A DNA stretch of 64,000 bases from Dehalococcoidia bacterium. GTDB lineage: Bacteria; Chloroflexota; Dehalococcoidia; SM23-28-2; HRBIN24. Positions 1-64,000 of this stretch are shown piece by piece. Positions within the stretch are counted from its first letter, which is position 1. Each line of letters opens with the position of its first letter. The stretch covers positions 1 to 64,000 of the forward strand of contig JANXAP010000018.1 of assembly GCA_025062275.1 (NCBI GenBank), given 5' to 3'. The position numbers and the translations under genes are program-made. The notes under the pieces were generated by a model. It was not told the DNA's origin, did not search any database, and saw nothing but the letters and a program-made list of their open reading frames with translations.

Positions 1-590
1 GGTGGACCCCCTTCTCGGCCTTGAGCCAGCCGTAGGCGTAGGGACCAGAGACCTCCACGGTGGCGCTCTTGATGCCCGCCTCCTCTCCGGGGGAGATGTC
101 CAGGACGTTTACCTGGTAGCCCCGGCGCTCGGCCCAGCGCAAGTACATGCGCAGCAGCATCTGGGCCCAGTCCTGGGAATCGGTGCCGCCGGCGCCGGCA
201 TGGATGGCCAGAATGGCGTCGCGGCGGTCGTAGGGGCCCGAGAGGGCGAGCGACAGCTCCAGCTCGTCCAGGCGATGGGCCAGGGCCTCCAGCTCCTCCT
301 CCACCTCCTCCAGCAGCCGCTCGTCGCCGTCAGCCTGGGCCAGAGAGAGGAGCTCCGTCAGCTCGCGGAGCTGGGAGTCGAGACCGCGCCACGTCTCCAC
401 CTGCTGGCGCAGGTCGGACAGGCGGCGCATGAGGCGCTGGGCCTCTTGGGGGTCGTTCCAGAAATCAGGTTCGGCGGCCCGTGCCTCCAGTTCGTGGGCC
501 TCGCGCTCCAGTCGAGCTATGTCAAAGACGGTCCAGGGCTTCGTCCAGCTTCTCGCGCAGTTCGCGGGCCAGCTGCCCTGCCTCGGCCAT
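1..590 (-). CDS. prfB: Peptide chain release factor 2, N-terminal part, with programmed +1 frameshift
   Basis: RF2 terminates translation at UGA and UAA. The ATG at 590 is preceded by GGGAGG. Twenty-two codons are read before an in-frame TGA at 522-524, inside the heptamer CTTTGAC (527 down to 521). Shifting +1 there continues as DIARLERE and on through the coiled-coil N-terminal domain (FWNDP, then QMLLRMYLRWAERRGYQV). This is the classical RF2 autoregulation site: low RF2 stalls at UGA and promotes the shift. The E. coli AGGGGG stimulator three bases upstream of CTT is not visible here. The C-terminal part with the GGQ loop lies beyond the left edge. Confidence 0.93.
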
Positions 591-630
591 GTCCCTGTAC
601 CTCCCAGTCCATTTTAGCAGGAGGGCGCGG

Positions 631-1338
631 TCAGAACAGGCGAGGCTGCTGGGCGGCGGGAGGGGGCAGTCGGCCCTTGGAGAGGAGGTCGGCCAGGCGG
701 GTGGGCTCGGGCAGGCGCTGTCCGCGGCACAGGGCCAGCGTCCACCGGGCGGCCTCTTCCAGGCCGATAAGGTGCCCTGGGGAGACGTAGAGAGGCTGCG
801 AGCCGGCCCTGGTCCGCACCACCAGGCCTACCACCTCCCCCTCGTGCCACAGCTCCGTCCAGGCGCCGGACTCGTCGGGCACGGGGCCGTGCTCGCCCAC
901 CAGCCTCGACTTGGCGCAGCCGATGGTGGGCACCTCCAGCAGCAGCCCGAGGTGGCAGGCGATGCCGAAGCGGCGGGGATGGGACAGGCCGTGCCCGTCC
1001 ACCAGCACCAGGTCAGCGGCAGGCTCCAGGCGGGCGAAGGCGCGGGCCAGGGCTGGCGCCTCGCGGAAGGCCAGCAGTCCGGGGATGTAAGGGAAGGTCA
1101 CGGGGGCCTCCTCCAGCACCTGGGCCACCGGCTCCAGCTCGGGGTAGGAGAGGAGCACTACGGCGGCGCGAGCGGTGCCGCCGACGCGGCTGCTGCCGAC
1201 GAAGGCCAGGTCGGCCCCGGCCACATACCGCACCTGCGAAGGCCCTCCGGCCACGACGACGCGCCGCGCCAGCTCCCGCTGCAGGCGCATGGCCTCCTGG
1301 GGGTCCAGGTCCCAGGGATGAAGCTCCCGCACTCGCAA
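631..1338 (-). CDS. nfi: Endonuclease V (deoxyinosine 3' endonuclease)
   Basis: The product cuts DNA 3' of deoxyinosine and other deaminated bases. Family motifs are clear: AGADLAF with the first metal Asp, MTFPYIPG-like VTFPYIPGLLAFRE, the catalytic VDGHGLSHPRRFG block, PTIGCAKSRL, and the C-terminal LPEPTRLADLLS. Length (about 235 residues) is normal. No ATG covers the N terminus. I choose TTG at 1338 because GAGG lies 8 bases upstream; GTG at 1332 is the alternative. It follows the DUF763 gene by about 10 bases, so the two are probably co-transcribed. Confidence 0.9.
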   Translation of the reverse strand: MRVRELHPWDLDPQEAMRLQRELARRVVVAGGPSQVRYVAGADLAFVGSSRVGGTARAAVVLLSYPELEPVAQVLEEAPVTFPYIPGLLAFREAPALARAFARLEPAADLVLVDGHGLSHPRRFGIACHLGLLLEVPTIGCAKSRLVGEHGPVPDESGAWTELWHEGEVVGLVVRTRAGSQPLYVSPGHLIGLEEAARWTLALCRGQRLPEPTRLADLLSKGRLPPPAAQQPRLF

Positions 1339-1348
1339 CGCTGCGACC

Positions 1349-2452
1349 TCAGCACTCCTGGGGGAGGGCGAGGGAGAGGCGGCGCAGGGCGTCCAGCTTT
1401 TCACGCTGGCCCAGCCGCGCCCGCTCCACCGCCCGCTTGAGGGCTTGCACCGTGCGGTCGTAGGTCTCGCGGTCGACGGGATAGGGGTGGCCGTCCTTGC
1501 CGCCGTGCGCATAGGAGTAGCGGGCCGGGTCGCGGTAGGATGCGGGCGCCCCGTAGACTACCTCGCTCACCAGGGCCAAGGCCCGCACCGTCTTGGCGCC
1601 TACCCCTTCGGTGCCCAGCAGCTCCTCGAAGTCGCGTGGCTGTCGCTGATAGGCCCGTAGCAGCCCCGCTTCCAGCCGTCGCGGGTCGAAGTCCTCTGCC
1701 TCCAGGTGGTGACGGCGGGGCAGTTCCAGGCGGCGCAGTCGCTCCAAATCGCGGACGATGCGCTCCGGCCCCTCGCGAGCCAGTTGTGCGCTCAGCTCCC
1801 TGGCGGGGGCGGCCTCGCGGGCCACCATGTTGAGAGCCGTACCTACCGCTTCCGACACCACCCCCTTATGAGGCTCGCAGACGAAGTCCTCAACCTCGTC
1901 CCCCAACCAGTGATAGCGGCGGGCGTAGCGCGTCGCCTCGTTCATCCCCTGCTGGATCACCGCCCAGTGGCCGTCGGCCGTGAAGAAGATGGTGTGGTGG
2001 TAGACCTGATAGCCGTCCTGCAGGGCCGCCGAGTCTACCTTGGCGCTCATGCGCGACGCGTAGACCAGGCGCCTGGGGTCGAAGGAGAAGCGCTCGGCCA
2101 GCGCCTCGATCTCGGCAGGTGTCCTGCGGGACGTGCGCCCCTTGCCTCCCGCGATGAACAGCCCGGCATCGGCCTCGACCCCGCGCAACCCCTCCTTCAG
2201 GGCGGCGCAGACGACGGTGGTCAGGCCCGAGGAGTGCCAGTCGAACCCCAGCAGGCAGCCCAGGGCCTGGAACCAGAAGGGGTCCGAGAGTCGGCGCAGG
2301 ACCTCCTGCGGCCCGAACTCCTCGGCCAGGACCAGCAGGAGGTAGCGCGACAGGTGCACCATGCGCTGGAAGAGCCAGGGCGGGGCCGTTCCGCCGTGCA
2401 GCGGCAGGTGGGCGATGCCTGTCCTGGGCACCTGGTCTCCCTCCGCCACCAT
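1349..2452 (-). CDS. DUF763 family protein with a helix-hairpin-helix-like motif
   Basis: A 367-residue protein of the uncharacterised DUF763 family, which is known mainly from archaea and thermophilic bacteria. The N terminus has the family signature (RTGIAHLPLHGGTAPPWL), followed by HSSGLTT and CEPHKGVVSEAVGTALNMVA. Around residues 275-297 the stretch LLGTEGVGAKTVRAL resembles a helix-hairpin-helix, a non-specific DNA-binding element, and is followed by a conserved YSYAHGGKDGHPYPVD block. The ATG at 2452 has GAGGG 6 bases upstream. Its neighbour is endonuclease V, so a nucleic-acid role is plausible but inferred only. Confidence 0.85.
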   Translation of the reverse strand: MVAEGDQVPRTGIAHLPLHGGTAPPWLFQRMVHLSRYLLLVLAEEFGPQEVLRRLSDPFWFQALGCLLGFDWHSSGLTTVVCAALKEGLRGVEADAGLFIAGGKGRTSRRTPAEIEALAERFSFDPRRLVYASRMSAKVDSAALQDGYQVYHHTIFFTADGHWAVIQQGMNEATRYARRYHWLGDEVEDFVCEPHKGVVSEAVGTALNMVAREAAPARELSAQLAREGPERIVRDLERLRRLELPRRHHLEAEDFDPRRLEAGLLRAYQRQPRDFEELLGTEGVGAKTVRALALVSEVVYGAPASYRDPARYSYAHGGKDGHPYPVDRETYDRTVQALKRAVERARLGQREKLDALRRLSLALPQEC

Positions 2453-2496
2453 TGTAGTCCCTCATGAAGGCGGGGGAGGCCTGTCCGTGGCGCGCC

Positions 2497-3198
2497 TCAG
2501 CCTTGCAGGCGGGCCACCAGCACTATCTGGAGCCTCATCTCGTCCTCCACCGTCACGAACCCGGCGATGTTGGGCGGGGAGAGGCCGAAGTCCGAAAGCT
2601 TGAAGGTAGCATGAGCTACGCCTGTCAAGGTGCCTCCGCCATAGCGGGCACGGGCGTCGAAGGTCATGGGCCGCGAGGTGCCGCGGATGGTCATGGTCCC
2701 CGACAGCCGCAGGGCTACCTCCTCCCCCTCGCGATAGTCAGGAGGAAAGCCATCGACCCGTTCCAGGACGAACTCGGCATAAGGGAAGCGGTCGGCCTGC
2801 AGGGTGTTGTTACGGACGTAGTTGTCGCGGCGGGTCTCGTCGCTGCGCAGCGTTCGCAGGTCTACCCTCAGCACTGACGGCGGCGAGGATGCCAGCCCCT
2901 GCCTGGTCAGGTAGATATCGCCGCTGATGGCGTTCGTGCGGCCCACCGCCTCGGACGTCACTGGCAGGGAGGCCAGCTTCTCGCGGGCGATGTAGCTGGC
3001 CTCCGACTGCTCCGGCACCACCACGAAGTGCAGCAGGTCGCTAGTGGGCGTTACGGCGGCGGTGTCCGTGGGCAGGGACGGGGCCTCCGTTACCAGCTCC
3101 ACCGGGTCGCTCCGGGACAGGAAGAAGGCGACGCCCGCCGCGGCAGCCGCGATGGCCAGCAGCGTCGCCGCTCCTACGGCCAGCGCCAATCGTCTCAT
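2497..3198 (-). CDS. YceI-like secreted protein
   Basis: A 233-residue protein with an N-terminal hydrophobic signal/anchor (about residues 3-27), a short linker and a YceI-type beta-barrel domain. That fold binds polyisoprenoid or other lipid-like ligands. YceI hallmarks are the repeated strands around DIYLTRQ, LRVDLRTLRSDETRRDNYVR, FPYAEFVLERVDG and LSGTMTIRGTSRPMTFDARA. I chose the ATG at 3198 because GAGGGG sits just upstream; the in-frame ATG at 3228 has no such site. It lies downstream of another secreted protein gene on the same strand, separated by a strong hairpin. Confidence 0.82.
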   Translation of the reverse strand: MRRLALAVGAATLLAIAAAAAGVAFFLSRSDPVELVTEAPSLPTDTAAVTPTSDLLHFVVVPEQSEASYIAREKLASLPVTSEAVGRTNAISGDIYLTRQGLASSPPSVLRVDLRTLRSDETRRDNYVRNNTLQADRFPYAEFVLERVDGFPPDYREGEEVALRLSGTMTIRGTSRPMTFDARARYGGGTLTGVAHATFKLSDFGLSPPNIAGFVTVEDEMRLQIVLVARLQG

Positions 3199-3220
3199 GT
3201 CGGACCCCTCGTGCTGGTCT

Positions 3221-3272
3221 CGCTCCATTATGGAGCGGGGGCAGGAGCCCCCGAAAGGCCTGCCCCCGCTCC
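3221..3272. other. Two overlapping hairpins between two secreted-protein genes
   Basis: A perfect 14-bp stem pairs 3232-3245 (GGAGCGGGGGCAGG) with 3259-3272 around a 13-base loop. A shorter perfect inverted repeat CGCTCCA/TGGAGCG (3221-3227 with 3231-3237) shares bases with the left arm, so only one can form at a time. There is no T-run on either side. It sits between the gene at 3293-3952 and the YceI gene, both on the minus strand, and could be a terminator or an attenuator-like switch. Confidence 0.55.
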
Positions 3273-3292
3273 GGGAAGGGGGACCTACCGCG

Positions 3293-3952
3293 TCAGGCCG
3301 TCGTGCCGGTGCCCTGGGCCTGCCCTTGGCTGCCGGAGGGCATGGGACACGGCTTGCCGTGCGCGTTCACGATGGCATCGATGTTGTTCTGGATGGACTG
3401 CTTGAGCCCGTCAGCCTGCTGCTGGGTCAGGCGGCCCTGCTGGACCAGCTGCGCCAGTTGCTGGTCTACCTGGGACAGCAGCCTCGACTTGAAGTCGTCG
3501 GTGCTGATCCCTTTCTCCTGGGCTATCTGCGCGAGGCTCTTGCCCTGGCGCAGTTGGGCCGTCAGGTCGTCGCTGCTCATGCCCAGCACCTGGGCGGCCG
3601 ACTGGAGCACCACGCCGTGGGCGGCCTTCACCCCCCATCGCCCGCCGCGCCGGCCCCAGGGGAAGCCGGGCTCTGCCTGGGAGATGCGATCGCGCAGCCG
3701 CTGGGCCTGGTCCTGGGTAAGTCTCCCCTCCTGCACTGCCTGGTCTATGGTCTCGTTGGCGGCATCGCGCATGGCCTGGACCAGCTGGTCGCGGCCGATG
3801 CCGAGCTTCTGGGCCAGCCGGTCCAGGAAGGCGCTGGCGAAGCTGAAGCCGCTGCCCCCGCTGCCGTCCTGGGCCGAGGCCACCGTCATCGCCCCCAGGG
3901 AGCCCAGGAGCACCGCTGCGGCCAGGGCGGCACCTATCAGCCATCGTTTCAT
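3293..3952 (-). CDS. Secreted alpha-helical repeat protein of unknown function
   Basis: A 219-residue protein. It has a clear Sec signal peptide (MKRWLIG, hydrophobic core, ASA-Q around residue 27). The mature part is almost all helical and holds at least three related units containing a variant of DRLAQKLGIGRDQL / AAQVLGMSSDDLTAQL, each followed by helices rich in LTQDQAQ or LTQQQAD. Such units occur in secreted proteins of several bacterial phyla. The tail is Gly/Gln/Thr-rich. A near-perfect ribosome site AAGGAGGTGA precedes the ATG. I do not recognise a specific function. Confidence 0.8.
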   Translation of the reverse strand: MKRWLIGAALAAAVLLGSLGAMTVASAQDGSGGSGFSFASAFLDRLAQKLGIGRDQLVQAMRDAANETIDQAVQEGRLTQDQAQRLRDRISQAEPGFPWGRRGGRWGVKAAHGVVLQSAAQVLGMSSDDLTAQLRQGKSLAQIAQEKGISTDDFKSRLLSQVDQQLAQLVQQGRLTQQQADGLKQSIQNNIDAIVNAHGKPCPMPSGSQGQAQGTGTTA

Positions 3953-4001
3953 GGCGTCACCTCCTTTCGCGCTGGGTCTCCACTGCCCAGGCTAAGGCGA
4001 C

Positions 4002-4044
4002 GCCATTAGAAGGCCATTAAGCGGTTGCTAGACTTCTCTAATGG
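4002..4044. promoter_or_regulatory. GCCATTA direct repeats upstream of the secreted-protein gene
   Basis: GCCATTA occurs at 4002-4008 and again at 4013-4019, an 11-bp period typical of OmpR-family binding sites. CTTCTCTAATGG at 4033-4044 is an imperfect inverted copy. They lie in the region upstream of the ATG at 3952 (minus). An OmpR-type regulator is encoded 1.1 kb away. Regulation by it is inference. Confidence 0.4.
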
Positions 4045-4058
4045 ATGAGGGCCGGGGT

Positions 4059-5042
4059 CTAGCGGACACGATACCCCATCTGGGCCAGGTAGGGTATGAC
4101 CTCTTCCGAGTCGGCGAAGGCGCCGGCCGGCGTGTCCACCAGCCACACGTGCAGCATCTCTCCAGTCACCACGTGCACCGAACCCGTCGGGCAGCGGTCG
4201 GGGCTATCGGCCAGGCCCACCACCATCCAGGTGGCGGGGTTGATGCAGAGGTTGTCGTGGATGTGCCAGCCCGTAAGGGGGCCGCCGAAGTCGGGCGCCG
4301 TCTGGTCGGGTCGGGCCATGAACATCACGCCTACCAGCTTCAGGTTGCCGTCGGGGCCGCGGGCGTAGACCAGGGACTCGATGCGTTCCGTGTCCAGGAC
4401 GCGGTTGTCCAGGTAGTAGCGGGGATTGACATAGTGGTACAGGAAGGTGCGGGTAGTCATGCGGTAGCCTTCGGCCTCGGCCGCCTTCACGTCCTCGTAG
4501 CGACGGGCCGTCTCCCGAACCCGCTGCAGCACGTCCGCGGCTGTCAGCAGCTCCTGGGCGGTGATGGCGATCCCTGTGCCGTGGGGGTGGTGGACCCCCG
4601 GCAGGGCCGAGCTTCGGTCGGGCGCCGGGTCGTGTCGGTGGGCCTCCGGCGCTATCGCCACCTGCGCCCCGTGACCGTCTTGCGAGTGTTCGGCTACCGC
4701 CTCGGCATGCTGATGCTCCCCGACGGAGACCCCCATCAGCAAGGCCAGGCTCGCCGTCCCGGCCACCGTCGCCAGCGCCCCGGCCAGGGCTAGCCGGGCA
4801 GCCGCGCCGTAGCGGCCTTCCCGCAGCTGCCCCACCAGGAAGAGGCAGAAGGCGACCACCAGAAGTGCCAGGCCGGCAGCGAACAGGTGGTGGCCCGGGT
4901 TCTCTGGGGCCAGGACACCCTCGTGGGCCGTGCTCTCGGGCGACAACCTGTGCAAGCGGAGGTCCCAGACGAGGCCCACCAGCATGGTCAGCAACCCTGT
5001 CAGCCCCACCCAGGGGCCCCAGCGCACCATCCCGTTCAGCAT
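4059..5042 (-). CDS. Membrane protein with His-rich loop and extracytoplasmic domain
   Basis: A 327-residue protein. Three hydrophobic segments lie at about residues 10-28, 50-71 and 80-104. They are followed by a loop of about 45 residues dense in His (EHQHAEAVAEHSQDGHG, HRHDPAP, HHPHGTG). The C-terminal domain (about 155-327) contains GWHIHDNLC and a second conserved block near VHVVTGEMLHVWLVD. The His clusters suggest metal binding. I do not recognise the family and give no function. The ATG at 5042 has AGGAGG 8 bases upstream. It is divergent from the two-component genes. Confidence 0.78.
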   Translation of the reverse strand: MLNGMVRWGPWVGLTGLLTMLVGLVWDLRLHRLSPESTAHEGVLAPENPGHHLFAAGLALLVVAFCLFLVGQLREGRYGAAARLALAGALATVAGTASLALLMGVSVGEHQHAEAVAEHSQDGHGAQVAIAPEAHRHDPAPDRSSALPGVHHPHGTGIAITAQELLTAADVLQRVRETARRYEDVKAAEAEGYRMTTRTFLYHYVNPRYYLDNRVLDTERIESLVYARGPDGNLKLVGVMFMARPDQTAPDFGGPLTGWHIHDNLCINPATWMVVGLADSPDRCPTGSVHVVTGEMLHVWLVDTPAGAFADSEEVIPYLAQMGYRVR

Positions 5043-5101
5043 GGCTGCTCCCTCCTACCCCGGCTCGGCTCTTGGAGCAGCCATAGGTAACTAGTGTCCC
5101 A

Positions 5102-5107
5102 ATTATA
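5102..5107 (-). promoter_or_regulatory. Probable -10 box for the His-rich membrane protein gene
   Basis: TATAAT reads on the minus strand, 60 bases before the ATG at 5042. No convincing -35 hexamer is visible at 16-18 bases. Confidence 0.35.
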
Positions 5108-5161
5108 CCGCCCGTTACAGGTTTCGTGCCGTTTCTCATCGAACTCTAATCCAGGCCGGCC

Positions 5162-5167
5162 TAAAAT
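5162..5167 (+). promoter_or_regulatory. Probable -10 box for the two-component operon
   Basis: TAAAAT ends 9 bases before the ATG at 5177, which would give a very short leader. GAGGG lies between box and start. No clear -35 box is visible. Confidence 0.3.
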
Positions 5168-5176
5168 GAGGGCGCC

Positions 5177-5848
5177 ATGAGGGTGCTGGTAGTCGAGGAC
5201 GAGCGCCGTCTAGCCCAGGTCGTGCGGCGTGTCCTGGAGGAGGAGGGCCACAGCGTCGACCTGGCCTACGACGGAGAGGAGGCCCTCTCTCTGGCCGTGG
5301 ACGGCAGCTACGACGTCATCGTCCTGGACATACTGCTGCCCAAGGTGGACGGGGTGGAGGTGTGCCGCAGCCTGCGGCGGGCGCGGGTGGACGTGCCGGT
5401 GCTGATGCTAACGGCCCTGGACTCGGTGGAAGACCGGGTGCGAGGCCTGGATGCTGGCGCCGATGACTATCTCCCCAAGCCTTTCGCCTTCCAGGAGCTG
5501 CTGGCCCGCATCCGTGCCCTGGGGCGTCGAAGGGTGGACCCCCGGGAGCCCGACCGGCTGCAGGTGGCCGACCTGGTGCTGGACCTGCGGCGGCGGCGGG
5601 CGGAACGAGGGGGCAAGGTCATCGAGCTGTCGCCGCGGGAGTTCGCCCTGCTGGAGTTTCTGATGCGCAACGCCGGCCGGGTCCTCACCCGCACCCAGAT
5701 CCTGGACCACGTCTGGGGCTACGACTTCGCTCCCGACTCCAACCTGGTGGACGTCTATATCGCTTATCTTCGGCGCAAGGTGGACAAGGGCCACTCGCGG
5801 GCCCTCATCCACACCGTCCGCGGCCACGGCTACATGCTCTCGGAGTAA
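5177..5848 (+). CDS. OmpR/PhoB-family response regulator
   Basis: A 223-residue two-domain regulator. The receiver domain (about 1-118) has the acidic pocket E7-D8, phospho-acceptor D51, T79 and K101. The C-terminal winged helix (about 130-222) shows the PhoB-type SPREFALLEFLMRNAGRVLTR helix, VDVYIAYLRRK and the final HTVRGHGYML wing. It is followed after 21 bases by the cognate histidine kinase. The divergent His-rich membrane protein and the secreted-protein gene beyond it are plausible targets, by position only. Confidence 0.95.
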   Translation: MRVLVVEDERRLAQVVRRVLEEEGHSVDLAYDGEEALSLAVDGSYDVIVLDILLPKVDGVEVCRSLRRARVDVPVLMLTALDSVEDRVRGLDAGADDYLPKPFAFQELLARIRALGRRRVDPREPDRLQVADLVLDLRRRRAERGGKVIELSPREFALLEFLMRNAGRVLTRTQILDHVWGYDFAPDSNLVDVYIAYLRRKVDKGHSRALIHTVRGHGYMLSE

Positions 5849-5869
5849 TATGGGGCGGGAGGGGGCGCA

Positions 5870-7168
5870 GTGTTCTCCTCTGCCCGCTTGCGGCTGACCC
5901 TCTGGTTCGCTGGGGTGCTGGCCCTGGTGCTGGTGGCCATGGGCAGCGCTGTCTATCTGTCCACGCGGCAGTCCCTCCTGAGCAGTCTCGACGCCGACCT
6001 GCGTTCGAGGGCGAGCAAGGAAGTGGTGTCACTGGTGGCTCGCCTGTCGGAGGCGTCCCGGCGGCAGCTGCCTCTGGACCAGGTGCGGGTGGGGCCGGAG
6101 CGGCCGTCCGCTCCTTACTTTTACGCCCTGCTGCGGGCCGATGGCCAGGTGCTTTCGGCCAGCGCCAACACCGACCCGGCCGCCCTGCCCCCGGCCGAGG
6201 TCACCAGGGAGGCTGCTAACGGCGACCCCGTCTTCGTCAACACCCGTGACCAGCAGGGCGAGGACATGCGAGTCTATCTGCTGCCCATGAGCGGGCCCCG
6301 GGGCAGTTACGTGCTGGCGGTGGGGCGCAGCCGCGAGCCGGAGACCGATGCCCTGCAGCGCCTGCTGCTGGTGCTGGTGGGGGGTGGAGCCGCTGGCCTG
6401 GCCATGGCATCGGTGGGGGGCTATTTCCTGGCTGGACTGGCCCTGCGACCCATCCGCCAGGCGCTGGAGCGCCAGCGGTCTTTCGTGGCCGACGCCTCCC
6501 ACGAGCTGCGTACCCCGCTGGCCCTCATTCGGGCCAGCGCCGAGCTGCTGCGTCGCCATCCCGAGGAGCCCATAGCCGCTCACCAGCAGGCCGTTAACGA
6601 TATCCTGGCCGAGAGCGAGCGCCTGGGCCGGTTGGTGGCCCAGTTGCTGGTGCTGGCCCGCGCCGACTCCGGGCGCCTCTCCCTCGACCTGAAGCGGGTG
6701 GACCTGTCAGCCGTGGCCCGGGATGTGGTCAGGCAGCTGGAGCCTCAGGCCAGCGAGAGGGGTCTGGAGCTGACCTGCTTGGCCGATGGCCCCGTCCTTA
6801 TCCGGGGCGACGAAGCGCGACTGCGAGAAGTGCTGCTCATTCTCCTGGACAACGCCCTCAAGTTCACCGAGGCGGGCGGCAAGGTCACAGTGCAGGTGGG
6901 GGAGTCCGCTGGCCGGGCCAGGCTTTCGGTGTCCGACACGGGCATCGGCATCCCGGCCGAGCACCTGCCACGGATCTTCGACCGCTTCTACCGGGTGGAC
7001 CGGGCCCGCAGCCAGGACGGAGGGGCTGGCCTGGGGCTGGCCATCGCCAAGAGCATCGTGGAGGCGCACGAGGGGCGCATCTGGGCCGAGAGCGAGCCCG
7101 GGGCCGGCAGCACCTTCCATGTGGAGCTGCCGCGTTCGGGCCCCCGTCGACGACGCGAGGCCAGTTGA
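5870..7168 (+). CDS. Membrane sensor histidine kinase
   Basis: A 432-residue kinase. TM1 is at about 10-30, an extracytoplasmic sensor spans about 31-160, and TM2 is at about 163-188. The phospho-accepting H211 sits in the DASHELRTPL H-box. The ATPase domain has an N-box (LLDNALKFT), G1 (SDTGIGIP), an F-box (IFDRFYR) and G2 (GAGLGLAIA). No separate HAMP domain is obvious; TM2 runs almost straight into the dimerisation helix. The start is GTG at 5870 after GGGAGGGGG. It pairs with the upstream response regulator. Confidence 0.93.
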   Translation: MFSSARLRLTLWFAGVLALVLVAMGSAVYLSTRQSLLSSLDADLRSRASKEVVSLVARLSEASRRQLPLDQVRVGPERPSAPYFYALLRADGQVLSASANTDPAALPPAEVTREAANGDPVFVNTRDQQGEDMRVYLLPMSGPRGSYVLAVGRSREPETDALQRLLLVLVGGGAAGLAMASVGGYFLAGLALRPIRQALERQRSFVADASHELRTPLALIRASAELLRRHPEEPIAAHQQAVNDILAESERLGRLVAQLLVLARADSGRLSLDLKRVDLSAVARDVVRQLEPQASERGLELTCLADGPVLIRGDEARLREVLLILLDNALKFTEAGGKVTVQVGESAGRARLSVSDTGIGIPAEHLPRIFDRFYRVDRARSQDGGAGLGLAIAKSIVEAHEGRIWAESEPGAGSTFHVELPRSGPRRRREAS

Positions 7169-7192
7169 CAGGGGGACTGGAAGGTGTAACTT
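7165..7192 (+). promoter_or_regulatory. Possible promoter for the tRNA genes
   Basis: TTGACA (7165-7170) overlaps the kinase stop codon. A weak TAACTT lies 16 bases on (7187-7192), 18 bases before tRNA-Leu. Confidence 0.4.
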
Positions 7193-7209
7193 AGGATATG
7201 GCCGCCCGT

Positions 7210-7297
7210 GCCGAGGTGGCGGAAGATGGCAGACGCGCCGCCTTGAGGGGGCGGTGCCCGCAAGGGCGTGCGGGTTCAAATCCCGCCCTCGGCACCA
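7210..7297 (+). tRNA. tRNA-Leu (anticodon GAG), CCA encoded
   Basis: The acceptor arms GCCGAGG/CCTCGGC pair fully. The anticodon stem CCGCC/GGCGG encloses loop TTGAGGG, giving GAG for CTY codons. A long class II variable arm (GTGCCCGCAAGGGCGT) and a GGTTCAAAT T-loop are present. A genomic CCA ends the gene at 7297. Confidence 0.96.
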
Positions 7298-7307
7298 GGC
7301 CTGTGGA

Positions 7308-7382
7308 GCGGAAGTAGCGCAGCGGTAGCGCGCCTCCTTGCCAAGGAGGAGGTCGCGGGTTCGAATCCCGTCTTCCGCTCCA
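7308..7382 (+). tRNA. tRNA-Gly (anticodon GCC), CCA encoded
   Basis: The acceptor GCGGAAG/CTTCCGC pairs. The anticodon stem CCTCC/GGAGG has loop TTGCCAA, giving GCC. The T-loop is GGTTCGAAT, the discriminator is T and CCA is encoded. It starts 10 bases after tRNA-Leu, probably in the same transcript. Confidence 0.96.
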
Positions 7383-7400
7383 AATTTGTTTCCTAGCGAC

Positions 7401-7458
7401 CTGGCAGGCCTCCAGGCGGACGGCTATAATGCTGATGGACGGGCCGTGAGGGCCCGTC
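7401..7458 (+). promoter_or_regulatory. Promoter and leader hairpin before tRNA-Cys
   Basis: CTGGCA (7401-7406), an 18-base spacer and TATAAT (7425-7430) form a promoter for tRNA-Cys. A perfect 8-bp inverted repeat GACGGGCC/GGCCCGTC (7438-7445 with 7451-7458) with a 5-base loop follows in the leader. Confidence 0.5.
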
Positions 7459-7478
7459 GTGGCCCGCCGCCACAGCGA

Positions 7479-7553
7479 GGCGACGTAGCCAAGGGGTTAA
7501 GGCAGGGGACTGCAAATCCCCGATCGCGGGTTCGAATCCCGCCGTCGCCTCCA
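7479..7553 (+). tRNA. tRNA-Cys (anticodon GCA), CCA encoded
   Basis: The acceptor GGCGACG/CGTCGCC pairs. The anticodon loop CTGCAAA carries GCA. The T-loop is GGTTCGAAT, the discriminator is T and CCA is encoded. Confidence 0.96.
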
Positions 7554-7660
7554 GCCTGGCCGCCGAGAGGCGGGACGAGCCGCTCTGTTATCCGCACAGC
7601 TCTCCCTCGGACTCGGTCCACAGGCCCGGGGACTCGCCTTTGGCAACTGGCCCGGAAGCC

Positions 7661-7689
7661 TTGACAGGGGCGACGCGGGGTGATAGGCT
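7661..7689 (+). promoter_or_regulatory. nadA promoter
   Basis: TTGACA (7661-7666), a 17-base spacer and TAGGCT (7684-7689). The predicted start point falls just before the palindrome at 7703. Confidence 0.5.
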
Positions 7690-7702
7690 GGCCTCAAAAG
7701 AA

Positions 7703-7719
7703 AGTGTCAGACTGACACT
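7703..7719 (+). promoter_or_regulatory. Candidate operator for nadA
   Basis: A perfect palindrome AGTGTCAGACTGACACT with 8-bp arms and one central base lies between the promoter and the nadA start. That position fits a repressor of NAD synthesis. I cannot assign the regulator. Confidence 0.6.
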
Positions 7720-7739
7720 AAGTCAGAAAGGGGAAGTCG

Positions 7740-8957
7740 ATGGCGGCGCAGGCGAGGCCCCTGACCTTCATCAGCGAGGAGGACCTGCTCAACGAGGCCA
7801 TGGAATGTCCCGTGGACCGGGAGCTGGACACCCGGCCCCTGGCCCAGGAAAGGGCCTTCGCCTTCTGGCAGAAGGACATCCCTGAGGAATACTGGCACCT
7901 CACCGCCGCCGAGATGAAGGAGCGCATCGCCCGCGCGCGGGAGGCCCTGGGCCGCCGCTGCGTCGTCCTCGGCCACCACTACCAGCGGGAGGACATCATT
8001 CAGTTCGCCGACATCCGCGGCGACTCCTTCAAGCTGGCCCAGTGGGCCGCCCAGCAACCCGAGGCCGAGTTCATCGTCTTCTGCGGCGTCCACTTCATGG
8101 CCGAGGCGGCCGATATCCTTTCGCAGCCTCACCAGAAGGTGGTGCTGCCCAACATGGCCGCCGGCTGCTCCATGGCCGACATGGCCGACCCCGAGGACGT
8201 CTACGCCTGCTGGGACGAGCTGCAGGAGGCGGGCATCGACAACGTCCTGCCCGTGACCTATATGAACTCGGCTGCCAGCCTCAAGGCCTTCTGCGGTCGC
8301 CACGACGGCATCGTCTGCACCTCGTCCAACGCCAAGCGGGTGTTCGAGTGGGCCTTCCAGCGGGCCGAGAAGGTCCTCTTCTTCCCCGACCAGCACCTGG
8401 GACGCAATACCGCCCTCAAGCTGGGCATCCCCCTGGACGAGACGGTCGTGTGGGACTACACCCTGCCCTACGGCAGCCTCGGCGGCAACACCCTGGAGCA
8501 GCTGCGAAGGGCGAAGGTCATCCTCTGGCGGGGGCACTGCTCGGTGCACATGCGCTTCAGCGTGCAGCAGATCGAGGAGGCGCGACGCAAGTACCCCGAC
8601 GTGAAGGTCATCGTCCACCCCGAGTGCCGCATGGAGGTCGTCCAGGCTGCGGACATGGACGGCTCCACCGAGTTCATCGCCAAGACCATCGCTGAGGCGC
8701 CTCCGGGGACCAAGTGGGCCGTGGGCACCGAGATCAACCTGGTCTCCCGGCTGGCGCGGGAGAACCCCGACAAGCTGGTCTTCTGCCTCGACCCGGTGGT
8801 CTGCCCCTGCTCCACCATGTACCGCATCCACCCTGCCTACCTGTGCTGGGTGCTGGAGGAGCTGGCCCGGGGGCGGGTGGTCAACCAGGTGAAGGTGGAC
8901 GAGGAGACGGCCCACTACGCCCGCCTGGCCCTGGAGCGGATGCTCTCTGTCCCCTGA
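7740..8957 (+). CDS. nadA: Quinolinate synthase (NadA)
   Basis: This [4Fe-4S] enzyme condenses iminoaspartate with dihydroxyacetone phosphate to quinolinate, the second step of de novo NAD synthesis. The 405-residue protein has the VVLGHHYQREDI, AGCSMADMA, MNSAASLKAFCG, WRGHCSVH, HPECRMEVV and CPCSTMYRI blocks, whose Cys residues include the cluster ligands. The ATG at 7740 follows AAAGGGGAAG. nadB and nadC lie 3.1 kb downstream on the same strand, separated by hpt, ade and a phosphatase. Confidence 0.95.
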   Translation: MAAQARPLTFISEEDLLNEAMECPVDRELDTRPLAQERAFAFWQKDIPEEYWHLTAAEMKERIARAREALGRRCVVLGHHYQREDIIQFADIRGDSFKLAQWAAQQPEAEFIVFCGVHFMAEAADILSQPHQKVVLPNMAAGCSMADMADPEDVYACWDELQEAGIDNVLPVTYMNSAASLKAFCGRHDGIVCTSSNAKRVFEWAFQRAEKVLFFPDQHLGRNTALKLGIPLDETVVWDYTLPYGSLGGNTLEQLRRAKVILWRGHCSVHMRFSVQQIEEARRKYPDVKVIVHPECRMEVVQAADMDGSTEFIAKTIAEAPPGTKWAVGTEINLVSRLARENPDKLVFCLDPVVCPCSTMYRIHPAYLCWVLEELARGRVVNQVKVDEETAHYARLALERMLSVP

Positions 8958-8980
8958 TATCAGCGGCCGCCAACTTGCCG

Positions 8981-8986
8981 TAAAAT
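8981..8986 (+). promoter_or_regulatory. Possible -10 box before hpt
   Basis: TAAAAT overlaps the in-frame ATG at 8985. If used, that ATG could not be in the mRNA, which supports the TTG at 9006 as the hpt start. Confidence 0.3.
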
Positions 8987-9005
8987 GGGGCGGGGGAAGG
9001 AACCC

Positions 9006-9539
9006 TTGGCCCGTCGCACCGCCCTCAAGCGCCTCATCGGCCGTGCCCAGCTACGACGCCGTGTCGGCGAGCTGGCCGGCGAGATCGCCCGCGACTACCG
9101 AGGCACCCAGCCGGTGCTGGTGGGCACCCTCAAGGGCAGCTTCGTCTTCCTGGCCGACCTGTCCCGTCGCCTGCGGTTGCCGGTGGAGATAGACTTCATC
9201 GGCACCGCCAGCTACGGCCAGGGAAAGGAGAGCAGCGGCCAGGTCCGCATCTACCACGCCCCGCGCTGCGACCTGCGCGGCCGTCATGTGCTGCTGGTGG
9301 AAGACATCGTGGACACGGGGCTGACGCTGGACGAGGTGCGACGCTACCTGCAGTCGCAGGGGCCAGCCAGTCTGCGCATCTGCGCCCTGCTCATGAAGCG
9401 CAGGGCGCACGAGGCGGGCATCAGGGTAGACTACCTGGGCTTCCTGGTGCCCGACGATTTCCTGGTGGGCTACGGCCTGGACTGTGCCGAGCGCTACCGC
9501 AATCTGCCCGACGTCTACGTCCTGGACGGGGAGGGATAG
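9006..9539 (+). CDS. hpt: Hypoxanthine phosphoribosyltransferase
   Basis: The enzyme salvages hypoxanthine/guanine with PRPP to IMP/GMP. The PRPP loop LLVEDIVDTGLTL, the N-terminal GTLKGSFVFLADL and the C-terminal PDVYVLDGE block are typical. I prefer the TTG at 9006 (177 residues): GGAAGGA lies 5 bases upstream, while the in-frame ATG at 8985 has no ribosome site and overlaps a possible -10 box. It is followed after two bases by adenine deaminase, a logical salvage pair (adenine to hypoxanthine to IMP). Confidence 0.92.
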   Translation: MARRTALKRLIGRAQLRRRVGELAGEIARDYRGTQPVLVGTLKGSFVFLADLSRRLRLPVEIDFIGTASYGQGKESSGQVRIYHAPRCDLRGRHVLLVEDIVDTGLTLDEVRRYLQSQGPASLRICALLMKRRAHEAGIRVDYLGFLVPDDFLVGYGLDCAERYRNLPDVYVLDGEG

Positions 9540-9541
9540 AC

Positions 9542-11281
9542 ATGGGCCGACCGCAGCCGCCCGCACACCTGGACCGGGTCATCGCCGCCGCCCGCGGCGA
9601 CGAGCCGGGCGACCTGCTCTTCCGCAACGCCCGCATCGTCAACGTCTTCACGGCCGAGATCGAAGAGGGGGATGTGCTGGTCAAGGACGGCTACATCGCC
9701 GGCATCGGCCCCGATTACCAGGCGCGGGTGGTGACCGACCTGAGGGGTGCCTACCTGTTGCCAGGCTTCATCGACGGCCACGTGCACCTGGAGAGCTCTT
9801 ACCTCTATGTGGACCAGTACGCGCGGGCGGTGGTGCCGCGGGGGACCACCAGCGTGGTGACGGACCTGCACGAGCTGGCCAATGTGGCCGGCCTGCGGGG
9901 CCTGCGCCGCTATCTGCGGGATGCCCGTCGCCTGCCCCTGGACGTCTTTCTGGTGGTGCCTTCCTGTGTGCCCGCCACCTTCGACCTAGAGACCTCGGGC
10001 GCCACCCTGGGGCCGCGGGAGATCAAGACTGCCCTGCGCTGGCCCGAGGCTATCGGCCTGGGGGAGATGATGAACTTCCCTGGCGTCATCCAGGGGGACC
10101 GCGACTGTCTGGACAAGCTGGTGGCCGCCTGGGGCCACCCTCTCGACGGCCATGCTCCCAAGGTGAGCGGCAAGGCCCTCAACGCCTACCTGGCCGCCGG
10201 CCCCCGCTCGGACCACGAGACCACCCAGCACCACGAGGGCTTGGAGAAGCTGAGGCGGGGGATGTTCCTGATGATCCGCGAGGGGACCACCGAGAAGAAC
10301 CTGGAGGAGCTCCTGCCCCTGGTCAACGACGACACCTATCCCCGCTGTCTGCTGGTGGTGGACGACCGCTCCTGTCGCGACCTGCTGTACGACGGCGACA
10401 TGGACGCGGTGGTCAGGAAGGCCATTCGCCTGGGGTTGCGGCCAGTGCGGGCCATACAGATGGCCACCCTGCATCCGGCCCTCTGGTTCGGCCTGCGCGA
10501 CCGGGGCGCCGTGGCGCCGGGATACGTGGCCAACCTCATCGTGGCCGACGACCTGAACGACCTGCGTCCGCGTCAGGTCTATTACCGGGGCCAGCTGGTG
10601 GCCCAGGACGGCCGCGCCCTTTTCCAGGGCGTGCGCCGCATCCCCCGCTGGCTCCTGAACACGGTGCGTCCGGTGCCCCTCAGCACCGAGGCCTTCCGGG
10701 TGCGGGCGCGGCCAGGCCCCCTTCCCATCATCGAAATCGTGCCCCGGCAGATCATCACCCGGCGGGTGGAGGCGGAGCTGCCGCGGCAGGACGGCTATGT
10801 GCTGCCGGACCCCTCCCAGGACGTGCTCAAGCTGGCAGTGGTGGAGCGTCACCGGGGCACCGGCAACGTGGGCGTGGGCTTCGTCAAGGGCTTCGGCCTC
10901 AAGCGCGGGGCCATCGCTTCCTCCTTCGCCCACGATTCCCACAACATCGTCATCGTCGGCGCCGACGATGGCGATATGCTCCTGGCCTGCCAGGAGATAT
11001 GGCGCATGCAGGGGGGCCTCACGGCCGTGTGCGAGGGGCGGGTGCTGGCCTCCCTTCCCCTGCCCATCGCCGGCCTCATGTCGCCGCGGCCGCTGGAGGA
11101 GGTGGCCGAGGGCCTGGAGAGGGTGGAGGCAGCGGCGAGGGAGCTGGGCGCGACAGTGCACGCCCCCTACGCCGTCCTCTCCTTCCTGGCGCTGCCCGTC
11201 ATCCCCGACCTGCGGGTGACCGATAAGGGGCTGGTGGACGTGATGGCCGCCCGCGTCCTGGACCTGACCCAAGTGGCGTGA
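9542..11281 (+). CDS. ade: Adenine deaminase
   Basis: This metallo-amidohydrolase converts adenine to hypoxanthine. The 579-residue protein has the N-terminal barrel strand with PGFIDGHVHLESS metal ligands, GTTSVVTDLHE, NFPGVIQGD, KVSGKALNAYLAAG, DDRSCRDLL, the composite-domain strand YVANLIVADDL, and the C-terminal SSFAHDSHNIVIVG block typical of Ade. The ATG follows hpt after two bases with GGGAGGG upstream, so the two are translationally linked. Confidence 0.93.
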   Translation: MGRPQPPAHLDRVIAAARGDEPGDLLFRNARIVNVFTAEIEEGDVLVKDGYIAGIGPDYQARVVTDLRGAYLLPGFIDGHVHLESSYLYVDQYARAVVPRGTTSVVTDLHELANVAGLRGLRRYLRDARRLPLDVFLVVPSCVPATFDLETSGATLGPREIKTALRWPEAIGLGEMMNFPGVIQGDRDCLDKLVAAWGHPLDGHAPKVSGKALNAYLAAGPRSDHETTQHHEGLEKLRRGMFLMIREGTTEKNLEELLPLVNDDTYPRCLLVVDDRSCRDLLYDGDMDAVVRKAIRLGLRPVRAIQMATLHPALWFGLRDRGAVAPGYVANLIVADDLNDLRPRQVYYRGQLVAQDGRALFQGVRRIPRWLLNTVRPVPLSTEAFRVRARPGPLPIIEIVPRQIITRRVEAELPRQDGYVLPDPSQDVLKLAVVERHRGTGNVGVGFVKGFGLKRGAIASSFAHDSHNIVIVGADDGDMLLACQEIWRMQGGLTAVCEGRVLASLPLPIAGLMSPRPLEEVAEGLERVEAAARELGATVHAPYAVLSFLALPVIPDLRVTDKGLVDVMAARVLDLTQVA

Positions 11282-11501
11282 CCGGGGGCCACTACACGGC
11301 GAGCATGAAGGCGGCCACGGAGGGCTGGAGGCCGCGGGGCGTTGCCCGTCCTGCGCCGGGTCGGTCCCGAAAGCCGTGACGGCTTGTCCGGAGGTCCGAG
11401 TCAGGTCCGCGAGAGGCTGCGCTGAAGATGGCTATCGGGTCCGTGCGCGTGCTCTAGCGTCTCTCCACGGCCCCCTCTACACTTCCCATCTGGATGCCAC
11501 C
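11282..11501 (+). other. Non-coding interval, GC-rich, no recognised element
   Basis: 220 bases between ade and the phosphatase. The phosphatase frame stays open to 11376, but no ribosome site or family similarity supports using it. Several short GC-rich inverted repeats are present. I could not match a riboswitch or small-RNA pattern. Confidence 0.4.
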
Positions 11502-12005
11502 ATGCGCTGGGACGAGATACGACGCGTAGAGCTGCCGCCCGGTGTGCCCGGCCAGCTCTACCTGATGGCCATGCCAGGACGCCAGCGCCCCCTGCAGACC
11601 GACATCGAGCGGGCGCTGGAACTGGGCGTCACTGGCATCGTCAGCCTGGCCCCGCCCGATGAGGTGGCAGACAAGTCGCCCGAGTACGCCGAGGCCATCG
11701 CCGCCGGCCTTCTGCCCTTCCCGGTGGAAACCTGCCCCATCGACAACGGCGGCGTTCCTCAGGACCCCGAGGAATTCCGTCGCTTTCTGGAGCGGACGGC
11801 CCAGCGGCTGCAGCGGGGGGAGAGGCTGCTGCTGCACTGCTCGGCGGGGGTGGGGCGCACCGGCACCGCCGCTGTGGGGGTGCTGCTCGCTTTGGGGGTG
11901 CCCCTGGAGGAGGCGCTGGACCTGGTGCGGCGGGCAGGCTCCTACCCGGAGACGGCCGAGCAGCACCGGTTGGTCCGCTGGCTGGCCGAGAGCGACCTCG
12001 GCTGA
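11502..12005 (+). CDS. Dual-specificity/tyrosine phosphatase-like protein
   Basis: A 168-residue Cys-dependent phosphatase. The signature loop HCSAGVGRTG contains the nucleophile C113 and R119 (CX5R), and upstream DNGGVPQDPEEF may carry the general acid. The N terminus (MRWDEIRRVELPPGVPGQLYLMAMPGR) resembles cyclin-dependent-kinase-inhibitor-3-like and bacterial DSP proteins. The ATG at 11502 is chosen because similarity begins there, though its ribosome site is weak. The substrate is unknown; it lies between purine salvage and NAD genes. Confidence 0.85.
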   Translation: MRWDEIRRVELPPGVPGQLYLMAMPGRQRPLQTDIERALELGVTGIVSLAPPDEVADKSPEYAEAIAAGLLPFPVETCPIDNGGVPQDPEEFRRFLERTAQRLQRGERLLLHCSAGVGRTGTAAVGVLLALGVPLEEALDLVRRAGSYPETAEQHRLVRWLAESDLG

Positions 12006-12046
12006 CCTCCCCCTTCCTGGCGTGCTACTATCCCCTCGAGGGATAG
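12002..12046 (+). promoter_or_regulatory. nadB promoter and overlapping palindrome
   Basis: CTGACC (12002-12007), an 18-base spacer and TACTAT (12026-12031). A perfect inverted repeat CTATCCC/GGGATAG with a 5-base centre (12028-12046) overlaps the -10 box and includes the GAGGG ribosome site of nadB. It differs from the nadA palindrome. Confidence 0.45.
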
Positions 12047-12050
12047 CGTC

Positions 12051-13601
12051 ATGGCCGCTGCCTATGACTACGTCGTCGTCGGCTCCGGCATTGCCGGCCT
12101 GTATGCTGCCCTTCTGGCTGCCGAGCGGGGCACGGTGTTGGTCCTGACCAAGGGGGCCATCGACGACACCAACACCCGTTGGGCGCAGGGGGGGATAGCT
12201 GCCCCGGTGGGGCCCGGCGACTCCCCCGAACTGCACCTGCGGGACACCATCGCAGCCGGTGCCGGCCTCGTGGACGAGGCTGCAGCGCGGGTGATGGTGG
12301 AAGAGGCAGCCGAGGCCGTTCAGGACCTGGTGCGCCTTGGCGTCCCCTTCGACACGGTGGAAGGCGAGGTGGCCCTGGCGCGGGAGGGCGGTCACTCCCT
12401 GCCCCGCGTCCTCCATGCCGGCGGGGACGCCACCGGAGCGCACGTGGAGGCTGCCCTGGCCGCCTCTGTCCGCGCCGCCCGCATACCGGTGCGCGAGCAC
12501 TGCCTGGCCACCCGCATCGTGGTGGACGAAGGAAGGGCTGTGGGGATAGAGACGCTGCACTGGCCCACCGGCGAGAAGGTGTCCTATGCCTGCCGGTTCC
12601 TGGTGCTGGCCACCGGCGGCGCCGGGCGCATGTTCCGCTACACCACCAACCCGCCCGTGGCCACCGGCGACGGCATAGCCCTGGCCTACCGTGCCGGGGC
12701 CGAGATAATGGACATGGAGTTCGTGCAGTTCCATCCCACGGCCCTGCGCAGGCCCGGCGCCCCTCCCTTCCTGATCACCGAGGCCGTCCGCGGCGAAGGG
12801 GCGGTGTTGCTCAACCCCCGCGGCGAGCGCTTCATGCCACGATACCATCCTCAGGCGGAGCTGGCGCCCCGCGATGTGGTGGTGAGGGCCATGGTCGCTG
12901 AGATGAGGGCCGTCGGGTCGGACCACGTGTTGCTGGACATGAGCCACCTGCCCAGGGAGAGGGTGGCGGCCCGCTTCCCCCAGGTCTACCGCACCTGCCT
13001 GGAGCTGGGCCTCGACATCGCCCGTGAGCCGGTGCCGGTGTCGCCCGCCGCCCACTACACTATCGGCGGCATCCGCACCGACCTGTGGGGACAGACCACC
13101 CTCCCCGGCCTCTACGCCTGCGGCGAGTGCGCCTGCACCGGCGTCCACGGGGCCAATCGCCTGGCCTCCAACTCCTTGTTGGAGAGCGTCGTGTTCGCTC
13201 GTCAACTGGTGCGGCGCACGGCCGAGGCTCCCGCTGGCCACGCCCCCCTGTCGCCAGCGGCTGTCGAGCTGCCTCCACCCGACCCGGCCGAGGCGCCGGC
13301 GCCGACCCTGGAGGCGCTCCAGTCCCTCATGTGGGAGGACGTGGGCATCGTCCGCGACGGCGCGGGCCTGACGCGGGCGGCTGCCCTACTGCGGGCCTGG
13401 CAGGCGGCCCTGCCGCCGCCCTCCGACCGGCAGTCCCACGAGCTGGCCAACCTCCTGACCTGTGCCCGTCTGACGACCGAGGCTGCCCTGCTGCGGGAGG
13501 AGAGCCGGGGCGTCCACTATCGTCTTGACCACCCACAGCCGCGGGAGGAGTGGCGGCGGCATATCGTCTTCCGGCGCTGTCGGGAGGAACGACGGCGATG
13601 A
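12051..13601 (+). CDS. nadB: L-aspartate oxidase (NadB)
   Basis: This flavoprotein oxidises L-aspartate to iminoaspartate, the first step of de novo NAD synthesis. The 516-residue protein has an N-terminal FAD dinucleotide motif (VVVGSGIAGLYAAL), the TRWAQGGIAA loop, LATGGAGRMFRYTTNP, QFHPTAL, VRGEGAVL, SPAAHYTIGGI and ECACTGVHGANRLASNSLLE. The C-terminal helical domain is normal. ATG at 12051 with GAGGG upstream. Its stop overlaps the nadC start by 4 bases. Confidence 0.96.
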   Translation: MAAAYDYVVVGSGIAGLYAALLAAERGTVLVLTKGAIDDTNTRWAQGGIAAPVGPGDSPELHLRDTIAAGAGLVDEAAARVMVEEAAEAVQDLVRLGVPFDTVEGEVALAREGGHSLPRVLHAGGDATGAHVEAALAASVRAARIPVREHCLATRIVVDEGRAVGIETLHWPTGEKVSYACRFLVLATGGAGRMFRYTTNPPVATGDGIALAYRAGAEIMDMEFVQFHPTALRRPGAPPFLITEAVRGEGAVLLNPRGERFMPRYHPQAELAPRDVVVRAMVAEMRAVGSDHVLLDMSHLPRERVAARFPQVYRTCLELGLDIAREPVPVSPAAHYTIGGIRTDLWGQTTLPGLYACGECACTGVHGANRLASNSLLESVVFARQLVRRTAEAPAGHAPLSPAAVELPPPDPAEAPAPTLEALQSLMWEDVGIVRDGAGLTRAAALLRAWQAALPPPSDRQSHELANLLTCARLTTEAALLREESRGVHYRLDHPQPREEWRRHIVFRRCREERRR

Positions 13602-14461
13602 CGACGCCTCCGTCCCTGTCGCTACACGAGGCGCACCTGCGCCGCCTGGCCGAGAATGCCCTGCTGGAGGACCGCGCCTACGACGACGTCACCACTGCTG
13701 CCCTGGTGCCCGAGGAGCAGCAGGGACGGGCTGTGCTGCTGGCCAAGGCCGCGGGGGTGATAGCGGGCCTGCCCGTGGCCCGGGCGGTCTTCGCCGCCAT
13801 GGACGCGACCCTGCGCTTTGTCCCCCTCGTCGAGGAGGGGGCCCGCGTCGGCCGTGGCGACCGGCTGGCAGTGGTGGAGGGGTCGGTGGCCTCTATCCTG
13901 CGCGCGGAGCGGGTGGCCCTCAACTACCTGCAGCGCCTGTCGGGCATAGCTACCCTCACTGCCCGCTATGTGGAGCGGCTGCAGGGCACCGGCGTCCGCC
14001 TGCGCGACACCCGCAAGACGACCCCGGGCCTGCGCACTCTGGAGAAGTATGCCGTGCGGGTGGGCGGCGGGACCAACCACCGCCTGAGCCTGGCCGATGG
14101 CGTGCTGGTGAAGGACAACCACCTGGCTGCCCTGCGCGCCCGCGGCCTGGGCATCGCCGATGCCGTGCGCCTGGCCAAGAAGGCCAACCCGAGTATGTGG
14201 GTCCAGGTGGAGGTGACAACCGTGGCCGAGGCGGAAGAGGCTCTGGCCGCCGGTGCCGACTCCCTTCTGCTGGACAACATGCCCCTCGAGGACATGCGCC
14301 AGGTGGTGGCCCTGGCCAAGGGACGCGCCGTGCTGGAGGCGTCGGGCGGCATCACGCTCGAGAACGTGCGGCAGGTGGCCGAAACGGGGGTGGACTACAT
14401 TTCGGTGGGCGCCATCACCCACTCGGCCCCGGCCCTGGACATCAGCCTGGAGCTGGAGTGA
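13598..14461 (+). CDS. nadC: Nicotinate-nucleotide pyrophosphorylase (quinolinate PRTase)
   Basis: The enzyme converts quinolinate and PRPP to nicotinate mononucleotide. The 288-residue protein shows EDRAYDDVTTAAL, the RAERVALNYLQRLSGIAT helix, RLRDTRKTTPGLR, KYAVRVGGGTNHR, VKDNH, VEVTTVAEAEEAL, LLDNM and EASGGITLENVRQVAETGVDYIS. The ATG overlaps the nadB stop (ATGA) and has GGGAGGA upstream, so nadB-nadC are coupled. Confidence 0.96.
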   Translation: MTTPPSLSLHEAHLRRLAENALLEDRAYDDVTTAALVPEEQQGRAVLLAKAAGVIAGLPVARAVFAAMDATLRFVPLVEEGARVGRGDRLAVVEGSVASILRAERVALNYLQRLSGIATLTARYVERLQGTGVRLRDTRKTTPGLRTLEKYAVRVGGGTNHRLSLADGVLVKDNHLAALRARGLGIADAVRLAKKANPSMWVQVEVTTVAEAEEALAAGADSLLLDNMPLEDMRQVVALAKGRAVLEASGGITLENVRQVAETGVDYISVGAITHSAPALDISLELE

Positions 14462-14667
14462 TGGACCGCCGTCTGCTGGGTCTGGAGGCGCTGCTCGTGG
14501 TCACCCGCTGGCCCCTCGCGCCAGGTCGTCGCTGGTAAAGGTCTCGGAGGTCAGGCCACGGGACGCCGCCGCTCGGGGAGGAGGAAGCTCGCCACGTCCA
14601 GCGCGGACGCCAGCGAGCCTAGCGACAGAGGCGACAGGGGAAAACGGGAAGGGGGAACGCAGGGCCG
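14462..14667 (+). other. Intergenic region between nadC and the glycosyltransferase
   Basis: 206 GC-rich bases. A 25-codon frame starts at 14461, overlapping the nadC stop, and ends at 14538, but nothing else supports it. No clear terminator or promoter was seen. Confidence 0.35.
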
Positions 14668-16161
14668 ATGGTATCCGTCGGGCCTCTTCGCCGCGTGAGC
14701 CCCGTGCTGTGGGGCGTCCTGGCGCTCCTGGTGTCCGCTGCGGTCAGCGCCGCCCTGCACCACTACTTCATCGCCCGCCGCTGGTGGCTGTGGGACATGC
14801 TGGGACGGCCCCGGCGGGAACTGGCCTTCCTGATCCGCTACGACTGGGACGATGTCGCCCTCTTCGGTCTGCTCGCTGTAGCCCTCTTCGCCCTCTATGG
14901 CCTGGCCTGTTGGGGCGCTGCCCAGCGAGGTCCCCGCTGGCTGGATGTCCTGCCCTTCCTGCTGGCGGCCTTGCTCGGTGTGGCCCTGTTGCCCTCGTAC
15001 CCCGTCACCTCCAACGACGTCTTTCATTACATCATGGAAGGGCGGATCTTCTGGCTGCACGGGGGCAATCCCCTGGTAGAGACGCCGAGCCAGTATTCCT
15101 GGGACCGCTACGTCGCCTACTCCGACTGGTTGAACTCGCCCGCCCCCTACGGCCCCGTATGGATCCTCTCCCTCTGGTTCCCTCAGCTGCTTCCCCAGCG
15201 TGACCCGGCCATGGTGGTGCTTTCTTACAAGTCCCTGGCCCTGGTCTTCCATCTGCTGACGGGGGTAGGGGTGTGGCTGCTGGCCGGCCAGTTGGCTCCC
15301 GAGCGGAGGAGGTTGGCGGCCACCATCTACACCTGGAATCCCCTCCTCCTGTTCGTCACGGCCGTGGACGGACACAACGATGTGGTGATGATGTTCTTCG
15401 CCGTGCTGGCCCTCTACTTCGCTGTGCGGGAGCGCTGGCTCCTCTCCCTGCCTCTGCTGGCCCTCTCGGTCCTGAGCAAGTATGTCACCCTGGTACTGGT
15501 GCCACTGGTGCTCTGGTACGGGTGGCGAAGGGGCAGTTGGCGAGGAAGGGCGATGCTGGGGTTGGGGGCCGCCCTGGCGGTGGTGGTGGGGGTGGCGACC
15601 CTCGCGCCCTTCTGGCGCGGGATCGACACCTTCCGCGCCCTGGCCAGCGACGAGCGCACCTGGCTGTACGTGTCCTTGCCCGAGACCCTCTATTTCGGCC
15701 TCAACGACATCATGTCCCGGCAGGCGGCCATGGATGTCGCCCAGGCTGTGGCGCTGGCCATATTCCTGGTGCCCTACGGCATAGTGCTCTGGCGACTGCG
15801 CGGCGGAGGAGAGGCCCTGGTGCGGGCCTGCTATCACGCTATGCTTTTCTACCTTGTCATCGCCTCGGGCATTTTCAACCCCTGGTATATCACCTGGGTG
15901 ATGGCCCTGGCGGCGCCCCTGGCCGACCGGGCCGCCCTGGTAGCTGGGGCCTTCACCCTCATTGGCATGCTGGCTGCCCACCGCGGCCCCACCCTGCTGC
16001 TCAACTTCCAGCGCCACTGGGGCCTCAGCCCCGGGCGGCCCCTCATGGCGGCGGTCCAGTTCCTGCCCGTGCTCGCCCTATGGCTGGCGCTGGAATGGCG
16101 CAGGTTGTATAAGAGGGTGCAGATAGGGGCGAAAACCGTTGTGCTGGGGAGAAGCGGATAG
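14668..16161 (+). CDS. GT-C type integral membrane glycosyltransferase (DUF2029/GT87-like)
   Basis: A 497-residue polytopic protein with about 11-12 hydrophobic segments. The first large extracytoplasmic loop contains SNDVFHYIMEGRIFWLHGGNP, whose acidic residue fits the catalytic Asp of GT-C enzymes. A WNPLLLFVTAVDGHND block and FNPWYITW are also typical of polyprenol-phosphate-mannose-dependent transferases. The likely role is adding a sugar to a cell-surface glycan outside the membrane. It lies upstream of rmlA-rmlB on the same strand. Donor and acceptor are unknown. Confidence 0.8.
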   Translation: MVSVGPLRRVSPVLWGVLALLVSAAVSAALHHYFIARRWWLWDMLGRPRRELAFLIRYDWDDVALFGLLAVALFALYGLACWGAAQRGPRWLDVLPFLLAALLGVALLPSYPVTSNDVFHYIMEGRIFWLHGGNPLVETPSQYSWDRYVAYSDWLNSPAPYGPVWILSLWFPQLLPQRDPAMVVLSYKSLALVFHLLTGVGVWLLAGQLAPERRRLAATIYTWNPLLLFVTAVDGHNDVVMMFFAVLALYFAVRERWLLSLPLLALSVLSKYVTLVLVPLVLWYGWRRGSWRGRAMLGLGAALAVVVGVATLAPFWRGIDTFRALASDERTWLYVSLPETLYFGLNDIMSRQAAMDVAQAVALAIFLVPYGIVLWRLRGGGEALVRACYHAMLFYLVIASGIFNPWYITWVMALAAPLADRAALVAGAFTLIGMLAAHRGPTLLLNFQRHWGLSPGRPLMAAVQFLPVLALWLALEWRRLYKRVQIGAKTVVLGRSG

Positions 16162-16286
16162 ACGTCCCATACGTTATTTTAATGTAGGAGGCCCCTTCAG
16201 GCGGGGCGTGTTGGGCGTCGGGGGGCAGGCTGCCAGCGAGGGGCCCCGCAAGGAGGGGCTTCTGCCACCGGTCAGGGAGGGTGCCC

Positions 16287-17381
16287 GTGGTTGAACGCTG
16301 CCCCCTGAAGGGGCTCGTCCTCAGCGGGGGACAGGGCACACGTTTACGGCCCTTCACCTATTGTCACGCCAAGCAGCTGTTGCCGGTAGCCAACCGGCCT
16401 GTCCTCTTCTACGCCTTGGAACAGATGGCCACGGCCGGTATCCGCGACGTGGGCATTGTGGTCGGCCAGACGGGCGACCAGATCCGTGAAGCGGTGGGAG
16501 ATGGCTCGGCCTTCGGCCTGCGGGTGACATATATCGAACAGGAGGCGCCCCTCGGACTCGCCCACGCGGTGCTGACGGCGCGCCCTTTCTTGGGTGACGA
16601 TCCCTTCGTGGTCTTTCTGGGCGACAACCTGCTGGCGGAGAGCATCCGCCCCCACGTACGCGCCTTCCTGGAGCGGCGCCCCGCCTGCCAGCTCCTGCTG
16701 CATCCAGTGCCGGACCCCCGTTCTTTCGGGGTGGCGGTAGCGGACGGGCAGAGGGTGCTGCGGGTGGTCGAGAAGCCCGAGGAGCCTCCCTCCAACCTGG
16801 CCATCGTGGGCGTCTACATGTTCGACAGAGGCGTGTGGGCCGCTCTGTCAGGCCTCCGTCCCTCCTGGAGGGGCGAACTGGAGCTGACGGACGCCATTCA
16901 GCGGCTCATAGAGGACGGCCAGCGGGTCGAATATCGGCTGTTGCAGTCGCCATGGGTTGACGTAGGCTCGCTGGAAAGCATACTAGAAGCGAACCGTGTC
17001 GCCCTGCAGTGCATCTCCGCCCGCAACGAAGGCGTCGTGGACGCTGAGTCGATGCTGGAGGGGCCGGTGGTGATAGAGGCGGGGGCCTGTGTGGAGCGTA
17101 GCCACCTCACAGGCCCCCTGGTCATAGGGGCCGGGGCGCAGGTCCGGGACTGCAGGCTGGGGCCGTTCGTGGCCATCGGCCGCGACTGCCGCCTGGAGCA
17201 GGTCTCCTTGCAAGACAGCGTGGTGATGGACGGGGCCGTATTGGAGCGCATAGCCTGGCCCCTGGAGGGCTGCCTCATCGGCCGCCAGGCGGCCATCAGC
17301 GGCCCTTTCAGCGATGGGGGCCGCTTCAGTCTCGCCCTGGCAGACCACTCGCGAATCCGCTTGCTGGATGGGGGGCCATGA
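16287..17381 (+). CDS. rmlA: Glucose-1-phosphate thymidylyltransferase, long form
   Basis: The enzyme makes dTDP-glucose from glucose 1-phosphate and dTTP. The nucleotidyltransferase domain (about 1-240) has LSGGQGTRLRP, KQLLPVANRP, FLGDN, VEKPEEP and SPWVDVGS. A C-terminal left-handed beta-helix of hexapeptide-like repeats (about 245-345) marks the long form often found in deoxysugar loci. I choose GTG at 16287, which has GGGAGG 6 bases upstream; GTG at 16281 would leave no spacing. Its last 4 bases overlap rmlB. No rmlC or rmlD is nearby. Confidence 0.88.
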   Translation: MVERCPLKGLVLSGGQGTRLRPFTYCHAKQLLPVANRPVLFYALEQMATAGIRDVGIVVGQTGDQIREAVGDGSAFGLRVTYIEQEAPLGLAHAVLTARPFLGDDPFVVFLGDNLLAESIRPHVRAFLERRPACQLLLHPVPDPRSFGVAVADGQRVLRVVEKPEEPPSNLAIVGVYMFDRGVWAALSGLRPSWRGELELTDAIQRLIEDGQRVEYRLLQSPWVDVGSLESILEANRVALQCISARNEGVVDAESMLEGPVVIEAGACVERSHLTGPLVIGAGAQVRDCRLGPFVAIGRDCRLEQVSLQDSVVMDGAVLERIAWPLEGCLIGRQAAISGPFSDGGRFSLALADHSRIRLLDGGP

Positions 17382-18424
17382 GGAACGGACTGCGCCTGCT
17401 GGTGACCGGGGGCTGTGGCTTCATCGGCAGCAACTTCATCCTCTATCTGTTGCGCACCTATCAGGACGTCCAGGTCATCAACCTGGACTGCCTAACGTAC
17501 GCCGGCAACCCCAGCAACCTGCTGGAGGCGGAGGGCGACCCCCGCTACCGGTTCATCCTGGGGGACGTGCGCGACTCGCGGTTGGTGAACGAGCTGGTGG
17601 CGGAGGTGGACTACATAGTCAACTTCGCTGCCCAGACCCATGTGGACCGCTCCCTCATGGACGGGGCCAGCTTCATTGCCACCAACGTGCACGGCGTGTT
17701 TGTGCTGCTGGACGCCCTGCGCCGGCACCGTCATCTGCGCAAGCTGGTGCATATCTCCACCGACGAGGTCTACGGAGAAAGCTCCTGGCAGCACCCGGCC
17801 CGGGAGGAAGACCCCCTGCGACCCCGCAACCCCTACGCCGCCAGCAAGGCGGGGGCCGATCTCCTCTGTCTATCGTTCCATGCCGCTCATGGCCTGCCGG
17901 TGGTCATCGTGCGGCCGGTGAACATCGTGGGGCCGCGACAGCACCCGGAGAAGGTGGTGCCCCTGTTCGTCACCAGCGCCCTGCAGGACCTTCCCCTCCC
18001 CCTGTACGGCGACGGTCGTCAGGTGCGCGACTGGCTGTATGTGGAGGACTTCTGCCGCGCCCTGGACTTGATTCTGCAGCAGGGCGAGCCGGGTCAGGTC
18101 TACAACGTGGGCGCCGACAACCCCCAGGAGAACCTGCGGCTGGCCGAGGCCATTCTGGACATCCTGGGCAAGCCTCGCAGCCTCATACGCTTCGTGGCCG
18201 ACCGTCCGGGCCACGATCGCTCCTACACCCTGGACTCCACCAAGGCACGGCGGCTGGGCTGGACCCGGGAGGTGGACTTCGCCAGTGCCCTGGAGCGGAC
18301 GGTGACCTGGTACCGGGACAACCCCTGGTGGTGGCGGCCCATCATCGAGGACCCCGTCTTCCGCGAGTACTATCGCCGCCAGTACGAGAGCCGGCTGTTG
18401 CAGGGGGTGCCCTACGGCGGCTAG
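17378..18424 (+). CDS. rmlB: dTDP-glucose 4,6-dehydratase
   Basis: This extended SDR enzyme converts dTDP-glucose to the 4-keto-6-deoxy sugar. The 348-residue protein has the NAD motif TGGCGFIGSNF, an AAQTHVDRS loop, the TDE triad (T128-D129-E130) that defines dehydratases, Y153xxxK157, and the C-terminal NPWWW motif. It overlaps rmlA (ATGA). Its stop codon lies in a palindrome shared with the convergent aminotransferase gene. Confidence 0.93.
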   Translation: MRNGLRLLVTGGCGFIGSNFILYLLRTYQDVQVINLDCLTYAGNPSNLLEAEGDPRYRFILGDVRDSRLVNELVAEVDYIVNFAAQTHVDRSLMDGASFIATNVHGVFVLLDALRRHRHLRKLVHISTDEVYGESSWQHPAREEDPLRPRNPYAASKAGADLLCLSFHAAHGLPVVIVRPVNIVGPRQHPEKVVPLFVTSALQDLPLPLYGDGRQVRDWLYVEDFCRALDLILQQGEPGQVYNVGADNPQENLRLAEAILDILGKPRSLIRFVADRPGHDRSYTLDSTKARRLGWTREVDFASALERTVTWYRDNPWWWRPIIEDPVFREYYRRQYESRLLQGVPYGG

Positions 18425-18430
18425 CCGCCG
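18415..18430. repeat. Palindrome carrying two opposing stop codons
   Basis: CGGCGGCTAGCCGCCG is a perfect 16-bp palindrome. Its central CTAG supplies the TAG of rmlB (18422-18424) and, on the other strand, the TAG of the aminotransferase gene (18421-18423). It can fold into a hairpin in either transcript. Confidence 0.8.
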
Positions 18431-19557
18431 CGGCCTGGCGGCGGCTGGGGCGGCCTGCTCCCGGCCAGCGCGGCCCTGACCCCTGACACCACCGCCTGAA
18501 TTTCCTCCTCCGTCATCTCCGGAAAGAGAGGAAGCGTTACCACTCGCTGGGCGGCCCATTCGCTCACGGGCAGGTCACCCTGTCGGTAGCCCAGGCGCCA
18601 GTAGGCGGGTTGCAGGTGCACCGGAGTCGGGTAGTGGACGTCGCTCTCCACTCCCATCTGTTGCAGACGGAAGCGGAAGTCGTCCCGGTCCTCGACCCGC
18701 ACCACGAACAGGTGGTAATTGTGGCCGGCCCAGGGCTCCTCCACCGGCAGGGCCAGGGGGCCCTCGGCCAGCTCTCGTCGGTATCGCTGGGCCAGCTGGC
18801 GTCGGCGCTCGTTCCAGGCGTCCAGGTGGGGCAGCTTCACCGAGAGGATGGCCGCCTGCAGGTCGTCGAAGCGACTGTTGAGGCTGTGGTACGAGTGGTG
18901 GAAGCGGTAACGCTGGCCGTGGTTGCGCAGCATGCGCAGGCGACGGGCGAGGCTGTCGTCGTTGGTCACCACCATGCCACCGTCGCCCATGGCCCCCAGG
19001 TTTTTGGTGGGGTAGAAGCTGAAGCAGCCCAGGTGCCCCAGCCCTCCCACCCGCTGGCCCTCGTAGGTGCTGCCGTGGGCCTGACAGGCGTCCTCCACCA
19101 GCAGGAGGCTGCGGCTGTTGGCCAGCTCCTGCAGCCGGCGCATGTCGGCCGGGTGGCCATACAGGTGCACGGCCACGATGGCGGCCGTGCGCGGCCCGAT
19201 AGCTGCTCGCACCTGGTCTACGTCGATGGTGTAGGTCTTGGGGTCGATGTCCACCAGCACCGGTCTGGCGCCCGTGGCCAGGATGGCGGCCACTGTCGGC
19301 ACTGCCGTGAAGGCGGGAGCGATGACCTCGTCGCCCTGGCCAACCCGCGCCGCCACCAGGGACAGACGGATGGCCTCGGTGCCGCTGCTGACGGCGATGC
19401 CATGCCTGGCGCCCACGTACTGGGCGAACTGGGCCTCGAAGGCCTCCACCGCCGGCCCCAGGATGTAACGGCCGCTGGCCATCACTGCCAGGGCCGCCTT
19501 CTCCAACTGCGGCCGCAGGGCTCGGAACTGACGGGTCAGGTCCACCAATGGCACCAT
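18421..19557 (-). CDS. DegT/DnrJ/EryC1 family sugar aminotransferase
   Basis: A PLP enzyme that transaminates a keto-sugar nucleotide to an amino sugar. The 378-residue protein shows MVPLVDLTRQFRAL, GRYILGPAVEAFE, AVSSGTEAIRLSL for PLP phosphate binding, VEDACQAHGSTYEG, and the Schiff-base Lys in SFYPTKNLGAMGDGG. The ATG at 19557 is chosen from family alignment, with GGAG 8 bases upstream; it lies 2 bases after the stop of the SDR gene. The 4-keto sugar made by RmlB is a plausible substrate, by context. Confidence 0.9.
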   Translation of the reverse strand: MVPLVDLTRQFRALRPQLEKAALAVMASGRYILGPAVEAFEAQFAQYVGARHGIAVSSGTEAIRLSLVAARVGQGDEVIAPAFTAVPTVAAILATGARPVLVDIDPKTYTIDVDQVRAAIGPRTAAIVAVHLYGHPADMRRLQELANSRSLLLVEDACQAHGSTYEGQRVGGLGHLGCFSFYPTKNLGAMGDGGMVVTNDDSLARRLRMLRNHGQRYRFHHSYHSLNSRFDDLQAAILSVKLPHLDAWNERRRQLAQRYRRELAEGPLALPVEEPWAGHNYHLFVVRVEDRDDFRFRLQQMGVESDVHYPTPVHLQPAYWRLGYRQGDLPVSEWAAQRVVTLPLFPEMTEEEIQAVVSGVRAALAGSRPPQPPPGRGG

Positions 19558-19559
19558 GG

Positions 19560-20564
19560 CTATCGCTCCAGGTAGTGCTCCCGGTGCTCGCGGAAGAAGG
19601 CCAGGGTTCGGGCCAGCCCCTCGGGAAGGGCGGTGCGCGCCTGCCATCCCAGCAGGGAGGCTATCTTGCGGCAGTCGGCGTAGAAGTCCCCCACCTCGAT
19701 GCTGGCCGCTTCCCTGGGGAAGGGGACCGTTTCTACCCTCCCCTGCCCGGCCGCCTGGACCAACAGTCGCGCCACCTCGCCCACGGTGGTGGGGGAGCCG
19801 CTGGCCACGTTGAAGACTTGCCCCCAGGCCCTGGAGTCGGCCGCCGCCACCAGCAAGGCGTCTACCACGTCGTCGACATATACCAGGTCGCGCTGCTGGC
19901 TGCCGTCGCCGTAGACCTTCAGCACGCCACCCTCCAGGGCCAGCCTAACGAACCAGCCCAGAAAGCCGTGGCGCGCATCCCGCACCGGCATTCGGGGGCC
20001 ATAGACGTTGGCCAGCCGCAGACAAGAGACGCGCAGCCCGTGCACCCGGGCATAGAGGAGATGATACTCTTCGGCAGCCTTCTTGTGCACCCCGTTTATA
20101 TCGGTGGGGCGCTGGGGGTGCTCCTCGTCTACCGGCAGGTAGAGCGCTCGCCCGTACTGAGAGCGGCTGCCGGTGTAGACCACCACCGCCTCAGGGCTGA
20201 CGGCTCGGACGGCCTCCAGCAGGCAGAGGTGGGCGCGGCAGTTCATCTCCAGATCTAGAAAGGGGTCTTCCATGCTGCCCAGGTGGCTGGTATGGGCGGC
20301 CAGGTTGAATACCGCCTCCTGTCCCTCCAGCAGCCGCCGGCAGAGGTCGGCGTCCCGCATGTCGCCGATGCAGACCTCGACCGCCCCCTCCACACCTGCC
20401 AGGTTATAGGGGTCGCCCCCCTGGCCGGGAAGCAGGCAGTCCAGCACCGTGACCCTCGCCCCGAGGGCGACCAGGCGCCGCACCAGGTTGCTGCCGATGA
20501 AGCCCAGGCCGCCCGTCACCAAAACGCGGCGGCCCCTCGCCCAGGCGGAGACGTCCACGCTCAT
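19560..20564 (-). CDS. NAD-dependent sugar epimerase/dehydratase, extended SDR
   Basis: A 334-residue extended SDR with the NAD motif TGGLGFIGSNL, LDCLLPGQGG and NLAAHTSHLGSMEDP. The position of the usual catalytic Tyr in YxxxK reads N157-G-V-H-K161, so Tyr is replaced by Asn while Lys is kept; this fits a subfamily with an altered active site. It overlaps the methyltransferase gene by 4 bases and precedes the aminotransferase. It probably acts on a nucleotide sugar for surface glycans. The exact reaction is unknown. Confidence 0.83.
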   Translation of the reverse strand: MSVDVSAWARGRRVLVTGGLGFIGSNLVRRLVALGARVTVLDCLLPGQGGDPYNLAGVEGAVEVCIGDMRDADLCRRLLEGQEAVFNLAAHTSHLGSMEDPFLDLEMNCRAHLCLLEAVRAVSPEAVVVYTGSRSQYGRALYLPVDEEHPQRPTDINGVHKKAAEEYHLLYARVHGLRVSCLRLANVYGPRMPVRDARHGFLGWFVRLALEGGVLKVYGDGSQQRDLVYVDDVVDALLVAAADSRAWGQVFNVASGSPTTVGEVARLLVQAAGQGRVETVPFPREAASIEVGDFYADCRKIASLLGWQARTALPEGLARTLAFFREHREHYLER

Positions 20565-21310
20565 CCCGTTCTGCGGGCCAGGGCCACCACCGACAGGCCG
20601 AAGGGCAGGCTGGCGGACCGGACCAGGGTCGCCTCCAGGGTCATCAGGGCCAGGCAGGCGCGGTTAACGGGCCCCGGCACGGGCACCAGGTCGCTCTTGC
20701 CGCCGCCGATGCCGGCCCGCTGCAGCAGGCGGCGGACAGCGGCCACAGGGAAGAGAAGGGTGTTGGCATAGGTCAGGCGCAACACCTCGAATCCCGCCCG
20801 CCCCAGTTTGCGGCCCAACTCGCCGGCCCCGTAGCGGTGGTGGGTGCGGAGCACCCGGTCGTGGTCGGACCACAGCCACTGGTAGGCGGGAACCCGCACC
20901 AGCAGCGCCCCCCCCGGCCGCAGCACGCGATGGAACTCGGCCAGGGCCGCCTCATCGGCGCTTGGGGGGAGCTGGCACAGCACATCGAAGGTGGCCAGGG
21001 CATCGAAGGAGCCATCGGCGAAGGGGAGAGCGTCGGCCGAGCCCAGCAACAGCGGCCAGGGGCCGCGGCGTCGGCAAAGCTCCAGGGCAGTGGGCGACAC
21101 GTCCAGGCCCACCACTTGCCCGGCATAGCGGGCCAGGAGGGCCAGGTTGCCGCCCGTGCCGCAGCCCACGTCCAGCAGCCTCTGCCAGGAGCCGGCCTCG
21201 GGCAGCGAGTTCAGCAGGGCAGCGGCGATGCGGCGCATGCCCACGAACCACCAGTGGCCGTCTTCCAGGCGGAAGGTCGCCTCGAACTCGGCTGGCTGCA
21301 ATCCCCTCAC
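20561..21310 (-). CDS. Class I SAM-dependent methyltransferase
   Basis: A 249-residue protein with the SAM motif LLDVGCGTGGN at about residue 45, an acidic VVGLDVS strand end and the LRPGGALLVRVPAY post-motif. The N-terminal HWWFVGMRR segment is common in methyltransferases of sugar and lipid-carrier loci. Both ends overlap neighbours by 4 bases (GT2 upstream, SDR downstream). It probably methylates a glycan or its lipid carrier. The substrate is not determined. Confidence 0.85.
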   Translation of the reverse strand: MRGLQPAEFEATFRLEDGHWWFVGMRRIAAALLNSLPEAGSWQRLLDVGCGTGGNLALLARYAGQVVGLDVSPTALELCRRRGPWPLLLGSADALPFADGSFDALATFDVLCQLPPSADEAALAEFHRVLRPGGALLVRVPAYQWLWSDHDRVLRTHHRYGAGELGRKLGRAGFEVLRLTYANTLLFPVAAVRRLLQRAGIGGGKSDLVPVPGPVNRACLALMTLEATLVRSASLPFGLSVVALARRTG

Positions 21311-22074
21311 TCCCCGTGAGGGAGGCGCTGGGCCACCACCTGCTCGGGCTCGGGCGCGGCGGGCCGCCGTGCCGCCAACTGTCGGCGCAGGCGGACCAGG
21401 TCCCTGAGGGTGCGCAGGATGCGGCCCAGACGGAAGAACTGGGACCGCCCGTAGGGCCGAGGGTAGTGACGCACCGGCACCTCGGCGAAGCGGGCGCCCG
21501 CCAACTGCAGCCTCTTCACCAGCTCCACGCAGAAGGCGCCGCTGTCCAGCTCCAGCTCCACCTGTCCCAGCAGGGAGCGACGAATGAGGCGAAAGTCGCA
21601 GTCCACGTCTCGCACGGGCAGGCCGAAGAGGCCGCGGACGGCCCGGCTGTAAAGGGCGCCGGCCAGGCGACGGTGCACGCCATCGCCCCGCCCAACCTTG
21701 TAGCCGTTGACCACGTCCACCTCGGGCGTGAGGGCGGCTGCCAGCAGCTCCAGATCGCGAGGGTCGTACTGGGCATCGCCATCGGTGTAGAAAACGAACT
21801 CTTTGCTGGCGGCCATCAGGCCCGCCCGCACCGCTGCCCCGTAGCCGCGGTTACGGTCATGGACGATCACCTTCAGCTCTGGCACCAGGGCCTGGAGCTG
21901 GCACAGCACCTGGGGAGCATAATCGCGGCTGCCATCGTCCACCACGATGATCTCGTACTCGTCGGCCAGGCGGGGCAGCAGCTCCCGCACGGCCAGCACC
22001 ATGCTGGCGATGGTGCCACCATCGTTGTAGCAGGGAAAGACGACGGAGATGCCCGAAAGCCTCGGCGTGGTCAT
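21307..22074 (-). CDS. Family 2 glycosyltransferase, DPM1-like
   Basis: A 255-residue inverting GT-A enzyme. ISVVFPCYNDGGTI opens the nucleotide-binding fold, with VVDDGSRD, NRGYGAAVRAGL and the DxD-like YTDGDAQYDP metal site. No C-terminal membrane helices are present. The likely role is transfer of a sugar to polyprenyl phosphate, which could feed the GT-C enzyme of the same locus. It is the first gene of the minus-strand sugar operon and has its own TATAAT promoter. Confidence 0.87.
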   Translation of the reverse strand: MTTPRLSGISVVFPCYNDGGTIASMVLAVRELLPRLADEYEIIVVDDGSRDYAPQVLCQLQALVPELKVIVHDRNRGYGAAVRAGLMAASKEFVFYTDGDAQYDPRDLELLAAALTPEVDVVNGYKVGRGDGVHRRLAGALYSRAVRGLFGLPVRDVDCDFRLIRRSLLGQVELELDSGAFCVELVKRLQLAGARFAEVPVRHYPRPYGRSQFFRLGRILRTLRDLVRLRRQLAARRPAAPEPEQVVAQRLPHGE

Positions 22075-22101
22075 GCCTTTCGCCCCGCGGCCGTCACGAC
22101 G

Positions 22102-22129
22102 ATTATAGAACTTTAATCTTTAAGGCCAA
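22102..22129 (-). promoter_or_regulatory. Promoter of the minus-strand sugar operon
   Basis: On the minus strand: TTGGCC (22129-22124), a 16-base spacer and TATAAT (22107-22102), 27 bases before the GT2 start. The region is AT-rich compared with its surroundings. Confidence 0.55.
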
Positions 22130-22243
22130 TACCCCCATAGGAAGTGAAGGGCAGGAAAGACAGGGACGGGCTCGCTGAGGCCTCGGGCCTCCGCCATCAG
22201 CCTGTTCGGGGAAGACGGGCGAAGCGCGTCGAGGAGGGGGGCG

Positions 22244-22780
22244 CTAGCGGGCCTCGGGCAGGAGTCCTGGCACGTCCTCAACCACTACCAGCCCCGCTTC
22301 CAGGTCGACCCGCACGAAGTCCTCCACGGCTGGCAGCAGCACTTCTCCTCGTGGCCCGTGGACTACCAGGACCTGGTTGCCTCCGCCCGTCTCCATGACC
22401 TGGCGGACGGTGCCCAGCCGTTCTCCGCTGCTGGTGACGGCCTGCAGCCCCACCAGCTGGAAGTAGTAGTACTCGCCTTCGCCCAGGGGACCCAACTCCT
22501 CCTGGGGCACCTCCAGATAGCGGAAGCGATAGGCCTCGGCGGCCGTGCGGTCCTCGATGCCCTCCAGCCTCAGGACGGCGCGACCCCGCTGCCAGCGGCA
22601 GGAGAGGACTCGAAGCCTTCGCCCCTCCAGGAAGACGTAACGACCGGGGGCCAGCACCTCTGGTTCGGCCAGGGGGTCCACCAGCAGCTCTCCCTCCAGG
22701 CCGAAGGGTCGGGCCACTCTGCCCACGGCCACGAACCCCTCGCGGACGTCCTCGGGGGGAGCAGGGCCTCGTCGGGCCAT
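22244..22780 (-). CDS. rimM: Ribosome maturation factor RimM
   Basis: RimM binds S19 and helps mature the 30S head. The 178-residue protein has the N-terminal VAVGRVARPFGLEGELLV strand and the PRC-barrel domain with EYYYFQLVGLQAVTSSGERLGTV and LLPAVEDFVRVD. The ATG at 22780 lies 18 bases after the KH-protein gene. It ends the operon ffh-rpsP-khpA-rimM. The trmD and rplS genes that commonly follow are absent. Confidence 0.92.
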   Translation of the reverse strand: MARRGPAPPEDVREGFVAVGRVARPFGLEGELLVDPLAEPEVLAPGRYVFLEGRRLRVLSCRWQRGRAVLRLEGIEDRTAAEAYRFRYLEVPQEELGPLGEGEYYYFQLVGLQAVTSSGERLGTVRQVMETGGGNQVLVVHGPRGEVLLPAVEDFVRVDLEAGLVVVEDVPGLLPEAR

Positions 22781-22797
22781 GCTCTCACGGGGGATGG

Positions 22798-23025
22798 TCA
22801 GCCTATTTCCAGGACGGCCCGCACTCCGCGGCGGGCTGCCGCCACCCGCAGCAGGGTGCGCAGGGCATTGGCGATGCGCCCTTGCCGGCCGATGATGCGG
22901 CCCATGTCCTCCTCGGCCACCCGCAGGCGCAGGATCACCTGATCGCCCCCGTCTTCCTCTGTGACCTGCACCTGGTCTGGATGGTCGACGATGGCCCTGG
23001 CCACCAGTTCCACCAGCTCCTTCAT
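22798..23025 (-). CDS. khpA: KH-domain RNA-binding protein (KhpA-like)
   Basis: A 75-residue single KH domain with the GXXG loop in [19 protein letters not shown]. These proteins bind RNA and in many bacteria sit between rpsP and rimM, as here. The start [16 protein letters not shown] is family-typical. It lies 6 bases after rpsP. Confidence 0.93.
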
Positions 23026-23031
23026 GGGGCC

Positions 23032-23340
23032 TCACTCCTGTTTAGCGGCCTGGATGCGTGCCAGGTGCTTGGTGTAGACATAGGGCGGGAGTCCTGCCTT
23101 CTCCATTATGCCCAGCCTGGTGAGGAGCTTGGCCACCGCCTCGCTGGGCTGGGCTCCCTGCTTGAGCCAGTAAATGGCCCGCTCCTCGTTCACCTCCACC
23201 TTGGCCGGATCGGGCAGGGGGTCGTAATGGCCGATGATCTCCACGAAGCGGCCGTCCCTGGGGGCACGGGCATCGGCCACCACGATGCGGTAGAAGGGGC
23301 GGTTGCGTCTGCCCATACGGGAAAGCCTTATTCGGAGCAA
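23032..23340 (-). CDS. rpsP: 30S ribosomal protein S16
   Basis: A 102-residue S16 with RIRLSRMGRRNRPFYRIVVADAR, FVEIIGHYDPL and AIYWLKQGAQPSEAV. No ATG lies near the expected N terminus. TTG at 23340 has AGGAGGT 6 bases upstream and gives (M)LRIRLSRMG, matching the family start. A TTG start for a ribosomal protein is uncommon. The tail after GLPPY is longer than in the shortest homologues. Confidence 0.93.
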   Translation of the reverse strand: MLRIRLSRMGRRNRPFYRIVVADARAPRDGRFVEIIGHYDPLPDPAKVEVNEERAIYWLKQGAQPSEAVAKLLTRLGIMEKAGLPPYVYTKHLARIQAAKQE

Positions 23341-23363
23341 GGCGGCACCTCCTGCGTGGCGGT

Positions 23364-24695
23364 TCAGGACTTGGGCCAACGGGAGAGGACCTGGCGGCCC
23401 TGGGCCTTGGCCATGGCCTGCATCAGCCGGCGCACCTGCCAGTACTGTTCCAGCAAACGGTTCACCTCGGCCGGGCTGGTGCCCGAGCCGCGGGCGATGC
23501 GACGCCGACGACTGCCGTCTATTATCTCCGGCCGCCGCCTCTCCTCCGGCGTCATGGACAGTATTATAGCCTCTGCACGCTTGAGATAGCGCTCGTCGAG
23601 GGCCTCCGCCGGCAACTGCCCCTTGATGGCGGCGAAGCCGGGCACCATGCCCAGCAGCTGCTGGATAGGCCCCATCTTCTTGACCCTCTGGAACTGCAGG
23701 AGCAGGTCTTCCAGGGTGATCTCGCCGCGGCGGGCGCGGTGGGCCAGCTCCTCTGCCTCCTGGCGGCTGACCTGCTCCTTGGCCTTCTCGATGAGGGTGA
23801 GGACGTCGCCCATGCCCAGGATGCGGCCTGCGAAACGGTCGGGGTGGAACGGCTCCAAGGCGTCGGGCCTCTCGCCCGTGCCCACGAACTTAATGGGCAC
23901 CCCAGTGACGGCTCGCACCGAGAGGGCGGCCCCGCCACGGGCGTCGCCGTCCAGCTTGGTGAGCACCAGCCCCGTTAGCCCCAGCGCCTCGTGGAAGGCC
24001 TGGGCCGTCCGCACTGCCTCCTGGCCGGTCATGGCGTCGGCCACCAGGAGGACCTCGCTGGGGGAGAAGGCCTCCCGCAGGCCTCGCAGGGACTCCATTT
24101 CCTCGGGGTCCAGGCGCAGGCAGCCGAAGGTGTCCACCACCAGCACCGTGGCCCCGTCCTGTCGACCGGCGTCCAGCGCCCGGCGGGCCAGCTCGCTGGG
24201 GGAGAGGCCATCGACTGGGGCCAGGACGGGCACGCCCAGCCCTCGGCCCAGGGCCTGCAGTTGCTCGGCCGCTGCCACCCGGTAGGGGTCGGCGGCCACC
24301 AGCAGGGGGCGCTGGCCCTGGCGACGCAAGTGCAGGGCCAGCTTGGCCGCGGTGGTGGTCTTGCCCGATCCCTTGAGGCCCACCAGCATCACTACCGCCG
24401 GGGATGACGACAGCTCCAGGCGAGCGTGGCCGCCCCCCAGCAGCTCCTTCAGCTCCTGATGGACGATGTCGATGACTTGCTGGGCCGGACTGAGGCTGCG
24501 CTGCACCTGGGCTCCCAGGGCCCGCTCCCGCACCCGCCCCACGAACTGGCGCACCACCTGGAAGTGGACATCGGCCTCCAGCAGGGCCAGGCGCACCTCG
24601 CGCAGGGCCTCGTCCAGGTCCTTCTCGCTGATGGTGCCGCGGCCGCCCAGGCGGCGGAAAACGGCCTGCAGCTTATCGGTCAGGGCATCGAACAT
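23364..24695 (-). CDS. ffh: Signal recognition particle protein Ffh (SRP54)
   Basis: This GTPase binds signal sequences and SRP RNA for co-translational membrane targeting. The 443-residue protein has N, G and M domains: G1 GLKGSGKTTTAAKL, G4 TKLDGDARGG, closing loop GTGE, and the RNA-binding RRRRIARGSGTS with an M-rich tail. The G3 element, normally DTAGR, reads DTFGC (D188-C192), confirmed in the bases at 24120-24134. All other motifs look functional. It heads an operon with rpsP, khpA and rimM. No SRP RNA gene was found in the window. Confidence 0.94.
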   Translation of the reverse strand: MFDALTDKLQAVFRRLGGRGTISEKDLDEALREVRLALLEADVHFQVVRQFVGRVRERALGAQVQRSLSPAQQVIDIVHQELKELLGGGHARLELSSSPAVVMLVGLKGSGKTTTAAKLALHLRRQGQRPLLVAADPYRVAAAEQLQALGRGLGVPVLAPVDGLSPSELARRALDAGRQDGATVLVVDTFGCLRLDPEEMESLRGLREAFSPSEVLLVADAMTGQEAVRTAQAFHEALGLTGLVLTKLDGDARGGAALSVRAVTGVPIKFVGTGERPDALEPFHPDRFAGRILGMGDVLTLIEKAKEQVSRQEAEELAHRARRGEITLEDLLLQFQRVKKMGPIQQLLGMVPGFAAIKGQLPAEALDERYLKRAEAIILSMTPEERRRPEIIDGSRRRRIARGSGTSPAEVNRLLEQYWQVRRLMQAMAKAQGRQVLSRWPKS

Positions 24696-24779
24696 TGCCA
24701 GCTTCTAGTCTACGGCCGAAGGGGGTGGCCAGGAAAGGGAGCGCCCCTCTCCCGCAGACAGGCGAGTCGCAGGGCGTCC

Positions 24780-25829
<1,050 letters not shown>

Positions 25830-25878
25830 TCATGTTACCCCACCCTGGGGGAGAGGTCGAGGCGCTCGCTCGACGCCG

Positions 25879-25907
25879 TTGACACGGTCATGTTGTCTGG
25901 ATACATT
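25879..25907 (+). promoter_or_regulatory. Promoter of the first CoA-transferase pair
   Basis: TTGACA (25879-25884), a 17-base spacer and TACATT (25902-25907), about 65 bases before the ATG at 25972. It marks the start of the catabolic cluster. Confidence 0.6.
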
Positions 25908-25971
25908 ATGCAGCGACCAAAGCGGCCTCGAGGTCGATAAGGCAGTCTCGGCTGCGCGGGAGAGGAAGAAT

Positions 25972-27192
25972 ATGGCCCTACTGAGCGGGATCAGGGTCAT
26001 CGATATAAGCACCGGCGCGGCAGGCCCCTTCACGGCCAGGATCCTGGGCGATTACGGCGCTGAGGTGATAAAGGTAGAGCCGCCCTTCCTGGGCGACATC
26101 TGCCGCCACTGGGGTCCGTTTCCCGGCAATGTGCCCGATATGGAGACCAGCCCTACCCACCTCTTCGTCAACGCCAACAAAAAGGGGATAACCCTGAACC
26201 TGGCCACCCGCACCGGTCGCGAGCTGCTGCTCAGGCTCGTAGCCAAGTCCCACGTTCTGGTGGAGAGCTATCCGCCCGGTAGCCTCGAGGAGATGGGTCT
26301 GGGGCCCGACGTGCTCTGGGGCCTCAACCCCAGGCTGATCATCACCTCGGTGACCCCCTTCGGGCAGAGCGGCCCGTATAGCCGCTTCCGCGCCTCCCAT
26401 CTGGTGCTGGCGGCCATGGGCGGCCACGTCTACATGCTGGGCGAGCCTACGCGTCCGCCCCTTCACATCGGCAACGAGGCCTTCTACTTCGTGGCCGGCA
26501 TGGTGGGGGCGGCCGGGACGATGATGGCCCTCTACGAGACCGACCAGCGCGGCGTCGGGAGGAGGGTGGACGTCTCCATCATGGAGACGGTCACTTCCTG
26601 CCTGGTGACGCCCACCGTCATATGGTCCTACCAGACCAAGCTCGCCTCGGTGCCGCTGCCGCCGGTGATCCCGGGGACCGTCCGCTCCGGGCGGCCCTTC
26701 GTGGGCGAGTTCCGCTGCAAGGACGGCTACATCGGCGTCTACCTGCTGACCTTCAAGCACTGGCAGTCCATGTGCCGCCTGACCGGCCACGAGGAGCTGC
26801 TGGACGACCCGCAATTGCTCGCCCTGGACGTCCGCTGGCGGCGCCGGCAGGAATTCTACGAGCTGTTCGCTCCCTGGTTCGTGGACCGCACGCGAGAGGA
26901 GGTCTTCAGGATCGGGCTGGAGGAGCGCATCCCCATGGCCATGCTCCATACCCCCGAGGACGTCCTCAACTTCGAACCGCTGCTGGCGGTGCAACTGTTC
27001 AGGCGCCTGGACCACCCCCGTGCGGGCGTCGTGGAGAAGTTTCCGGGGGCACCGTTCCAGTTCGAAGGTCATCCCTGGGATTTGCGGCTGCCAGCGCCCC
27101 TGCTGGGGCAGCACAACCAGGAGGTCTTGGGAGGGGAGCTGGGGCTGGACGGAGAGGCCCTGGCCCTGCTGCGTCGGGGAGGAGTGATATGA
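25972..27192 (+). CDS. Family III CoA-transferase, subunit lacking the catalytic Asp
   Basis: A 406-residue CaiB/BaiF-type protein. The N terminus ALLSGIRVIDISTGAAGPFTARILGDYGAEVIKVE and the VDVSIMETV helix are family-typical. The catalytic Asp of formyl-CoA transferase (a fixed 13 residues before the ALxxR helix) is replaced: the segment reads IGNEAFYFVAG with no Asp. The next gene overlaps by 4 bases and does carry the Asp, suggesting a two-subunit enzyme. The start ATG has GAGAGGAAG upstream. The substrate is unknown. Confidence 0.85.
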   Translation: MALLSGIRVIDISTGAAGPFTARILGDYGAEVIKVEPPFLGDICRHWGPFPGNVPDMETSPTHLFVNANKKGITLNLATRTGRELLLRLVAKSHVLVESYPPGSLEEMGLGPDVLWGLNPRLIITSVTPFGQSGPYSRFRASHLVLAAMGGHVYMLGEPTRPPLHIGNEAFYFVAGMVGAAGTMMALYETDQRGVGRRVDVSIMETVTSCLVTPTVIWSYQTKLASVPLPPVIPGTVRSGRPFVGEFRCKDGYIGVYLLTFKHWQSMCRLTGHEELLDDPQLLALDVRWRRRQEFYELFAPWFVDRTREEVFRIGLEERIPMAMLHTPEDVLNFEPLLAVQLFRRLDHPRAGVVEKFPGAPFQFEGHPWDLRLPAPLLGQHNQEVLGGELGLDGEALALLRRGGVI

Positions 27193-28469
27193 GAGCCGAG
27201 GCCCAGCGAGGCCACTCCAGGCCTGAAGGGCGGCTGCCCCTGGAGGGCATCCGCGTGGTGGACTTCACCCATTACTGGTCGGGGCCCCTGGCCACCACCA
27301 TCATGGGCGCATTCGGCGCCGAGGTCATCAAGGTCGAGTCGCCCACCTATCTGGACGGGTATCGTCTCGCCTCGAGGCCTCTGGGGGACATGACCGGTTG
27401 GGAGACGAGCCCCCTCTTCAATCCGGTGAACCTGAACAAGTTGGGGCTGGCAGTAGACCTGAAGCGGGACGAGGGGCGAGAGATCTTCCTCAGGCTGGTA
27501 TCGGTGTCGGACGTGGTGGTGGAGAACCACGCCAACCACGTCATGAGGTCCTTCCGTCTCACCTACGATGACTTGCGCGCCGTGAAGCCCGACATCATCA
27601 TGGTGGCCATGCCCGCCTATCCCAGCTGCAGCAAGCTGGCCGACTACGTCGGCTTCGCTTTCACCTTCGAGCACCTGAGCGGCGGCAGCGATGCCACCGG
27701 CTACAGCGACGAGGAGCCTCCCTTCTCCATGGGCGCCATGTCGGATCCGAGCCTGGGGTACACCGCCGTCTTCGCCACCATGATGGCCCTCTGGCACCGT
27801 AACCGCACCGGTCAGGGCGCCTTCATCGAGATACCCCAGACCCAGGCCTTCGCGTACCTGATGGCCAGGCGCGTCGTGGAATTCCAGCTCTGCGGCCGGA
27901 CGCACGGGCGCATGGGCACCAGGCACCCGTACATGGCGCCCCACAACGTCTACCCGTGCAGGGACCCGGATACCTGGATCGCCATAACCGTAGGCAGCGA
28001 CGAGGAGTGGGGACGGCTGGTGGAGGCTATGGGCAGGCCCGAATGGGCCCTGGAGGAGCGCTTCGCCACCGCCACCGGGCGCAAGGCCAACGAGGACGAG
28101 CTGGACTCCCTGATAGGGGAATGGACCCGCCGCTACTCCCACCTGGAGCTGATGCACTTGCTACAGCAGGCAGGGGTAACGGCCGGTGCGGCCCTGAGAC
28201 CCCAGGACCTGATGAGCGACCCCCATCTGCGGGCGCGAGACTTCTTCGTGTCCCTGCCCAGGGAAATCGTGGGCGAGCACGAATATCCCTGGATCGGGTT
28301 CCGTCTGGATGGGGTCGCTGCCCATCACCGCAAGGCCGCTCCCCTCTTCGGACAGGACAACGAGTATGTGCTGAAGGAGCTGCTGGGCCTCTCCCAGTCG
28401 GAGATCCAGAGGCTGGCACAAGAGGGCATCATCGGCTGGGCGCCCGACCTGAACAGGCTGGAGCAATAG
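27189..28469 (+). CDS. Family III CoA-transferase, subunit with catalytic Asp
   Basis: A 426-residue CaiB/BaiF-type protein. The candidate catalytic Asp is in GAMSDPSLGYTAV, 13 residues before MALWHRNRTGQG, as in formyl-CoA transferase. The N terminus GIRVVDFTHYWSGPLATTIMGAFGAEVIKVE is typical. ATGA overlap with the preceding Asp-less paralogue points to coupled translation and a heteromeric enzyme, similar in outline to benzylsuccinate CoA-transferase. A CoA-acceptor acid from the neighbouring carboxylase is plausible but unproven. Confidence 0.87.
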   Translation: MRAEAQRGHSRPEGRLPLEGIRVVDFTHYWSGPLATTIMGAFGAEVIKVESPTYLDGYRLASRPLGDMTGWETSPLFNPVNLNKLGLAVDLKRDEGREIFLRLVSVSDVVVENHANHVMRSFRLTYDDLRAVKPDIIMVAMPAYPSCSKLADYVGFAFTFEHLSGGSDATGYSDEEPPFSMGAMSDPSLGYTAVFATMMALWHRNRTGQGAFIEIPQTQAFAYLMARRVVEFQLCGRTHGRMGTRHPYMAPHNVYPCRDPDTWIAITVGSDEEWGRLVEAMGRPEWALEERFATATGRKANEDELDSLIGEWTRRYSHLELMHLLQQAGVTAGAALRPQDLMSDPHLRARDFFVSLPREIVGEHEYPWIGFRLDGVAAHHRKAAPLFGQDNEYVLKELLGLSQSEIQRLAQEGIIGWAPDLNRLEQ

Positions 28470-28582
28470 GCATCGCTCGAGGCCCTGCGCTCCCATGAGT
28501 CGGGCGGGACGCTGGCACAGGGCCCGTCCGGCACCACGGCGACGCTGGACCCGCTGGCCGGGCGCTAGAGGGGGGTGAAGAG

Positions 28583-29899
28583 GTGAACTGGCGCAGCATG
28601 GTGGCCGACAAGCTCACCACGCCCGAGGAGGCGGTGAAGGCCGTTCGCTCGGGCGACAGCGTGGCCGTGCAGGGCTTCACGCCCATGCCCTTCGCCCTGT
28701 GCCAGGCGCTGTACGAGCGGCGACACGAGCTGCGGGACGTGACCATCATTTACACGGGCTTCTTCCCCTGGGTGAGGGAGGAGGCCGACCGCAACAGCTT
28801 CCATGTCATAAGCAACTACGCCACAGCAGTGGACAGGGACCCCATCAATGCCGGCCTGGTGGACTACATCCCTGTGGCTGCCTGGACCATGGACGACCTG
28901 CCGCCGGGGTATATCCAGGAGCCCGATTTCTTCCTGGTGCCCGTGTCCCCGCCCGACCGCAACGGCTACTGCAGCTTCGGGTCGGGTGTCTGGTATGCCC
29001 CCAGCTGGTGCCGACGGGCCAAGCGAGTGATAGCCGAGGTGCACGAAGACTTCATACGGACGGGCGGCAAGAACTACGTGCACATATCGGAAATCGACGT
29101 CTTTGTAGAGGGTCAGAAGCCGCCTCCTCTGCCTATCCCAGCTCGCTCGGAGGAAGAGGTGGCCGTGACGGAGGTCATCTGCACCCTGGTGGCCCAGGAG
29201 CTGGTCAGGGACCGGGACACCGTGCAGGTAGGCATCGGCACGGTATCTTCGGCACTAGCCCTCTACCTGGGCGACAAGCACGACCTGGGCTTCCACACCG
29301 AGGTAATCACGGGGGGCGTCCCCCAGCTGGTGGCCAGCGGTGTGGCCACTGGCAGATACAAGGGCCTGCACGAGGGAAAGGTGGTGGCCAGCGGCTGCGT
29401 GGTCCTGAGCCCGGAGGAGCTGGCCATGATGGACGGCAACCCCGTCTTCGAGCTGTACGAGTTCGGCTACGTGACCGATATGCGGGTCCTGGTCCAGCAG
29501 CGCAACTATGTATGCGTCAACAACGCCCTGTTCGTGGACCTGACCGGACAGGTGGTGTCCGAGACCATCGGCACCCGCATCTGGGCGGGAGTGGGAGGGC
29601 AGACAGCGTTCATGGTGGCGGCGCAGTACACGCCCGGGGGTCGCTCAGTGATGGTGGTCCCCTCCAGCCATCTGGTGCAGGGGGGGCGCCGCACCAGGAT
29701 CGTGCCGGTGCTGCCGGAGGGATCGGCAGTCACCGTGCCCAGGACGTTCGTGGACTACGTGGTCACCGAATACGGCATCGCCACCCTGCGCGGCAAGAGC
29801 ATTCGGGAGCGCATCGGCGAGCTCATCGCCGTGGCCCACCCCGACTTTCGCGGCGAGCTGAGGAGAGAGGCACGACGCCTCTACGGAGTGGCCGTGTAG
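28583..29899 (+). CDS. Acetyl-CoA hydrolase/class I CoA-transferase family protein
   Basis: A 438-residue class I CoA-transferase of the acetyl-CoA hydrolase/4-hydroxybutyrate CoA-transferase type. Two alpha/beta halves are visible; the second has VQVGIGTVSSALALYL, HTEVITGGVPQLV, the GVGGQTAFM glycine loop and the C-terminal TEYGIATLRGKSIRERIGELIAVAHPDFR. It moves CoA between acyl-CoA and a free acid. GTG at 28583 follows GGGGTGAAGAG; ATG at 28598 is an alternative. It could activate the acid made by the carboxylase. Confidence 0.88.
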   Translation: MNWRSMVADKLTTPEEAVKAVRSGDSVAVQGFTPMPFALCQALYERRHELRDVTIIYTGFFPWVREEADRNSFHVISNYATAVDRDPINAGLVDYIPVAAWTMDDLPPGYIQEPDFFLVPVSPPDRNGYCSFGSGVWYAPSWCRRAKRVIAEVHEDFIRTGGKNYVHISEIDVFVEGQKPPPLPIPARSEEEVAVTEVICTLVAQELVRDRDTVQVGIGTVSSALALYLGDKHDLGFHTEVITGGVPQLVASGVATGRYKGLHEGKVVASGCVVLSPEELAMMDGNPVFELYEFGYVTDMRVLVQQRNYVCVNNALFVDLTGQVVSETIGTRIWAGVGGQTAFMVAAQYTPGGRSVMVVPSSHLVQGGRRTRIVPVLPEGSAVTVPRTFVDYVVTEYGIATLRGKSIRERIGELIAVAHPDFRGELRREARRLYGVAV

Positions 29900-29945
29900 G
29901 CCGGGCCCGTCGCGCTGTGGACGCCGCCCCCGCCCGCCGGCGGGA

Positions 29946-29987
29946 CTGACGCTGGTCGGGCACAGGCCTATAATGGCCCTGCAGGGC
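29946..29987 (+). promoter_or_regulatory. Promoter and palindrome before a membrane-protein gene
   Basis: CTGACG (29946-29951), a 17-base spacer and TATAAT (29969-29974). The perfect 12-bp palindrome GCCCTGCAGGGC (29976-29987) follows directly at the expected start point and may be an operator or leader hairpin. Confidence 0.5.
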
Positions 29988-29998
29988 GGTGGCGGCTG

Positions 29999-30712
29999 AT
30001 GGCGATGGCGGCCAAGACCATTCCCCTGGACCGGCGCCTTTGCATCCTGCGCCCCGGAGTGGTGGACATCCGCCCCTCGCGCGGGGCGGTGGTAGGCCCC
30101 CTGTCGGTGCTGGCTCTGGCCGTGGGCCTGCTGGTGCTGCTGGCCTTCACCATGGACCGCCTGCCGGCCGCGGTCGCGGCTATCGTCCTCCTGCTGGCGC
30201 TGGTGTTGACGCCCATCGGCGGGATGGGCGCCGTCTACTCCCTGTTCGGCTCTCACGTCGTGTTCGATGCCCGGAAGCAGTCGGCCCGCTTCCAGCAGGG
30301 AATGCTGGGGCTGGGGCTGGGCACCGTGGAGCTGGTGCCTTTCTGGAAGATCGACCACATCGAGCTGGCCGACTGGGAGGCGGGCGAGACGGAGGGACGC
30401 GGCCCTGCCTTCCCTTTCGACCTACGGGGCTGGGAGATAGTCCTGGTCAAGACCAGCGGCAAGCGCCTCTCCGTGGGACAGGTCATCGTCCCCGAGGAGC
30501 AGGAGCTGGTGGACGAGGGCTTCGGTCGGGCCTACGAGGTGGCCCAGGCCATCGCCGAGCTGACAGGGCGGCCCCTGCGCATCACCGCCGCCCTGGAAGA
30601 GGCGCCCGAGGACGCGTCCCCTGCCCCGGCCGTTGACAAAGCAAACGCTAAGTTCTTAGAGTGCGCTCGGGAAGAGGAACAGGGCCAGACAGCCACCAAG
30701 GAGGCGTCATGA
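29999..30712 (+). CDS. Two-helix membrane protein of unknown function
   Basis: A 237-residue protein. Residues about 32-52 and 55-83 form two adjacent membrane helices. The cytoplasmic part (about 85-205) begins FGSHVVFDARKQSARFQQG and looks like a PH-like or bacterial DUF3592-style beta domain, but I do not recognise it firmly. The last 30 residues are polar and of low complexity. Its stop codon overlaps the acyl-CoA dehydrogenase start, so the two are coupled. The ribosome site is poor. Confidence 0.72.
   Translation: MAMAAKTIPLDRRLCILRPGVVDIRPSRGAVVGPLSVLALAVGLLVLLAFTMDRLPAAVAAIVLLLALVLTPIGGMGAVYSLFGSHVVFDARKQSARFQQGMLGLGLGTVELVPFWKIDHIELADWEAGETEGRGPAFPFDLRGWEIVLVKTSGKRLSVGQVIVPEEQELVDEGFGRAYEVAQAIAELTGRPLRITAALEEAPEDASPAPAVDKANAKFLECAREEEQGQTATKEAS
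30633..30661 (+). promoter_or_regulatory. Possible internal promoter before the acyl-CoA dehydrogenase gene
   Basis: TTGACA (30633-30638), a 17-base spacer and a weak TTAGAG (30656-30661) inside the 3' end of the preceding gene. This is a locally AT-rich patch in an otherwise GC-rich frame. Confidence 0.35.
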
Positions 30713-32451
30713 GCTACGGTCCCGTCCACTACGAGGAGTTCGACTCGGCCATCGGCCTCAACTGGTACCTGGTGGACCCCAACCTTCGCTTCCTCATGGA
30801 CCGCTACCTGCCGCCGGAGCGGCGGCAGTGGGCCGAGGGCCACCTGGTGCGCTGGGGCGAGCTGGTGGGCGGCACCATCGCCCGGCGATCGGAGGTGGTG
30901 GACAAGAGTCCGCCTCGCCTCGAGCGCTACGACCCCTGGGGCCGCGAGGTGTGCCAGGTGGTCCATCACCCCGATGGCCTGGCCAACAAGCGGGACGTCT
31001 GGGAGCAGGGGCCTCATGCCCTGCAGGCCCGGGGGGAGGAGGTGCCGTCGGTCCTGGGGGCCGCCTTCACCTACATGCTCAGCCAGGCCGACACGGGCCT
31101 CGTCTGCGCCACTGGCATGACAGGGGGCGTGGCCGACCTGGTCTCCCGCTACGCCCCTCCCGAGGTGAAGGCCCGCTTCATGCCCCGGCTGCTGGCCACC
31201 TCCTTCGCCGAGGGCTGGGACGGGGCCATGTTCATGACCGAGCTGGAGGGCGGGTCCGACCTTTCCCACATCGCCACCGTTGCTCGCCGTGTGGATGGGG
31301 ACCGCTGGCTGCTGAACGGCTCCAAGTGGTTCTGCTCCAACGTCGATGCCCGTGCCATCGTCACCCTGGCCCGACCCGAGGGGGCGCCCGAAGGGCTGAA
31401 GGGCATCGCCCTGTTCCTGGTGCCAGCCCTGCGAGCCGACGGCTCCCGCAACGGCATCGTCATCAAGCGCATCAAGGACAAGCTGGGGACGCGCTCGGTG
31501 CCCACGGCCGAAGTGGACTTCGTGGACGCTGAGGCCTACATCCTCTCCAGCCCCGGCGGCGAGTCGTCGGAGGCACGGGGGCTCAACCGCATGATGAGCA
31601 TGGTCAACGGCTCGCGCCTGGGGGTGGCCAACATGGCCCTGGGCATCATGCGCCGCAGCTTCCTCGAGGCGGCCATCTATGCCGCCCATCGCCGCGCCTT
31701 CGGGCGTCTCCTGCAGGACCTGCCGCTGGTGCGGGAGACGCTGGTAGAGATGGCGCTGGAGGTGGAGGCCGCCGCTGCCCTGGTGTTCGAGACCTATGCC
31801 CACTCGGGCCGCCGAGGCGATGAGGAGTCGAGGCGCCTCTACCGCATCCTCGTGCCCCTGTCCAAGTTCCGGGCGGCCCGCCGCGGGCTGGAGCTGGCCA
31901 GCCAGGGGCTGGAGATCATGGGCGGCAACGGCTACATCGAGAATTTCCCCATGGCCCGCCAGCTCCGCGATGCCCAGTGCCACACCATCTGGGAGGGCAC
32001 CGAGAACATCATCGCTCTGGACGTGTGGCGCGCCATCGCTCGCGAGGGCGCCCATGAGGCCCTCTTCTCCCGCCTAGAGGCTGCCCTGGAGCGGGCTGAG
32101 CACCCCCTCCTGCAGCGGTCGCGGCAGGTGACGGCTGGCGCCCTGGCCCAGGCGCGCGAGGCGATAGCCTTCCTCTCAGGGGCCGACGACGAGCTGCGAC
32201 AGCTCCACGCCCGACGCCTCTCGTCCCTGCTGGCCGACGTGGCCCAGGCGTCCCTGCTGCTGGAGGAGGCGGCCTCGGAGCTGGAGGCCCACGGGTCAGC
32301 CCGCAAGGCGGCCGTGGCCGGGCTCTTCGTCCGTCGCCGGCTCCAGTCGGGCCCCCTGGCGGGCATCGACGACGACCGCACGGTGCTCAGGCTCTTCCCG
32401 GCCGTGGTCCGCTACGAGCCGCTGGAGCCTTCAGCGCTGGCGTCTGCCTGA
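30709..32451 (+). CDS. Acyl-CoA dehydrogenase, AidB-like subfamily
   Basis: A 580-residue FAD enzyme, longer than standard acyl-CoA dehydrogenases (about 380) because of extra N- and C-terminal regions, as in AidB. Motifs are TGMTGGVADL, MTELEGGSDLS, NGSKWFCSN, NRMMSMVNGSRLG, MGGNGYIENFP and the catalytic-region WEGTENI. It probably oxidises a branched or unusual acyl-CoA. The ATG at 30709 has AAGGAGG and overlaps the preceding stop. Its 3' end overlaps the convergent modC gene by 40 bases. Confidence 0.9.
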   Translation: MSYGPVHYEEFDSAIGLNWYLVDPNLRFLMDRYLPPERRQWAEGHLVRWGELVGGTIARRSEVVDKSPPRLERYDPWGREVCQVVHHPDGLANKRDVWEQGPHALQARGEEVPSVLGAAFTYMLSQADTGLVCATGMTGGVADLVSRYAPPEVKARFMPRLLATSFAEGWDGAMFMTELEGGSDLSHIATVARRVDGDRWLLNGSKWFCSNVDARAIVTLARPEGAPEGLKGIALFLVPALRADGSRNGIVIKRIKDKLGTRSVPTAEVDFVDAEAYILSSPGGESSEARGLNRMMSMVNGSRLGVANMALGIMRRSFLEAAIYAAHRRAFGRLLQDLPLVRETLVEMALEVEAAAALVFETYAHSGRRGDEESRRLYRILVPLSKFRAARRGLELASQGLEIMGGNGYIENFPMARQLRDAQCHTIWEGTENIIALDVWRAIAREGAHEALFSRLEAALERAEHPLLQRSRQVTAGALAQAREAIAFLSGADDELRQLHARRLSSLLADVAQASLLLEEAASELEAHGSARKAAVAGLFVRRRLQSGPLAGIDDDRTVLRLFPAVVRYEPLEPSALASA

Positions 32452-33548
32452 CCCAGGGCCTCCAGCACCACGATGCCCGAGGGGCGGATGGCCACCTCCA
32501 GCTCCCGTTCGGGCACCAGGGGGAGGTCGGCATAGGTGCTGGGGGGAGAGCGGACCTCCAGCTCAGCCCAGGGCGGCCCCTCGGTGCGCACCCGTACCAG
32601 GCGGAAGTCCCGCCCCAGCCTCTGCTCCAGCACTCGCACCCGCAGGCGATTGTGGCGCACTGCCGCCGAGAGGGGACGGTCTGGGTAGATGAAGCGGACC
32701 TCTTCGGGGCGGATGTAGGCCAGCACCTCCTGACCCGGCGGTAGCTCCCTCGGGGCGGCCACCAGCTCCACCCCGTCCCAATCCAGGTGCAGGCCGTCCG
32801 AGTTGGCCGACCGCACTCGCGCCCTCACCAGGTTGGGCAGGCCGAAGGCGCGGGCCACCTGCCAGTTGGCCGGCTGGGCCACCACCTCCGACAGCGGCCC
32901 CACTTGCTGCAGCCTCCCCTGGGCTATGACGGCTATGCGGTGTCCCACTGCAAAGGCGTCCTCGAGGCTGTGAGTGACGTAGACCACCGGCAGCCCCAGC
33001 TCCCCTTGCAGCTGTCTCAGCTCCTCTTGCAGCCGGCGCTTGGCGTCCGGGTCCAGGGCCGAGAAAGGCTCGTCCAGGAGCAAGACCGAAGGCGCGGTGG
33101 CGAGGGTCCGGGCGATGGCCACCCGCTGTCGCTGGCCGCCCGAGAGCTGGGACGGATAGAGGTGAGCCACGTGCTCCAGGCGCATCCGTCGCAGCCAGCG
33201 CAGGGCCTCCTCGCGTCGTCCGGGGCCGCGCAGGCCGAAGGCCACGTTCTCGAGGGCCGTGAGGTGGGGGAACAGGGCGTAGTCCTGGAAGACGTAGCCG
33301 ATGCGTCGCTTGTGGGCAGGCACATTGAGCGCCCGGCGGCCGCCGTCGCAGCGGAAGAGGGGTCGGCCGTCCAGCCAGATCTCGCCGCGGTCGGGGCGCA
33401 CCAGCCCAGCGATGGCCCGCAGGGTCTGGGTCTTGCCGGCCCCTGAGGGGCCGTAGAGGACCAGCACCTCCGTCCCCACCGTGAGCCGCACCTGCAGGTG
33501 GAAGCCCGGATAGCGCTTCTCGATGTCCACCAGGAGGCGAGGGTCCAT
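32412..33548 (-). CDS. modC: Molybdate ABC transporter ATP-binding protein
   Basis: A 378-residue ATPase: Walker A GPSGAGKT, Q-loop FQDYALFPHLT, signature LSGGQRQRVAIAR, Walker B VLLLDEPFSALD, and switch His in YVTHSLED. A C-terminal extension (about 235-378) has the TOBE/MOP-type fold that senses oxyanion (IRPEEVRF). It is the last gene of padR-modA-modB-modC. Molybdate or tungstate is the likely substrate, from the adjacent ModA and ModB. Confidence 0.88.
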   Translation of the reverse strand: MDPRLLVDIEKRYPGFHLQVRLTVGTEVLVLYGPSGAGKTQTLRAIAGLVRPDRGEIWLDGRPLFRCDGGRRALNVPAHKRRIGYVFQDYALFPHLTALENVAFGLRGPGRREEALRWLRRMRLEHVAHLYPSQLSGGQRQRVAIARTLATAPSVLLLDEPFSALDPDAKRRLQEELRQLQGELGLPVVYVTHSLEDAFAVGHRIAVIAQGRLQQVGPLSEVVAQPANWQVARAFGLPNLVRARVRSANSDGLHLDWDGVELVAAPRELPPGQEVLAYIRPEEVRFIYPDRPLSAAVRHNRLRVRVLEQRLGRDFRLVRVRTEGPPWAELEVRSPPSTYADLPLVPERELEVAIRPSGIVVLEALGQADASAEGSSGS

Positions 33549-33550
33549 GC

Positions 33551-34195
33551 TCAGCGACGGGCGGGCTGCTCCAGGCGGCGGGTCAGTGCCAGGGCCAGGA
33601 AGGCGATGCCGCTGAGGAGGGCCGAAGTCTGGGCTGCCAGGGCCAGGTCGCCGCTCAGGGCGGCATCGTAGACCACCATCGGCAGGGTACGAGTGCGGTC
33701 GGGGATGTTGCCTGCCACCATGAGGCTGGCGCCGAACTCGCCGAGGGCGCGGGCAGCGCCCAGAAAGAGGCCGGCCAGGATGCCGCGATGGGCCAGGGGG
33801 AGGGTGACCCGTAGAAGGACCTCCGGCTCGGAGCGGCCCAGGGTGCGGGCGGCATCTTCCAGCTCCGGGTCCACAGCGGCGATGGCCGCCCGCGCCGACT
33901 GCAGCATCAGGGGCAGCCCCACAGTCGAGGCGGCCACAGCCGCCCCCTGCCAGGTGAAGAGCAGGTCCACCCCCAGCCAGTCGTGCAGGGGGCTGCCGCG
34001 GCCCAGGATGTAGAGCAAAAAGAAGCCCACCACCGTGGGCGGCAGCACCAGGGGTAGCGTCAGCACCAGTTCCAGGGCCGCCCGACCGGGGAAACGGGCG
34101 CGAGCCAGCAGCAGGGCCAGAAGGGTGCCTACCACCCCGATGACCAGGGTGGCCACCCCGACCACCTTCAGGGAGACCAGCAGCGCCGAGAGCAT
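33551..34195 (-). CDS. modB: Molybdate ABC transporter permease
   Basis: A 214-residue polytopic protein with about five to six membrane helices. It contains LPLVLPPTVVGFFLLYILGR, typical of ModB, and the EAA coupling loop AARALGEFGASLMVAGN. The start ATG at 34195 lies 2 bases after the modA stop; the stop is 3 bases from modC. It forms the channel with the ATPase ModC. Confidence 0.92.
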   Translation of the reverse strand: MLSALLVSLKVVGVATLVIGVVGTLLALLLARARFPGRAALELVLTLPLVLPPTVVGFFLLYILGRGSPLHDWLGVDLLFTWQGAAVAASTVGLPLMLQSARAAIAAVDPELEDAARTLGRSEPEVLLRVTLPLAHRGILAGLFLGAARALGEFGASLMVAGNIPDRTRTLPMVVYDAALSGDLALAAQTSALLSGIAFLALALTRRLEQPARR

Positions 34196-34196
34196 G

Positions 34197-34994
34197 CTAC
34201 CTGCTCACCAGGGCCGGCAGGTCGTAGCCATATCGCTGCCACACGGCGGCCGCCTCGGGGCCGACCAGGAAATCGGCCAGGCGGCGGGCGGCTGCCTCCC
34301 GCGGCGTCCCCTTCACCACTGCCAGCGTCTGGTCGATGGGATCGTACAGCTCGGGCGGGACCTCCAGGCGGTTGCCAGCCTCGTTGATCACCAGCGACAG
34401 GGCTGTGAAGGCCGCGTCGGCGTTGCCGGAACGAGCGTACTGGAAGGCCTGCTGGATGGTCTCCGCAATGACCAATTTCCCCTGAAGGGCGTCCCACAGT
34501 CCCAGGCGCCGAAGGGCCTGCCTAGCGGCGGCGCCATAGGGTGCCTGGTCCGGGTTGGCGATGGCGATGCGTCCGACCCGCGAGGACGCCAGCTCCTCCA
34601 GGGACGACAGCGTCAGGCCGGAATCGGCCCGCGTCCACAGCACCAGCTTGCCGCGCGCATAGGCCCGAACGGTGTCGGGCAGCACCAGACCTTTGGCCGC
34701 CAGCGTCTCCACGTGCTGCCGGTCGGCTGCCAGGAAGAGGTCTACGGGCGCTCCTCTCTCTATCTGGGCAGCCAGTTGGGCCGTGTTGCCGAAGTTGACC
34801 TGAACGGCGATGCCCGTGCGGTCCCGGAACGCGTCCAGCAACGGGGGAAGCACGTCGGCCAGGTTGGCTGCCGCCGAGACCAGCAGCGTCGTCTGCTGTC
34901 CCTGGCCGGGGGCGTTGCTCTCCTCCTGGCCGTCACCCCCGCACGCGAGCAGGAGCGCGGGGAGCAGGAGCAGCAGGGCTAGAAAGCGGCGCAT
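34197..34994 (-). CDS. modA: Molybdate-binding lipoprotein
   Basis: A 265-residue periplasm-side receptor. The lipobox LLLLAC with C18 anchors it to lipid. The mature domain has LLVSAAANLADVLPPLLDAF, GNTAQLAAQIERGAPVDLFLAAD and the second-lobe RIAIANPDQAPYGAAARQAL, all ModA hallmarks. ATG at 34994 is chosen because GGGAGGTGACC precedes it. The start lies 62 bases inside the upstream padR gene. Confidence 0.92.
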   Translation of the reverse strand: MRRFLALLLLLPALLLACGGDGQEESNAPGQGQQTTLLVSAAANLADVLPPLLDAFRDRTGIAVQVNFGNTAQLAAQIERGAPVDLFLAADRQHVETLAAKGLVLPDTVRAYARGKLVLWTRADSGLTLSSLEELASSRVGRIAIANPDQAPYGAAARQALRRLGLWDALQGKLVIAETIQQAFQYARSGNADAAFTALSLVINEAGNRLEVPPELYDPIDQTLAVVKGTPREAAARRLADFLVGPEAAAVWQRYGYDLPALVSR

Positions 34995-35514
34995 GGTCAC
35001 CTCCCGACATGTAGCTTTGCAGCCAGCGGAGGGCGGCCTCGGTCATGGCGGCACGAAAGTCGAAGACGGAGCGGACGAAGGGGTCCTGGGCCCGGTCGCG
35101 GCCCGCCCGCCAGGCGGCCAGGCGCTGCTCCAGGGCGTGGGCCTGCTCCCGGAGCAGCTGCCCCTGCTCCTCCGGGGCCATGCCCCGGGCGAAATAGAGA
35201 CGGCCTAGAAGGCCCAGACGCATGTCCCGCAGCCCCTGGACGGGGCGCCGGAGCCACTCCCGGAAGGCGTCCTCGCCCTGCGGCGTGAGGCGGAAGACGG
35301 CGCGGCGGCGGGGTCCCTCGGCCGGCCCTGCCTTATCTACCCAGCCCTGGGCCTCCAGCTTGGCGAGGATAGCGTAGACCTCGTTGCGACGCAGGCGCCA
35401 GACGTGACCTAGCGGCGCATCGGCCCGGAAGAGGCGGGCGATGGCGTAGCCGTGGCGGGGCGCCTGGGCCAGTAGGCCCAGGACGGCATACTCGGCATCG
35501 GTGTTGGGCCGCAT
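34933..35514 (-). CDS. PadR-family transcriptional regulator
   Basis: A 193-residue regulator. The N-terminal winged helix has TDAEYAVLGLLAQAPRHGYAIARLF and VYAILAKLEAQGWV; the C-terminal part is the helical dimerisation domain with RLYFARGM, followed by a Pro/Ala-rich tail. ATG at 35514 directly follows a short leader. A perfect palindrome covers its own promoter and start, indicating autoregulation. The 3' end overlaps modA by 62 bases, so it probably controls molybdate uptake in place of ModE, by inference. Confidence 0.85.
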   Translation of the reverse strand: MRPNTDAEYAVLGLLAQAPRHGYAIARLFRADAPLGHVWRLRRNEVYAILAKLEAQGWVDKAGPAEGPRRRAVFRLTPQGEDAFREWLRRPVQGLRDMRLGLLGRLYFARGMAPEEQGQLLREQAHALEQRLAAWRAGRDRAQDPFVRSVFDFRAAMTEAALRWLQSYMSGGDHAPLSSPAAPAPRAPARVRG

Positions 35515-35531
35515 AGTCAGAATCTGACTAT
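35513..35531 (-). promoter_or_regulatory. Operator over the padR start codon
   Basis: Perfect palindrome ATAGTCAGAATCTGACTAT, 9-bp arms with one central base. It covers the padR initiation codon and most of its -10 box. Confidence 0.7.
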
Positions 35532-35555
35532 AAGCGTCGTGTCCCCGGTCGTCAA
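35527..35555 (-). promoter_or_regulatory. Promoter of padR-modABC
   Basis: On the minus strand: TTGACG (35555-35550), a 17-base spacer and TATAGT (35532-35527), 12 bases before the padR ATG. The transcript would be leaderless or nearly so; no ribosome site is present. Confidence 0.7.
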
Positions 35556-35623
35556 CCCTGTCCCTGGGCTGTCGGCGCGACCTGACGGGGCGACTCGTCT
35601 TGACGCAGAAGGTGTGCCCCCTG

Positions 35624-35688
35624 TTGAACATGTCGTCGGCTTGATGCTATAATCCCGACCAAACCCGGCCGACAGTCCTGCCTATAAT
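35624..35688 (+). promoter_or_regulatory. Tandem promoters of the carboxylase operon
   Basis: The first is TTGAAC (35624-35629), an 18-base spacer and TATAAT (35648-35653). A second TATAAT lies at 35683-35688 without a clear -35 box, 48 bases before the ATG at 35737. Confidence 0.6.
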
Positions 35689-35736
35689 GCTGCCCAGGCC
35701 ATAAGCATGCAGGACGGGCACAGACGAGGTGTGTAG

Positions 35737-37875
35737 ATGGCTCGTTATTTGATCGCCTGCGACGCTGGCGGCACCATGACCGACGTCATCGTCGTGCATG
35801 AGGACGGCCGCTTCGTCATCGGCAAGGCCCCCACCACCCCGTTCGACGAGAGCCAGGGCTTCGCCGAGTCCCTGGAGGACGCCCTCAGCTACTGGGGCAT
35901 AAGCCTGGAGAAGGAGGGGCACGAGGTCTGCGAGGCCACCGACTCGGCCATTTACACCGGCACCAGCATGCTGAACGCCGTCATCAACATGTCGGGCCTC
36001 AAGACGGGCCTCATCACCACCAGGGGCTTCGAGGACGTGCTGGTGCAGGGTCGGGGCTCCCAGTCCTTCATCGGCTGCGACTGGCCCGAGATTACGCACA
36101 TGCAGTACCGCAAGCACCGGCAGCCGCTGGTGCCCCGTCGCCTGACCAGGGGCGTTACGGAACGAATCGACATGTTTGGCAATGTGGTCATCCCCCTCTA
36201 CGAGCACGAGGTGGAGAGGGCCGCTGAGGAGCTGCTGGACGAGGGGGTTCAGGCCCTGGCTATCGTCTTCCTCCAGTCTTACGTGAACCCCCAGCACGAG
36301 CTGCGGGCCAAGGAGATCGTGGAGGGGGTGCTGAGGCGTCGCGGGGTGGAGATCCCCGTCATCGCCTCCAGCCAGGTGGCCCCGGTGATACGAGAGGTGT
36401 CCAGGGCCAACGCTACCGTGTTGCAGGCCTTCGCTGCCGAACCGGCCCGCAAGCAGCTGTTCGGCGTGGAGGCCCGCATCCAGCAATACGGCCACAAGCG
36501 AGCCCTTCGCACCGTCCTGTCCTACGGTGGCGTCACCAACATTCGCTACGACCGGCTGTTCGAGACCATCGTCTCGGGCCCCGTGGGCGGCGTGATGGGG
36601 GCCTATCACCTGGGCAAGGCCCTCAATATCGAGAACCTGGTCTGCTCCGACATGGGGGGCACCAGCTTCGACGTGGCCTGCATCACCGCCGGCGTGCTGC
36701 CCATGGACCGGGAGCCGCCCTTCCAGCAGATGTATGTCAACGTGCCCATGATCGACATTCGTTCCATCGGTGCGGGAACCGGCACCTATATACGGGTCGA
36801 CCCCGAGACGAGGCGCATTCGCCTGGGGCCCGACAGCGCCGGCGGCTACCCGGGCCCCGTCTTCTACAACATGGGCAACCTCACCCCCACCGTCGGCGAC
36901 TGCGACCTCATCCTGGGCATCCTCAACGAGCACAACTACCTGGGCGGCCGCATCAAGGTCTACAAGGACCTGGCCTTCGAGGTGTTCAAGGAGAAGGTAG
37001 CCGACCCTCTGGGCCTGGACGTCTACACCGCGGCCGAGGCCTGCGTGGACCTCATCAACCTGGTCATGAGGGAGCACCTGGTGCGCACGGTGATGCTGGG
37101 ATACGATCCCGGGGACTACGTGCTGCTGGGCTACGGCGGTGCCGGCCCCATGCACCTGGCCGGCTACGCCGGCGACTACCCCTGGCGGGGGGTGGCCACC
37201 GTGCCCTGGGCTGCTGCCTTCTCGGCCTGGGGCTGTGCCTGCATGGACTACTCCCACCGCCGCCACCGCAGCATCTCGGCGGTGGTGCCCTTCGGTGCTG
37301 GCGAAGCCGAGAAGGAGTACGCCGGCCGCATCATCACCTCCACCTGGGAGGCCCTGGAGAAGGAGCTGCTGGAGGAGCTGACCCAAGAGGGGTTCCCCCG
37401 GGACCGCATCACCTTCCGCCAGATAGCCTACGTGCGCTACTACGGCCACCTGTTCGATGTGGAGGTGGAGTCGCCTCTGCCCCGCTTGGCCAGTGCCCAG
37501 GACGTGGACAGGCTGCTGGAGCGCTTCGAGCATCTGTTCACCCGCATGTATACCCTGGCGGGCAAGCCGGGCTACCCCACCTACGCTGTCACCGAGGTGG
37601 CGGTAGTGGCCCAGGTGGACACCCCCAAGCCGGTGGTGCGCCGCTACGACCTGGAAGGCCCCGAGCCGCCCAGGCAGGCCCTCAAGGAGAAGCGGCAGGT
37701 GTTCCAGGGCGGCCGCTGGCAGCCGGCCAACATATACGAGATGTCCGAGTTGCGGCCGGGCAACGTCATCGAGGGCCTGGCCGTCATCGAGGCGCCCAGC
37801 ACCACCCTGTTCGTGCCCGAGCAGTGGCGGGTGCGCATCGACGAATACGAAATCTACTGGCTGGAAAGAAAATAA
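35737..37875 (+). CDS. acxA: Acetone-carboxylase-type beta subunit (HyuA family)
   Basis: A 712-residue hydantoinase A/AcxA-type protein, close to the roughly 717 of acetone carboxylase beta. It has two ASKHA-fold phosphate motifs, CDAGGTMTDVIVV near the N terminus and CSDMGGTSFDVACI at about 305-318, then GAGTGTYIRVDP and LLGYGGAGPMHLAGYAG. In known enzymes this subunit uses ATP to activate the ketone and bicarbonate. The ATG follows GAGGTG. Gene order beta-alpha-gamma equals acxABC. The true ketone substrate cannot be told from sequence. Confidence 0.85.
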   Translation: MARYLIACDAGGTMTDVIVVHEDGRFVIGKAPTTPFDESQGFAESLEDALSYWGISLEKEGHEVCEATDSAIYTGTSMLNAVINMSGLKTGLITTRGFEDVLVQGRGSQSFIGCDWPEITHMQYRKHRQPLVPRRLTRGVTERIDMFGNVVIPLYEHEVERAAEELLDEGVQALAIVFLQSYVNPQHELRAKEIVEGVLRRRGVEIPVIASSQVAPVIREVSRANATVLQAFAAEPARKQLFGVEARIQQYGHKRALRTVLSYGGVTNIRYDRLFETIVSGPVGGVMGAYHLGKALNIENLVCSDMGGTSFDVACITAGVLPMDREPPFQQMYVNVPMIDIRSIGAGTGTYIRVDPETRRIRLGPDSAGGYPGPVFYNMGNLTPTVGDCDLILGILNEHNYLGGRIKVYKDLAFEVFKEKVADPLGLDVYTAAEACVDLINLVMREHLVRTVMLGYDPGDYVLLGYGGAGPMHLAGYAGDYPWRGVATVPWAAAFSAWGCACMDYSHRRHRSISAVVPFGAGEAEKEYAGRIITSTWEALEKELLEELTQEGFPRDRITFRQIAYVRYYGHLFDVEVESPLPRLASAQDVDRLLERFEHLFTRMYTLAGKPGYPTYAVTEVAVVAQVDTPKPVVRRYDLEGPEPPRQALKEKRQVFQGGRWQPANIYEMSELRPGNVIEGLAVIEAPSTTLFVPEQWRVRIDEYEIYWLERK

Positions 37876-37893
37876 CCGCGGGGGAATGAGACT

Positions 37894-40098
37894 ATGGTCG
37901 TCGGACGCGCAACCCTGAAGGAACAGGCCGCCGAATACGACAAGCTGTTCAGGGAGACCGGCTGTCTCTTCGGCCTCACCGAGCTCAAGCGCAAGAAGGA
38001 GGACCCCGGGACCTACGAGGCCGTCTGGCACATGCTCCTGAACGCCGTCAACACCGGCTGGGCGGTGGGCTGTAAGGTCTCCTCGTCGCCCATTGCCGTG
38101 GAGGGCGGCGACGCCGTATGGTGCCTGCACGTGCCCACCGGGGAGGTGGTGTGCAGCTCGCGGGGCATAACTGCCCACCCGGGGCTGCTCTCCATGCTCA
38201 TCCGCCGCATGATCGACCACGAGTACGAGGTGGACCCCGGCATCAACCCGGGGGACATCTTTGAGAACAACGACTCCCACTTCGGAGGCATCCACGGCCC
38301 CGACTTCCAGACGGTGGTGCCCATCTTCTACAACGGGGAGCTAGTGGCTTGGGCCGCCGCCGTGAGCCACGTGATGGACGCGGGCTTCGTCATGCCCGGG
38401 TCCATCGGCTTCCTCAACCCGGACGTCTTCACCGACGGCATCTCCTTCGCCATGGAGAAGGTGGGCGAGGAGGACAGCTACTACCCCTGGTACGAGAAGC
38501 GCATCCGCACCAGGACCCGGATCCCCGAGTGGGTGCTGGGCGACGCCCGCGGAAGGCTGGCGGGCTGCCTGACCATCCGCCAGAAGTTCCTAGAGCTGGT
38601 GGAGAAGTACGGCATCGACTACATCCGTGACGTCCTGAAGGAATACGTGGAGGACGGTCGACGGTTCTCCCTGTCCCGGGTCAGGACGCAGATGATACCC
38701 GGCATCATGCGCAAGTCCAACTTCAAGGACTTGGCCATGAAGGGAAAGCGGGTGATCCTCCCCCACCAGAACATCGACGTCCTCTTCAACCTGCCCATGC
38801 GGCTGGAGATCACCGGCGACGGCAAGGTCCGCTTCTCGTTGAAGGGAGCCAGCGGCTGGGTCCCCTTCGGCGAGAACCTGACGCCCGAGGCCCTGCGGTC
38901 GGCTGCCATGAACGCCTTCTCCCACATGGTGGGCTTCGAGATGTTCAACTGGGGCATCATGGCCAGCTGGGAACTGGAGGAGCCGCCGCCCGGTTCGTGG
39001 TGCAACCCCTATCCCCAGAACTACTTCGCCGCCACTGGCGTTGGCTGGGCGCCCGCTGTCATGTGGCTCAGCTCCATGTACGAGATGTTCGGACGCCTCT
39101 ACTACAGCCGCGGCTATGTGGAAGAGGTGGCGGCAGGGGCGGCCACCACCATGACGGCCGAGTTCTCTGGCTTCAACCAGTACGGCCTCTACACCGCGGG
39201 CCTCACCCTGGAGCAGGCCAGCAATGGCGGCCCGGCCCGCGCCATCGCCGACGGCGAGACCAGCGCCTGGTGCATCTACACGCCCAACGCCGACTTCGGC
39301 AACGCCGAGGTGAGCGAGCTCTACTACCCCATCATGTATCTGGGCAGAAACATCGAGCCTGACTCGGGCGGCTACGGCAAGTACCGGGGCGGCCTGGGCC
39401 ACACCGCCGTGTGGATGATCAAGAACACCCCGGGCATCGAGTACCAGTGCGGCTGCGCCGGCCTGCGCAGCAAGATCGTGGGCAACCATGGCATGTACGG
39501 CGCCTATCCCAGCTGGCCCGACCGCGGCAGCTACGCCATAGACACCAACGTCAAGGAACTCATCGAGCAGAAGAAGCCCCTGGTACATGAGCGGGGCGAC
39601 CCCGAGGAGCCCGACCTGGCCAAGAACATCAAGGCCCGCATTCTGGAGACCAACGCCGTCGCCCCCTTCGTAACCCCCGAGATAATGCACGAATACGACA
39701 TCATCCTCCACCCCATCTCGGGCGCTCAGGCCTTCGGCGACCCCCTGGAGCGGGACCCGGAGCTGGTCAGGAACGACCTCAACAACGGCTGGACCAGGGA
39801 GTGGGTGGCCAGGGACATCTACGGGGTGGTTGCCACCTACGATGCCGATGCCAAGGAGTGGGTGGTGGACCTGGAGGCCACCGAGCGAAGGCGTCAGGCC
39901 ATCCGCGAGCAGCGTAAGGCCAGAGGGATCCCCTTCCGTCAGTGGTGGAAACAGGAGAGGGAAAAGATCCTGCGCCGGGAGCGGATGGACGACGCCGTCA
40001 AGACCATGTGGGCCACCGCCTGCGAGCTGTCGCCCGACTACGGCCGGGACCTGAAGGCCTTCTGGAAGCTGCCGGAAGACTTCGACTTCCGCAGCTGA
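37894..40098 (+). CDS. acxB: Acetone-carboxylase-type alpha subunit (HyuB family)
   Basis: A 734-residue HyuB/AcxB-like protein. The family blocks GDIFENNDSHFGGIHGPDFQTVVPIFYNGELVAW, the His-rich metal-site region of which carries Asp and His ligands, and SGGYGKYRGGLGHTAVW are present. In acetone carboxylase this subunit holds the Mn site where enol-ketone is carboxylated. It is slightly shorter than Xanthobacter AcxB. It follows the beta gene after 18 bases. Confidence 0.85.
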   Translation: MVVGRATLKEQAAEYDKLFRETGCLFGLTELKRKKEDPGTYEAVWHMLLNAVNTGWAVGCKVSSSPIAVEGGDAVWCLHVPTGEVVCSSRGITAHPGLLSMLIRRMIDHEYEVDPGINPGDIFENNDSHFGGIHGPDFQTVVPIFYNGELVAWAAAVSHVMDAGFVMPGSIGFLNPDVFTDGISFAMEKVGEEDSYYPWYEKRIRTRTRIPEWVLGDARGRLAGCLTIRQKFLELVEKYGIDYIRDVLKEYVEDGRRFSLSRVRTQMIPGIMRKSNFKDLAMKGKRVILPHQNIDVLFNLPMRLEITGDGKVRFSLKGASGWVPFGENLTPEALRSAAMNAFSHMVGFEMFNWGIMASWELEEPPPGSWCNPYPQNYFAATGVGWAPAVMWLSSMYEMFGRLYYSRGYVEEVAAGAATTMTAEFSGFNQYGLYTAGLTLEQASNGGPARAIADGETSAWCIYTPNADFGNAEVSELYYPIMYLGRNIEPDSGGYGKYRGGLGHTAVWMIKNTPGIEYQCGCAGLRSKIVGNHGMYGAYPSWPDRGSYAIDTNVKELIEQKKPLVHERGDPEEPDLAKNIKARILETNAVAPFVTPEIMHEYDIILHPISGAQAFGDPLERDPELVRNDLNNGWTREWVARDIYGVVATYDADAKEWVVDLEATERRRQAIREQRKARGIPFRQWWKQEREKILRRERMDDAVKTMWATACELSPDYGRDLKAFWKLPEDFDFRS

Positions 40099-40133
40099 CG
40101 GGTGGCGCAAAATACCGCGGAAGGTAGGTAGTC

Positions 40134-40697
40134 ATGTCCGAGTACGACATCAGCGAGATAGAGAAGCTAGCCGACGGCAAGCTGCCCTGGACCCGCGTCC
40201 AGGAGATCATGCGCCTGCCCAAGGACACCGACCGCTTCTTCAAGTGGCTGCGGATCCTCCAGTCGCGGGTGCCCTGGCCCGACCGCATCCTGCTCCCCCT
40301 GACCACGGCCCTGTTCGTCGTCGAGAAGGAGGACGGCCGCCGCATAGTCAAGTGTCGCTGCGGGCACGAGTTCGACGACTACCGGGTCAACTGGAAGCTC
40401 CACGCCCTCGTCTACGTGCGAGAGACGGAGGAGCAGATGCGAGAGGTGTACAGGGGCCGCGAGATGCCCGACCCTAACTGGGTCCAGATCCGGGAGTATT
40501 ACTGCCCCGGTTGCGGCACCCAGCTGGAGGTGGAGGCGGTGCCACGGGGCTGTCCGCCCGATTTCGAGTTCCTGCCCGACATCGACAGCTTCTACTCCCA
40601 GTGGCTCGGTCAGCCCCTGGGCGGGCAGCCCTACCAGTTCGAGGACCGCACCCAGCAGGTCATAGAGCAGTGGGCCAGAGAGGATCTGGCTGGTTGA
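40134..40697 (+). CDS. acxC: Acetone-carboxylase-type gamma subunit
   Basis: A 187-residue protein similar in size and pattern to the small gamma subunit of acetone carboxylase (about 168). A zinc site is suggested by CRCGHEF and CPGCGTQLEVE. The block HALVYVRETEEQMREVYRGREMPDP is family-like. The GGAAGGTAGG ribosome site precedes the ATG. Presence of all three subunits argues for a ketone carboxylase rather than a hydantoinase or oxoprolinase. Confidence 0.83.
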   Translation: MSEYDISEIEKLADGKLPWTRVQEIMRLPKDTDRFFKWLRILQSRVPWPDRILLPLTTALFVVEKEDGRRIVKCRCGHEFDDYRVNWKLHALVYVRETEEQMREVYRGREMPDPNWVQIREYYCPGCGTQLEVEAVPRGCPPDFEFLPDIDSFYSQWLGQPLGGQPYQFEDRTQQVIEQWAREDLAG

Positions 40698-40720
40698 GAT
40701 GGCCGGGCGGTGACATCCCG

Positions 40721-41929
40721 ATGGGGCAGGCCCTCCAGGGCGTTACCGTTGTCGAGCTGGTGGACGGCTTCTGGGCCAGTCTGGGCACCACATTCATGGC
40801 CGACTTCGGGGCCCAGGTGGTGAAAGTTGTGCCCGGCGGCTCGCCCGTGGGCGGCCTCGTGAAGGCCCATCGCGATGTGCCCCCTGAGCATGTGCGGTTC
40901 CTCTACCAGTTGGTGGGACGCAACAAGCTGAGCGCTGCCCTGGACATCTCCGCGGAGGAGGGCCAGGAGCTGCTGCGTCGGCTGGCAGCGGCCGCCGATG
41001 TGTTCGTCAGCGACTGGTCCCGGCGGGACCTCCAGGCCCTGGGCCTGGACTACGAGTCGCTGCGGGCCAGGCGGGAGGACGTGGTCTACGTCACGGCATC
41101 GGGCTTCGGACAGGATGGTCCCGATGCCGACCTGCCCAACCTGGACGAGCTGGCGGCGGCCCGCACGGGGCTCATGCCCATCCTTCCCCAGCCAGGGCAG
41201 CCGCCGGTGTATGCGGGCCATGGCCAGATCTACGGTTCTGGCCTGCTTCTCCTGGGGACGAGCATCGCCCTCTGGCACCGCGAACGGACTGGAGAGGGCC
41301 AGTGGGTGGACGTGTCCCTGCTGGCGGCGGGCATATACGGCGCTACCCTGGACGTGCAGGCCTATCTGGCCATGCGCAGCGAGCGCTTCCTGCGCCCTAT
41401 CTCCCGCTACGATGCCGGCAACCCCATGAGCGGGACCTACTACATGACCAGCGATGGACGCTGGCTCACCCTCACCATGCCCGACACGGACCGCTACTGG
41501 CCCCGGCTGGCCCCCCTGGTGGGGCTGGATCCCGCCGACCCGCGCTTCGACAGCCACGAGAAGCGCTGCGAGGTAAACCGCCTGGAGCTCATCCGCCTGC
41601 TGGAGGAGGCCTTCAGGGGCGCCACGGCCGACCACTGGAAGAGGGCAATGGAGGAGCACGACCTGTCGGGCGACATCATCGAGGACTACTCCTATCCTGC
41701 CAATGACCGGTTCGCCCGCCAGAACGGCTACATCCTGTCCCTGTCCCATCCCGTCATGGGGCAGTTGGACCTGCTGGGCTTCCCCATCTACATGAGCGAG
41801 ACCCCGGCCGCGCTGGACAGGCTGGCACCGTGTAGCGGACAGCACACGGCCCAGGCCTTGCGCTCCCTGCTAGGGCTGTCAGAGGAAGAGGTCGTGGGCT
41901 TGCAGCAGAAGGGCATCCTGCGGGTCTGA
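40721..41929 (+). CDS. Family III CoA-transferase, subunit lacking the catalytic Asp
   Basis: A 402-residue CaiB/BaiF-type protein. The N terminus LQGVTVVELVDGFWASLGTTFMADFGAQVVKVV is typical. At the place of the catalytic Asp the sequence reads GHGQIYGSGLLLLGTSIALWHRE, with Gln or nearby Ile/Gly and no Asp. It is followed after 11 bases by an Asp-containing paralogue. The start ATG at 40721 is chosen by alignment; the ribosome site is weak. It repeats the pattern of the pair at 25972-28469. Confidence 0.83.
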   Translation: MGQALQGVTVVELVDGFWASLGTTFMADFGAQVVKVVPGGSPVGGLVKAHRDVPPEHVRFLYQLVGRNKLSAALDISAEEGQELLRRLAAAADVFVSDWSRRDLQALGLDYESLRARREDVVYVTASGFGQDGPDADLPNLDELAAARTGLMPILPQPGQPPVYAGHGQIYGSGLLLLGTSIALWHRERTGEGQWVDVSLLAAGIYGATLDVQAYLAMRSERFLRPISRYDAGNPMSGTYYMTSDGRWLTLTMPDTDRYWPRLAPLVGLDPADPRFDSHEKRCEVNRLELIRLLEEAFRGATADHWKRAMEEHDLSGDIIEDYSYPANDRFARQNGYILSLSHPVMGQLDLLGFPIYMSETPAALDRLAPCSGQHTAQALRSLLGLSEEEVVGLQQKGILRV

Positions 41930-41940
41930 CGGTAGACGAC

Positions 41941-43149
41941 ATGTTGCCTCTCGAAGGCCTCCGCATCGTCGACCTAACGGTGTGGTTCCAGGGCCCCATA
42001 GCGACCCGGCTGCTGGCCGATTTCGGGGCCGAGGTCATCCATGTCGAGAGACCCCAGGGCGGCGACCCGGCCCGAGGCGTCAGGACCATCAGGGCCGTCC
42101 CCGTGGGCGACTGGAACCAGTACTTCCTGGTCAACAACCGCAACAAGAAAAGCGTGGCCGTGGACCTGAACCAGGAGGAGGGGCAGGCCATCGTCCATCG
42201 CCTGGTCCAGGAGTCGGACGCCTTTGTGACCAACCTGGCCCCTGAGCACCTCAGGCGCTGGAAGGTCGACTACGACCATCTGCGGGCCATCAACCCCCGC
42301 CTGGTCTACGGTATGGCTACCGGCTACGGGCGCTTCGCCCCGACTCAGCGTCCAGCCTTCGACCTGACGGTCCAGGCCCTCACGGGGGTCATGGCCCGCC
42401 TGGGGGAGCCGGGCGAACCGCCCATCTACCTGGGCATGGGGTCGGGCGACGCCATGGGGGGGCTCTTGCTGGCCGGCGGGGTGATGATGGCCCTCCTGGC
42501 GCGCCGTCACCTGGGCAGGGGGCAGCTGGTGGAGGTCTCCCTCTATGGTGCCCAGCTCTATCTGGGAGCCCCTACCCTGCAGGCCTATCTGTCCACGGGC
42601 GACGACCGCCTGCGTCGGCAGCGCTCCCGCAAGGAACCTGTGAACCCCCTCAACAACGTCTTCGCCAGCGCCGACCGCTGGCTGGTCCTGTGCCTGCCCA
42701 ACGAGGACGCCGCCTGGTGCGCCCTGTGCGAGACGCTGGGCCGGCCCGAGCTGGCGGCCGACCAGAGGTTCGCCACGGCCCGGTCCAGGGAAGAGAACTC
42801 TCGCCTGCTGACGGAGCTGCTGGACGGCATCATCGCTTCGCAGCCGGCCGAGCACTGGCTGAGCCGGTGGCGCGAACGCGGCTTCCCCTGCGCTCCGGTC
42901 AACACGCTGGCGGACCTGGCCGCCGATCCCCAGGCATGGGCCAACGGTTACCTGATGCGGGCCTACTGTCCCGAGATCGACCAGGAGGTGGACGTCCCGG
43001 GCATGGCCCTGACACTCTCCCGCACCCCTGGCCAGATCCGGCATCTGGGGCCGGAGCTGGGCCAGGACACGGAGCAAGTGCTGGTGGAGGTCCTGGGCTA
43101 CTCATGGGACGACGTGATCCGATTCAAGGACAAGGGGGTGATCCTATGA
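41941..43149 (+). CDS. Family III CoA-transferase, subunit with catalytic Asp
   Basis: A 402-residue CaiB/BaiF-type protein. GSGDAMGGLLLAGGVMMALLARRHLGRGQ places an Asp exactly 13 residues before MAL, as in formyl-CoA transferase. The N terminus LEGLRIVDLTVWFQGPIATRLLADFGAEVIHVE is typical. Its stop overlaps the DUF35 gene start by 4 bases. It likely forms a heteromer with the preceding Asp-less protein. Substrate unknown. Confidence 0.86.
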   Translation: MLPLEGLRIVDLTVWFQGPIATRLLADFGAEVIHVERPQGGDPARGVRTIRAVPVGDWNQYFLVNNRNKKSVAVDLNQEEGQAIVHRLVQESDAFVTNLAPEHLRRWKVDYDHLRAINPRLVYGMATGYGRFAPTQRPAFDLTVQALTGVMARLGEPGEPPIYLGMGSGDAMGGLLLAGGVMMALLARRHLGRGQLVEVSLYGAQLYLGAPTLQAYLSTGDDRLRRQRSRKEPVNPLNNVFASADRWLVLCLPNEDAAWCALCETLGRPELAADQRFATARSREENSRLLTELLDGIIASQPAEHWLSRWRERGFPCAPVNTLADLAADPQAWANGYLMRAYCPEIDQEVDVPGMALTLSRTPGQIRHLGPELGQDTEQVLVEVLGYSWDDVIRFKDKGVIL

Positions 43150-43589
43150 GCGGAGCGGAGGAGGCGACGCAGGAGGTAAAGCGGGTCCCCTTCACCCAGG
43201 GCGCCTTCGTGGAGACGCCGCAAGGCCCCCGGCTGATAGGCTCCAAGTGTCCCGCCTGCGGCACCGTCTTCTTCCCCAAGGCAGATGTGTGTCGGGTCCC
43301 CAGCTGCATGGCCCAGACGGAGGAGATGCTGCTGGGGCCTCGCGGCAAGCTGTGGAGCTACAGCATCCAGTACTTCAAGCCCCCTCCTCCCATACGAGTG
43401 GAGGAGCCTTTCCGCCCCTACGCCGTGGGGATGGTGGACATGGACGGGGTGCGCATCATCGGTATGCTCACGGAGGCGGACTTGGAGGTGCTGCGGCCCG
43501 ACATGGAGGTTGAGCTGGTAATCGACATGTTGTATCGTGATGCGGACGGCAACGAGGTAGTTACCTGGAAGTTCCGTCCCCTGCGTTGA
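43146..43589 (+). CDS. DUF35 OB-fold protein with Zn ribbon
   Basis: A 147-residue protein. The N-terminal rubredoxin-like zinc ribbon has SKCPACGTVFFPKADVC and a following PSC; the C-terminal OB fold has GKLWSYSIQ and YAVGMVDMDGVRIIGML. DUF35 proteins are partners of thiolase-fold enzymes (for example ChsH2 with Ltp2, and the archaeal HMG-CoA synthase complex). The ATG overlaps the CoA-transferase stop, and the thiolase-fold gene follows after 11 bases. Confidence 0.88.
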   Translation: MSGAEEATQEVKRVPFTQGAFVETPQGPRLIGSKCPACGTVFFPKADVCRVPSCMAQTEEMLLGPRGKLWSYSIQYFKPPPPIRVEEPFRPYAVGMVDMDGVRIIGMLTEADLEVLRPDMEVELVIDMLYRDADGNEVVTWKFRPLR

Positions 43590-43600
43590 GGAGGTCGGTC

Positions 43601-44785
43601 ATGAGAGAGGTAGCGGTGCTCGGGGTTGGCGCCCATCCCTGGGGCAGGTTCGACGCAGTCCCCCTGTCCCAGATGTGCCGCGTGGCCATCGAGGCGGCCC
43701 TCAAGGACGCCGGCGTGACCTGGAAGGAGATTCAGGCCGTGGTCGCCGGCGGCTCCCGCTTCTCGGGCGGGTACGGATGGGCCCTCAACGGCAACGAGAT
43801 GGCAGCGGAGATGGGGCTCAGCGGCATCCCCGTCTACAACCTCACGGCTGCCTGCGCTGCCGGCGGCAGCGCCTTCAACATCGCCTATACGCTGGTGGCC
43901 AGCGGCATGCACGACCTGGTGCTGGTCTTCGGCGGCGAGAAGCCGCCGCGGGGCTTCTTCCCCCTCAGCCGGGACGAGGCCGACCCGCTGGACCCCCAGT
44001 TCCTGCAGGTGGTGGGCGCTGGCCTGACCGGCCCTGCCTTCTGGGCCATGCTGGCCCGGAGGCGCATGCATGACTACGGCACCACCGAGGAGCAGCTGGC
44101 CAAGGTGGTGGTCAAGGCCCGCCGTCTGGGCGTCCACAACCCCATCGCCAGATACCGACAGGAGATAACCGTCGAGGACGTCCTCAACTCGCCCATGGTC
44201 TGCTATCCGCTGCACCTGTTCGAGATCTGCGCCATCAGCGATGGCGCGGCGGCAGCGGTGCTGGCCTCGGCCGACGAGGCGAGGAAGCGCACCAGCCGTC
44301 CCGTCTGGGTGGCGGGCGCCGCCATCTGCACTGCCGAACTGGGCGATGGCCTGCCCAGGGGCGTGTCGGCCATCGGCGGCTGCGCGCCCAGGGCATACCA
44401 CAGCGAGGTGGCCAAGGCGGTCCGTCTCGCCATGGAGCGGGCCGGCATGGGGCCGAAGGACATCGATCTTATCGAGCTGCAGGAGAACATACCCTACTAC
44501 GAGCTGGCCCTGCCAGAGGAGTGGGGCTTCTGGGAGCCCGGCGAGGGGGAGAAGATGCTGGAGAGCGGCGAGACGCTGCCCACCGGCAAGACGCCCATCA
44601 ACCCCAGCGGTGGCTTTCTGTCCTTCGGCGAGGCGACGACGGCCATGGGCGTGTGGCAGGTGTACGAGGTCACCCTCCAATTGCGGGGCGAGGCGGGGGC
44701 TCGTCAGGTGCCGGGGGCCAAGACGGGCCTGGCCCAGACCCTGGGGCTGGGGCCCAACGGCAGCGCCATTGTCCTCAAGAGGTAG
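43601..44785 (+). CDS. Thiolase-fold lipid-transfer-protein-like enzyme with altered active site
   Basis: A 394-residue SCP-x/Ltp-type thiolase homologue. The nucleophile region NLTAACAAGGSAFNIA keeps a Cys. The usual GHP(I/L)GATG His loop reads GGFLSFGEATTAMG, so the His is lost, and the C-terminal Cys is replaced in GLGPNGSAIVL. That is the pattern of retro-aldolases such as Ltp2 rather than true thiolases. The partner DUF35 is adjacent. ATG at 43601 follows GAGGAGG. Cleaved product may be propionyl- or acetyl-CoA, by inference. Confidence 0.83.
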   Translation: MREVAVLGVGAHPWGRFDAVPLSQMCRVAIEAALKDAGVTWKEIQAVVAGGSRFSGGYGWALNGNEMAAEMGLSGIPVYNLTAACAAGGSAFNIAYTLVASGMHDLVLVFGGEKPPRGFFPLSRDEADPLDPQFLQVVGAGLTGPAFWAMLARRRMHDYGTTEEQLAKVVVKARRLGVHNPIARYRQEITVEDVLNSPMVCYPLHLFEICAISDGAAAAVLASADEARKRTSRPVWVAGAAICTAELGDGLPRGVSAIGGCAPRAYHSEVAKAVRLAMERAGMGPKDIDLIELQENIPYYELALPEEWGFWEPGEGEKMLESGETLPTGKTPINPSGGFLSFGEATTAMGVWQVYEVTLQLRGEAGARQVPGAKTGLAQTLGLGPNGSAIVLKR

Positions 44786-44809
44786 TCGGACAGAAAGAAG
44801 GAGCAGGCC

Positions 44810-45751
44810 ATGAAGTTCGGAGTCGGTTTGCCGGTAGTCCACCTTTACCCCGTGACCGCCAACCAGTGGGAGTATACGGCCCCGCCCTCGGTGGCCACAG
44901 AGATCGCCCAGAAAGCGGACGCCCTGGGCTTCGACTTCCTGATCATCCCCGAACACATCATCATCCCCAACGAGATGCTGGAGACCATGGGCGCCCGCTA
45001 CCCGGACGCCCTGGCGGCCATGGCCTTCATCGCCGGGGCCACCAGGAACATCAAGGTCCTCAGCTACATCATGGTGTTGCCCTACCGTAACCCCATCGTG
45101 GCCGCCAAGACCATAGCCACCATGGACTTCCTGTCCAACGGGCGGGTGCTGCTGGGCACCGCTGTGGGTCATATGCAGCGGGAGTTCGAGATCCTGGGGG
45201 TGCCCTTCCACGAGCGGGGCAAGATCATGGACGAGTACCTGCTGGCCATGAAGGAGCTGTGGACCCAGGACTCGCCCACCTTCGAGGGCCGCTATGTTCG
45301 CTTCTCCGACATCCGCTTCGAGCCTAAGCCCATTCAGAAGCCCCATCCGCCCATCTGGCTCGGGGGAAACACCAAGCCGGCCATGCGGCGGGCGGCCAAT
45401 CTGGGCGACGGCTGGATTCCGTGGCTTATAGGCCCCGAGCAGATGCCCCAGTGCCTGGAATACATATTCTCGCAGCCTGGCTTCCAGAGCAGGTACCCCA
45501 ACGGCAAGGGCTTCGACGTGATAGTGCCCCTGGCTCGCTTCCAGGTGGAGGACTACTCGCACCGGGAGCTGGGCCCGACAGTGATGCCCCGAGGCAAGGA
45601 GGAGATCGTCGAGGCCATCGGCCAGTGGAAGGAAGTGGGCGTTACAGGGGTAGTCATCAACTTCCCCCGTACCCGTACCCTCGAGCAGGCGATGGAGTGG
45701 TTGGAGTGGTATGCGAAGGAGATAGTACCGGTGTTCAAGAACGGCTCCTGA
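44810..45751 (+). CDS. LLM-class flavin/F420-dependent oxidoreductase
   Basis: A 313-residue luciferase-like TIM barrel. It has MKFGVGLPVVHLYP, AQKADALGFDFLIIPEHI, SNGRVLLGTAVGHMQREFEILG, MKELWTQDSPTFEGRYV and PPIWLGGNTKPAMRRAANLGDGWIPW, all typical of the F420-dependent TIGR03619-like group. FMN cannot be excluded. GAAGGAG precedes the ATG. In the cluster it could oxidise an alcohol or oxygenate a ketone precursor; this is inference. Confidence 0.87.
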   Translation: MKFGVGLPVVHLYPVTANQWEYTAPPSVATEIAQKADALGFDFLIIPEHIIIPNEMLETMGARYPDALAAMAFIAGATRNIKVLSYIMVLPYRNPIVAAKTIATMDFLSNGRVLLGTAVGHMQREFEILGVPFHERGKIMDEYLLAMKELWTQDSPTFEGRYVRFSDIRFEPKPIQKPHPPIWLGGNTKPAMRRAANLGDGWIPWLIGPEQMPQCLEYIFSQPGFQSRYPNGKGFDVIVPLARFQVEDYSHRELGPTVMPRGKEEIVEAIGQWKEVGVTGVVINFPRTRTLEQAMEWLEWYAKEIVPVFKNGS

Positions 45752-45776
45752 GGGCCGAAGACGAGAGGAGGGCAGC

Positions 45777-47207
45777 ATGGCGCTCTTGCACAAGCTCAGG
45801 CTACCGGCGGCGCTCATCGTCATCGCCGTGTCGCTGCTCCTGGCTGTCGCCTGCGAGGAAGAGGAGGAGGCCCCGGCCACTCCCACTCCCGGGGCGGGTG
45901 GACAGCAGGTGCGGCCCGGCGCTGCGGGCATCGCCAGCAACCCGCGCCAGGTGAGGGGGCTGGAAGGCATCCTCACGCTGGACGACGGACTGGCCATGTT
46001 CAGGCAGCGTCCGGCGGGGGAGACCCGCACCGGCGTGACCTCCACCACCATCAAGCTGGGCCGCACGGCGGACATGTCGGGCCCCTTCGCGCCGTATGAG
46101 CCGTTCTGGGGTCGCATGCTGGAGGCCCTCATCAAGAGGGTCAACGACGCCGGTGGCATACACGGCCGCCGCATAGAGCTGGTCACCGTGGACGACAAGG
46201 CTGACCCGGCTGTCGCCGTGCAGGTCACCCGGAGGCTCGTCGAGCAGGACAACGTCTTCGCCCTGTTCTTCAGCATCGGCGCTCCTTCTCACGCGGCCGT
46301 GCACGACTATCACGTGCAGCGGAGGGTGCCCGACTTCTTCTACTTCGACGCGTCGCCCCTGGGGATGGAGCCGGAGACCTCGCCTTATGACTTCAACGGC
46401 CAGAACTCGGACCACATCAGCGGCTTGGCCATGGCGGAGGCCCTGTTCCGTATCGACCCCAACGCCCGTCCCATCCTGGTCTATGCTGACTTCCCCGCTT
46501 CCCAGGCCGGCCGCGACGGCATACGCTACGGCGTCCAGAAGCAGGGCAAGAGCCTGGTGGGCGAGCTGTCCCACGACCTCACCCAGTTGGACCTGACCTC
46601 CATAGCCCAGCAAGTGGTGCGCTCGGGGGCAAACTGGGTGCTCTATCACGGCTCCATAACCCAGTCCATCTCGCTGGTGAAGGCCCTGCGGGACCTGGGC
46701 AGCAACATCAGGGTGTTCCAGTGGGGCTGGGTGCCCACCGGCGACCCTGGCAGCGATGCCCTCATGGACGGGACCTACCAGGTGACCTTCTTCTGCTCTC
46801 AGTTCTCCTGTCCCGACCGCCAGGTCTTCCAGCGCCTGCAGGCCGTTGCTCAGGAGGAGGGCATCCCCTACAACCCCTTCCTGTCGGTGCAGGCCCTGAT
46901 GGCCGTGGAGCACCTGGTGCGGGGCCTGGAGATGGCCGGCCCCGACCTCACTCGCGAGGGCTTCATCGAGGCGCTGAACAACGGCTTCGATGGCAGCTGG
47001 CAGTGCTCCGCCTGTCTGGCGCCCACCATCATCAACCCCCAGGACCACTGGATAAACGAGACTTACCTGATCACGCAGTGGCAGAACGCGTCCCGTCGCT
47101 TCCAGGTCCTGGGCACCCTGGACTATGAAACCAGCAAGGGCCGGGGGCTGAGGGGCAATCTGCCAGGGTTCGACTGCCGTCCGGGCACCTGCCCCTGGAG
47201 GCAGTGA
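45777..47207 (+). CDS. Leu/Ile/Val-type ABC substrate-binding lipoprotein
   Basis: A 476-residue lipoprotein: signal peptide with lipobox AVAC (C26), an acidic/Pro-Thr linker, then a periplasmic-binding fold type I domain (about 90-430) with IKLGRTADMSGPFAPYE, RVNDAGGIHGRRIELVTVDDK and ALFFSIGAP. These receptors usually serve branched-chain amino-acid-like uptake systems and often bind aromatic or organic acids. No permease or ATPase gene is in the cluster. GAGGAGG precedes the ATG. Confidence 0.9.
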   Translation: MALLHKLRLPAALIVIAVSLLLAVACEEEEEAPATPTPGAGGQQVRPGAAGIASNPRQVRGLEGILTLDDGLAMFRQRPAGETRTGVTSTTIKLGRTADMSGPFAPYEPFWGRMLEALIKRVNDAGGIHGRRIELVTVDDKADPAVAVQVTRRLVEQDNVFALFFSIGAPSHAAVHDYHVQRRVPDFFYFDASPLGMEPETSPYDFNGQNSDHISGLAMAEALFRIDPNARPILVYADFPASQAGRDGIRYGVQKQGKSLVGELSHDLTQLDLTSIAQQVVRSGANWVLYHGSITQSISLVKALRDLGSNIRVFQWGWVPTGDPGSDALMDGTYQVTFFCSQFSCPDRQVFQRLQAVAQEEGIPYNPFLSVQALMAVEHLVRGLEMAGPDLTREGFIEALNNGFDGSWQCSACLAPTIINPQDHWINETYLITQWQNASRRFQVLGTLDYETSKGRGLRGNLPGFDCRPGTCPWRQ

Positions 47208-47240
47208 GGCGGGGAACGCCAAGCGCTAGGCGCCGGTCGT

Positions 47241-47283
47241 GGGGGCCTGACCGAGGGGGTGACCGTCCCACGGTCAGGCCCCC
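47241..47283 (+). terminator. Hairpin terminator at the end of the catabolic cluster
   Basis: A perfect 13-bp stem GGGGGCCTGACCG/CGGTCAGGCCCCC (47241-47253 with 47271-47283) with a 17-base loop, 34 bases after the lipoprotein stop. There is no T-run. Confidence 0.6.
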
Positions 47284-47318
47284 GATCATGCCAGGGCGTC
47301 GGGGACCGCGCCCCGTCC

Positions 47319-47347
47319 TTGTCCCTTCCCTGGTCGCCCTGTATCAT
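47319..47347 (+). promoter_or_regulatory. Promoter of the metallo-hydrolase gene
   Basis: TTGTCC (47319-47324), a 17-base spacer and TATCAT (47342-47347), 14 bases before the ATG at 47362. Confidence 0.45.
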
Positions 47348-47361
47348 GGGCTGGCGGCCTC

Positions 47362-48108
47362 ATGGTGCAGTTGGTCCCCCTGGGCACCGGTAACGCCTTC
47401 ACCACGCCCGGCCGCTACTGGAGCGGCTTCCTGTTGGACGGCAGGATCCTGCTGGACTGCCCCCCGACGGCGTTGCCCCACCTGAAGCGGTTGGGCGTGC
47501 CGCCCCAGCAGGTGGAGGCCATCTTCATCACTCACTTCCACGGAGACCATTTCGTCGGTTACCCCTTCCTGGTGCTGGAGTATGCTTACCTGAGCGACAG
47601 GGAGAGGGACCTGGAGGTGGTGGTGCCGCCGGGCGGCGGTCCCTTTCTGGAGGGCTTCCTGGACCAGGTGTTCCCCGATCTGTCCCGCCACGAGGCGAAC
47701 TACCGACGGCTCTACGTGGAGGCCCGGCCCGGCACGCTGCAGGTTGCAGGAGGGGTCCGCTTCTGGTCGGTGCCCATGGAGCACGCCCGTGGCAAGCTTC
47801 AGGCCTTCGGCTACCGGCTGGAGCTGCCGGGACTGACGGTGGCCTACAGCGGCGATACCGAATGGTCGCCCTCGCTGCTGGAGCTGGCCCGTGGCGCCGA
47901 CGTCCTCATAGTCGACTGCACCTATGCGACGCGGGGGCCGGAACACATGGGGCTGGAGGATGTGCGCCTGCTGCGGTCCTGTCTGAGTCCGAGGACCCTC
48001 CTGCTCCTCACCCATCTGGGAGACGACGAGGTCCGCGCCAGCGGTCTGCCCAACACCATGGTCCTGCGCGATCTGGAGACCTACTCCTTCAGTCGCGTCG
48101 GCGGGTGA
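47362..48108 (+). CDS. Metallo-beta-lactamase fold hydrolase, RNase Z-like
   Basis: A 248-residue metallo-hydrolase. It has LGTGNAFTTPGRYWSGFLLD, the metal motif THFHGDHFVGYPFL, GLTVAYSGDTEWSP and the C-terminal LTHLGDD. The arrangement resembles RNase Z/ElaC and phosphodiesterase-like relatives, but the Z-specific exosite is not seen. The substrate is unknown. It is followed after 10 bases by gpsA. Confidence 0.83.
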   Translation: MVQLVPLGTGNAFTTPGRYWSGFLLDGRILLDCPPTALPHLKRLGVPPQQVEAIFITHFHGDHFVGYPFLVLEYAYLSDRERDLEVVVPPGGGPFLEGFLDQVFPDLSRHEANYRRLYVEARPGTLQVAGGVRFWSVPMEHARGKLQAFGYRLELPGLTVAYSGDTEWSPSLLELARGADVLIVDCTYATRGPEHMGLEDVRLLRSCLSPRTLLLLTHLGDDEVRASGLPNTMVLRDLETYSFSRVGG

Positions 48109-48118
48109 GGGAGGGGCG

Positions 48119-49117
48119 ATGGGGGCCATCGTAGCCGTCCTGGGGGCAGGGGCCTTCGGCACCGCTCTGGCTCAGGCCGTCGCCCACGCCGGCCACCAGG
48201 TGCGGCTGTGGAGCATCGAGGCGCCGGTGCTGGCCGAGATCCGTCAGCGACGCCGCAACAGCTCCTACCTGCCCGGAGTGCGCCTGCACCGTCGTGTGAA
48301 GCCCTGCGAGGGGCTGGACGAGGCGGTGGCGGGGGCATCGCTGGTGCTGGTGGCGGTGCCCTCGCGGGCGGTCAGAGAGGTGGCGCGAGGGTTGGCAGCG
48401 TGGGTGACATCTGGGCAGGCGGTGGTCAACGTCGCCAAGGGGCTGGAAGAGGGCACCTGCCTGCGCATGTCTCAGGTGCTGGAGCAGGAGCTGCCGGCCT
48501 CGGTACGGGGGGCCATCGCTACCCTGGGTGGGCCCGCCATCGCCCGCGAGATGGCCCGCCGCCGTCCCACCGCGCTGGTGGCGGCGGCTCGAGAGCCCGA
48601 GGTGGCCGAACTGGTGCGGCGCTGCCTCCAGAACGACTGGGTGCGGGTGGCTGTCAGCCCCGACGTGGTGGGGGTGGAGATGTCGGCCACCCTCAAGAAC
48701 GCCTATGCCATCGCCCTGGGCCTGTGCGATGGCCTGGGTATGGGGGCCAACGTCAAGGCCACGCTGACGGCCATCTGCCTGGCCGAGATGGCCGAGACGG
48801 TGGTCTGTCTGGGCGGGCATCGGGCGACGGCCTACGGGCTGGCCGGCCTGGGAGACCTGCTGGCCACCGGTTACAGCCCCCACAGCCGCAACCGCACTTT
48901 GGGCGAAAAGATAGGACGGGGCGAGGACTGGCGACGCTTCCTGGCCAGCAACACAGTGGAAGGCCCGGCGGCGGTGGAGGCTTGCCTGCGACTGATGCGG
49001 CCCCTCGGCCTGCCGCTGCCGGTTCTGGAGGGGCTGCACTCCCTCCTGTTCCAGGGGGCGGACCCCAGGGCTACCCTCACGGCGCTGCTGGAGAGTGCCC
49101 CTCTGCCCCTGTCCTGA
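48119..49117 (+). CDS. gpsA: Glycerol-3-phosphate dehydrogenase [NAD(P)+]
   Basis: It supplies sn-glycerol 3-phosphate for phospholipids. The 332-residue protein has the nucleotide motif VLGAGAFGTALA, NVAKGLE, LGGPAIAREMA, the catalytic-Lys segment SATLKNAYAIALG and GLGDLLATGYSPHSRNRTLG. ATG at 48119 follows GAGGGGCG. A lysophosphatidate acyltransferase-like gene lies 2.4 kb downstream. Confidence 0.94.
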   Translation: MGAIVAVLGAGAFGTALAQAVAHAGHQVRLWSIEAPVLAEIRQRRRNSSYLPGVRLHRRVKPCEGLDEAVAGASLVLVAVPSRAVREVARGLAAWVTSGQAVVNVAKGLEEGTCLRMSQVLEQELPASVRGAIATLGGPAIAREMARRRPTALVAAAREPEVAELVRRCLQNDWVRVAVSPDVVGVEMSATLKNAYAIALGLCDGLGMGANVKATLTAICLAEMAETVVCLGGHRATAYGLAGLGDLLATGYSPHSRNRTLGEKIGRGEDWRRFLASNTVEGPAAVEACLRLMRPLGLPLPVLEGLHSLLFQGADPRATLTALLESAPLPLS

Positions 49118-49122
49118 GGCCC

Positions 49123-49587
49123 TCAGTCCCGGTGGAGGGCCTTGATGGCCTCGTCCAGGACGTGCCAGGCCAGGGTGGCGCACTTGACCCTCACCGGGAA
49201 CTTGCGCACCCCGGAAAGGGCCTCCAGGTCTCCCAGCTCCGTGGCATCCACCGTCTCATCGCCCGTCATCAGGCGATGGAAGCGGTGGTAGAGCTCTTCC
49301 GCCTGTTCCAGCGTGAGTCCCCGGACGGCCTCGGTGAGCATGGAAGCCGAGGCCTGCGATATGGAGCAGCCCTGTCCCTGGAAGCGGGCGTCCTTGATGA
49401 CCCCGTCCTCCACCAGCAGGTCCAGGGAGACCTCGTCGCCGCACAGGGGGTTCTGCCCCTCGCGACTGATGGTGGGCTGAGGCAGACGTCCCCGGTTGCG
49501 AGGGCTGCGGTAGTATTCCAGGATGATGTCGCGGTAGAGGTCGTCCAGCGACTGCTCCTGGCGCTTCAGCTCTTCCCTGTCCAGCAT
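49123..49587 (-). CDS. sufU: Fe-S cluster assembly scaffold SufU/IscU-like
   Basis: A 154-residue U-type protein. The three Cys positions are NPLCGDEVSL, FQGQGCSISQASASML and VRVKCATLAWHVL, the SufU pattern, with the insert between the second and third Cys that distinguishes SufU from IscU. It acts as sulfur acceptor or scaffold in Suf-type assembly. ATG at 49587 is chosen because the family starts about 12 residues before LYRDIILEYYRSPRN. No other suf gene is in the window. Confidence 0.9.
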   Translation of the reverse strand: MLDREELKRQEQSLDDLYRDIILEYYRSPRNRGRLPQPTISREGQNPLCGDEVSLDLLVEDGVIKDARFQGQGCSISQASASMLTEAVRGLTLEQAEELYHRFHRLMTGDETVDATELGDLEALSGVRKFPVRVKCATLAWHVLDEAIKALHRD

Positions 49588-49667
49588 GGCCACGCCTACA
49601 GTGTGACACGGTCGGCGTGGGCTGGCAACCTGAAAGAAGGCGGAGAGACCCCCGAAATGGCCTGTGC

Positions 49668-49673
49668 TACAAT
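49668..49673 (+). promoter_or_regulatory. Possible -10 box for rimI
   Basis: TACAAT ends 11 bases before the ATG at 49685, giving a very short leader without a ribosome site. Confidence 0.3.
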
Positions 49674-49684
49674 GGGCTTGCGCC

Positions 49685-50335
49685 ATGAAGGCCACCGGCA
49701 TCCGCCGACTGGTCAGGCCCATGTCCCTAGCCGACATCCCTCAGGTCGAGGAGATCGAGCGCGAGGCCTTCCCTACTAGCTGGCCCCCCTCGGCCTTTCA
49801 GCACGAATTGCGGCACAACCGTATCGCTCGCTACCTGGTAGCCGTCGAGGAGGTCGAGGAGGAGGCGGAGGCGGGGCCGCCGCTCGCACCGGTTGGGCTG
49901 GGCCGGGTACTGGTAAGTCTGCGACGCGCCCTCAGCGGCGAGCCCGCACAGCAGGAGCGGGTGCTGGGCTACCTGGGCATGTGGTTGCCGGCGGACGAGG
50001 CCCACATCATCGCCGTCGCCGTGCGCTCGGCCTATCGTCGCCAGGGGTTGGGAGAACTGCTGCTCATGGCCGGGCTGGAGCTGGCCCGTCGGGAGGGCCG
50101 GACCCTGGCCACCCTGGAGTGTCGTGTCTCCAACTGGCCTGCCCAGGCCCTCTACCGCAAATACGGGTTTCGCGAGGTGGGGTTGCGGCCCCGCTACTAC
50201 TCGGACAACCAGGAGGATGCATACGTCATGGCGCTGGACGGGCTGGACACTCCGGCCGTGGCCCGTCGTCTGGAAGAGCTCAAGGCCCTTTACCGCCAGC
50301 GACGGGGAGAGGCCCACATCCTGACGGACCTCTAG
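49685..50335 (+). CDS. rimI: GNAT acetyltransferase, RimI-like
   Basis: A 216-residue GNAT protein. The N terminus RPMSLADIPQVEEIEREAFPTSWP, the CoA-binding IIAVAVRSAYRRQGLGELLL, the ECRVSNWPAQALYRKYGF helix and YYSDNQEDAYVMAL match ribosomal-protein S18 N-acetyltransferase RimI. An insert with an acidic stretch (about 50-62) and a 30-residue C-terminal extension are unusual. ATG at 49685 is preferred to the GTG 21 bases upstream. Confidence 0.87.
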   Translation: MKATGIRRLVRPMSLADIPQVEEIEREAFPTSWPPSAFQHELRHNRIARYLVAVEEVEEEAEAGPPLAPVGLGRVLVSLRRALSGEPAQQERVLGYLGMWLPADEAHIIAVAVRSAYRRQGLGELLLMAGLELARREGRTLATLECRVSNWPAQALYRKYGFREVGLRPRYYSDNQEDAYVMALDGLDTPAVARRLEELKALYRQRRGEAHILTDL

Positions 50336-50351
50336 TTGCAGGAGGTGCCAT

Positions 50352-50675
50352 TTGGCAGCCAGTGTGGACCGGGCGATAGCCAGGCTGCGGCGGCAGCTGG
50401 ACCAGGTGCCGTGGCTGCGGGGCCGCGGCCCCGTCTCCTATCACTACGGGCAGTGGGTGGACGCGACCCATCATGCCCTCATGACCCTCTTCGGCGAGGA
50501 CTCGCCCGAGGCGCGGGGGTTCCTGGAAATCGTAGGCACCGGCGCCGCCGAGCGGGGCTGGGGTGTGCCTCTTGCGCCCGACCACCAGTGGGGGTTGCGG
50601 GCGCGGCTGGACCGCGCCGAGAGCTATCTGCGCCAGCTCCTGGAGGGGCTGGAGAAGCAGGCTCAGGCCTCTTAG
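50352..50675 (+). CDS. Small hypothetical protein
   Basis: A 107-residue soluble protein, predicted helical, with no domain I recognise. TTG at 50352 has GGAGGT 6 bases upstream; GTG at 50364 is an alternative. The sequence contains VSYHYGQWVDATHHALMTLFGE and ends in a coiled-coil-like LDRAESYLRQLLEGLEKQ. It lies 16 bases after rimI and is probably in the same operon. Confidence 0.7.
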   Translation: MAASVDRAIARLRRQLDQVPWLRGRGPVSYHYGQWVDATHHALMTLFGEDSPEARGFLEIVGTGAAERGWGVPLAPDHQWGLRARLDRAESYLRQLLEGLEKQAQAS

Positions 50676-50698
50676 CCTCCGGGCCGGGACGTGCCGCC

Positions 50699-51409
50699 CT
50701 AGCGGCTGGCGTCCTCCAGGCCCTGGCTGGCCAGGGCCACCACGTCGGCCGCCACAGACAGGGGCAGGCGAGACGTCTCTATGGTGAGGTGGTAGTGTTG
50801 GGGGTCGTCTGGCTCCACCTTCCAGAGGCGACGGTAGAAGAGGGTGCGGCCACGGTCGGCCTGGGCCACCTGGCGGGCAGCCTCCTCCAGGCCCAACCCC
50901 TCGCGCTCGGCATAGCGCTGCACCCGCTTCTCCTTGGGGGCCAGGGCTAACACGTGGAGGGCGCCGGGGAAGTCGCGCAGGGCCACATGGCTCCCCCGGC
51001 CCATGATGACCACGTCGCCGCGGTAGGCCAGCTCCCGGAAGACCCCCGTGAGCACCTTGACGTACAGGGCGTCGTCGATGTCGCTCTCCTTCCCCTCATC
51101 CAGCTGGGTGGCCATCTCGGTGTAGCTGCGGGAGAAGATGACCTCCAGGCCGGTGCCGCCTGTCAGGGGGTCGGTGCCCAGAAGGGCCGAGCGCTCCAGA
51201 AAGCCCCGCAGAAGGGAGGCCAGCCGCTCCCGCAGCCCCAGGCAGCGCTCGTCCCGCTCGGCGACACGCTCCACCCGCACGCCCAGGCGACGGGCGGCGT
51301 CTACCAGGATCTGCTGGTCGATGAGGTCGATCCCCAGCTTCTGGGCCACCAGGAGGCCCAGCTCGCGAGCGCCGGATCCGGCAGCGCCAGAGACAGTAAT
51401 GACGGGCAT
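50699..51409 (-). CDS. Cytidylate-kinase-like P-loop protein
   Basis: A 236-residue protein of the cytidylate kinase-like family. The N-terminal VITVSGAAGSGARELGLLVAQKLG is a variant P-loop; DRQIL-like DLIDQQILVDAARRLGV, DVVIMGRGSHVAL and the lid RYAEREGLGLEEAARQVAQADRGRTLFYRR follow. These proteins are related to Cmk, but substrates are mostly untested. ATG at 51409 with GGAGGAG upstream. Confidence 0.82.
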   Translation of the reverse strand: MPVITVSGAAGSGARELGLLVAQKLGIDLIDQQILVDAARRLGVRVERVAERDERCLGLRERLASLLRGFLERSALLGTDPLTGGTGLEVIFSRSYTEMATQLDEGKESDIDDALYVKVLTGVFRELAYRGDVVIMGRGSHVALRDFPGALHVLALAPKEKRVQRYAEREGLGLEEAARQVAQADRGRTLFYRRLWKVEPDDPQHYHLTIETSRLPLSVAADVVALASQGLEDASR

Positions 51410-51502
51410 GTACCCATCTCCTCCGCAACGACCTAGCATAGCGTCTCCCACCCGCCTTGGGAACGGGGGGCGACGCTGCTCTACAATGGCGGTGGGTGAC
51501 CT

Positions 51503-52288
51503 ATGGAGGGCCGTCAGGGCTATCGTCTGCCCCTGTCTTACGTGCTGCGCTTCGCTCTGGCAGTGATCCTGGGGCGGAGGCGGGAAGTGGGGCCGGACGC
51601 GACGGCGGTGCTGCAGCGGGCCGGCCCTCCCTGCCGGATCCTGGGGCAGGAGCATGTCCCCCTCCAGGGACCTTTTGTCCTGGTCGCCAATCACTACGAG
51701 CGCCCAGGGCTGAAGGTGTTCTGGGGGGGCATGCTCCTCACCGCCGCCGTATGGCAACGGCGGGGCCAGTCGCCTCGCTGGCTCATGACCAGTGAGTGGT
51801 ACAACTTCCGCCTGGGCCCGCTGCCAGTGCCGGTGTGGCTCTTGCGCTGGCTGTTCCGTCGGTTGGCCACTGTCTACGACCTGGTCATCGTGCCCAGGGC
51901 GCCAGAGCGCGGGGTGGGCAGGGCGGCCGCCCTGCGTGCCGTCCTGCAGGCGGCCTCTCCCCAGGGGCGTCCCTTGGCCCTTTTCCCCGAGGGCATCGGC
52001 AGCGGCCGCCTGCTGCGCCCTCCGGAGGGCGTGGGGCTGCTGCTGCTGGCCCTGGCCGAGCGGGGGGTGCCGTGTCTGCCTGCAGGCCTCTACGAGGAGG
52101 AGGGGCATCTGGTAGCCCGCCTTGGGCGTCCCTTCCTGGTGCGAGGGGAGGGGGAGAAGGAAGAGCGCTTCCGTCAGGCCCGCGACCAGGCCATGCTGGC
52201 CATCGGCTCGCTCCTGCCCAGCGGCCTCTGGGGCGAATACGCCGCCGACCTGCAACGCCTCATGGAGAGAGGTGAGCACCTGGCCTGA
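51503..52288 (+). CDS. Acyl-glycerol-phosphate acyltransferase-like protein
   Basis: A 261-residue PlsC-type protein. FVLVANHYERPGLKVFWGG holds the acyltransferase motif I, but the HX4D Asp reads Gly, while the His is kept. Motif III LALFPEGIGSG and the P-containing VPCLPAGLYEEEG are present. It may transfer an acyl chain to a lysophospholipid, or be a divergent member. No strong ribosome site at ATG 51503. Confidence 0.72.
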   Translation: MEGRQGYRLPLSYVLRFALAVILGRRREVGPDATAVLQRAGPPCRILGQEHVPLQGPFVLVANHYERPGLKVFWGGMLLTAAVWQRRGQSPRWLMTSEWYNFRLGPLPVPVWLLRWLFRRLATVYDLVIVPRAPERGVGRAAALRAVLQAASPQGRPLALFPEGIGSGRLLRPPEGVGLLLLALAERGVPCLPAGLYEEEGHLVARLGRPFLVRGEGEKEERFRQARDQAMLAIGSLLPSGLWGEYAADLQRLMERGEHLA

Positions 52289-52299
52289 GGTGACGGAGG

Positions 52300-53733
52300 A
52301 TGGCCACTAGAGACGAGCTGTCGGCCATACCCCTGCGCGACCGTCTTCTCTATGCCTCTGCCAGCTTCGGGGGCAACGTCCTTTCTCGCTCTCGCGACCT
52401 CTGGCTCATCTACTTCTACGCCCCACCAGCGGATGCCGACATTCCTCGTCGGGTGCCGGTGCTGGTGCTGGGGGCGCTCCTGCTGGCAGCCCGGCTCATC
52501 GAGGCCCTGGATGACCCCCTCATTGGCTGGTGGAGCGACCGCACCCGCAGCCGCTGGGGCCGGCGCATCCCGTTCGTGCTCTTTGCCACACCCTTCTATG
52601 CCCTGTTTGCTGCCCTGCTGTGGATGCCGCCCGACCCCCACGAGAGCGCCCTCAATGCTGCCTATCTGTTCATCGTCCTCGAGGCCTTCCACCTGTTCAG
52701 CACCCTGTCGGGAGGCCCTTTCGAGTCGCTGCTGCCCGAGATAGCGCCCCGCTCCCAGGACCGGGTGAGCATCGTCACCTGGCAGGTCTTCTTCGGGACC
52801 ATCGGCGCCTTTGTGGCCCTGGTGGTTAGCGGGATCATCGTGGACGTGGCTGGCTTCCAGGCCATGGGCGTTACCATGGCAGTCCTGGCCTTCGTTTCCC
52901 GCTATGTGGGCCTGGTGGGGGCATGGCGTCACGCCCGCCGCGACGTGGAGCCGGCCCGTATCGACTTCCTCCAGGCCGTCCGTTCGACCCTGGCCAACAG
53001 CCAGTTCCGCGCCTTTCTGCCGACCTTCATCCTGTTCAACGCTGCCATTTCGCTCCTGACGTCGGCCCTGCCCTACTGGGCGTCGGTGGTGCTGCTGCGG
53101 GGGCTCAAGCCCGAGATAGCGCGAGTGGAGTTCGGTCAGGAGCTGACGTTGCAGGTGGGTCCCCTGGAGGTGGGCGTGGGGGTGGGAACGGCGGTGGGGC
53201 TGCTGACGGGGGCGGCCATCCTGGTGGTGCTGGCCTCGCTGCCCCTGGTCTACCGGCTTTCGGTGCGGTGGGGCAAGGCCTGGGTCTACTCGCGGGCGCT
53301 GTTGTACGGCTCCCTGTACCTGCCCTGGCTCGCCTTCATGGGCTTCATACCGGGGGTCGACCCCTTCTTGCAGGCGCTGTTTTTCGTGGCCCTCATAGGC
53401 GTGCCCATGGCCGCCGTATACACCTTCCCCAACGCCATCCAGGCCGACATCGTGGACTACGACTATCTGCTGACGGGCCAGCGGCGGGAGGCCATCTACT
53501 ATGCTACCCAGGCTACCCTGGAGAAGATGGCCTCGGCCCTCTATCCGGCGGTGCTGGCCCTGCTGCTCTCTCTGGGCGCCAGCGCCGATGATCCCCTGGG
53601 GATCCGCCTGGTGGGGCCGGTATCGGGCCTGGCCTGCCTCCTGGGTCTGCTGACCTTCCGTGCCTATCGCCTTCCGGACCAGGTGACGGCCGAGACGGTG
53701 CGGGGGAAAGGCCTCAGTCTGGAGCGCGCCTAG
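52300..53733 (+). CDS. GPH-family (MFS) sugar:cation symporter-like transporter
   Basis: A 477-residue, 12-helix transporter. The N-terminal YASASFGGN block, then RLIEALDDPLIGWWSDRTRSRWGRRIPFVLFATP, is the GPH signature in loop 2-3. A second-half motif near PNAIQADIVDYDYLLTGQRREAIYYA is also family-typical. Substrates of the family include glycosides and pentosides; the one here is unknown. Its TAG stop shares a CTAG with the convergent gene. Confidence 0.88.
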   Translation: MATRDELSAIPLRDRLLYASASFGGNVLSRSRDLWLIYFYAPPADADIPRRVPVLVLGALLLAARLIEALDDPLIGWWSDRTRSRWGRRIPFVLFATPFYALFAALLWMPPDPHESALNAAYLFIVLEAFHLFSTLSGGPFESLLPEIAPRSQDRVSIVTWQVFFGTIGAFVALVVSGIIVDVAGFQAMGVTMAVLAFVSRYVGLVGAWRHARRDVEPARIDFLQAVRSTLANSQFRAFLPTFILFNAAISLLTSALPYWASVVLLRGLKPEIARVEFGQELTLQVGPLEVGVGVGTAVGLLTGAAILVVLASLPLVYRLSVRWGKAWVYSRALLYGSLYLPWLAFMGFIPGVDPFLQALFFVALIGVPMAAVYTFPNAIQADIVDYDYLLTGQRREAIYYATQATLEKMASALYPAVLALLLSLGASADDPLGIRLVGPVSGLACLLGLLTFRAYRLPDQVTAETVRGKGLSLERA

Positions 53734-54425
53734 TCGGGGGCGCGGGGCGGCGTCGGGCCGGGCGGAGGGGTGGGGGCTGCACCCGGCGGCCCGAAGACGA
53801 TGATGACCTCGTCCCCGTCGCGGGGCACATAGTCCTGAAAGTCTGCCCGCGGTTGTCCGTTGACCAGGACCTGGACCTGCCCCTCCTGGCCCTGGAAGGG
53901 GCCTTCCCCACAGGTGTCGCCGTTACGGAAGACCCGCGTGTCGCCGGGCACCTGGAGGGTGTCGGAGGTGAGGACGCCGCCCCTGCCCAGCGCTCGCCCG
54001 GCGTACTCGAAGAACTTGACGAGGCGCGCCCCGCGGCCCTCCTCGGAGGTGTTCTCGGGGTGGATGTGTATGTAGCCGTCGCCGTGGGTGTGGACTCCCC
54101 CGGCGAAGACCGGGATGTTGGGCTGCCTCACGCCGCAGATCCATATCTCGTAGCGGGCGTGCCAGTGGTCGCCGATCTTGGGGCTGATGGCTCCTGCCTC
54201 CCGGAACAGCACCAGGGCCAGGAAGATGGCCACCACCGCCACGGCTATGATGGCCACCGGCAGCCAGGGAGGCAGATAGACGTTGATGCCCGGGCGAGGC
54301 TGGGGGGTGCGCGGTTGGGGCGACCGACCTGTGCGGGGCTGGCCGCGGCGCCAGAAGGAGAGGGGGCCGGGGTCGTCCCGCCGTTGCTGGGCGCGCCGCG
54401 CTCGGCGCCGCTCGCGTCGGCTCAT
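53730..54425 (-). CDS. Single-pass membrane protein with His-rich external domain
   Basis: A 231-residue protein. The basic cytoplasmic N terminus (MSRRERRRARRAQQRR) precedes one TM helix (about 52-74). The external domain has GDHWHARYEIWICG and GGVHTHGDGYIHIHP, two His clusters that look like a metal site, then a small beta region and a Pro-rich tail. No function is assigned. Its start overlaps the rpiB-like stop by 4 bases. Confidence 0.8.
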   Translation of the reverse strand: MSRRERRRARRAQQRRDDPGPLSFWRRGQPRTGRSPQPRTPQPRPGINVYLPPWLPVAIIAVAVVAIFLALVLFREAGAISPKIGDHWHARYEIWICGVRQPNIPVFAGGVHTHGDGYIHIHPENTSEEGRGARLVKFFEYAGRALGRGGVLTSDTLQVPGDTRVFRNGDTCGEGPFQGQEGQVQVLVNGQPRADFQDYVPRDGDEVIIVFGPPGAAPTPPPGPTPPRAPD

Positions 54426-54883
54426 GGGGCCGCCTCCGCCGGCTGGCGGTAGAGGCGGTCCAGTTCCTCCACCTTGGCGATGTTCTCGGCCTCGCTGGGG
54501 TCAGGCTCGGCGCTGAACCAGGCGTCCAGTATCTCGCGGGCCACCGCCTGGGAGGTGGAGCGCAGGCTCAGGCAGAGGACGTTGGCCTGGTTCCAGGCGC
54601 GGGCGCCGCGAGCGGTCTCGGCGTCGTGGCAGAGGGCGGCGCGGATGCCGGGTACCTTGTTGGCGGCGATGGATACGCCGGTTCCCGTCCAGCAGAAGAG
54701 GATGCCCTCGTCGGCCTCGCCCCTGGCCACCATCTCGGCTACCCGGCGAGCGACGTCGGCCCACTGCAGGTCTTGCCCTGCCAGGGGCCCTACCAGTCGA
54801 AGCTCGAAGCCACGCCGCTGTAGCTCCTCCACCACATAGTCGGTGAGAGGAGTCCGCTCGTCGCTTCCCACCGCCAGGCGCAT
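54422..54883 (-). CDS. rpiB: RpiB/LacA/LacB-family sugar-phosphate isomerase
   Basis: A 153-residue RpiB-fold protein. The catalytic Cys lies in ILFCWTGTGVSIAANKVPGIRAALC. Standard RpiB reads CGTGIG there, SDH near the N terminus and REHN later; here these are CWTGTG, SDE and RAWN. It therefore belongs to a divergent subfamily whose substrate may not be ribose 5-phosphate. AAGGAGG precedes the ATG. Confidence 0.82.
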   Translation of the reverse strand: MRLAVGSDERTPLTDYVVEELQRRGFELRLVGPLAGQDLQWADVARRVAEMVARGEADEGILFCWTGTGVSIAANKVPGIRAALCHDAETARGARAWNQANVLCLSLRSTSQAVAREILDAWFSAEPDPSEAENIAKVEELDRLYRQPAEAAP

Positions 54884-54907
54884 GCGCCTTCGCCCTCCTT
54901 CGCACCC

Positions 54908-54913
54908 ATTATA
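54908..54913 (-). promoter_or_regulatory. -10 box of the rpiB-like operon
   Basis: TATAAT on the minus strand, 24 bases before the ATG at 54883. The -35 region is weak. Confidence 0.45.
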
Positions 54914-54940
54914 AACGATGCCGTCTTCTGGGACTGGGGT

Positions 54941-55624
54941 TCAGGCCCGCAATGGCCGCACTATCTGCGGCCTCTCGTCCAGGAACAGGCGCACGCGATG
55001 GACGCGCCGGGGCGGGCGGCGAAAGCCCAGGGCGGCCGTGACCTGCTCGGCCCGTCCGGCCGTCTGCTGATCGGTGCGCAGGCGCATGCCCAGAAGGAAG
55101 GCACCGTCCTGTTCCTCCTCCAGCCACAGGTCATAGACGAGGGCGCGCAGGTCGTAGCGGCGTACCTGTCCCTGGCGCAGGTGCTGCCAGGGGATGGAGT
55201 CGGCCGCCAGCAAGGCAGCGATGGCCTCCTCCACCTCGGCCCTGTCGCGCCCCTCCGCCTCTACCTGGACCTGGTATTCGGCCCACCGCACCTGGGTCTG
55301 GAGGGCGGGGGCCCGCAGCCCCACTTCTCGCACCGCCACCACCTCAGTGCCCGGCACCACCTGGGCGTTGACCTGGCGCAGGAAGTCGCGCAGCGCCACC
55401 CGTCGCGTCAGGTAGACGTCCATCAGCTCGCCCGAGGACGTGACGCCCACCGGCAGCGGCGAGGCGAGGGAGATGCGAGGGGTCGGGTTGTTCCCGCCCG
55501 AGTAGGCGAGGGGGATATCAGCCCGCCGCAGGGCGCGCTCCCAGTAGCGCATCAGGTCCAGGTGGGTGATGAACTTCACGCTCTCGCCCCGCACGAAGGT
55601 GGCGCGCAGCCTCTGGACGGTCAC
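54941..55624 (-). CDS. DUF2344/TIGR03936 family protein
   Basis: A 227-residue protein of the radical-SAM-associated DUF2344 family. Typical blocks are ATFVRGESVKFITHLDLMRYWERALRRADIPLAYSGGNNPTPRISLASPLPVGVTSSGE and EVVAVREVGL. In many bacteria this domain is fused to, or next to, a B12-binding radical SAM protein; no such gene is adjacent here. Its start overlaps the CorC-like gene's stop by 4 bases. Function is unknown, possibly tRNA or ribosome related. Confidence 0.85.
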   Translation of the reverse strand: MTVQRLRATFVRGESVKFITHLDLMRYWERALRRADIPLAYSGGNNPTPRISLASPLPVGVTSSGELMDVYLTRRVALRDFLRQVNAQVVPGTEVVAVREVGLRAPALQTQVRWAEYQVQVEAEGRDRAEVEEAIAALLAADSIPWQHLRQGQVRRYDLRALVYDLWLEEEQDGAFLLGMRLRTDQQTAGRAEQVTAALGFRRPPRRVHRVRLFLDERPQIVRPLRA

Positions 55625-56979
55625 GGACTCCCCTCCTGCCCGGGAGTGGTGCCCAGCTTGGTCACCGTCACCTCCTCTATTTTGCGCCCCGACATGCGGG
55701 TGACGGTGATGCGCAGGCCGTTGTAGACGAACTGCTCTCCCTGGCGGGGAACGTGGCCCAGATAATCCAGGACGAAGCCGGCCACCGTCTCGTAGTCGCC
55801 TTCCGGCAGGTCGAGGCCCAGCTCCTGGTTGGCGTCATCGATGGACATGCCCCCGTCCAGGCGGTAGGTGCGCTCGTCCACGGTCACGAACTCCTGCTGG
55901 GCGGGCCGCAGTTCGTCGCTGACCACGCCCACCAGCTCCTCCAGCAGCATCTCCAGGGTGACGACACCGGCGGTGCCGCCGAACTCGTCCACCACCACCG
56001 CCATCTGCTGGCCGGAGCGTTGCATCTCCCAGAAGAGGTCTCCCACCCTTTTGCTCTCGGGCACGAACAGGGCAGGGCGCATGCACCAGTCGATGGGGCT
56101 ATCGGGGCTTAGCTCCTCCTGGGCCAGCCCCTTGAGCACATCCTTGATATTGACGATGCCTACCACATTGTCCACCGAACCCTCATAGACGGGGAAGCGG
56201 CTGTGGGGCCTGTCCACGAAGATGCCGTAGAACTGGCGTACCGTCGTCCCCCGTTCCAGCCAGACCACTTCGGTGCGAGGCACCATCACCTCCCGCACCC
56301 GTCGCTCGCCGAAGCGGAACACCCGCTCCAGCAGCTCGGCCTGGCGCTCCTCCACCGCCTCTTCTTCGGCGGCGATGTCGATGAGGGTGCGCAGCTCCGC
56401 CTCGGTGACGGTAGGTGTGACGCCCATCCTCTGGCCCAGCAGCAGCCGCGAGATGAAGGCGGGGGCAGCGGCCAGGGGCACCACTATCGGCCTCAGCAGC
56501 CAGAGGAGGGCCGCCACCGGCCGGGCCATCAGTAGGGGGAAGCGGTCGCCGGCGTGGGCGGCCAGCACCTTGGGCAGGACCTCTCCCAGCATGGCCAGAC
56601 CCACCGTCATGACCCCCGTGCCCAGGGCGAGGCCCCACACCCCTCCCACAGCCTGAGCGGCGATGAAGCTGCCGGCGGTGGAGGCCACCACCACCGACAG
56701 GTTCTGGAGAACGACGATGAGGGTGAAGAAGCGCTCCTTGGCCTGCTGCAGCCGGTAAAGAGCGGCCGCCGACCGGCTCCCCTGCTCCATCAGGTGACGG
56801 ATGCGGATGCGGTTGGCCCCCACCACGGCGATCTCGATGGCGTTGACGAGGGAGTAGGCCAGGATGGCAACGCCGAAGGCGATGCCGGCCAAATGCACGG
56901 GGACGCCGCTCACCTCCAGGGCGTCTGTCTGGGGCGGGAGCAACTGCCAGGGATGAGAGGGGGACAGGTTGGCGTCCAT
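55621..56979 (-). CDS. CNNM/CorC-type transporter with CBS pair
   Basis: A 452-residue protein with a DUF21 membrane domain (four helices, about 28-185), two CBS domains (about 215-340; MVPRTEVVWLERG, RFPVYEGSVDNVVGIVNIKDVL, VVDEFGGTAGVVTLEMLLEELVG) and a C-terminal CorC_HlyC domain (about 355-435). Such proteins are implicated in Mg2+/Co2+ export. ATG at 56979. Confidence 0.9.
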   Translation of the reverse strand: MDANLSPSHPWQLLPPQTDALEVSGVPVHLAGIAFGVAILAYSLVNAIEIAVVGANRIRIRHLMEQGSRSAAALYRLQQAKERFFTLIVVLQNLSVVVASTAGSFIAAQAVGGVWGLALGTGVMTVGLAMLGEVLPKVLAAHAGDRFPLLMARPVAALLWLLRPIVVPLAAAPAFISRLLLGQRMGVTPTVTEAELRTLIDIAAEEEAVEERQAELLERVFRFGERRVREVMVPRTEVVWLERGTTVRQFYGIFVDRPHSRFPVYEGSVDNVVGIVNIKDVLKGLAQEELSPDSPIDWCMRPALFVPESKRVGDLFWEMQRSGQQMAVVVDEFGGTAGVVTLEMLLEELVGVVSDELRPAQQEFVTVDERTYRLDGGMSIDDANQELGLDLPEGDYETVAGFVLDYLGHVPRQGEQFVYNGLRITVTRMSGRKIEEVTVTKLGTTPGQEGSP

Positions 56980-57006
56980 GGCGGGCGCCTCAGGCCGCCG
57001 CCGACG

Positions 57007-57966
57007 TCAGCGGGCCGGAGACGATGGCCTTTCGGCCAGGCGGCGGGCTGCCGTGTAGGGGTCCAGCTCTCGCCGGGCCACCGCCGCTACCATCTCCTCC
57101 AGCCTGCCGTCCTCCTTGGCCAGGCGCAGGGCCTCCTCCCACAGGTGTCCGAAGAGGGCATACATGAGGCGGCGACGGGCCCGCTCGCGCAGCGCCTGTT
57201 CCGTGGCGGCAGCCGTCTCCAGGTGGCGGCGGTGGGCCTCGATGGCGTCGGCCAGCTCGACTACACCGTCGCCGCGGATGGCCACCGTCCGCACGACGGG
57301 GACCCGCCAGCCGTCGTCCTTGTCCAGGTTCACGAACTCGGCTAGCTGGTTCGCCAGGATATCGGCCCGGGGCAGGTCTGCCTTATTGACCACCAGGATA
57401 TGGGCGATCTCGAGGATGCCGGCCTTGATGGCCTGCACCTCGTCGCCGGTGCCGGGGACGGTCACCACCAGCACCGTATGGGCTGCGTCCATGACCTGGA
57501 CCTCGTCCTGCCCCGCCCCGACTGTCTCGATGACGATGACGTCCATGCCGCAGGCGTCCAACACGGTGGCCACGTCCATGGTGGCAGGGGCCAGGCCCCC
57601 CAGGGCGCCCCGGCTGGCCATGCTGCGGATGAACACCCCGGGGTCGGAGGTGAGGGACTGCATGCGCACGCGGTCGCCCAGCAGAGCGCCCTGGGTGAAG
57701 GGGCTGGTCGGGTCCACCGCCACCACCCCCACGCTGCGGCCGCGTCGGCGCATCTCCTGGACCAGGGCGTAGATGAGGGTGCTCTTGCCGGAGCCGGCAG
57801 CGCCGGTGATGCCCACCACGTGGGCGCGGCCGCTGCGAGGGTAGAGGAGGCGCAAGGCCTCGCGGCCTTCGGGGTAGCCGTTCTCTACCAGGCTCAGGAG
57901 TCGGCTGAGGCTGCGGCGGTCGCCCGCGAGGGCCCTCTCCACCAGCTCCGCGACGGTCTGGTTCAA
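57007..57966 (-). CDS. meaB: MeaB-type GTPase, chaperone of B12-dependent mutase
   Basis: A 319-residue G3E-type GTPase protecting and loading methylmalonyl-CoA mutase. It has the P-loop [51 protein letters not shown] and NKAD. TTG at 57966 overlaps the stop of the upstream gene as TTGA and has GGGAGTGAGG upstream; it matches the family N terminus ([24 protein letters not shown]). It is the last gene of the mutase operon. Confidence 0.92.
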
Positions 57967-58385
57967 GGCCTCACTCCCGCCCCGCGGGGGCGGACATTGT
58001 TGCGCACCCATTCCACTATCTCGGTGGTGGGGGTGCCAGGCCCGAAGATGGCCTTGAAGCCCAGCTTCTCCAGCTCGGGCACGTCCTCCTGGGGTATGAT
58101 GCCCCCGGCGAAGAGGACGATGTCGTCCAGTCCCCGCTTCTTCAGCTCCTCCACTACTCGCGGGAACAGCTCTAGGTGAGCGCCGGACAGGATGGAGAGG
58201 CCCACGGCGTCGGCGTCCTCCTGAAGGGCTGTCTCTGCGATCATCTCGGGGGTCTGGCGGATGCCGGTGTATACCACCTCGAAGCCGGCGTCGCGCAGGG
58301 CGCGGGCCACCACCTTGGCGCCGCGGTCGTGCCCGTCCAGGCCGGGCTTGGCGATGACGATCTTCACCTTGCGCTCATGGGCCAT
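57963..58385 (-). CDS. mcmA2: Methylmalonyl-CoA mutase, B12-binding small subunit
   Basis: A 140-residue cobalamin-binding domain. The DxHxxG motif DGHDRG provides the lower-axial His; LSILSGAH and [14 protein letters not shown] are the cobalamin-pocket motifs. It partners the separate large subunit encoded 1.3 kb upstream, as in archaeal-type split mutases. ATG at 58385 with GGAG just upstream. Confidence 0.94.
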
Positions 58386-58481
58386 CTCCGACGACCTCGC
58401 TAAAACGGTGTCCGGCTCATATGTTACACGTTCAGGGGCACCCCTTGCACGGCGCCCCCGCCCAGCCGACGTCGGTGCCCC

Positions 58482-58862
58482 TCAGGGGCGCTCCACCAGC
58501 AGCAAGGGGGCGCCGCCGGCGTGCTCGGGCGCCACCCGGGCTATCCGTGTTCCCTCTTCGTGTCCGGGGGCGGGGTCCGTGACCTGGACGCCTGCGCGGC
58601 GCAGGCGGGCCACCATGCCGTCCAGGTCGTCCACCTCCAGAGAGATGGCGAGCATCCCCTCGGCCGGGTCGATGCCGGGGAGGCGACCTGCGGCTATGTC
58701 GGGCCGCAGGATGACCAGGGTCGTCTCGCCCACGTGGACATGCCCTTCTTCTCCCTCGGCGCAGCCCATGACCTGCAGGCCCAGGTTGGCGCGGTAGGTT
58801 TCCAGGGCGGCGTCCACCTCCTGGGCGCCGATGAGCACCTCTCGAAGTCTGCGCACGGCCAT
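58482..58862 (-). CDS. VOC-fold protein, glyoxalase/epimerase-like
   Basis: A 126-residue vicinal-oxygen-chelate protein. The two beta-alpha-beta modules start at LREVLIGAQEVDAALETYRANLGLQV and MLAISLEVDDLDGMVARLRRAGV. The first metal-ligand position is not a clear His. It begins 3 bases after the mce gene. It may be a second, divergent epimerase or a product-specific VOC enzyme. Confidence 0.78.
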   Translation of the reverse strand: MAVRRLREVLIGAQEVDAALETYRANLGLQVMGCAEGEEGHVHVGETTLVILRPDIAAGRLPGIDPAEGMLAISLEVDDLDGMVARLRRAGVQVTDPAPGHEEGTRIARVAPEHAGGAPLLLVERP

Positions 58863-58865
58863 GGC

Positions 58866-59267
58866 TCAGTCCCTCGGCTGTGTGAGCTCCACCAGCACGC
58901 CGTGGTGGGCACGGGGATGCAGGAAGCAGACGAGTCCCGCCAGCCCGCGGCGCGGCTCCCGGTCCACCAGCTCTACGCCCTTGGCCTTGAGGGCCTCCAG
59001 CTCGCGGGCCACATCATCGGTCTGGAAGCAGAGGTGGTGCAGGCCTTCGCCGCGGCGGGCCAGGAACCGCCCCACCGGGGTATCGGGGCCGGTGGGTTCC
59101 AGCAGCTCGATCTCGCTCTCGCCCACAGTCAGCAGGGCGGCCTTCACCCCCTGCTCCTCCACCACCGCCTGCTGGTGGACGTGCAGCCCCAGCAGGTCGC
59201 GATAGAAGCGCAGGGCAGCCTCCAGGTCGCGGACAGCGATGCCCACGTGGTGCACCTTCTGGATCAA
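58866..59267 (-). CDS. mce: Methylmalonyl-CoA epimerase
   Basis: A 133-residue VOC enzyme that interconverts (S)- and (R)-methylmalonyl-CoA. It has VHHVGIAVRDLEAALRFYRDLLGL, ESEIELLEPTG, GEGLHHLCFQTDD and VLVELTQP with metal-binding His and Glu. TTG at 59267 overlaps the DinB stop as TTGA with GGAGGGAAGG upstream; ATG at 59288 is the alternative. Confidence 0.9.
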   Translation of the reverse strand: MIQKVHHVGIAVRDLEAALRFYRDLLGLHVHQQAVVEEQGVKAALLTVGESEIELLEPTGPDTPVGRFLARRGEGLHHLCFQTDDVARELEALKAKGVELVDREPRRGLAGLVCFLHPRAHHGVLVELTQPRD

Positions 59268-59722
59268 AGCCCTTCCCTCCGTCGCCATTCCAGGATGGCT
59301 GGTATGTGCTCTCGGTAGTGGTCGATGGCGGCGTTGTGCAGGATGCGGTAGGCCACCCGCCCCTCTTCGAAGCGGTCCTCGGGCACCTGGCGGGCGGTGG
59401 CAAGGAGGGCGTCCTTGCTCGCCCGCAGCTCCTGCAGCATCTGGGGCCATGGCGTATCGGCATGGGCCTGGGCGAAGCGGGCGTTCCAGGCGTCGGCATC
59501 GGAGTAGTCCACTCCTTCGGGAGTGGGCCGTTCGCCCCGGGCCACTCGCTGCAGGGCGGAGGCCATCTCACGGTGCCAGCCCGCGATGTGGGCCATGATG
59601 TCGCGGACGCTCCATGTGCCGTACCACACGCGGGTGGCGGCCTCGTCGCTGAGGCCCTCGACGGCCTGCAGCAGCTCCTGGAACCCCTGCTCCACCTGCT
59701 GGACCAGCTCCTGCCTGCCCAC
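59264..59722 (-). CDS. DinB-family four-helix protein
   Basis: A 152-residue DinB/YfiT-like protein. The metal-binding His pattern is seen in WSVRDIMAHIAGWHREM and HNAAIDHYREHIPAILEWR. Members include thiol-dependent isomerases and hydrolases. GTG at 59722 lies 8 bases after the mutase stop. Why it is inside the mutase operon is unclear. Confidence 0.82.
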   Translation of the reverse strand: MGRQELVQQVEQGFQELLQAVEGLSDEAATRVWYGTWSVRDIMAHIAGWHREMASALQRVARGERPTPEGVDYSDADAWNARFAQAHADTPWPQMLQELRASKDALLATARQVPEDRFEEGRVAYRILHNAAIDHYREHIPAILEWRRREGL

Positions 59723-59730
59723 GCCGCCCC

Positions 59731-61401
<1,671 letters not shown>

Positions 61402-61450
61402 GCTTTCACCCTGTCCGAAGCGAAGGTGTCTGTGGAGGGCACTCGCCAAG

Positions 61451-61480
61451 AGTGTAGACCCCCCGCAGGGGGAGTGTCAA
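61451..61480 (-). promoter_or_regulatory. Promoter of the mutase operon
   Basis: On the minus strand: TTGACA (61480-61475), an 18-base spacer and TACACT (61456-61451), 49 bases before the mcmA1 start. The spacer contains CCCCCTGCGGGGG, an inverted repeat that could be an operator. Confidence 0.55.
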
Positions 61481-61587
61481 CGCGAAGCAGCAGGCCCTCC
61501 GGCCGCCATCCCCCAGGCGTGTCGCCGCCGCTGCCAGGCGACGGAGGGAGGCCGCCCCTGCTGGACGGGCCTGACCCGGGGAATGTC

Positions 61588-63186
61588 CTACTCCAGGGAG
61601 GCCAGGTATGGGTAGTGGGGCTGGCCGCCGTAGACCACCTCCACCTCCAGGCCAGGGCGCTCTCGCCCCAACTCCTGGGCCAGGGCCTCCGCCTCCTGGG
61701 CCGTGACCTCTGCGCCGTAATACAGGGTCAGGAGGCCTTCGCTGCCGTCCAGCAGGTCCAGGGCGCGGTGCAGGGCCTCCTCGGCACTGGCGGCTTTCAC
61801 CTTCAGCTCTCCGTCCACCAGGGCTATGTAGTCCCCCTCGCGCACTTCCAGGTCGCCGATGCGCACGTCCCGAACCGAGCGGGTGACCTCGATGGTGCGC
61901 ACGGCCGCCGCCGCCTCCTGCATCGCCTGGACGTTGTCCTCTAGGTCGCGGCTGGGGCCGAAGGCGAGGACGGCGGCGATGCCCTGGGGGACCGATACGG
62001 TCTCCAGCACCGCCACCTTTTTGCTGGACATCTCGGCTGCCTGACGGGCAGCCAGCAGGATGTTCTTGTCGTTGGGGAGGAGGATGACCTCCTGGGCGGG
62101 CGCCGATTCGATGGCGTCCAGCAGTTGCCCGGCGCTGGGGTTCATGGTGGGGCCGCCGCTCACCACGATGGCCCCCAGGCTGCGGAGGGTCTGGGCCAGG
62201 CCGTCGCCCGGGGCTACGGCCACCACCGCCGCCGTGGGCTGGAGCGACTCCTGGAGCTGGAAGAACTGCCCCGCCTGCTGACGGATGTTCTCGATGCGCA
62301 CTTCCAGAAGCTCGCCGACGTCGGTGCCGATGCGTATCGCGCCTCCGGGGTCGTTGGTGTGGACGTGGGCGCGCACCAGGCGCTCGTCTCCCACGGCCAC
62401 CACCGAATCGCCCAGTTGCTCCAGACGGGCGCGGATGGTCTCCGGCTCCAGCCCCTGCCCCTCCACCAGGAACTGGGTGCAGTAGCCGTAGAGAGAGGGC
62501 TCGGCGGCATGCATCTCCTGTGTGTGGGAGAGCCAGTCGCGTTGCACGTGGGCGGGGGCCAGAGCTGGCGCTTCCTCCAGAGACTCGCCCCGCAGGCAGC
62601 GGGCGAAGGAGTCCAGCAGCACCCACAGCCCCTGTCCGCCCGCGTCCACCACGCCGGCCTCGGCCAGCACGGGCAGCATCTCGGGGGTGCGGTCCACCGT
62701 CTCCCTGGCCTTGTGGGCGGCGGCGGTGAAGAGGGTCACCAGGTCCTTCTCGCCGTCGTCTACCAGGGAGCGGACAGCGGCGGCCGTCTCGCGCGCCACC
62801 GTCAGCATGGTGCCCTCTTTGGGGTTGGCGACGGCCTGGTAGGCCAGCCTCGCCGCCTCCTCCAGCCCCGCTGCCAGAGTGGGGGCGTCCAGCTGGGTGG
62901 CGCCCGCAGCTGCCCGGGCCAGCCCCCGCACCATCTGGGAGAGGATGACGCCGGAATTGCCGCGGGCGCCCATCAGGGCGCCACGGGCCAGCGCCTCCAT
63001 CAGCTCGCCCACGGGGATGTCCCGGCCTTCGGGGTCGAGGCGGGCTGCCTCCTCCAGCGTGGCCCGCAGGGTGAGGAGCATGTTGGTGCCCGTGTCGCCG
63101 TCGGGGACAGGATATACGTTGATGGCGTTGAGGGCCTCTACCTGACCCTCGAAGCGCTGGACGGCTGCTCGCAGGGCGCGGAACAG
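61588..63186 (-). CDS. DAK2-domain protein, fatty-acid-kinase FakA-like; start uncertain
   Basis: The frame encodes a FakA/YloV-type protein: an N-terminal nucleotide-binding DAK2 domain with NVYPVPDGDTGTNMLLTL, ARGNSGVILSQM and GVVDAGGQGLW, then a middle domain (HVHTNDPGGAI, NPSAGQLLDAI, LPNDKNI) and a C-terminal domain. FakA phosphorylates fatty acids bound to FakB. The metal-binding Asp cluster lies upstream of the first ATG (63081). Between the in-frame stop at 63268-63270 and that ATG there is no ATG, GTG or TTG; CTG at 63186 is my guess. Confidence 0.8.
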   Translation of the reverse strand: MFRALRAAVQRFEGQVEALNAINVYPVPDGDTGTNMLLTLRATLEEAARLDPEGRDIPVGELMEALARGALMGARGNSGVILSQMVRGLARAAAGATQLDAPTLAAGLEEAARLAYQAVANPKEGTMLTVARETAAAVRSLVDDGEKDLVTLFTAAAHKARETVDRTPEMLPVLAEAGVVDAGGQGLWVLLDSFARCLRGESLEEAPALAPAHVQRDWLSHTQEMHAAEPSLYGYCTQFLVEGQGLEPETIRARLEQLGDSVVAVGDERLVRAHVHTNDPGGAIRIGTDVGELLEVRIENIRQQAGQFFQLQESLQPTAAVVAVAPGDGLAQTLRSLGAIVVSGGPTMNPSAGQLLDAIESAPAQEVILLPNDKNILLAARQAAEMSSKKVAVLETVSVPQGIAAVLAFGPSRDLEDNVQAMQEAAAAVRTIEVTRSVRDVRIGDLEVREGDYIALVDGELKVKAASAEEALHRALDLLDGSEGLLTLYYGAEVTAQEAEALAQELGRERPGLEVEVVYGGQPHYPYLASLE

Positions 63187-63272
63187 GTCCGACGCGGAAA
63201 GGGAAGCAACGGCGGTGGCCTCACCGCCCGTTCCTCGCCGTCGCTCCCTGCGGCTGCCCGTGGCGCTTCACC

Positions 63273-63301
63273 TTGCCCTTGGCCTGCGGGGGTGGTAGGA
63301 T
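63273..63301 (+). promoter_or_regulatory. Possible rpmB promoter
   Basis: TTGCCC (63273-63278), a 17-base spacer and TAGGAT (63296-63301), 55 bases before the rpmB start. Confidence 0.4.
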
Positions 63302-63355
63302 ACCACTTGCGCATTCTAGCAAGGGGCCGAAGAAGGGTAAAGCGAGGGATCGAGG

Positions 63356-63571
63356 GTGGCCAAGTGTCAGCTCTGTGGCAAAGGCACCCGCTTCGGGCGT
63401 AACATACGCCACCAGCACTCGGGCCGCTGGGAGCGGCGCGCTCCCAAGACCTCCCGTATCTTCAAGGCCAACGTCCAGAAGAAGACCCTCGTCATCGATG
63501 GACGGCCCCAGAAACTGAAGGTCTGCACCTCCTGCCTCAGCGCCCTCCTGAAGAAGACCGCCAGCCTCTAG
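63356..63571 (+). CDS. rpmB: 50S ribosomal protein L28, Zn-binding form
   Basis: A 71-residue L28. It keeps two Cys pairs, CQLCGKG and CTSCLSA, so it is the zinc-ribbon (C+) form. GRNIRHQHSGRWERRAPKTSRIFKANVQKKTL is typical. GTG at 63356 follows GAGGGATCGAGG. It is divergent from the DAK2 gene. Confidence 0.95.
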   Translation: MAKCQLCGKGTRFGRNIRHQHSGRWERRAPKTSRIFKANVQKKTLVIDGRPQKLKVCTSCLSALLKKTASL

Positions 63572-63655
63572 CCCCCTTGACCTTGCCGTCGCTGGAAGGT
63601 GTAGCGTCGGCAGCGGGGCCAGCCCTCTCGAGACCGACGCCAGGGAGGTGGCGAT

Positions 63656-63868
63656 ATGCAGCCTGTGGTGCGCTACAGCCTGTGTCCGGACTGCGAAGCC
63701 TGCCCGGAAGTGGCCATCTACCCCGACCGGGTGCTCATCGGCGAGGAGGGGAACCAGGTGCGCCTGACGCGCCAGGAGTGGGAGCGGCTGGTGGCGGCCG
63801 TCCGCTCGGGCGAGCTGGACGCGACGGCCGACCCCTGCTGCCCCGACTGCCCTCCCGATTGTTGCTGA
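63656..63868 (+). CDS. 70-residue Cys-rich protein
   Basis: A small acidic protein with nine Cys in two clusters: CPDCEACPEV near the N terminus and CCPDCPPDCC at the very end. The middle (about 22-55) forms a short helical segment QVRLTRQEWERLVAAVRSGEL. It may bind metal or a cluster. It lies just upstream of a MerR regulator. GGGAGGTGG precedes the ATG. I do not recognise the family. Confidence 0.75.
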   Translation: MQPVVRYSLCPDCEACPEVAIYPDRVLIGEEGNQVRLTRQEWERLVAAVRSGELDATADPCCPDCPPDCC

Positions 63869-63890
63869 GCTGCAGGGGGCGACCTGATCA

Positions 63891-63906
63891 CGGGGGCTGG
63901 CCCCCG
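63891..63906. terminator. Small GC hairpin
   Basis: CGGGGG/CCCCCG with a 4-base loop lies between the Cys-rich gene and the MerR gene. There is no T-run. Confidence 0.3.
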
Positions 63907-63917
63907 GAGGGGATAGC

Positions 63918-64000
63918 ATGGGCGCCATGGTCATCGGCGAGCTGGCAAGACGGGCCGGCGTGAGCCCGCGGACCGTCCGCTTCTACGAATCGTTGGGGCT
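63918..64000 (+). CDS. MerR-family regulator, N-terminal fragment
   Basis: The first 27 codons read MGAMVIGELARRAGVSPRTVRFYESLGL, the MerR winged-helix start. GGAGGGG precedes the ATG at 63918; ATG at 63927 is an alternative. The gene is cut by the right edge, so the effector domain cannot be assigned. Confidence 0.88.
   Translation, partial: MGAMVIGELARRAGVSPRTVRFYESLG

Follow-up and report, generated by a model that had tools for sequence, protein, structure and literature searches.

Within a stretch of 64,000 nucleotides from a Dehalococcoidia bacterium (contig JANXAP010000018.1, positions 1 to 64,000; hereafter the window), a DUF35 gene and a gene for a thiolase-fold protein (LTP) lie together beside the genes of a ketone carboxylase, which raises the question of what reaction such a pair might catalyse. 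The initial annotation had located both genes at 43146-44785 and proposed a thiolase-fold enzyme that had lost its GHP-loop His and its C-terminal Cys, built on the Ltp2/ChsH2 design of steroid side-chain retro-aldolases. Open reading frame and Pfam analyses confirmed the pair, its coordinates and its motifs (Table 1).

Table 1. Features of the LTP locus in the window.
Feature	Position	Strand	Basis or remark
HyuA-type (beta-like) subunit, acetone-carboxylase-like ketone carboxylase	35737..37875	+	Hydant_A_N, Hydantoinase_A, Hydant_A_C
HyuB-type (alpha) subunit, ketone carboxylase	37894..40098	+	389 bits to acetone carboxylase alpha (5m45/5svb)
Gamma subunit, ketone carboxylase	40134..40697	+	PF08882 Acetone_carb_G, 1.2e-40
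Class III (CaiB/BaiF) CoA-transferase 1	40511..41929	+	PF02515, 2.6e-71, from residue 75 on
Class III CoA-transferase 2	41941..43149	+	PF02515, 5.9e-110; stop overlaps DUF35 start
DUF35 partner gene	43146..43589	+	PF12172 and PF01796 (Pfam); C4 zinc ribbon and OB fold
LTP, Cys/Glu-branch enzyme with thiolase fold, presumed to depend on DUF35	43601..44785	+	PF00108, PF22691; AF2 model; tree
Cys85 codon, kept thiolase nucleophile	43853..43855	+	Invariant across 31-row alignment
Q294-E295-N296, at the place of H-D-C in HDCF (YDH in Ltp2, YDC in Sal)	44480..44488	+	Alignment
FGEATTAMG, residues 342-350; Glu344 in place of the GHP-loop His	44624..44650	+	Alignment
GPNGSAI, residues 384-390, first described as the region of the lost Cys	44750..44770	+	Alignment; archaeal Cys/His relatives also without Cys here
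F420/FMN-dependent luciferase-like (LLM) oxidoreductase	44810..45751	+	TIGR03619, 216 bits, over curated cut-off
Periplasmic substrate-binding protein	45777..47207	+	PF13458

LTP is a full-length protein of 394 aa starting at an ATG at 43601 (the ORF list gives a TTG start at 43586). Its Pfam domains, Thiolase_N and Thiolase_C_1, place it in the thiolase superfamily fold, and its AF2 model has a pLDDT of 89.7 and a pTM of 0.92. The nucleophilic Cys that canonical thiolases carry in their N-terminal half is present as Cys85, which had been overlooked when the catalytic set was described as lost, whereas the GHP-loop His is indeed replaced, by Glu344. The second acid/base Cys is also absent, but the motif originally held responsible, GPNGSAI, was the wrong one: archaeal Cys/His relatives whose HDCF and GHP are intact likewise have no Cys at that position, so its loss tells little and was ruled out as a telling feature. 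SCP2-type and DUF35-type thiolases carry this second Cys within HDCF, where LTP reads QEN, and the informative second loss is that of HDC to QEN. As aligned, LTP has kept the key cysteine and replaced both usual active-site histidines, one of them by glutamate; because the canonical acid/base residues are gone, ordinary thiolysis is doubtful. Every full-length orthologue (56-65% identity) has both Glu344 and Cys85; these orthologues come from the window's own class as well as from Deltaproteobacteria and Gamma- and Betaproteobacteria, and the pattern is thus not a matter of chance.

The phylogenetic position of LTP was analysed in a tree of 66 rows. LTP belongs to a branch (Cys/Glu) supported at 100/96 and nested inside the Cys/His SCP2-type thiolases, whereas Ltp2 and Sal (6ok1/9myr) form a separate group of 12 rows (100/100); a split with full support divides them from LTP and the thiolases. 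Neither active-site His is kept in any of 32 Cys/Glu members, while both are kept in 36 of 36 thiolases; at position 294, His occupies 36/36 Cys/His rows and 0/32 Cys/Glu rows. By this comparison of sequences, the two histidines have been replaced together, in a coordinated loss. Cys85 is retained in 32 of 33 branch members, and His12, a position usually occupied by Thr in thiolases, is conserved in 29 of 32 rows. The branch, a DUF35-associated thiolase fold with its nucleophile kept and both histidines replaced, is well supported, widespread and, as far as we found, uncharacterised, and databases label its proteins as thiolase or lipid-transfer protein. The best NCBIfam model for LTP was NF004715 (PRK06059, 'lipid-transfer protein'), with 383 bits under a cut-off of 424. 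Members of this family from Nonomuraea (L041, 691 bits) and Sphingopyxis (L040, 460 bits) keep the Cys and GEA, although the Nonomuraea-type member reads YDLS where LTP reads QEN; a search routed through locus L036 returned no NF004715 member over the cut-off.

The closest sequences and folds to LTP are SCP2-thiolase, BbsB and archaeal thiolases. SCP2-type thiolases (zebrafish 6hrv/6hsj, L003 from the same genome and Pyrococcus furiosus 7yvy) share its fold and nucleophilic Cys and are its top matches (166 and 153 bits by sequence, TM 0.87 by structure), but they read HD[CA]F and GHPxGATG where LTP reads QEN and GEATTAMG. Benzoylsuccinyl-CoA thiolase BbsAB (7pxp/7pyt) is another structural match (TM 0.88), of which the BbsB subunit, unlike LTP, keeps HDAF and GHPIGASG. 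BbsAB consists of a separate DUF35 protein (BbsA) and thiolase (BbsB), and BbsEF is a two-subunit class III CoA-transferase; the window locus resembles this arrangement in its separate DUF35, thiolase fold and class III CoA-transferases.

The aldolases Ltp2-ChsH2 (6ok1) and Sal-Shy (9myr) resemble the pair in combining DUF35 with a thiolase fold, in their altered GHP loop and possibly in retro-aldol chemistry, and Glu344 aligns with TcLtp2 Tyr344 and CtSal Gln352 when our alignments are combined with the numbering of PMC12329534. Both enzymes have lost the nucleophilic Cys and use a catalytic Tyr in YDHF/YDCY, and Tyr344 is the catalytic acid of Ltp2 (PMC12329534). LTP, in contrast, keeps Cys85 where they have Gly, carries Gln294 in place of the YDxF Tyr, and scores 88 bits against Ltp2 compared with 166 bits against SCP2-thiolase; moreover, the DUF35 of ChsH2 and Shy is fused to a MaoC-type domain, whereas that of the window stands alone. 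Alignment with Ltp2 and thiolases, as suggested in the initial annotation, therefore bore out the loss of the His, but residues and the 66-row tree contradicted the grouping with Ltp2, and the Ltp2/ChsH2 design was not supported. That LTP might nevertheless be a steroid aldolase of the Ltp2/Sal family agrees with the DUF35 partner, with the lost GHP His and with four Ltp2/Sal-type proteins encoded elsewhere in the genome (L001, L002, L004 and L006), which indicate that the lineage uses such enzymes; since residues and tree rule out membership, we consider the chance of this close to nil.

The DUF35 protein has 147 aa and comprises a zinc ribbon (C35-x2-C38-x10-C49-x4-C54) and an OB fold alone, detected by Pfam as zf-ChsH2 and OB_ChsH2_C. 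Its gene starts within the stop of the preceding CoA-transferase gene, as ATGA. The product matched the DUF35 of 6esq at 46 bits and BbsA (7pxp) at 33 bits, and BbsA was also its only NCBIfam match, with scores far under the equivalog cut-offs. Nearly every locus of the Glu branch encodes a DUF35 protein adjoining the thiolase-fold gene, so that the adjacency is conserved.

The neighbouring genes encode the alpha, beta and gamma subunits of an acetone-carboxylase-type enzyme, which resembles acetone and acetophenone carboxylases in subunit layout, gamma subunit and Mn ligands. The HyuB-type alpha subunit shares about 34% identity with acetone carboxylase alpha, scoring 389 bits against it and 150 bits against acetophenone carboxylase. 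It keeps the equivalents of His150, Asp153 and His175 among the Mn ligands named for AcxA (PMC5543143), Glu89 being replaced by Asp. The first CoA-transferase gene probably starts later than annotated, near 40736. The order HyuA-HyuB-gamma-CaiB-CaiB-DUF35-LTP was found again in another family; a HyuA orthologue leads the conserved operon at L074, L103 and L104, and that at L074 also ends with an LLM gene. Among 393 genomes of the same class, carboxylase and LTP orthologues co-occur in the same five, which span four families (one of the five carboxylases is truncated where its contig ends), and a phylum-wide sample gave no further orthologue at E <= 1e-130. The location beside a ketone carboxylase noted initially is thus that of a conserved operon, and the link between LTP and the carboxylase is real. 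The substrate-binding protein gene is the probable end of the operon; on contig C35, genes for three tandem paralogues of its product (469-480 bits) follow those of a Liv-type ABC transporter.

Elsewhere, LTP orthologues are accompanied by EtfAB, cyclic-ketone dehydrogenases, a crotonase and a FabK-like flavoprotein. At L007, L009, L010, L073, L074, L075 and L076 they form part of a NMO-EtfB-EtfA-DUF35-LTP cassette that has an enoyl-CoA hydratase gene beside it or a few kb away (PF00378 was confirmed for the hydratase at L007, L073, L074 and L075), and at L074 the crotonase directly adjoins LTP within the carboxylase operon. Most of these cassettes have no visible hydroxyacyl-CoA dehydrogenase, which suits a cleavage without prior oxidation. 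The window's own operon contains no crotonase, but crotonase and FabK-like orthologues were found in the same genome. EchA19 was dropped as a specific crotonase marker, given that matches fell under the cut-off and plasmid crotonases scored similarly.

Taken together, we give about even chances to DUF35-LTP being a DUF35-dependent C-C lyase, probably a retro-aldolase, that uses Cys85 and Glu344. Descended from SCP2-type thiolases, it would cleave a beta-hydroxyacyl-CoA non-thiolytically to a ketone and a short acyl-CoA, the substrate probably carrying a tertiary hydroxyl made by a crotonase, with alicyclic or steroid-like ketones as the presumed substrate class. In the presumed complex with DUF35, Glu344, which occupies the position of the GHP His in thiolases and of the catalytic acid Tyr344 in Ltp2, would deal with the proton on the side of the alpha carbon, and Cys85 would act on the beta-carbon side, as a base on the beta-hydroxyl or through a transient adduct; the lyase would share one pathway with the carboxylase and the two CoA-transferases. 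The coordinated His loss, the supported branch, the ordinary catalytic set (HDCF, GHPLGATG) of the SCP2-type thiolase L003 encoded elsewhere in the genome, the crotonase cassettes, the co-occurrence and the position of Glu344 argue for a lyase. By analogy with the orthologues, which lie beside a crotonase and usually have no visible beta-hydroxyacyl-CoA dehydrogenase, the retro-aldol chemistry proposed initially appears the better guess, and LTP probably breaks C-C bonds in a manner not yet described. Against a lyase, the proven retro-aldolases of the thiolase fold, Ltp2 and Sal, lost the Cys that this branch keeps, and their Tyr base is replaced by Gln in LTP; furthermore, the window operon has no crotonase, and most branch members conserve His12.

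The kept Cys85 points to acyl-enzyme chemistry, and an altered true thiolase is the main rival reading, possible though less probable. Cys85 would then attack the beta-carbonyl of a beta-ketoacyl-CoA delivered by the carboxylase and the CoA-transferases, with Glu344 as proton relay in place of His, yielding acetyl-CoA and acyl-CoA and so finishing ketone carboxylation. In the textbook ketone route, a carboxylase is followed by a CoA-transferase and then a thiolase, so that LTP would fall in the thiolase slot, and the operon order matches the conversion of acetone to acetoacetate, acetoacetyl-CoA and two acetyl-CoA; the order also resembles BbsEF/BbsAB. The invariance of Cys85, the nearest sequences and folds and the co-occurrence with the carboxylase agree with this reading as well. 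However, the loss of both histidines and of the HDCF Cys deprives LTP of the second acid/base and of the usual oxyanion hole, several orthologues accompany crotonases in genomes that yielded no orthologous carboxylase, and L003 is a normal SCP2-type thiolase. Other chemistry through a Cys acyl-enzyme (an acyltransferase, or a beta-diketone hydrolase or decarboxylase, like PhlABC or HMG-CoA synthase) would fit a Cys kept with a carboxylate partner, and the DUF35-thiolase-fold acyltransferases PhlC and MucABC are among the structural matches; it seems unlikely, as the operon has no HMG-CoA-synthase-like third subunit and PhlC is distant in sequence (88 bits). The loss of canonical residues might even suggest a catalytically dead thiolase retained as a scaffold or CoA-binding subunit, but Cys85 and the replacement Glu344 are conserved across phyla and no other active thiolase subunit is encoded alongside, making this very improbable.

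Should LTP prove to be a lyase, aldolase chemistry would have two or more origins in the thiolase fold, and the partners that often accompany it (ketone carboxylase, crotonase, FabK-like flavoprotein with EtfAB, and cyclic-ketone dehydrogenase) point to a pathway testable as a unit. A more speculative proposal, to which we attach little probability, is that of an oxygen-independent relay, made up of the operon together with its partners, which would strip an alicyclic or steroid-like ring of a methyl-ketone branch. The carboxylase and CoA-transferases would turn R-CH(CH3)-CO-CH3 into a beta-ketoacyl-CoA, from which a thiolase would release acetyl-CoA; the resulting 2-methylacyl-CoA would undergo desaturation, the crotonase would hydrate it, and the tertiary beta-hydroxyacyl-CoA would be split by the Cys/Glu DUF35-lyase into ring ketone and propionyl-CoA. 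For the anaerobic 2,3-seco steroid pathway, such a relay would fill in the missing steps that lead from 2,5-seco-3,4-dinorandrostane-1,5,17-trione to HIP (PMC6678751), and it would make the Cys/Glu branch a second aldolase origin, independent of Ltp2/Sal. The flavoprotein of the window's own genome scores 442 bits to 4-oxocyclohexanecarboxylate dehydrogenase and 424 to KstD, both under their respective cut-offs, which weakens the case for steroid use drawn from KstD; 29 of the 393 class genomes encode KstD-like proteins.

Positions 85, 294-296 and 344 of the thiolase-fold protein LTP (394 residues) were read off an alignment of 89 homologues. LTP retains Cys85, the thiolase nucleophile, but carries QEN (294-296) where the HDCF motif has HDC, and Glu344 where GHPxGATG has its histidine, which confirmed the loss of the GHP-loop histidine proposed in the initial annotation. 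His294 was present in all 36 Cys-bearing rows with His344, whereas none of the 32 with Glu344 had it (Q, P, Y or A instead), indicating a joint replacement of the two active-site histidines with the cysteine kept. One more member of this Glu branch, L068, has Ser at 85. The C-terminal cysteine had also been described as lost and GPNGSAI indeed lacks it, but this is uninformative: in archaeal Cys/His thiolases whose HDCF and GHP motifs are intact, that position likewise lacks a Cys. His12 (codon 43634-43636), mostly Thr in Cys/His thiolases, was kept in 29/32 Cys/Glu rows and is, from the alignment, a possible candidate for a displaced histidine.

In a maximum-likelihood tree of 66 rows, the Glu branch formed a single clade (33 rows, support 100/96) nested within Cys/His SCP2-type thiolases, with the steroid aldolases Ltp2, Sal and relatives on the opposite side (100/100). 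The catalytic pairs are Tyr302 and Cys304 of YDCY in CtSal, which has Gly at the nucleophile position, and Tyr294 and Tyr344 in TcLtp2 (PMC12329534). LTP, in contrast, keeps the nucleophile Cys85 and has Gln at the position of CtSal Tyr302 and TcLtp2 Tyr294. By residue count in the alignments, Glu344 aligns with CtSal Gln352 and TcLtp2 Tyr344, each five residues past the third residue of GGQ/GGF. The Ltp2/ChsH2 design originally proposed for LTP was thus abandoned, its active-site residues and tree placement ruling out membership of the Ltp2/Sal group. Near-top Foldseek matches to the LTP AlphaFold2 model (30 input sequences; pLDDT 89.7, pTM 0.92) were SCP2-thiolase, P. furiosus thiolase, acetoacetyl-CoA thiolase and BbsB (TM about 0.85-0.88); Ltp2 ranked nineteenth (TM 0.84) and CtSal thirty-fifth (TM 0.81).

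Recurring motif pairs were observed in three other Cys/Glu subbranches, apart from that of LTP: PDN with GEA, mostly GEAVVAQG (L057, L058, L060, L062-L064, L070); QD(T/V) with GEPxGAS (L013-L017, L065, L067, L069, L071); and YDLS with GE(A/S)IPAQ (L041, L044, L059, L061, L072). The genome itself encodes four Ltp2/Sal-type proteins with Gly replacing the nucleophile Cys, L001, L002, L004 and L006 (contigs C20, C35, C40 and C20; motifs YDSF, YDCY, YDVF and YENF), L002 matching CtSal with 383 bits. These are several aldolase candidates within one 1.8 Mb genome; L003 is an ordinary SCP2-type thiolase.

Genes of the LTP operon in the window
Feature	Position	Strand
HyuA-like	35737-37875	+
HyuB-like	37894-40098	+
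Acetone carboxylase gamma	40134-40697	+
Class III CoA-transferase, first of two	within 40511-41929	+
Class III CoA-transferase, second of two	41941-43149	+
DUF35	43146-43589	+
LTP, thiolase-fold	43601-44785	+
LLM oxidoreductase	44810-45751	+
Periplasmic binding protein	45777-47207	+

The DUF35 partner gene lies directly 5' of LTP, encoding an OB fold and a zinc ribbon of four Cys (C35, C38, C49, C54); its start overlaps the CoA-transferase stop, and 11 bases separate its end from LTP, whose start is preceded by GGAGG. The neighbouring ketone carboxylase is genuine by sequence: HyuB can be aligned end to end with the alpha subunit of acetone carboxylase (389 bits), and it retains equivalents of the Mn ligands His150, Asp153 and His175, with Glu89 changed to Asp. 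Its link with LTP is conserved: the identical order HyuA-HyuB-gamma-CaiB-CaiB-DUF35-LTP, followed by crotonase and LLM genes, occurs at L074, from another family of the class. In two genomes other than that of L074, the five-gene carboxylase cassette is intact (L103, L104) but LTP is at separate loci (L073, L076). Divergent from the operon (32412-35631, -) lie an ABC transporter, a PadR regulator and an SBP_bac_11 binding protein, by family of molybdate/tungstate type; upstream (25729-32451, +) are a further CaiB CoA-transferase, a butyryl-CoA:acetate CoA-transferase-like protein and an AidB-like acyl-CoA dehydrogenase.

Among 393 genomes of the class, five had LTP orthologues (61% or more), four of them with carboxylase orthologues and the fifth with a carboxylase cut by a contig end. 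The naive chance of 5/5 co-occurrence, about 1e-11 (1 in 393-choose-5), is too strong because the genomes are related, two sharing a genus; the five nevertheless span four families, and the window's closest relatives, G001-G003, had neither orthologue. The carboxylase also occurs in two proteobacterial LTP-bearing genomes (59-61% identity), but the link is not universal, since no orthologue was found in four other LTP-bearing genomes tested.

We put at about an even chance that LTP with DUF35 is a lyase. The loss of the acid/base residues of thiolases favours retro-aldol cleavage by LTP, as do the crotonases nearby, with hydroxyacyl-CoA dehydrogenases mostly not seen in LTP clusters, and the place of Glu344, where Ltp2 has its catalytic acid. 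The conserved Cys85 counts against it, as does the succession of carboxylase, CoA-transferase and thiolase, which is the textbook order; an altered thiolase, the main rival reading, seems rather unlikely to us. A putative relay employing all the genes, in which carboxylase and CoA-transferases would be followed by thiolase, crotonase and the DUF35-lyase, splitting a tertiary beta-hydroxyacyl-CoA to a ring ketone and propionyl-CoA, is chemically consistent, if improbable.

For neighbours in other genomes, annotation relied on local phmmer with labelled probes and on selected Pfam/NCBIfam scans, and may have overlooked some genes. LTP orthologues from Deltaproteobacteria, Steroidobacteraceae, Rhodocyclales and the class of the window were mostly found within NMO-EtfB-EtfA-DUF35-LTP, a set that a molybdenum hydroxylase and a crotonase often accompany. 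The NMO protein is FabK-like, as IpdC of steroid catabolism is also described (PMC5380842). A KstD/4-oxocyclohexanecarboxylate dehydrogenase-like flavoprotein was present in 9/9 genomes tested, in several within the LTP neighbourhood. In the window's genome, contig C22 carries the NMO-Etf-flavoprotein cluster, and C35 a molybdenum hydroxylase together with the crotonase. According to a review, the Sterolibacterium ring-A cluster includes AtcABC along with a CoA-transferase and an ETF subunit, and the steps from dinor-trione to HIP are not known (PMC6678751). This company supports a cyclic-ketone or steroid-like pathway, and is no proof of a steroid. Besides a three-subunit molybdenum hydroxylase and the crotonase, the C35 locus (L134, 14001-34000) encodes a Liv-type ABC transporter; three substrate-binding proteins encoded there in tandem are paralogues of the operon's periplasmic binding protein. 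On Rhodococcus rhodochrous plasmid pGD02.2.1 (L096:14338-22174), two thiolase-family genes cluster with two DUF35 genes, MaoC, an AMP ligase and an F420 LLM oxidoreductase.
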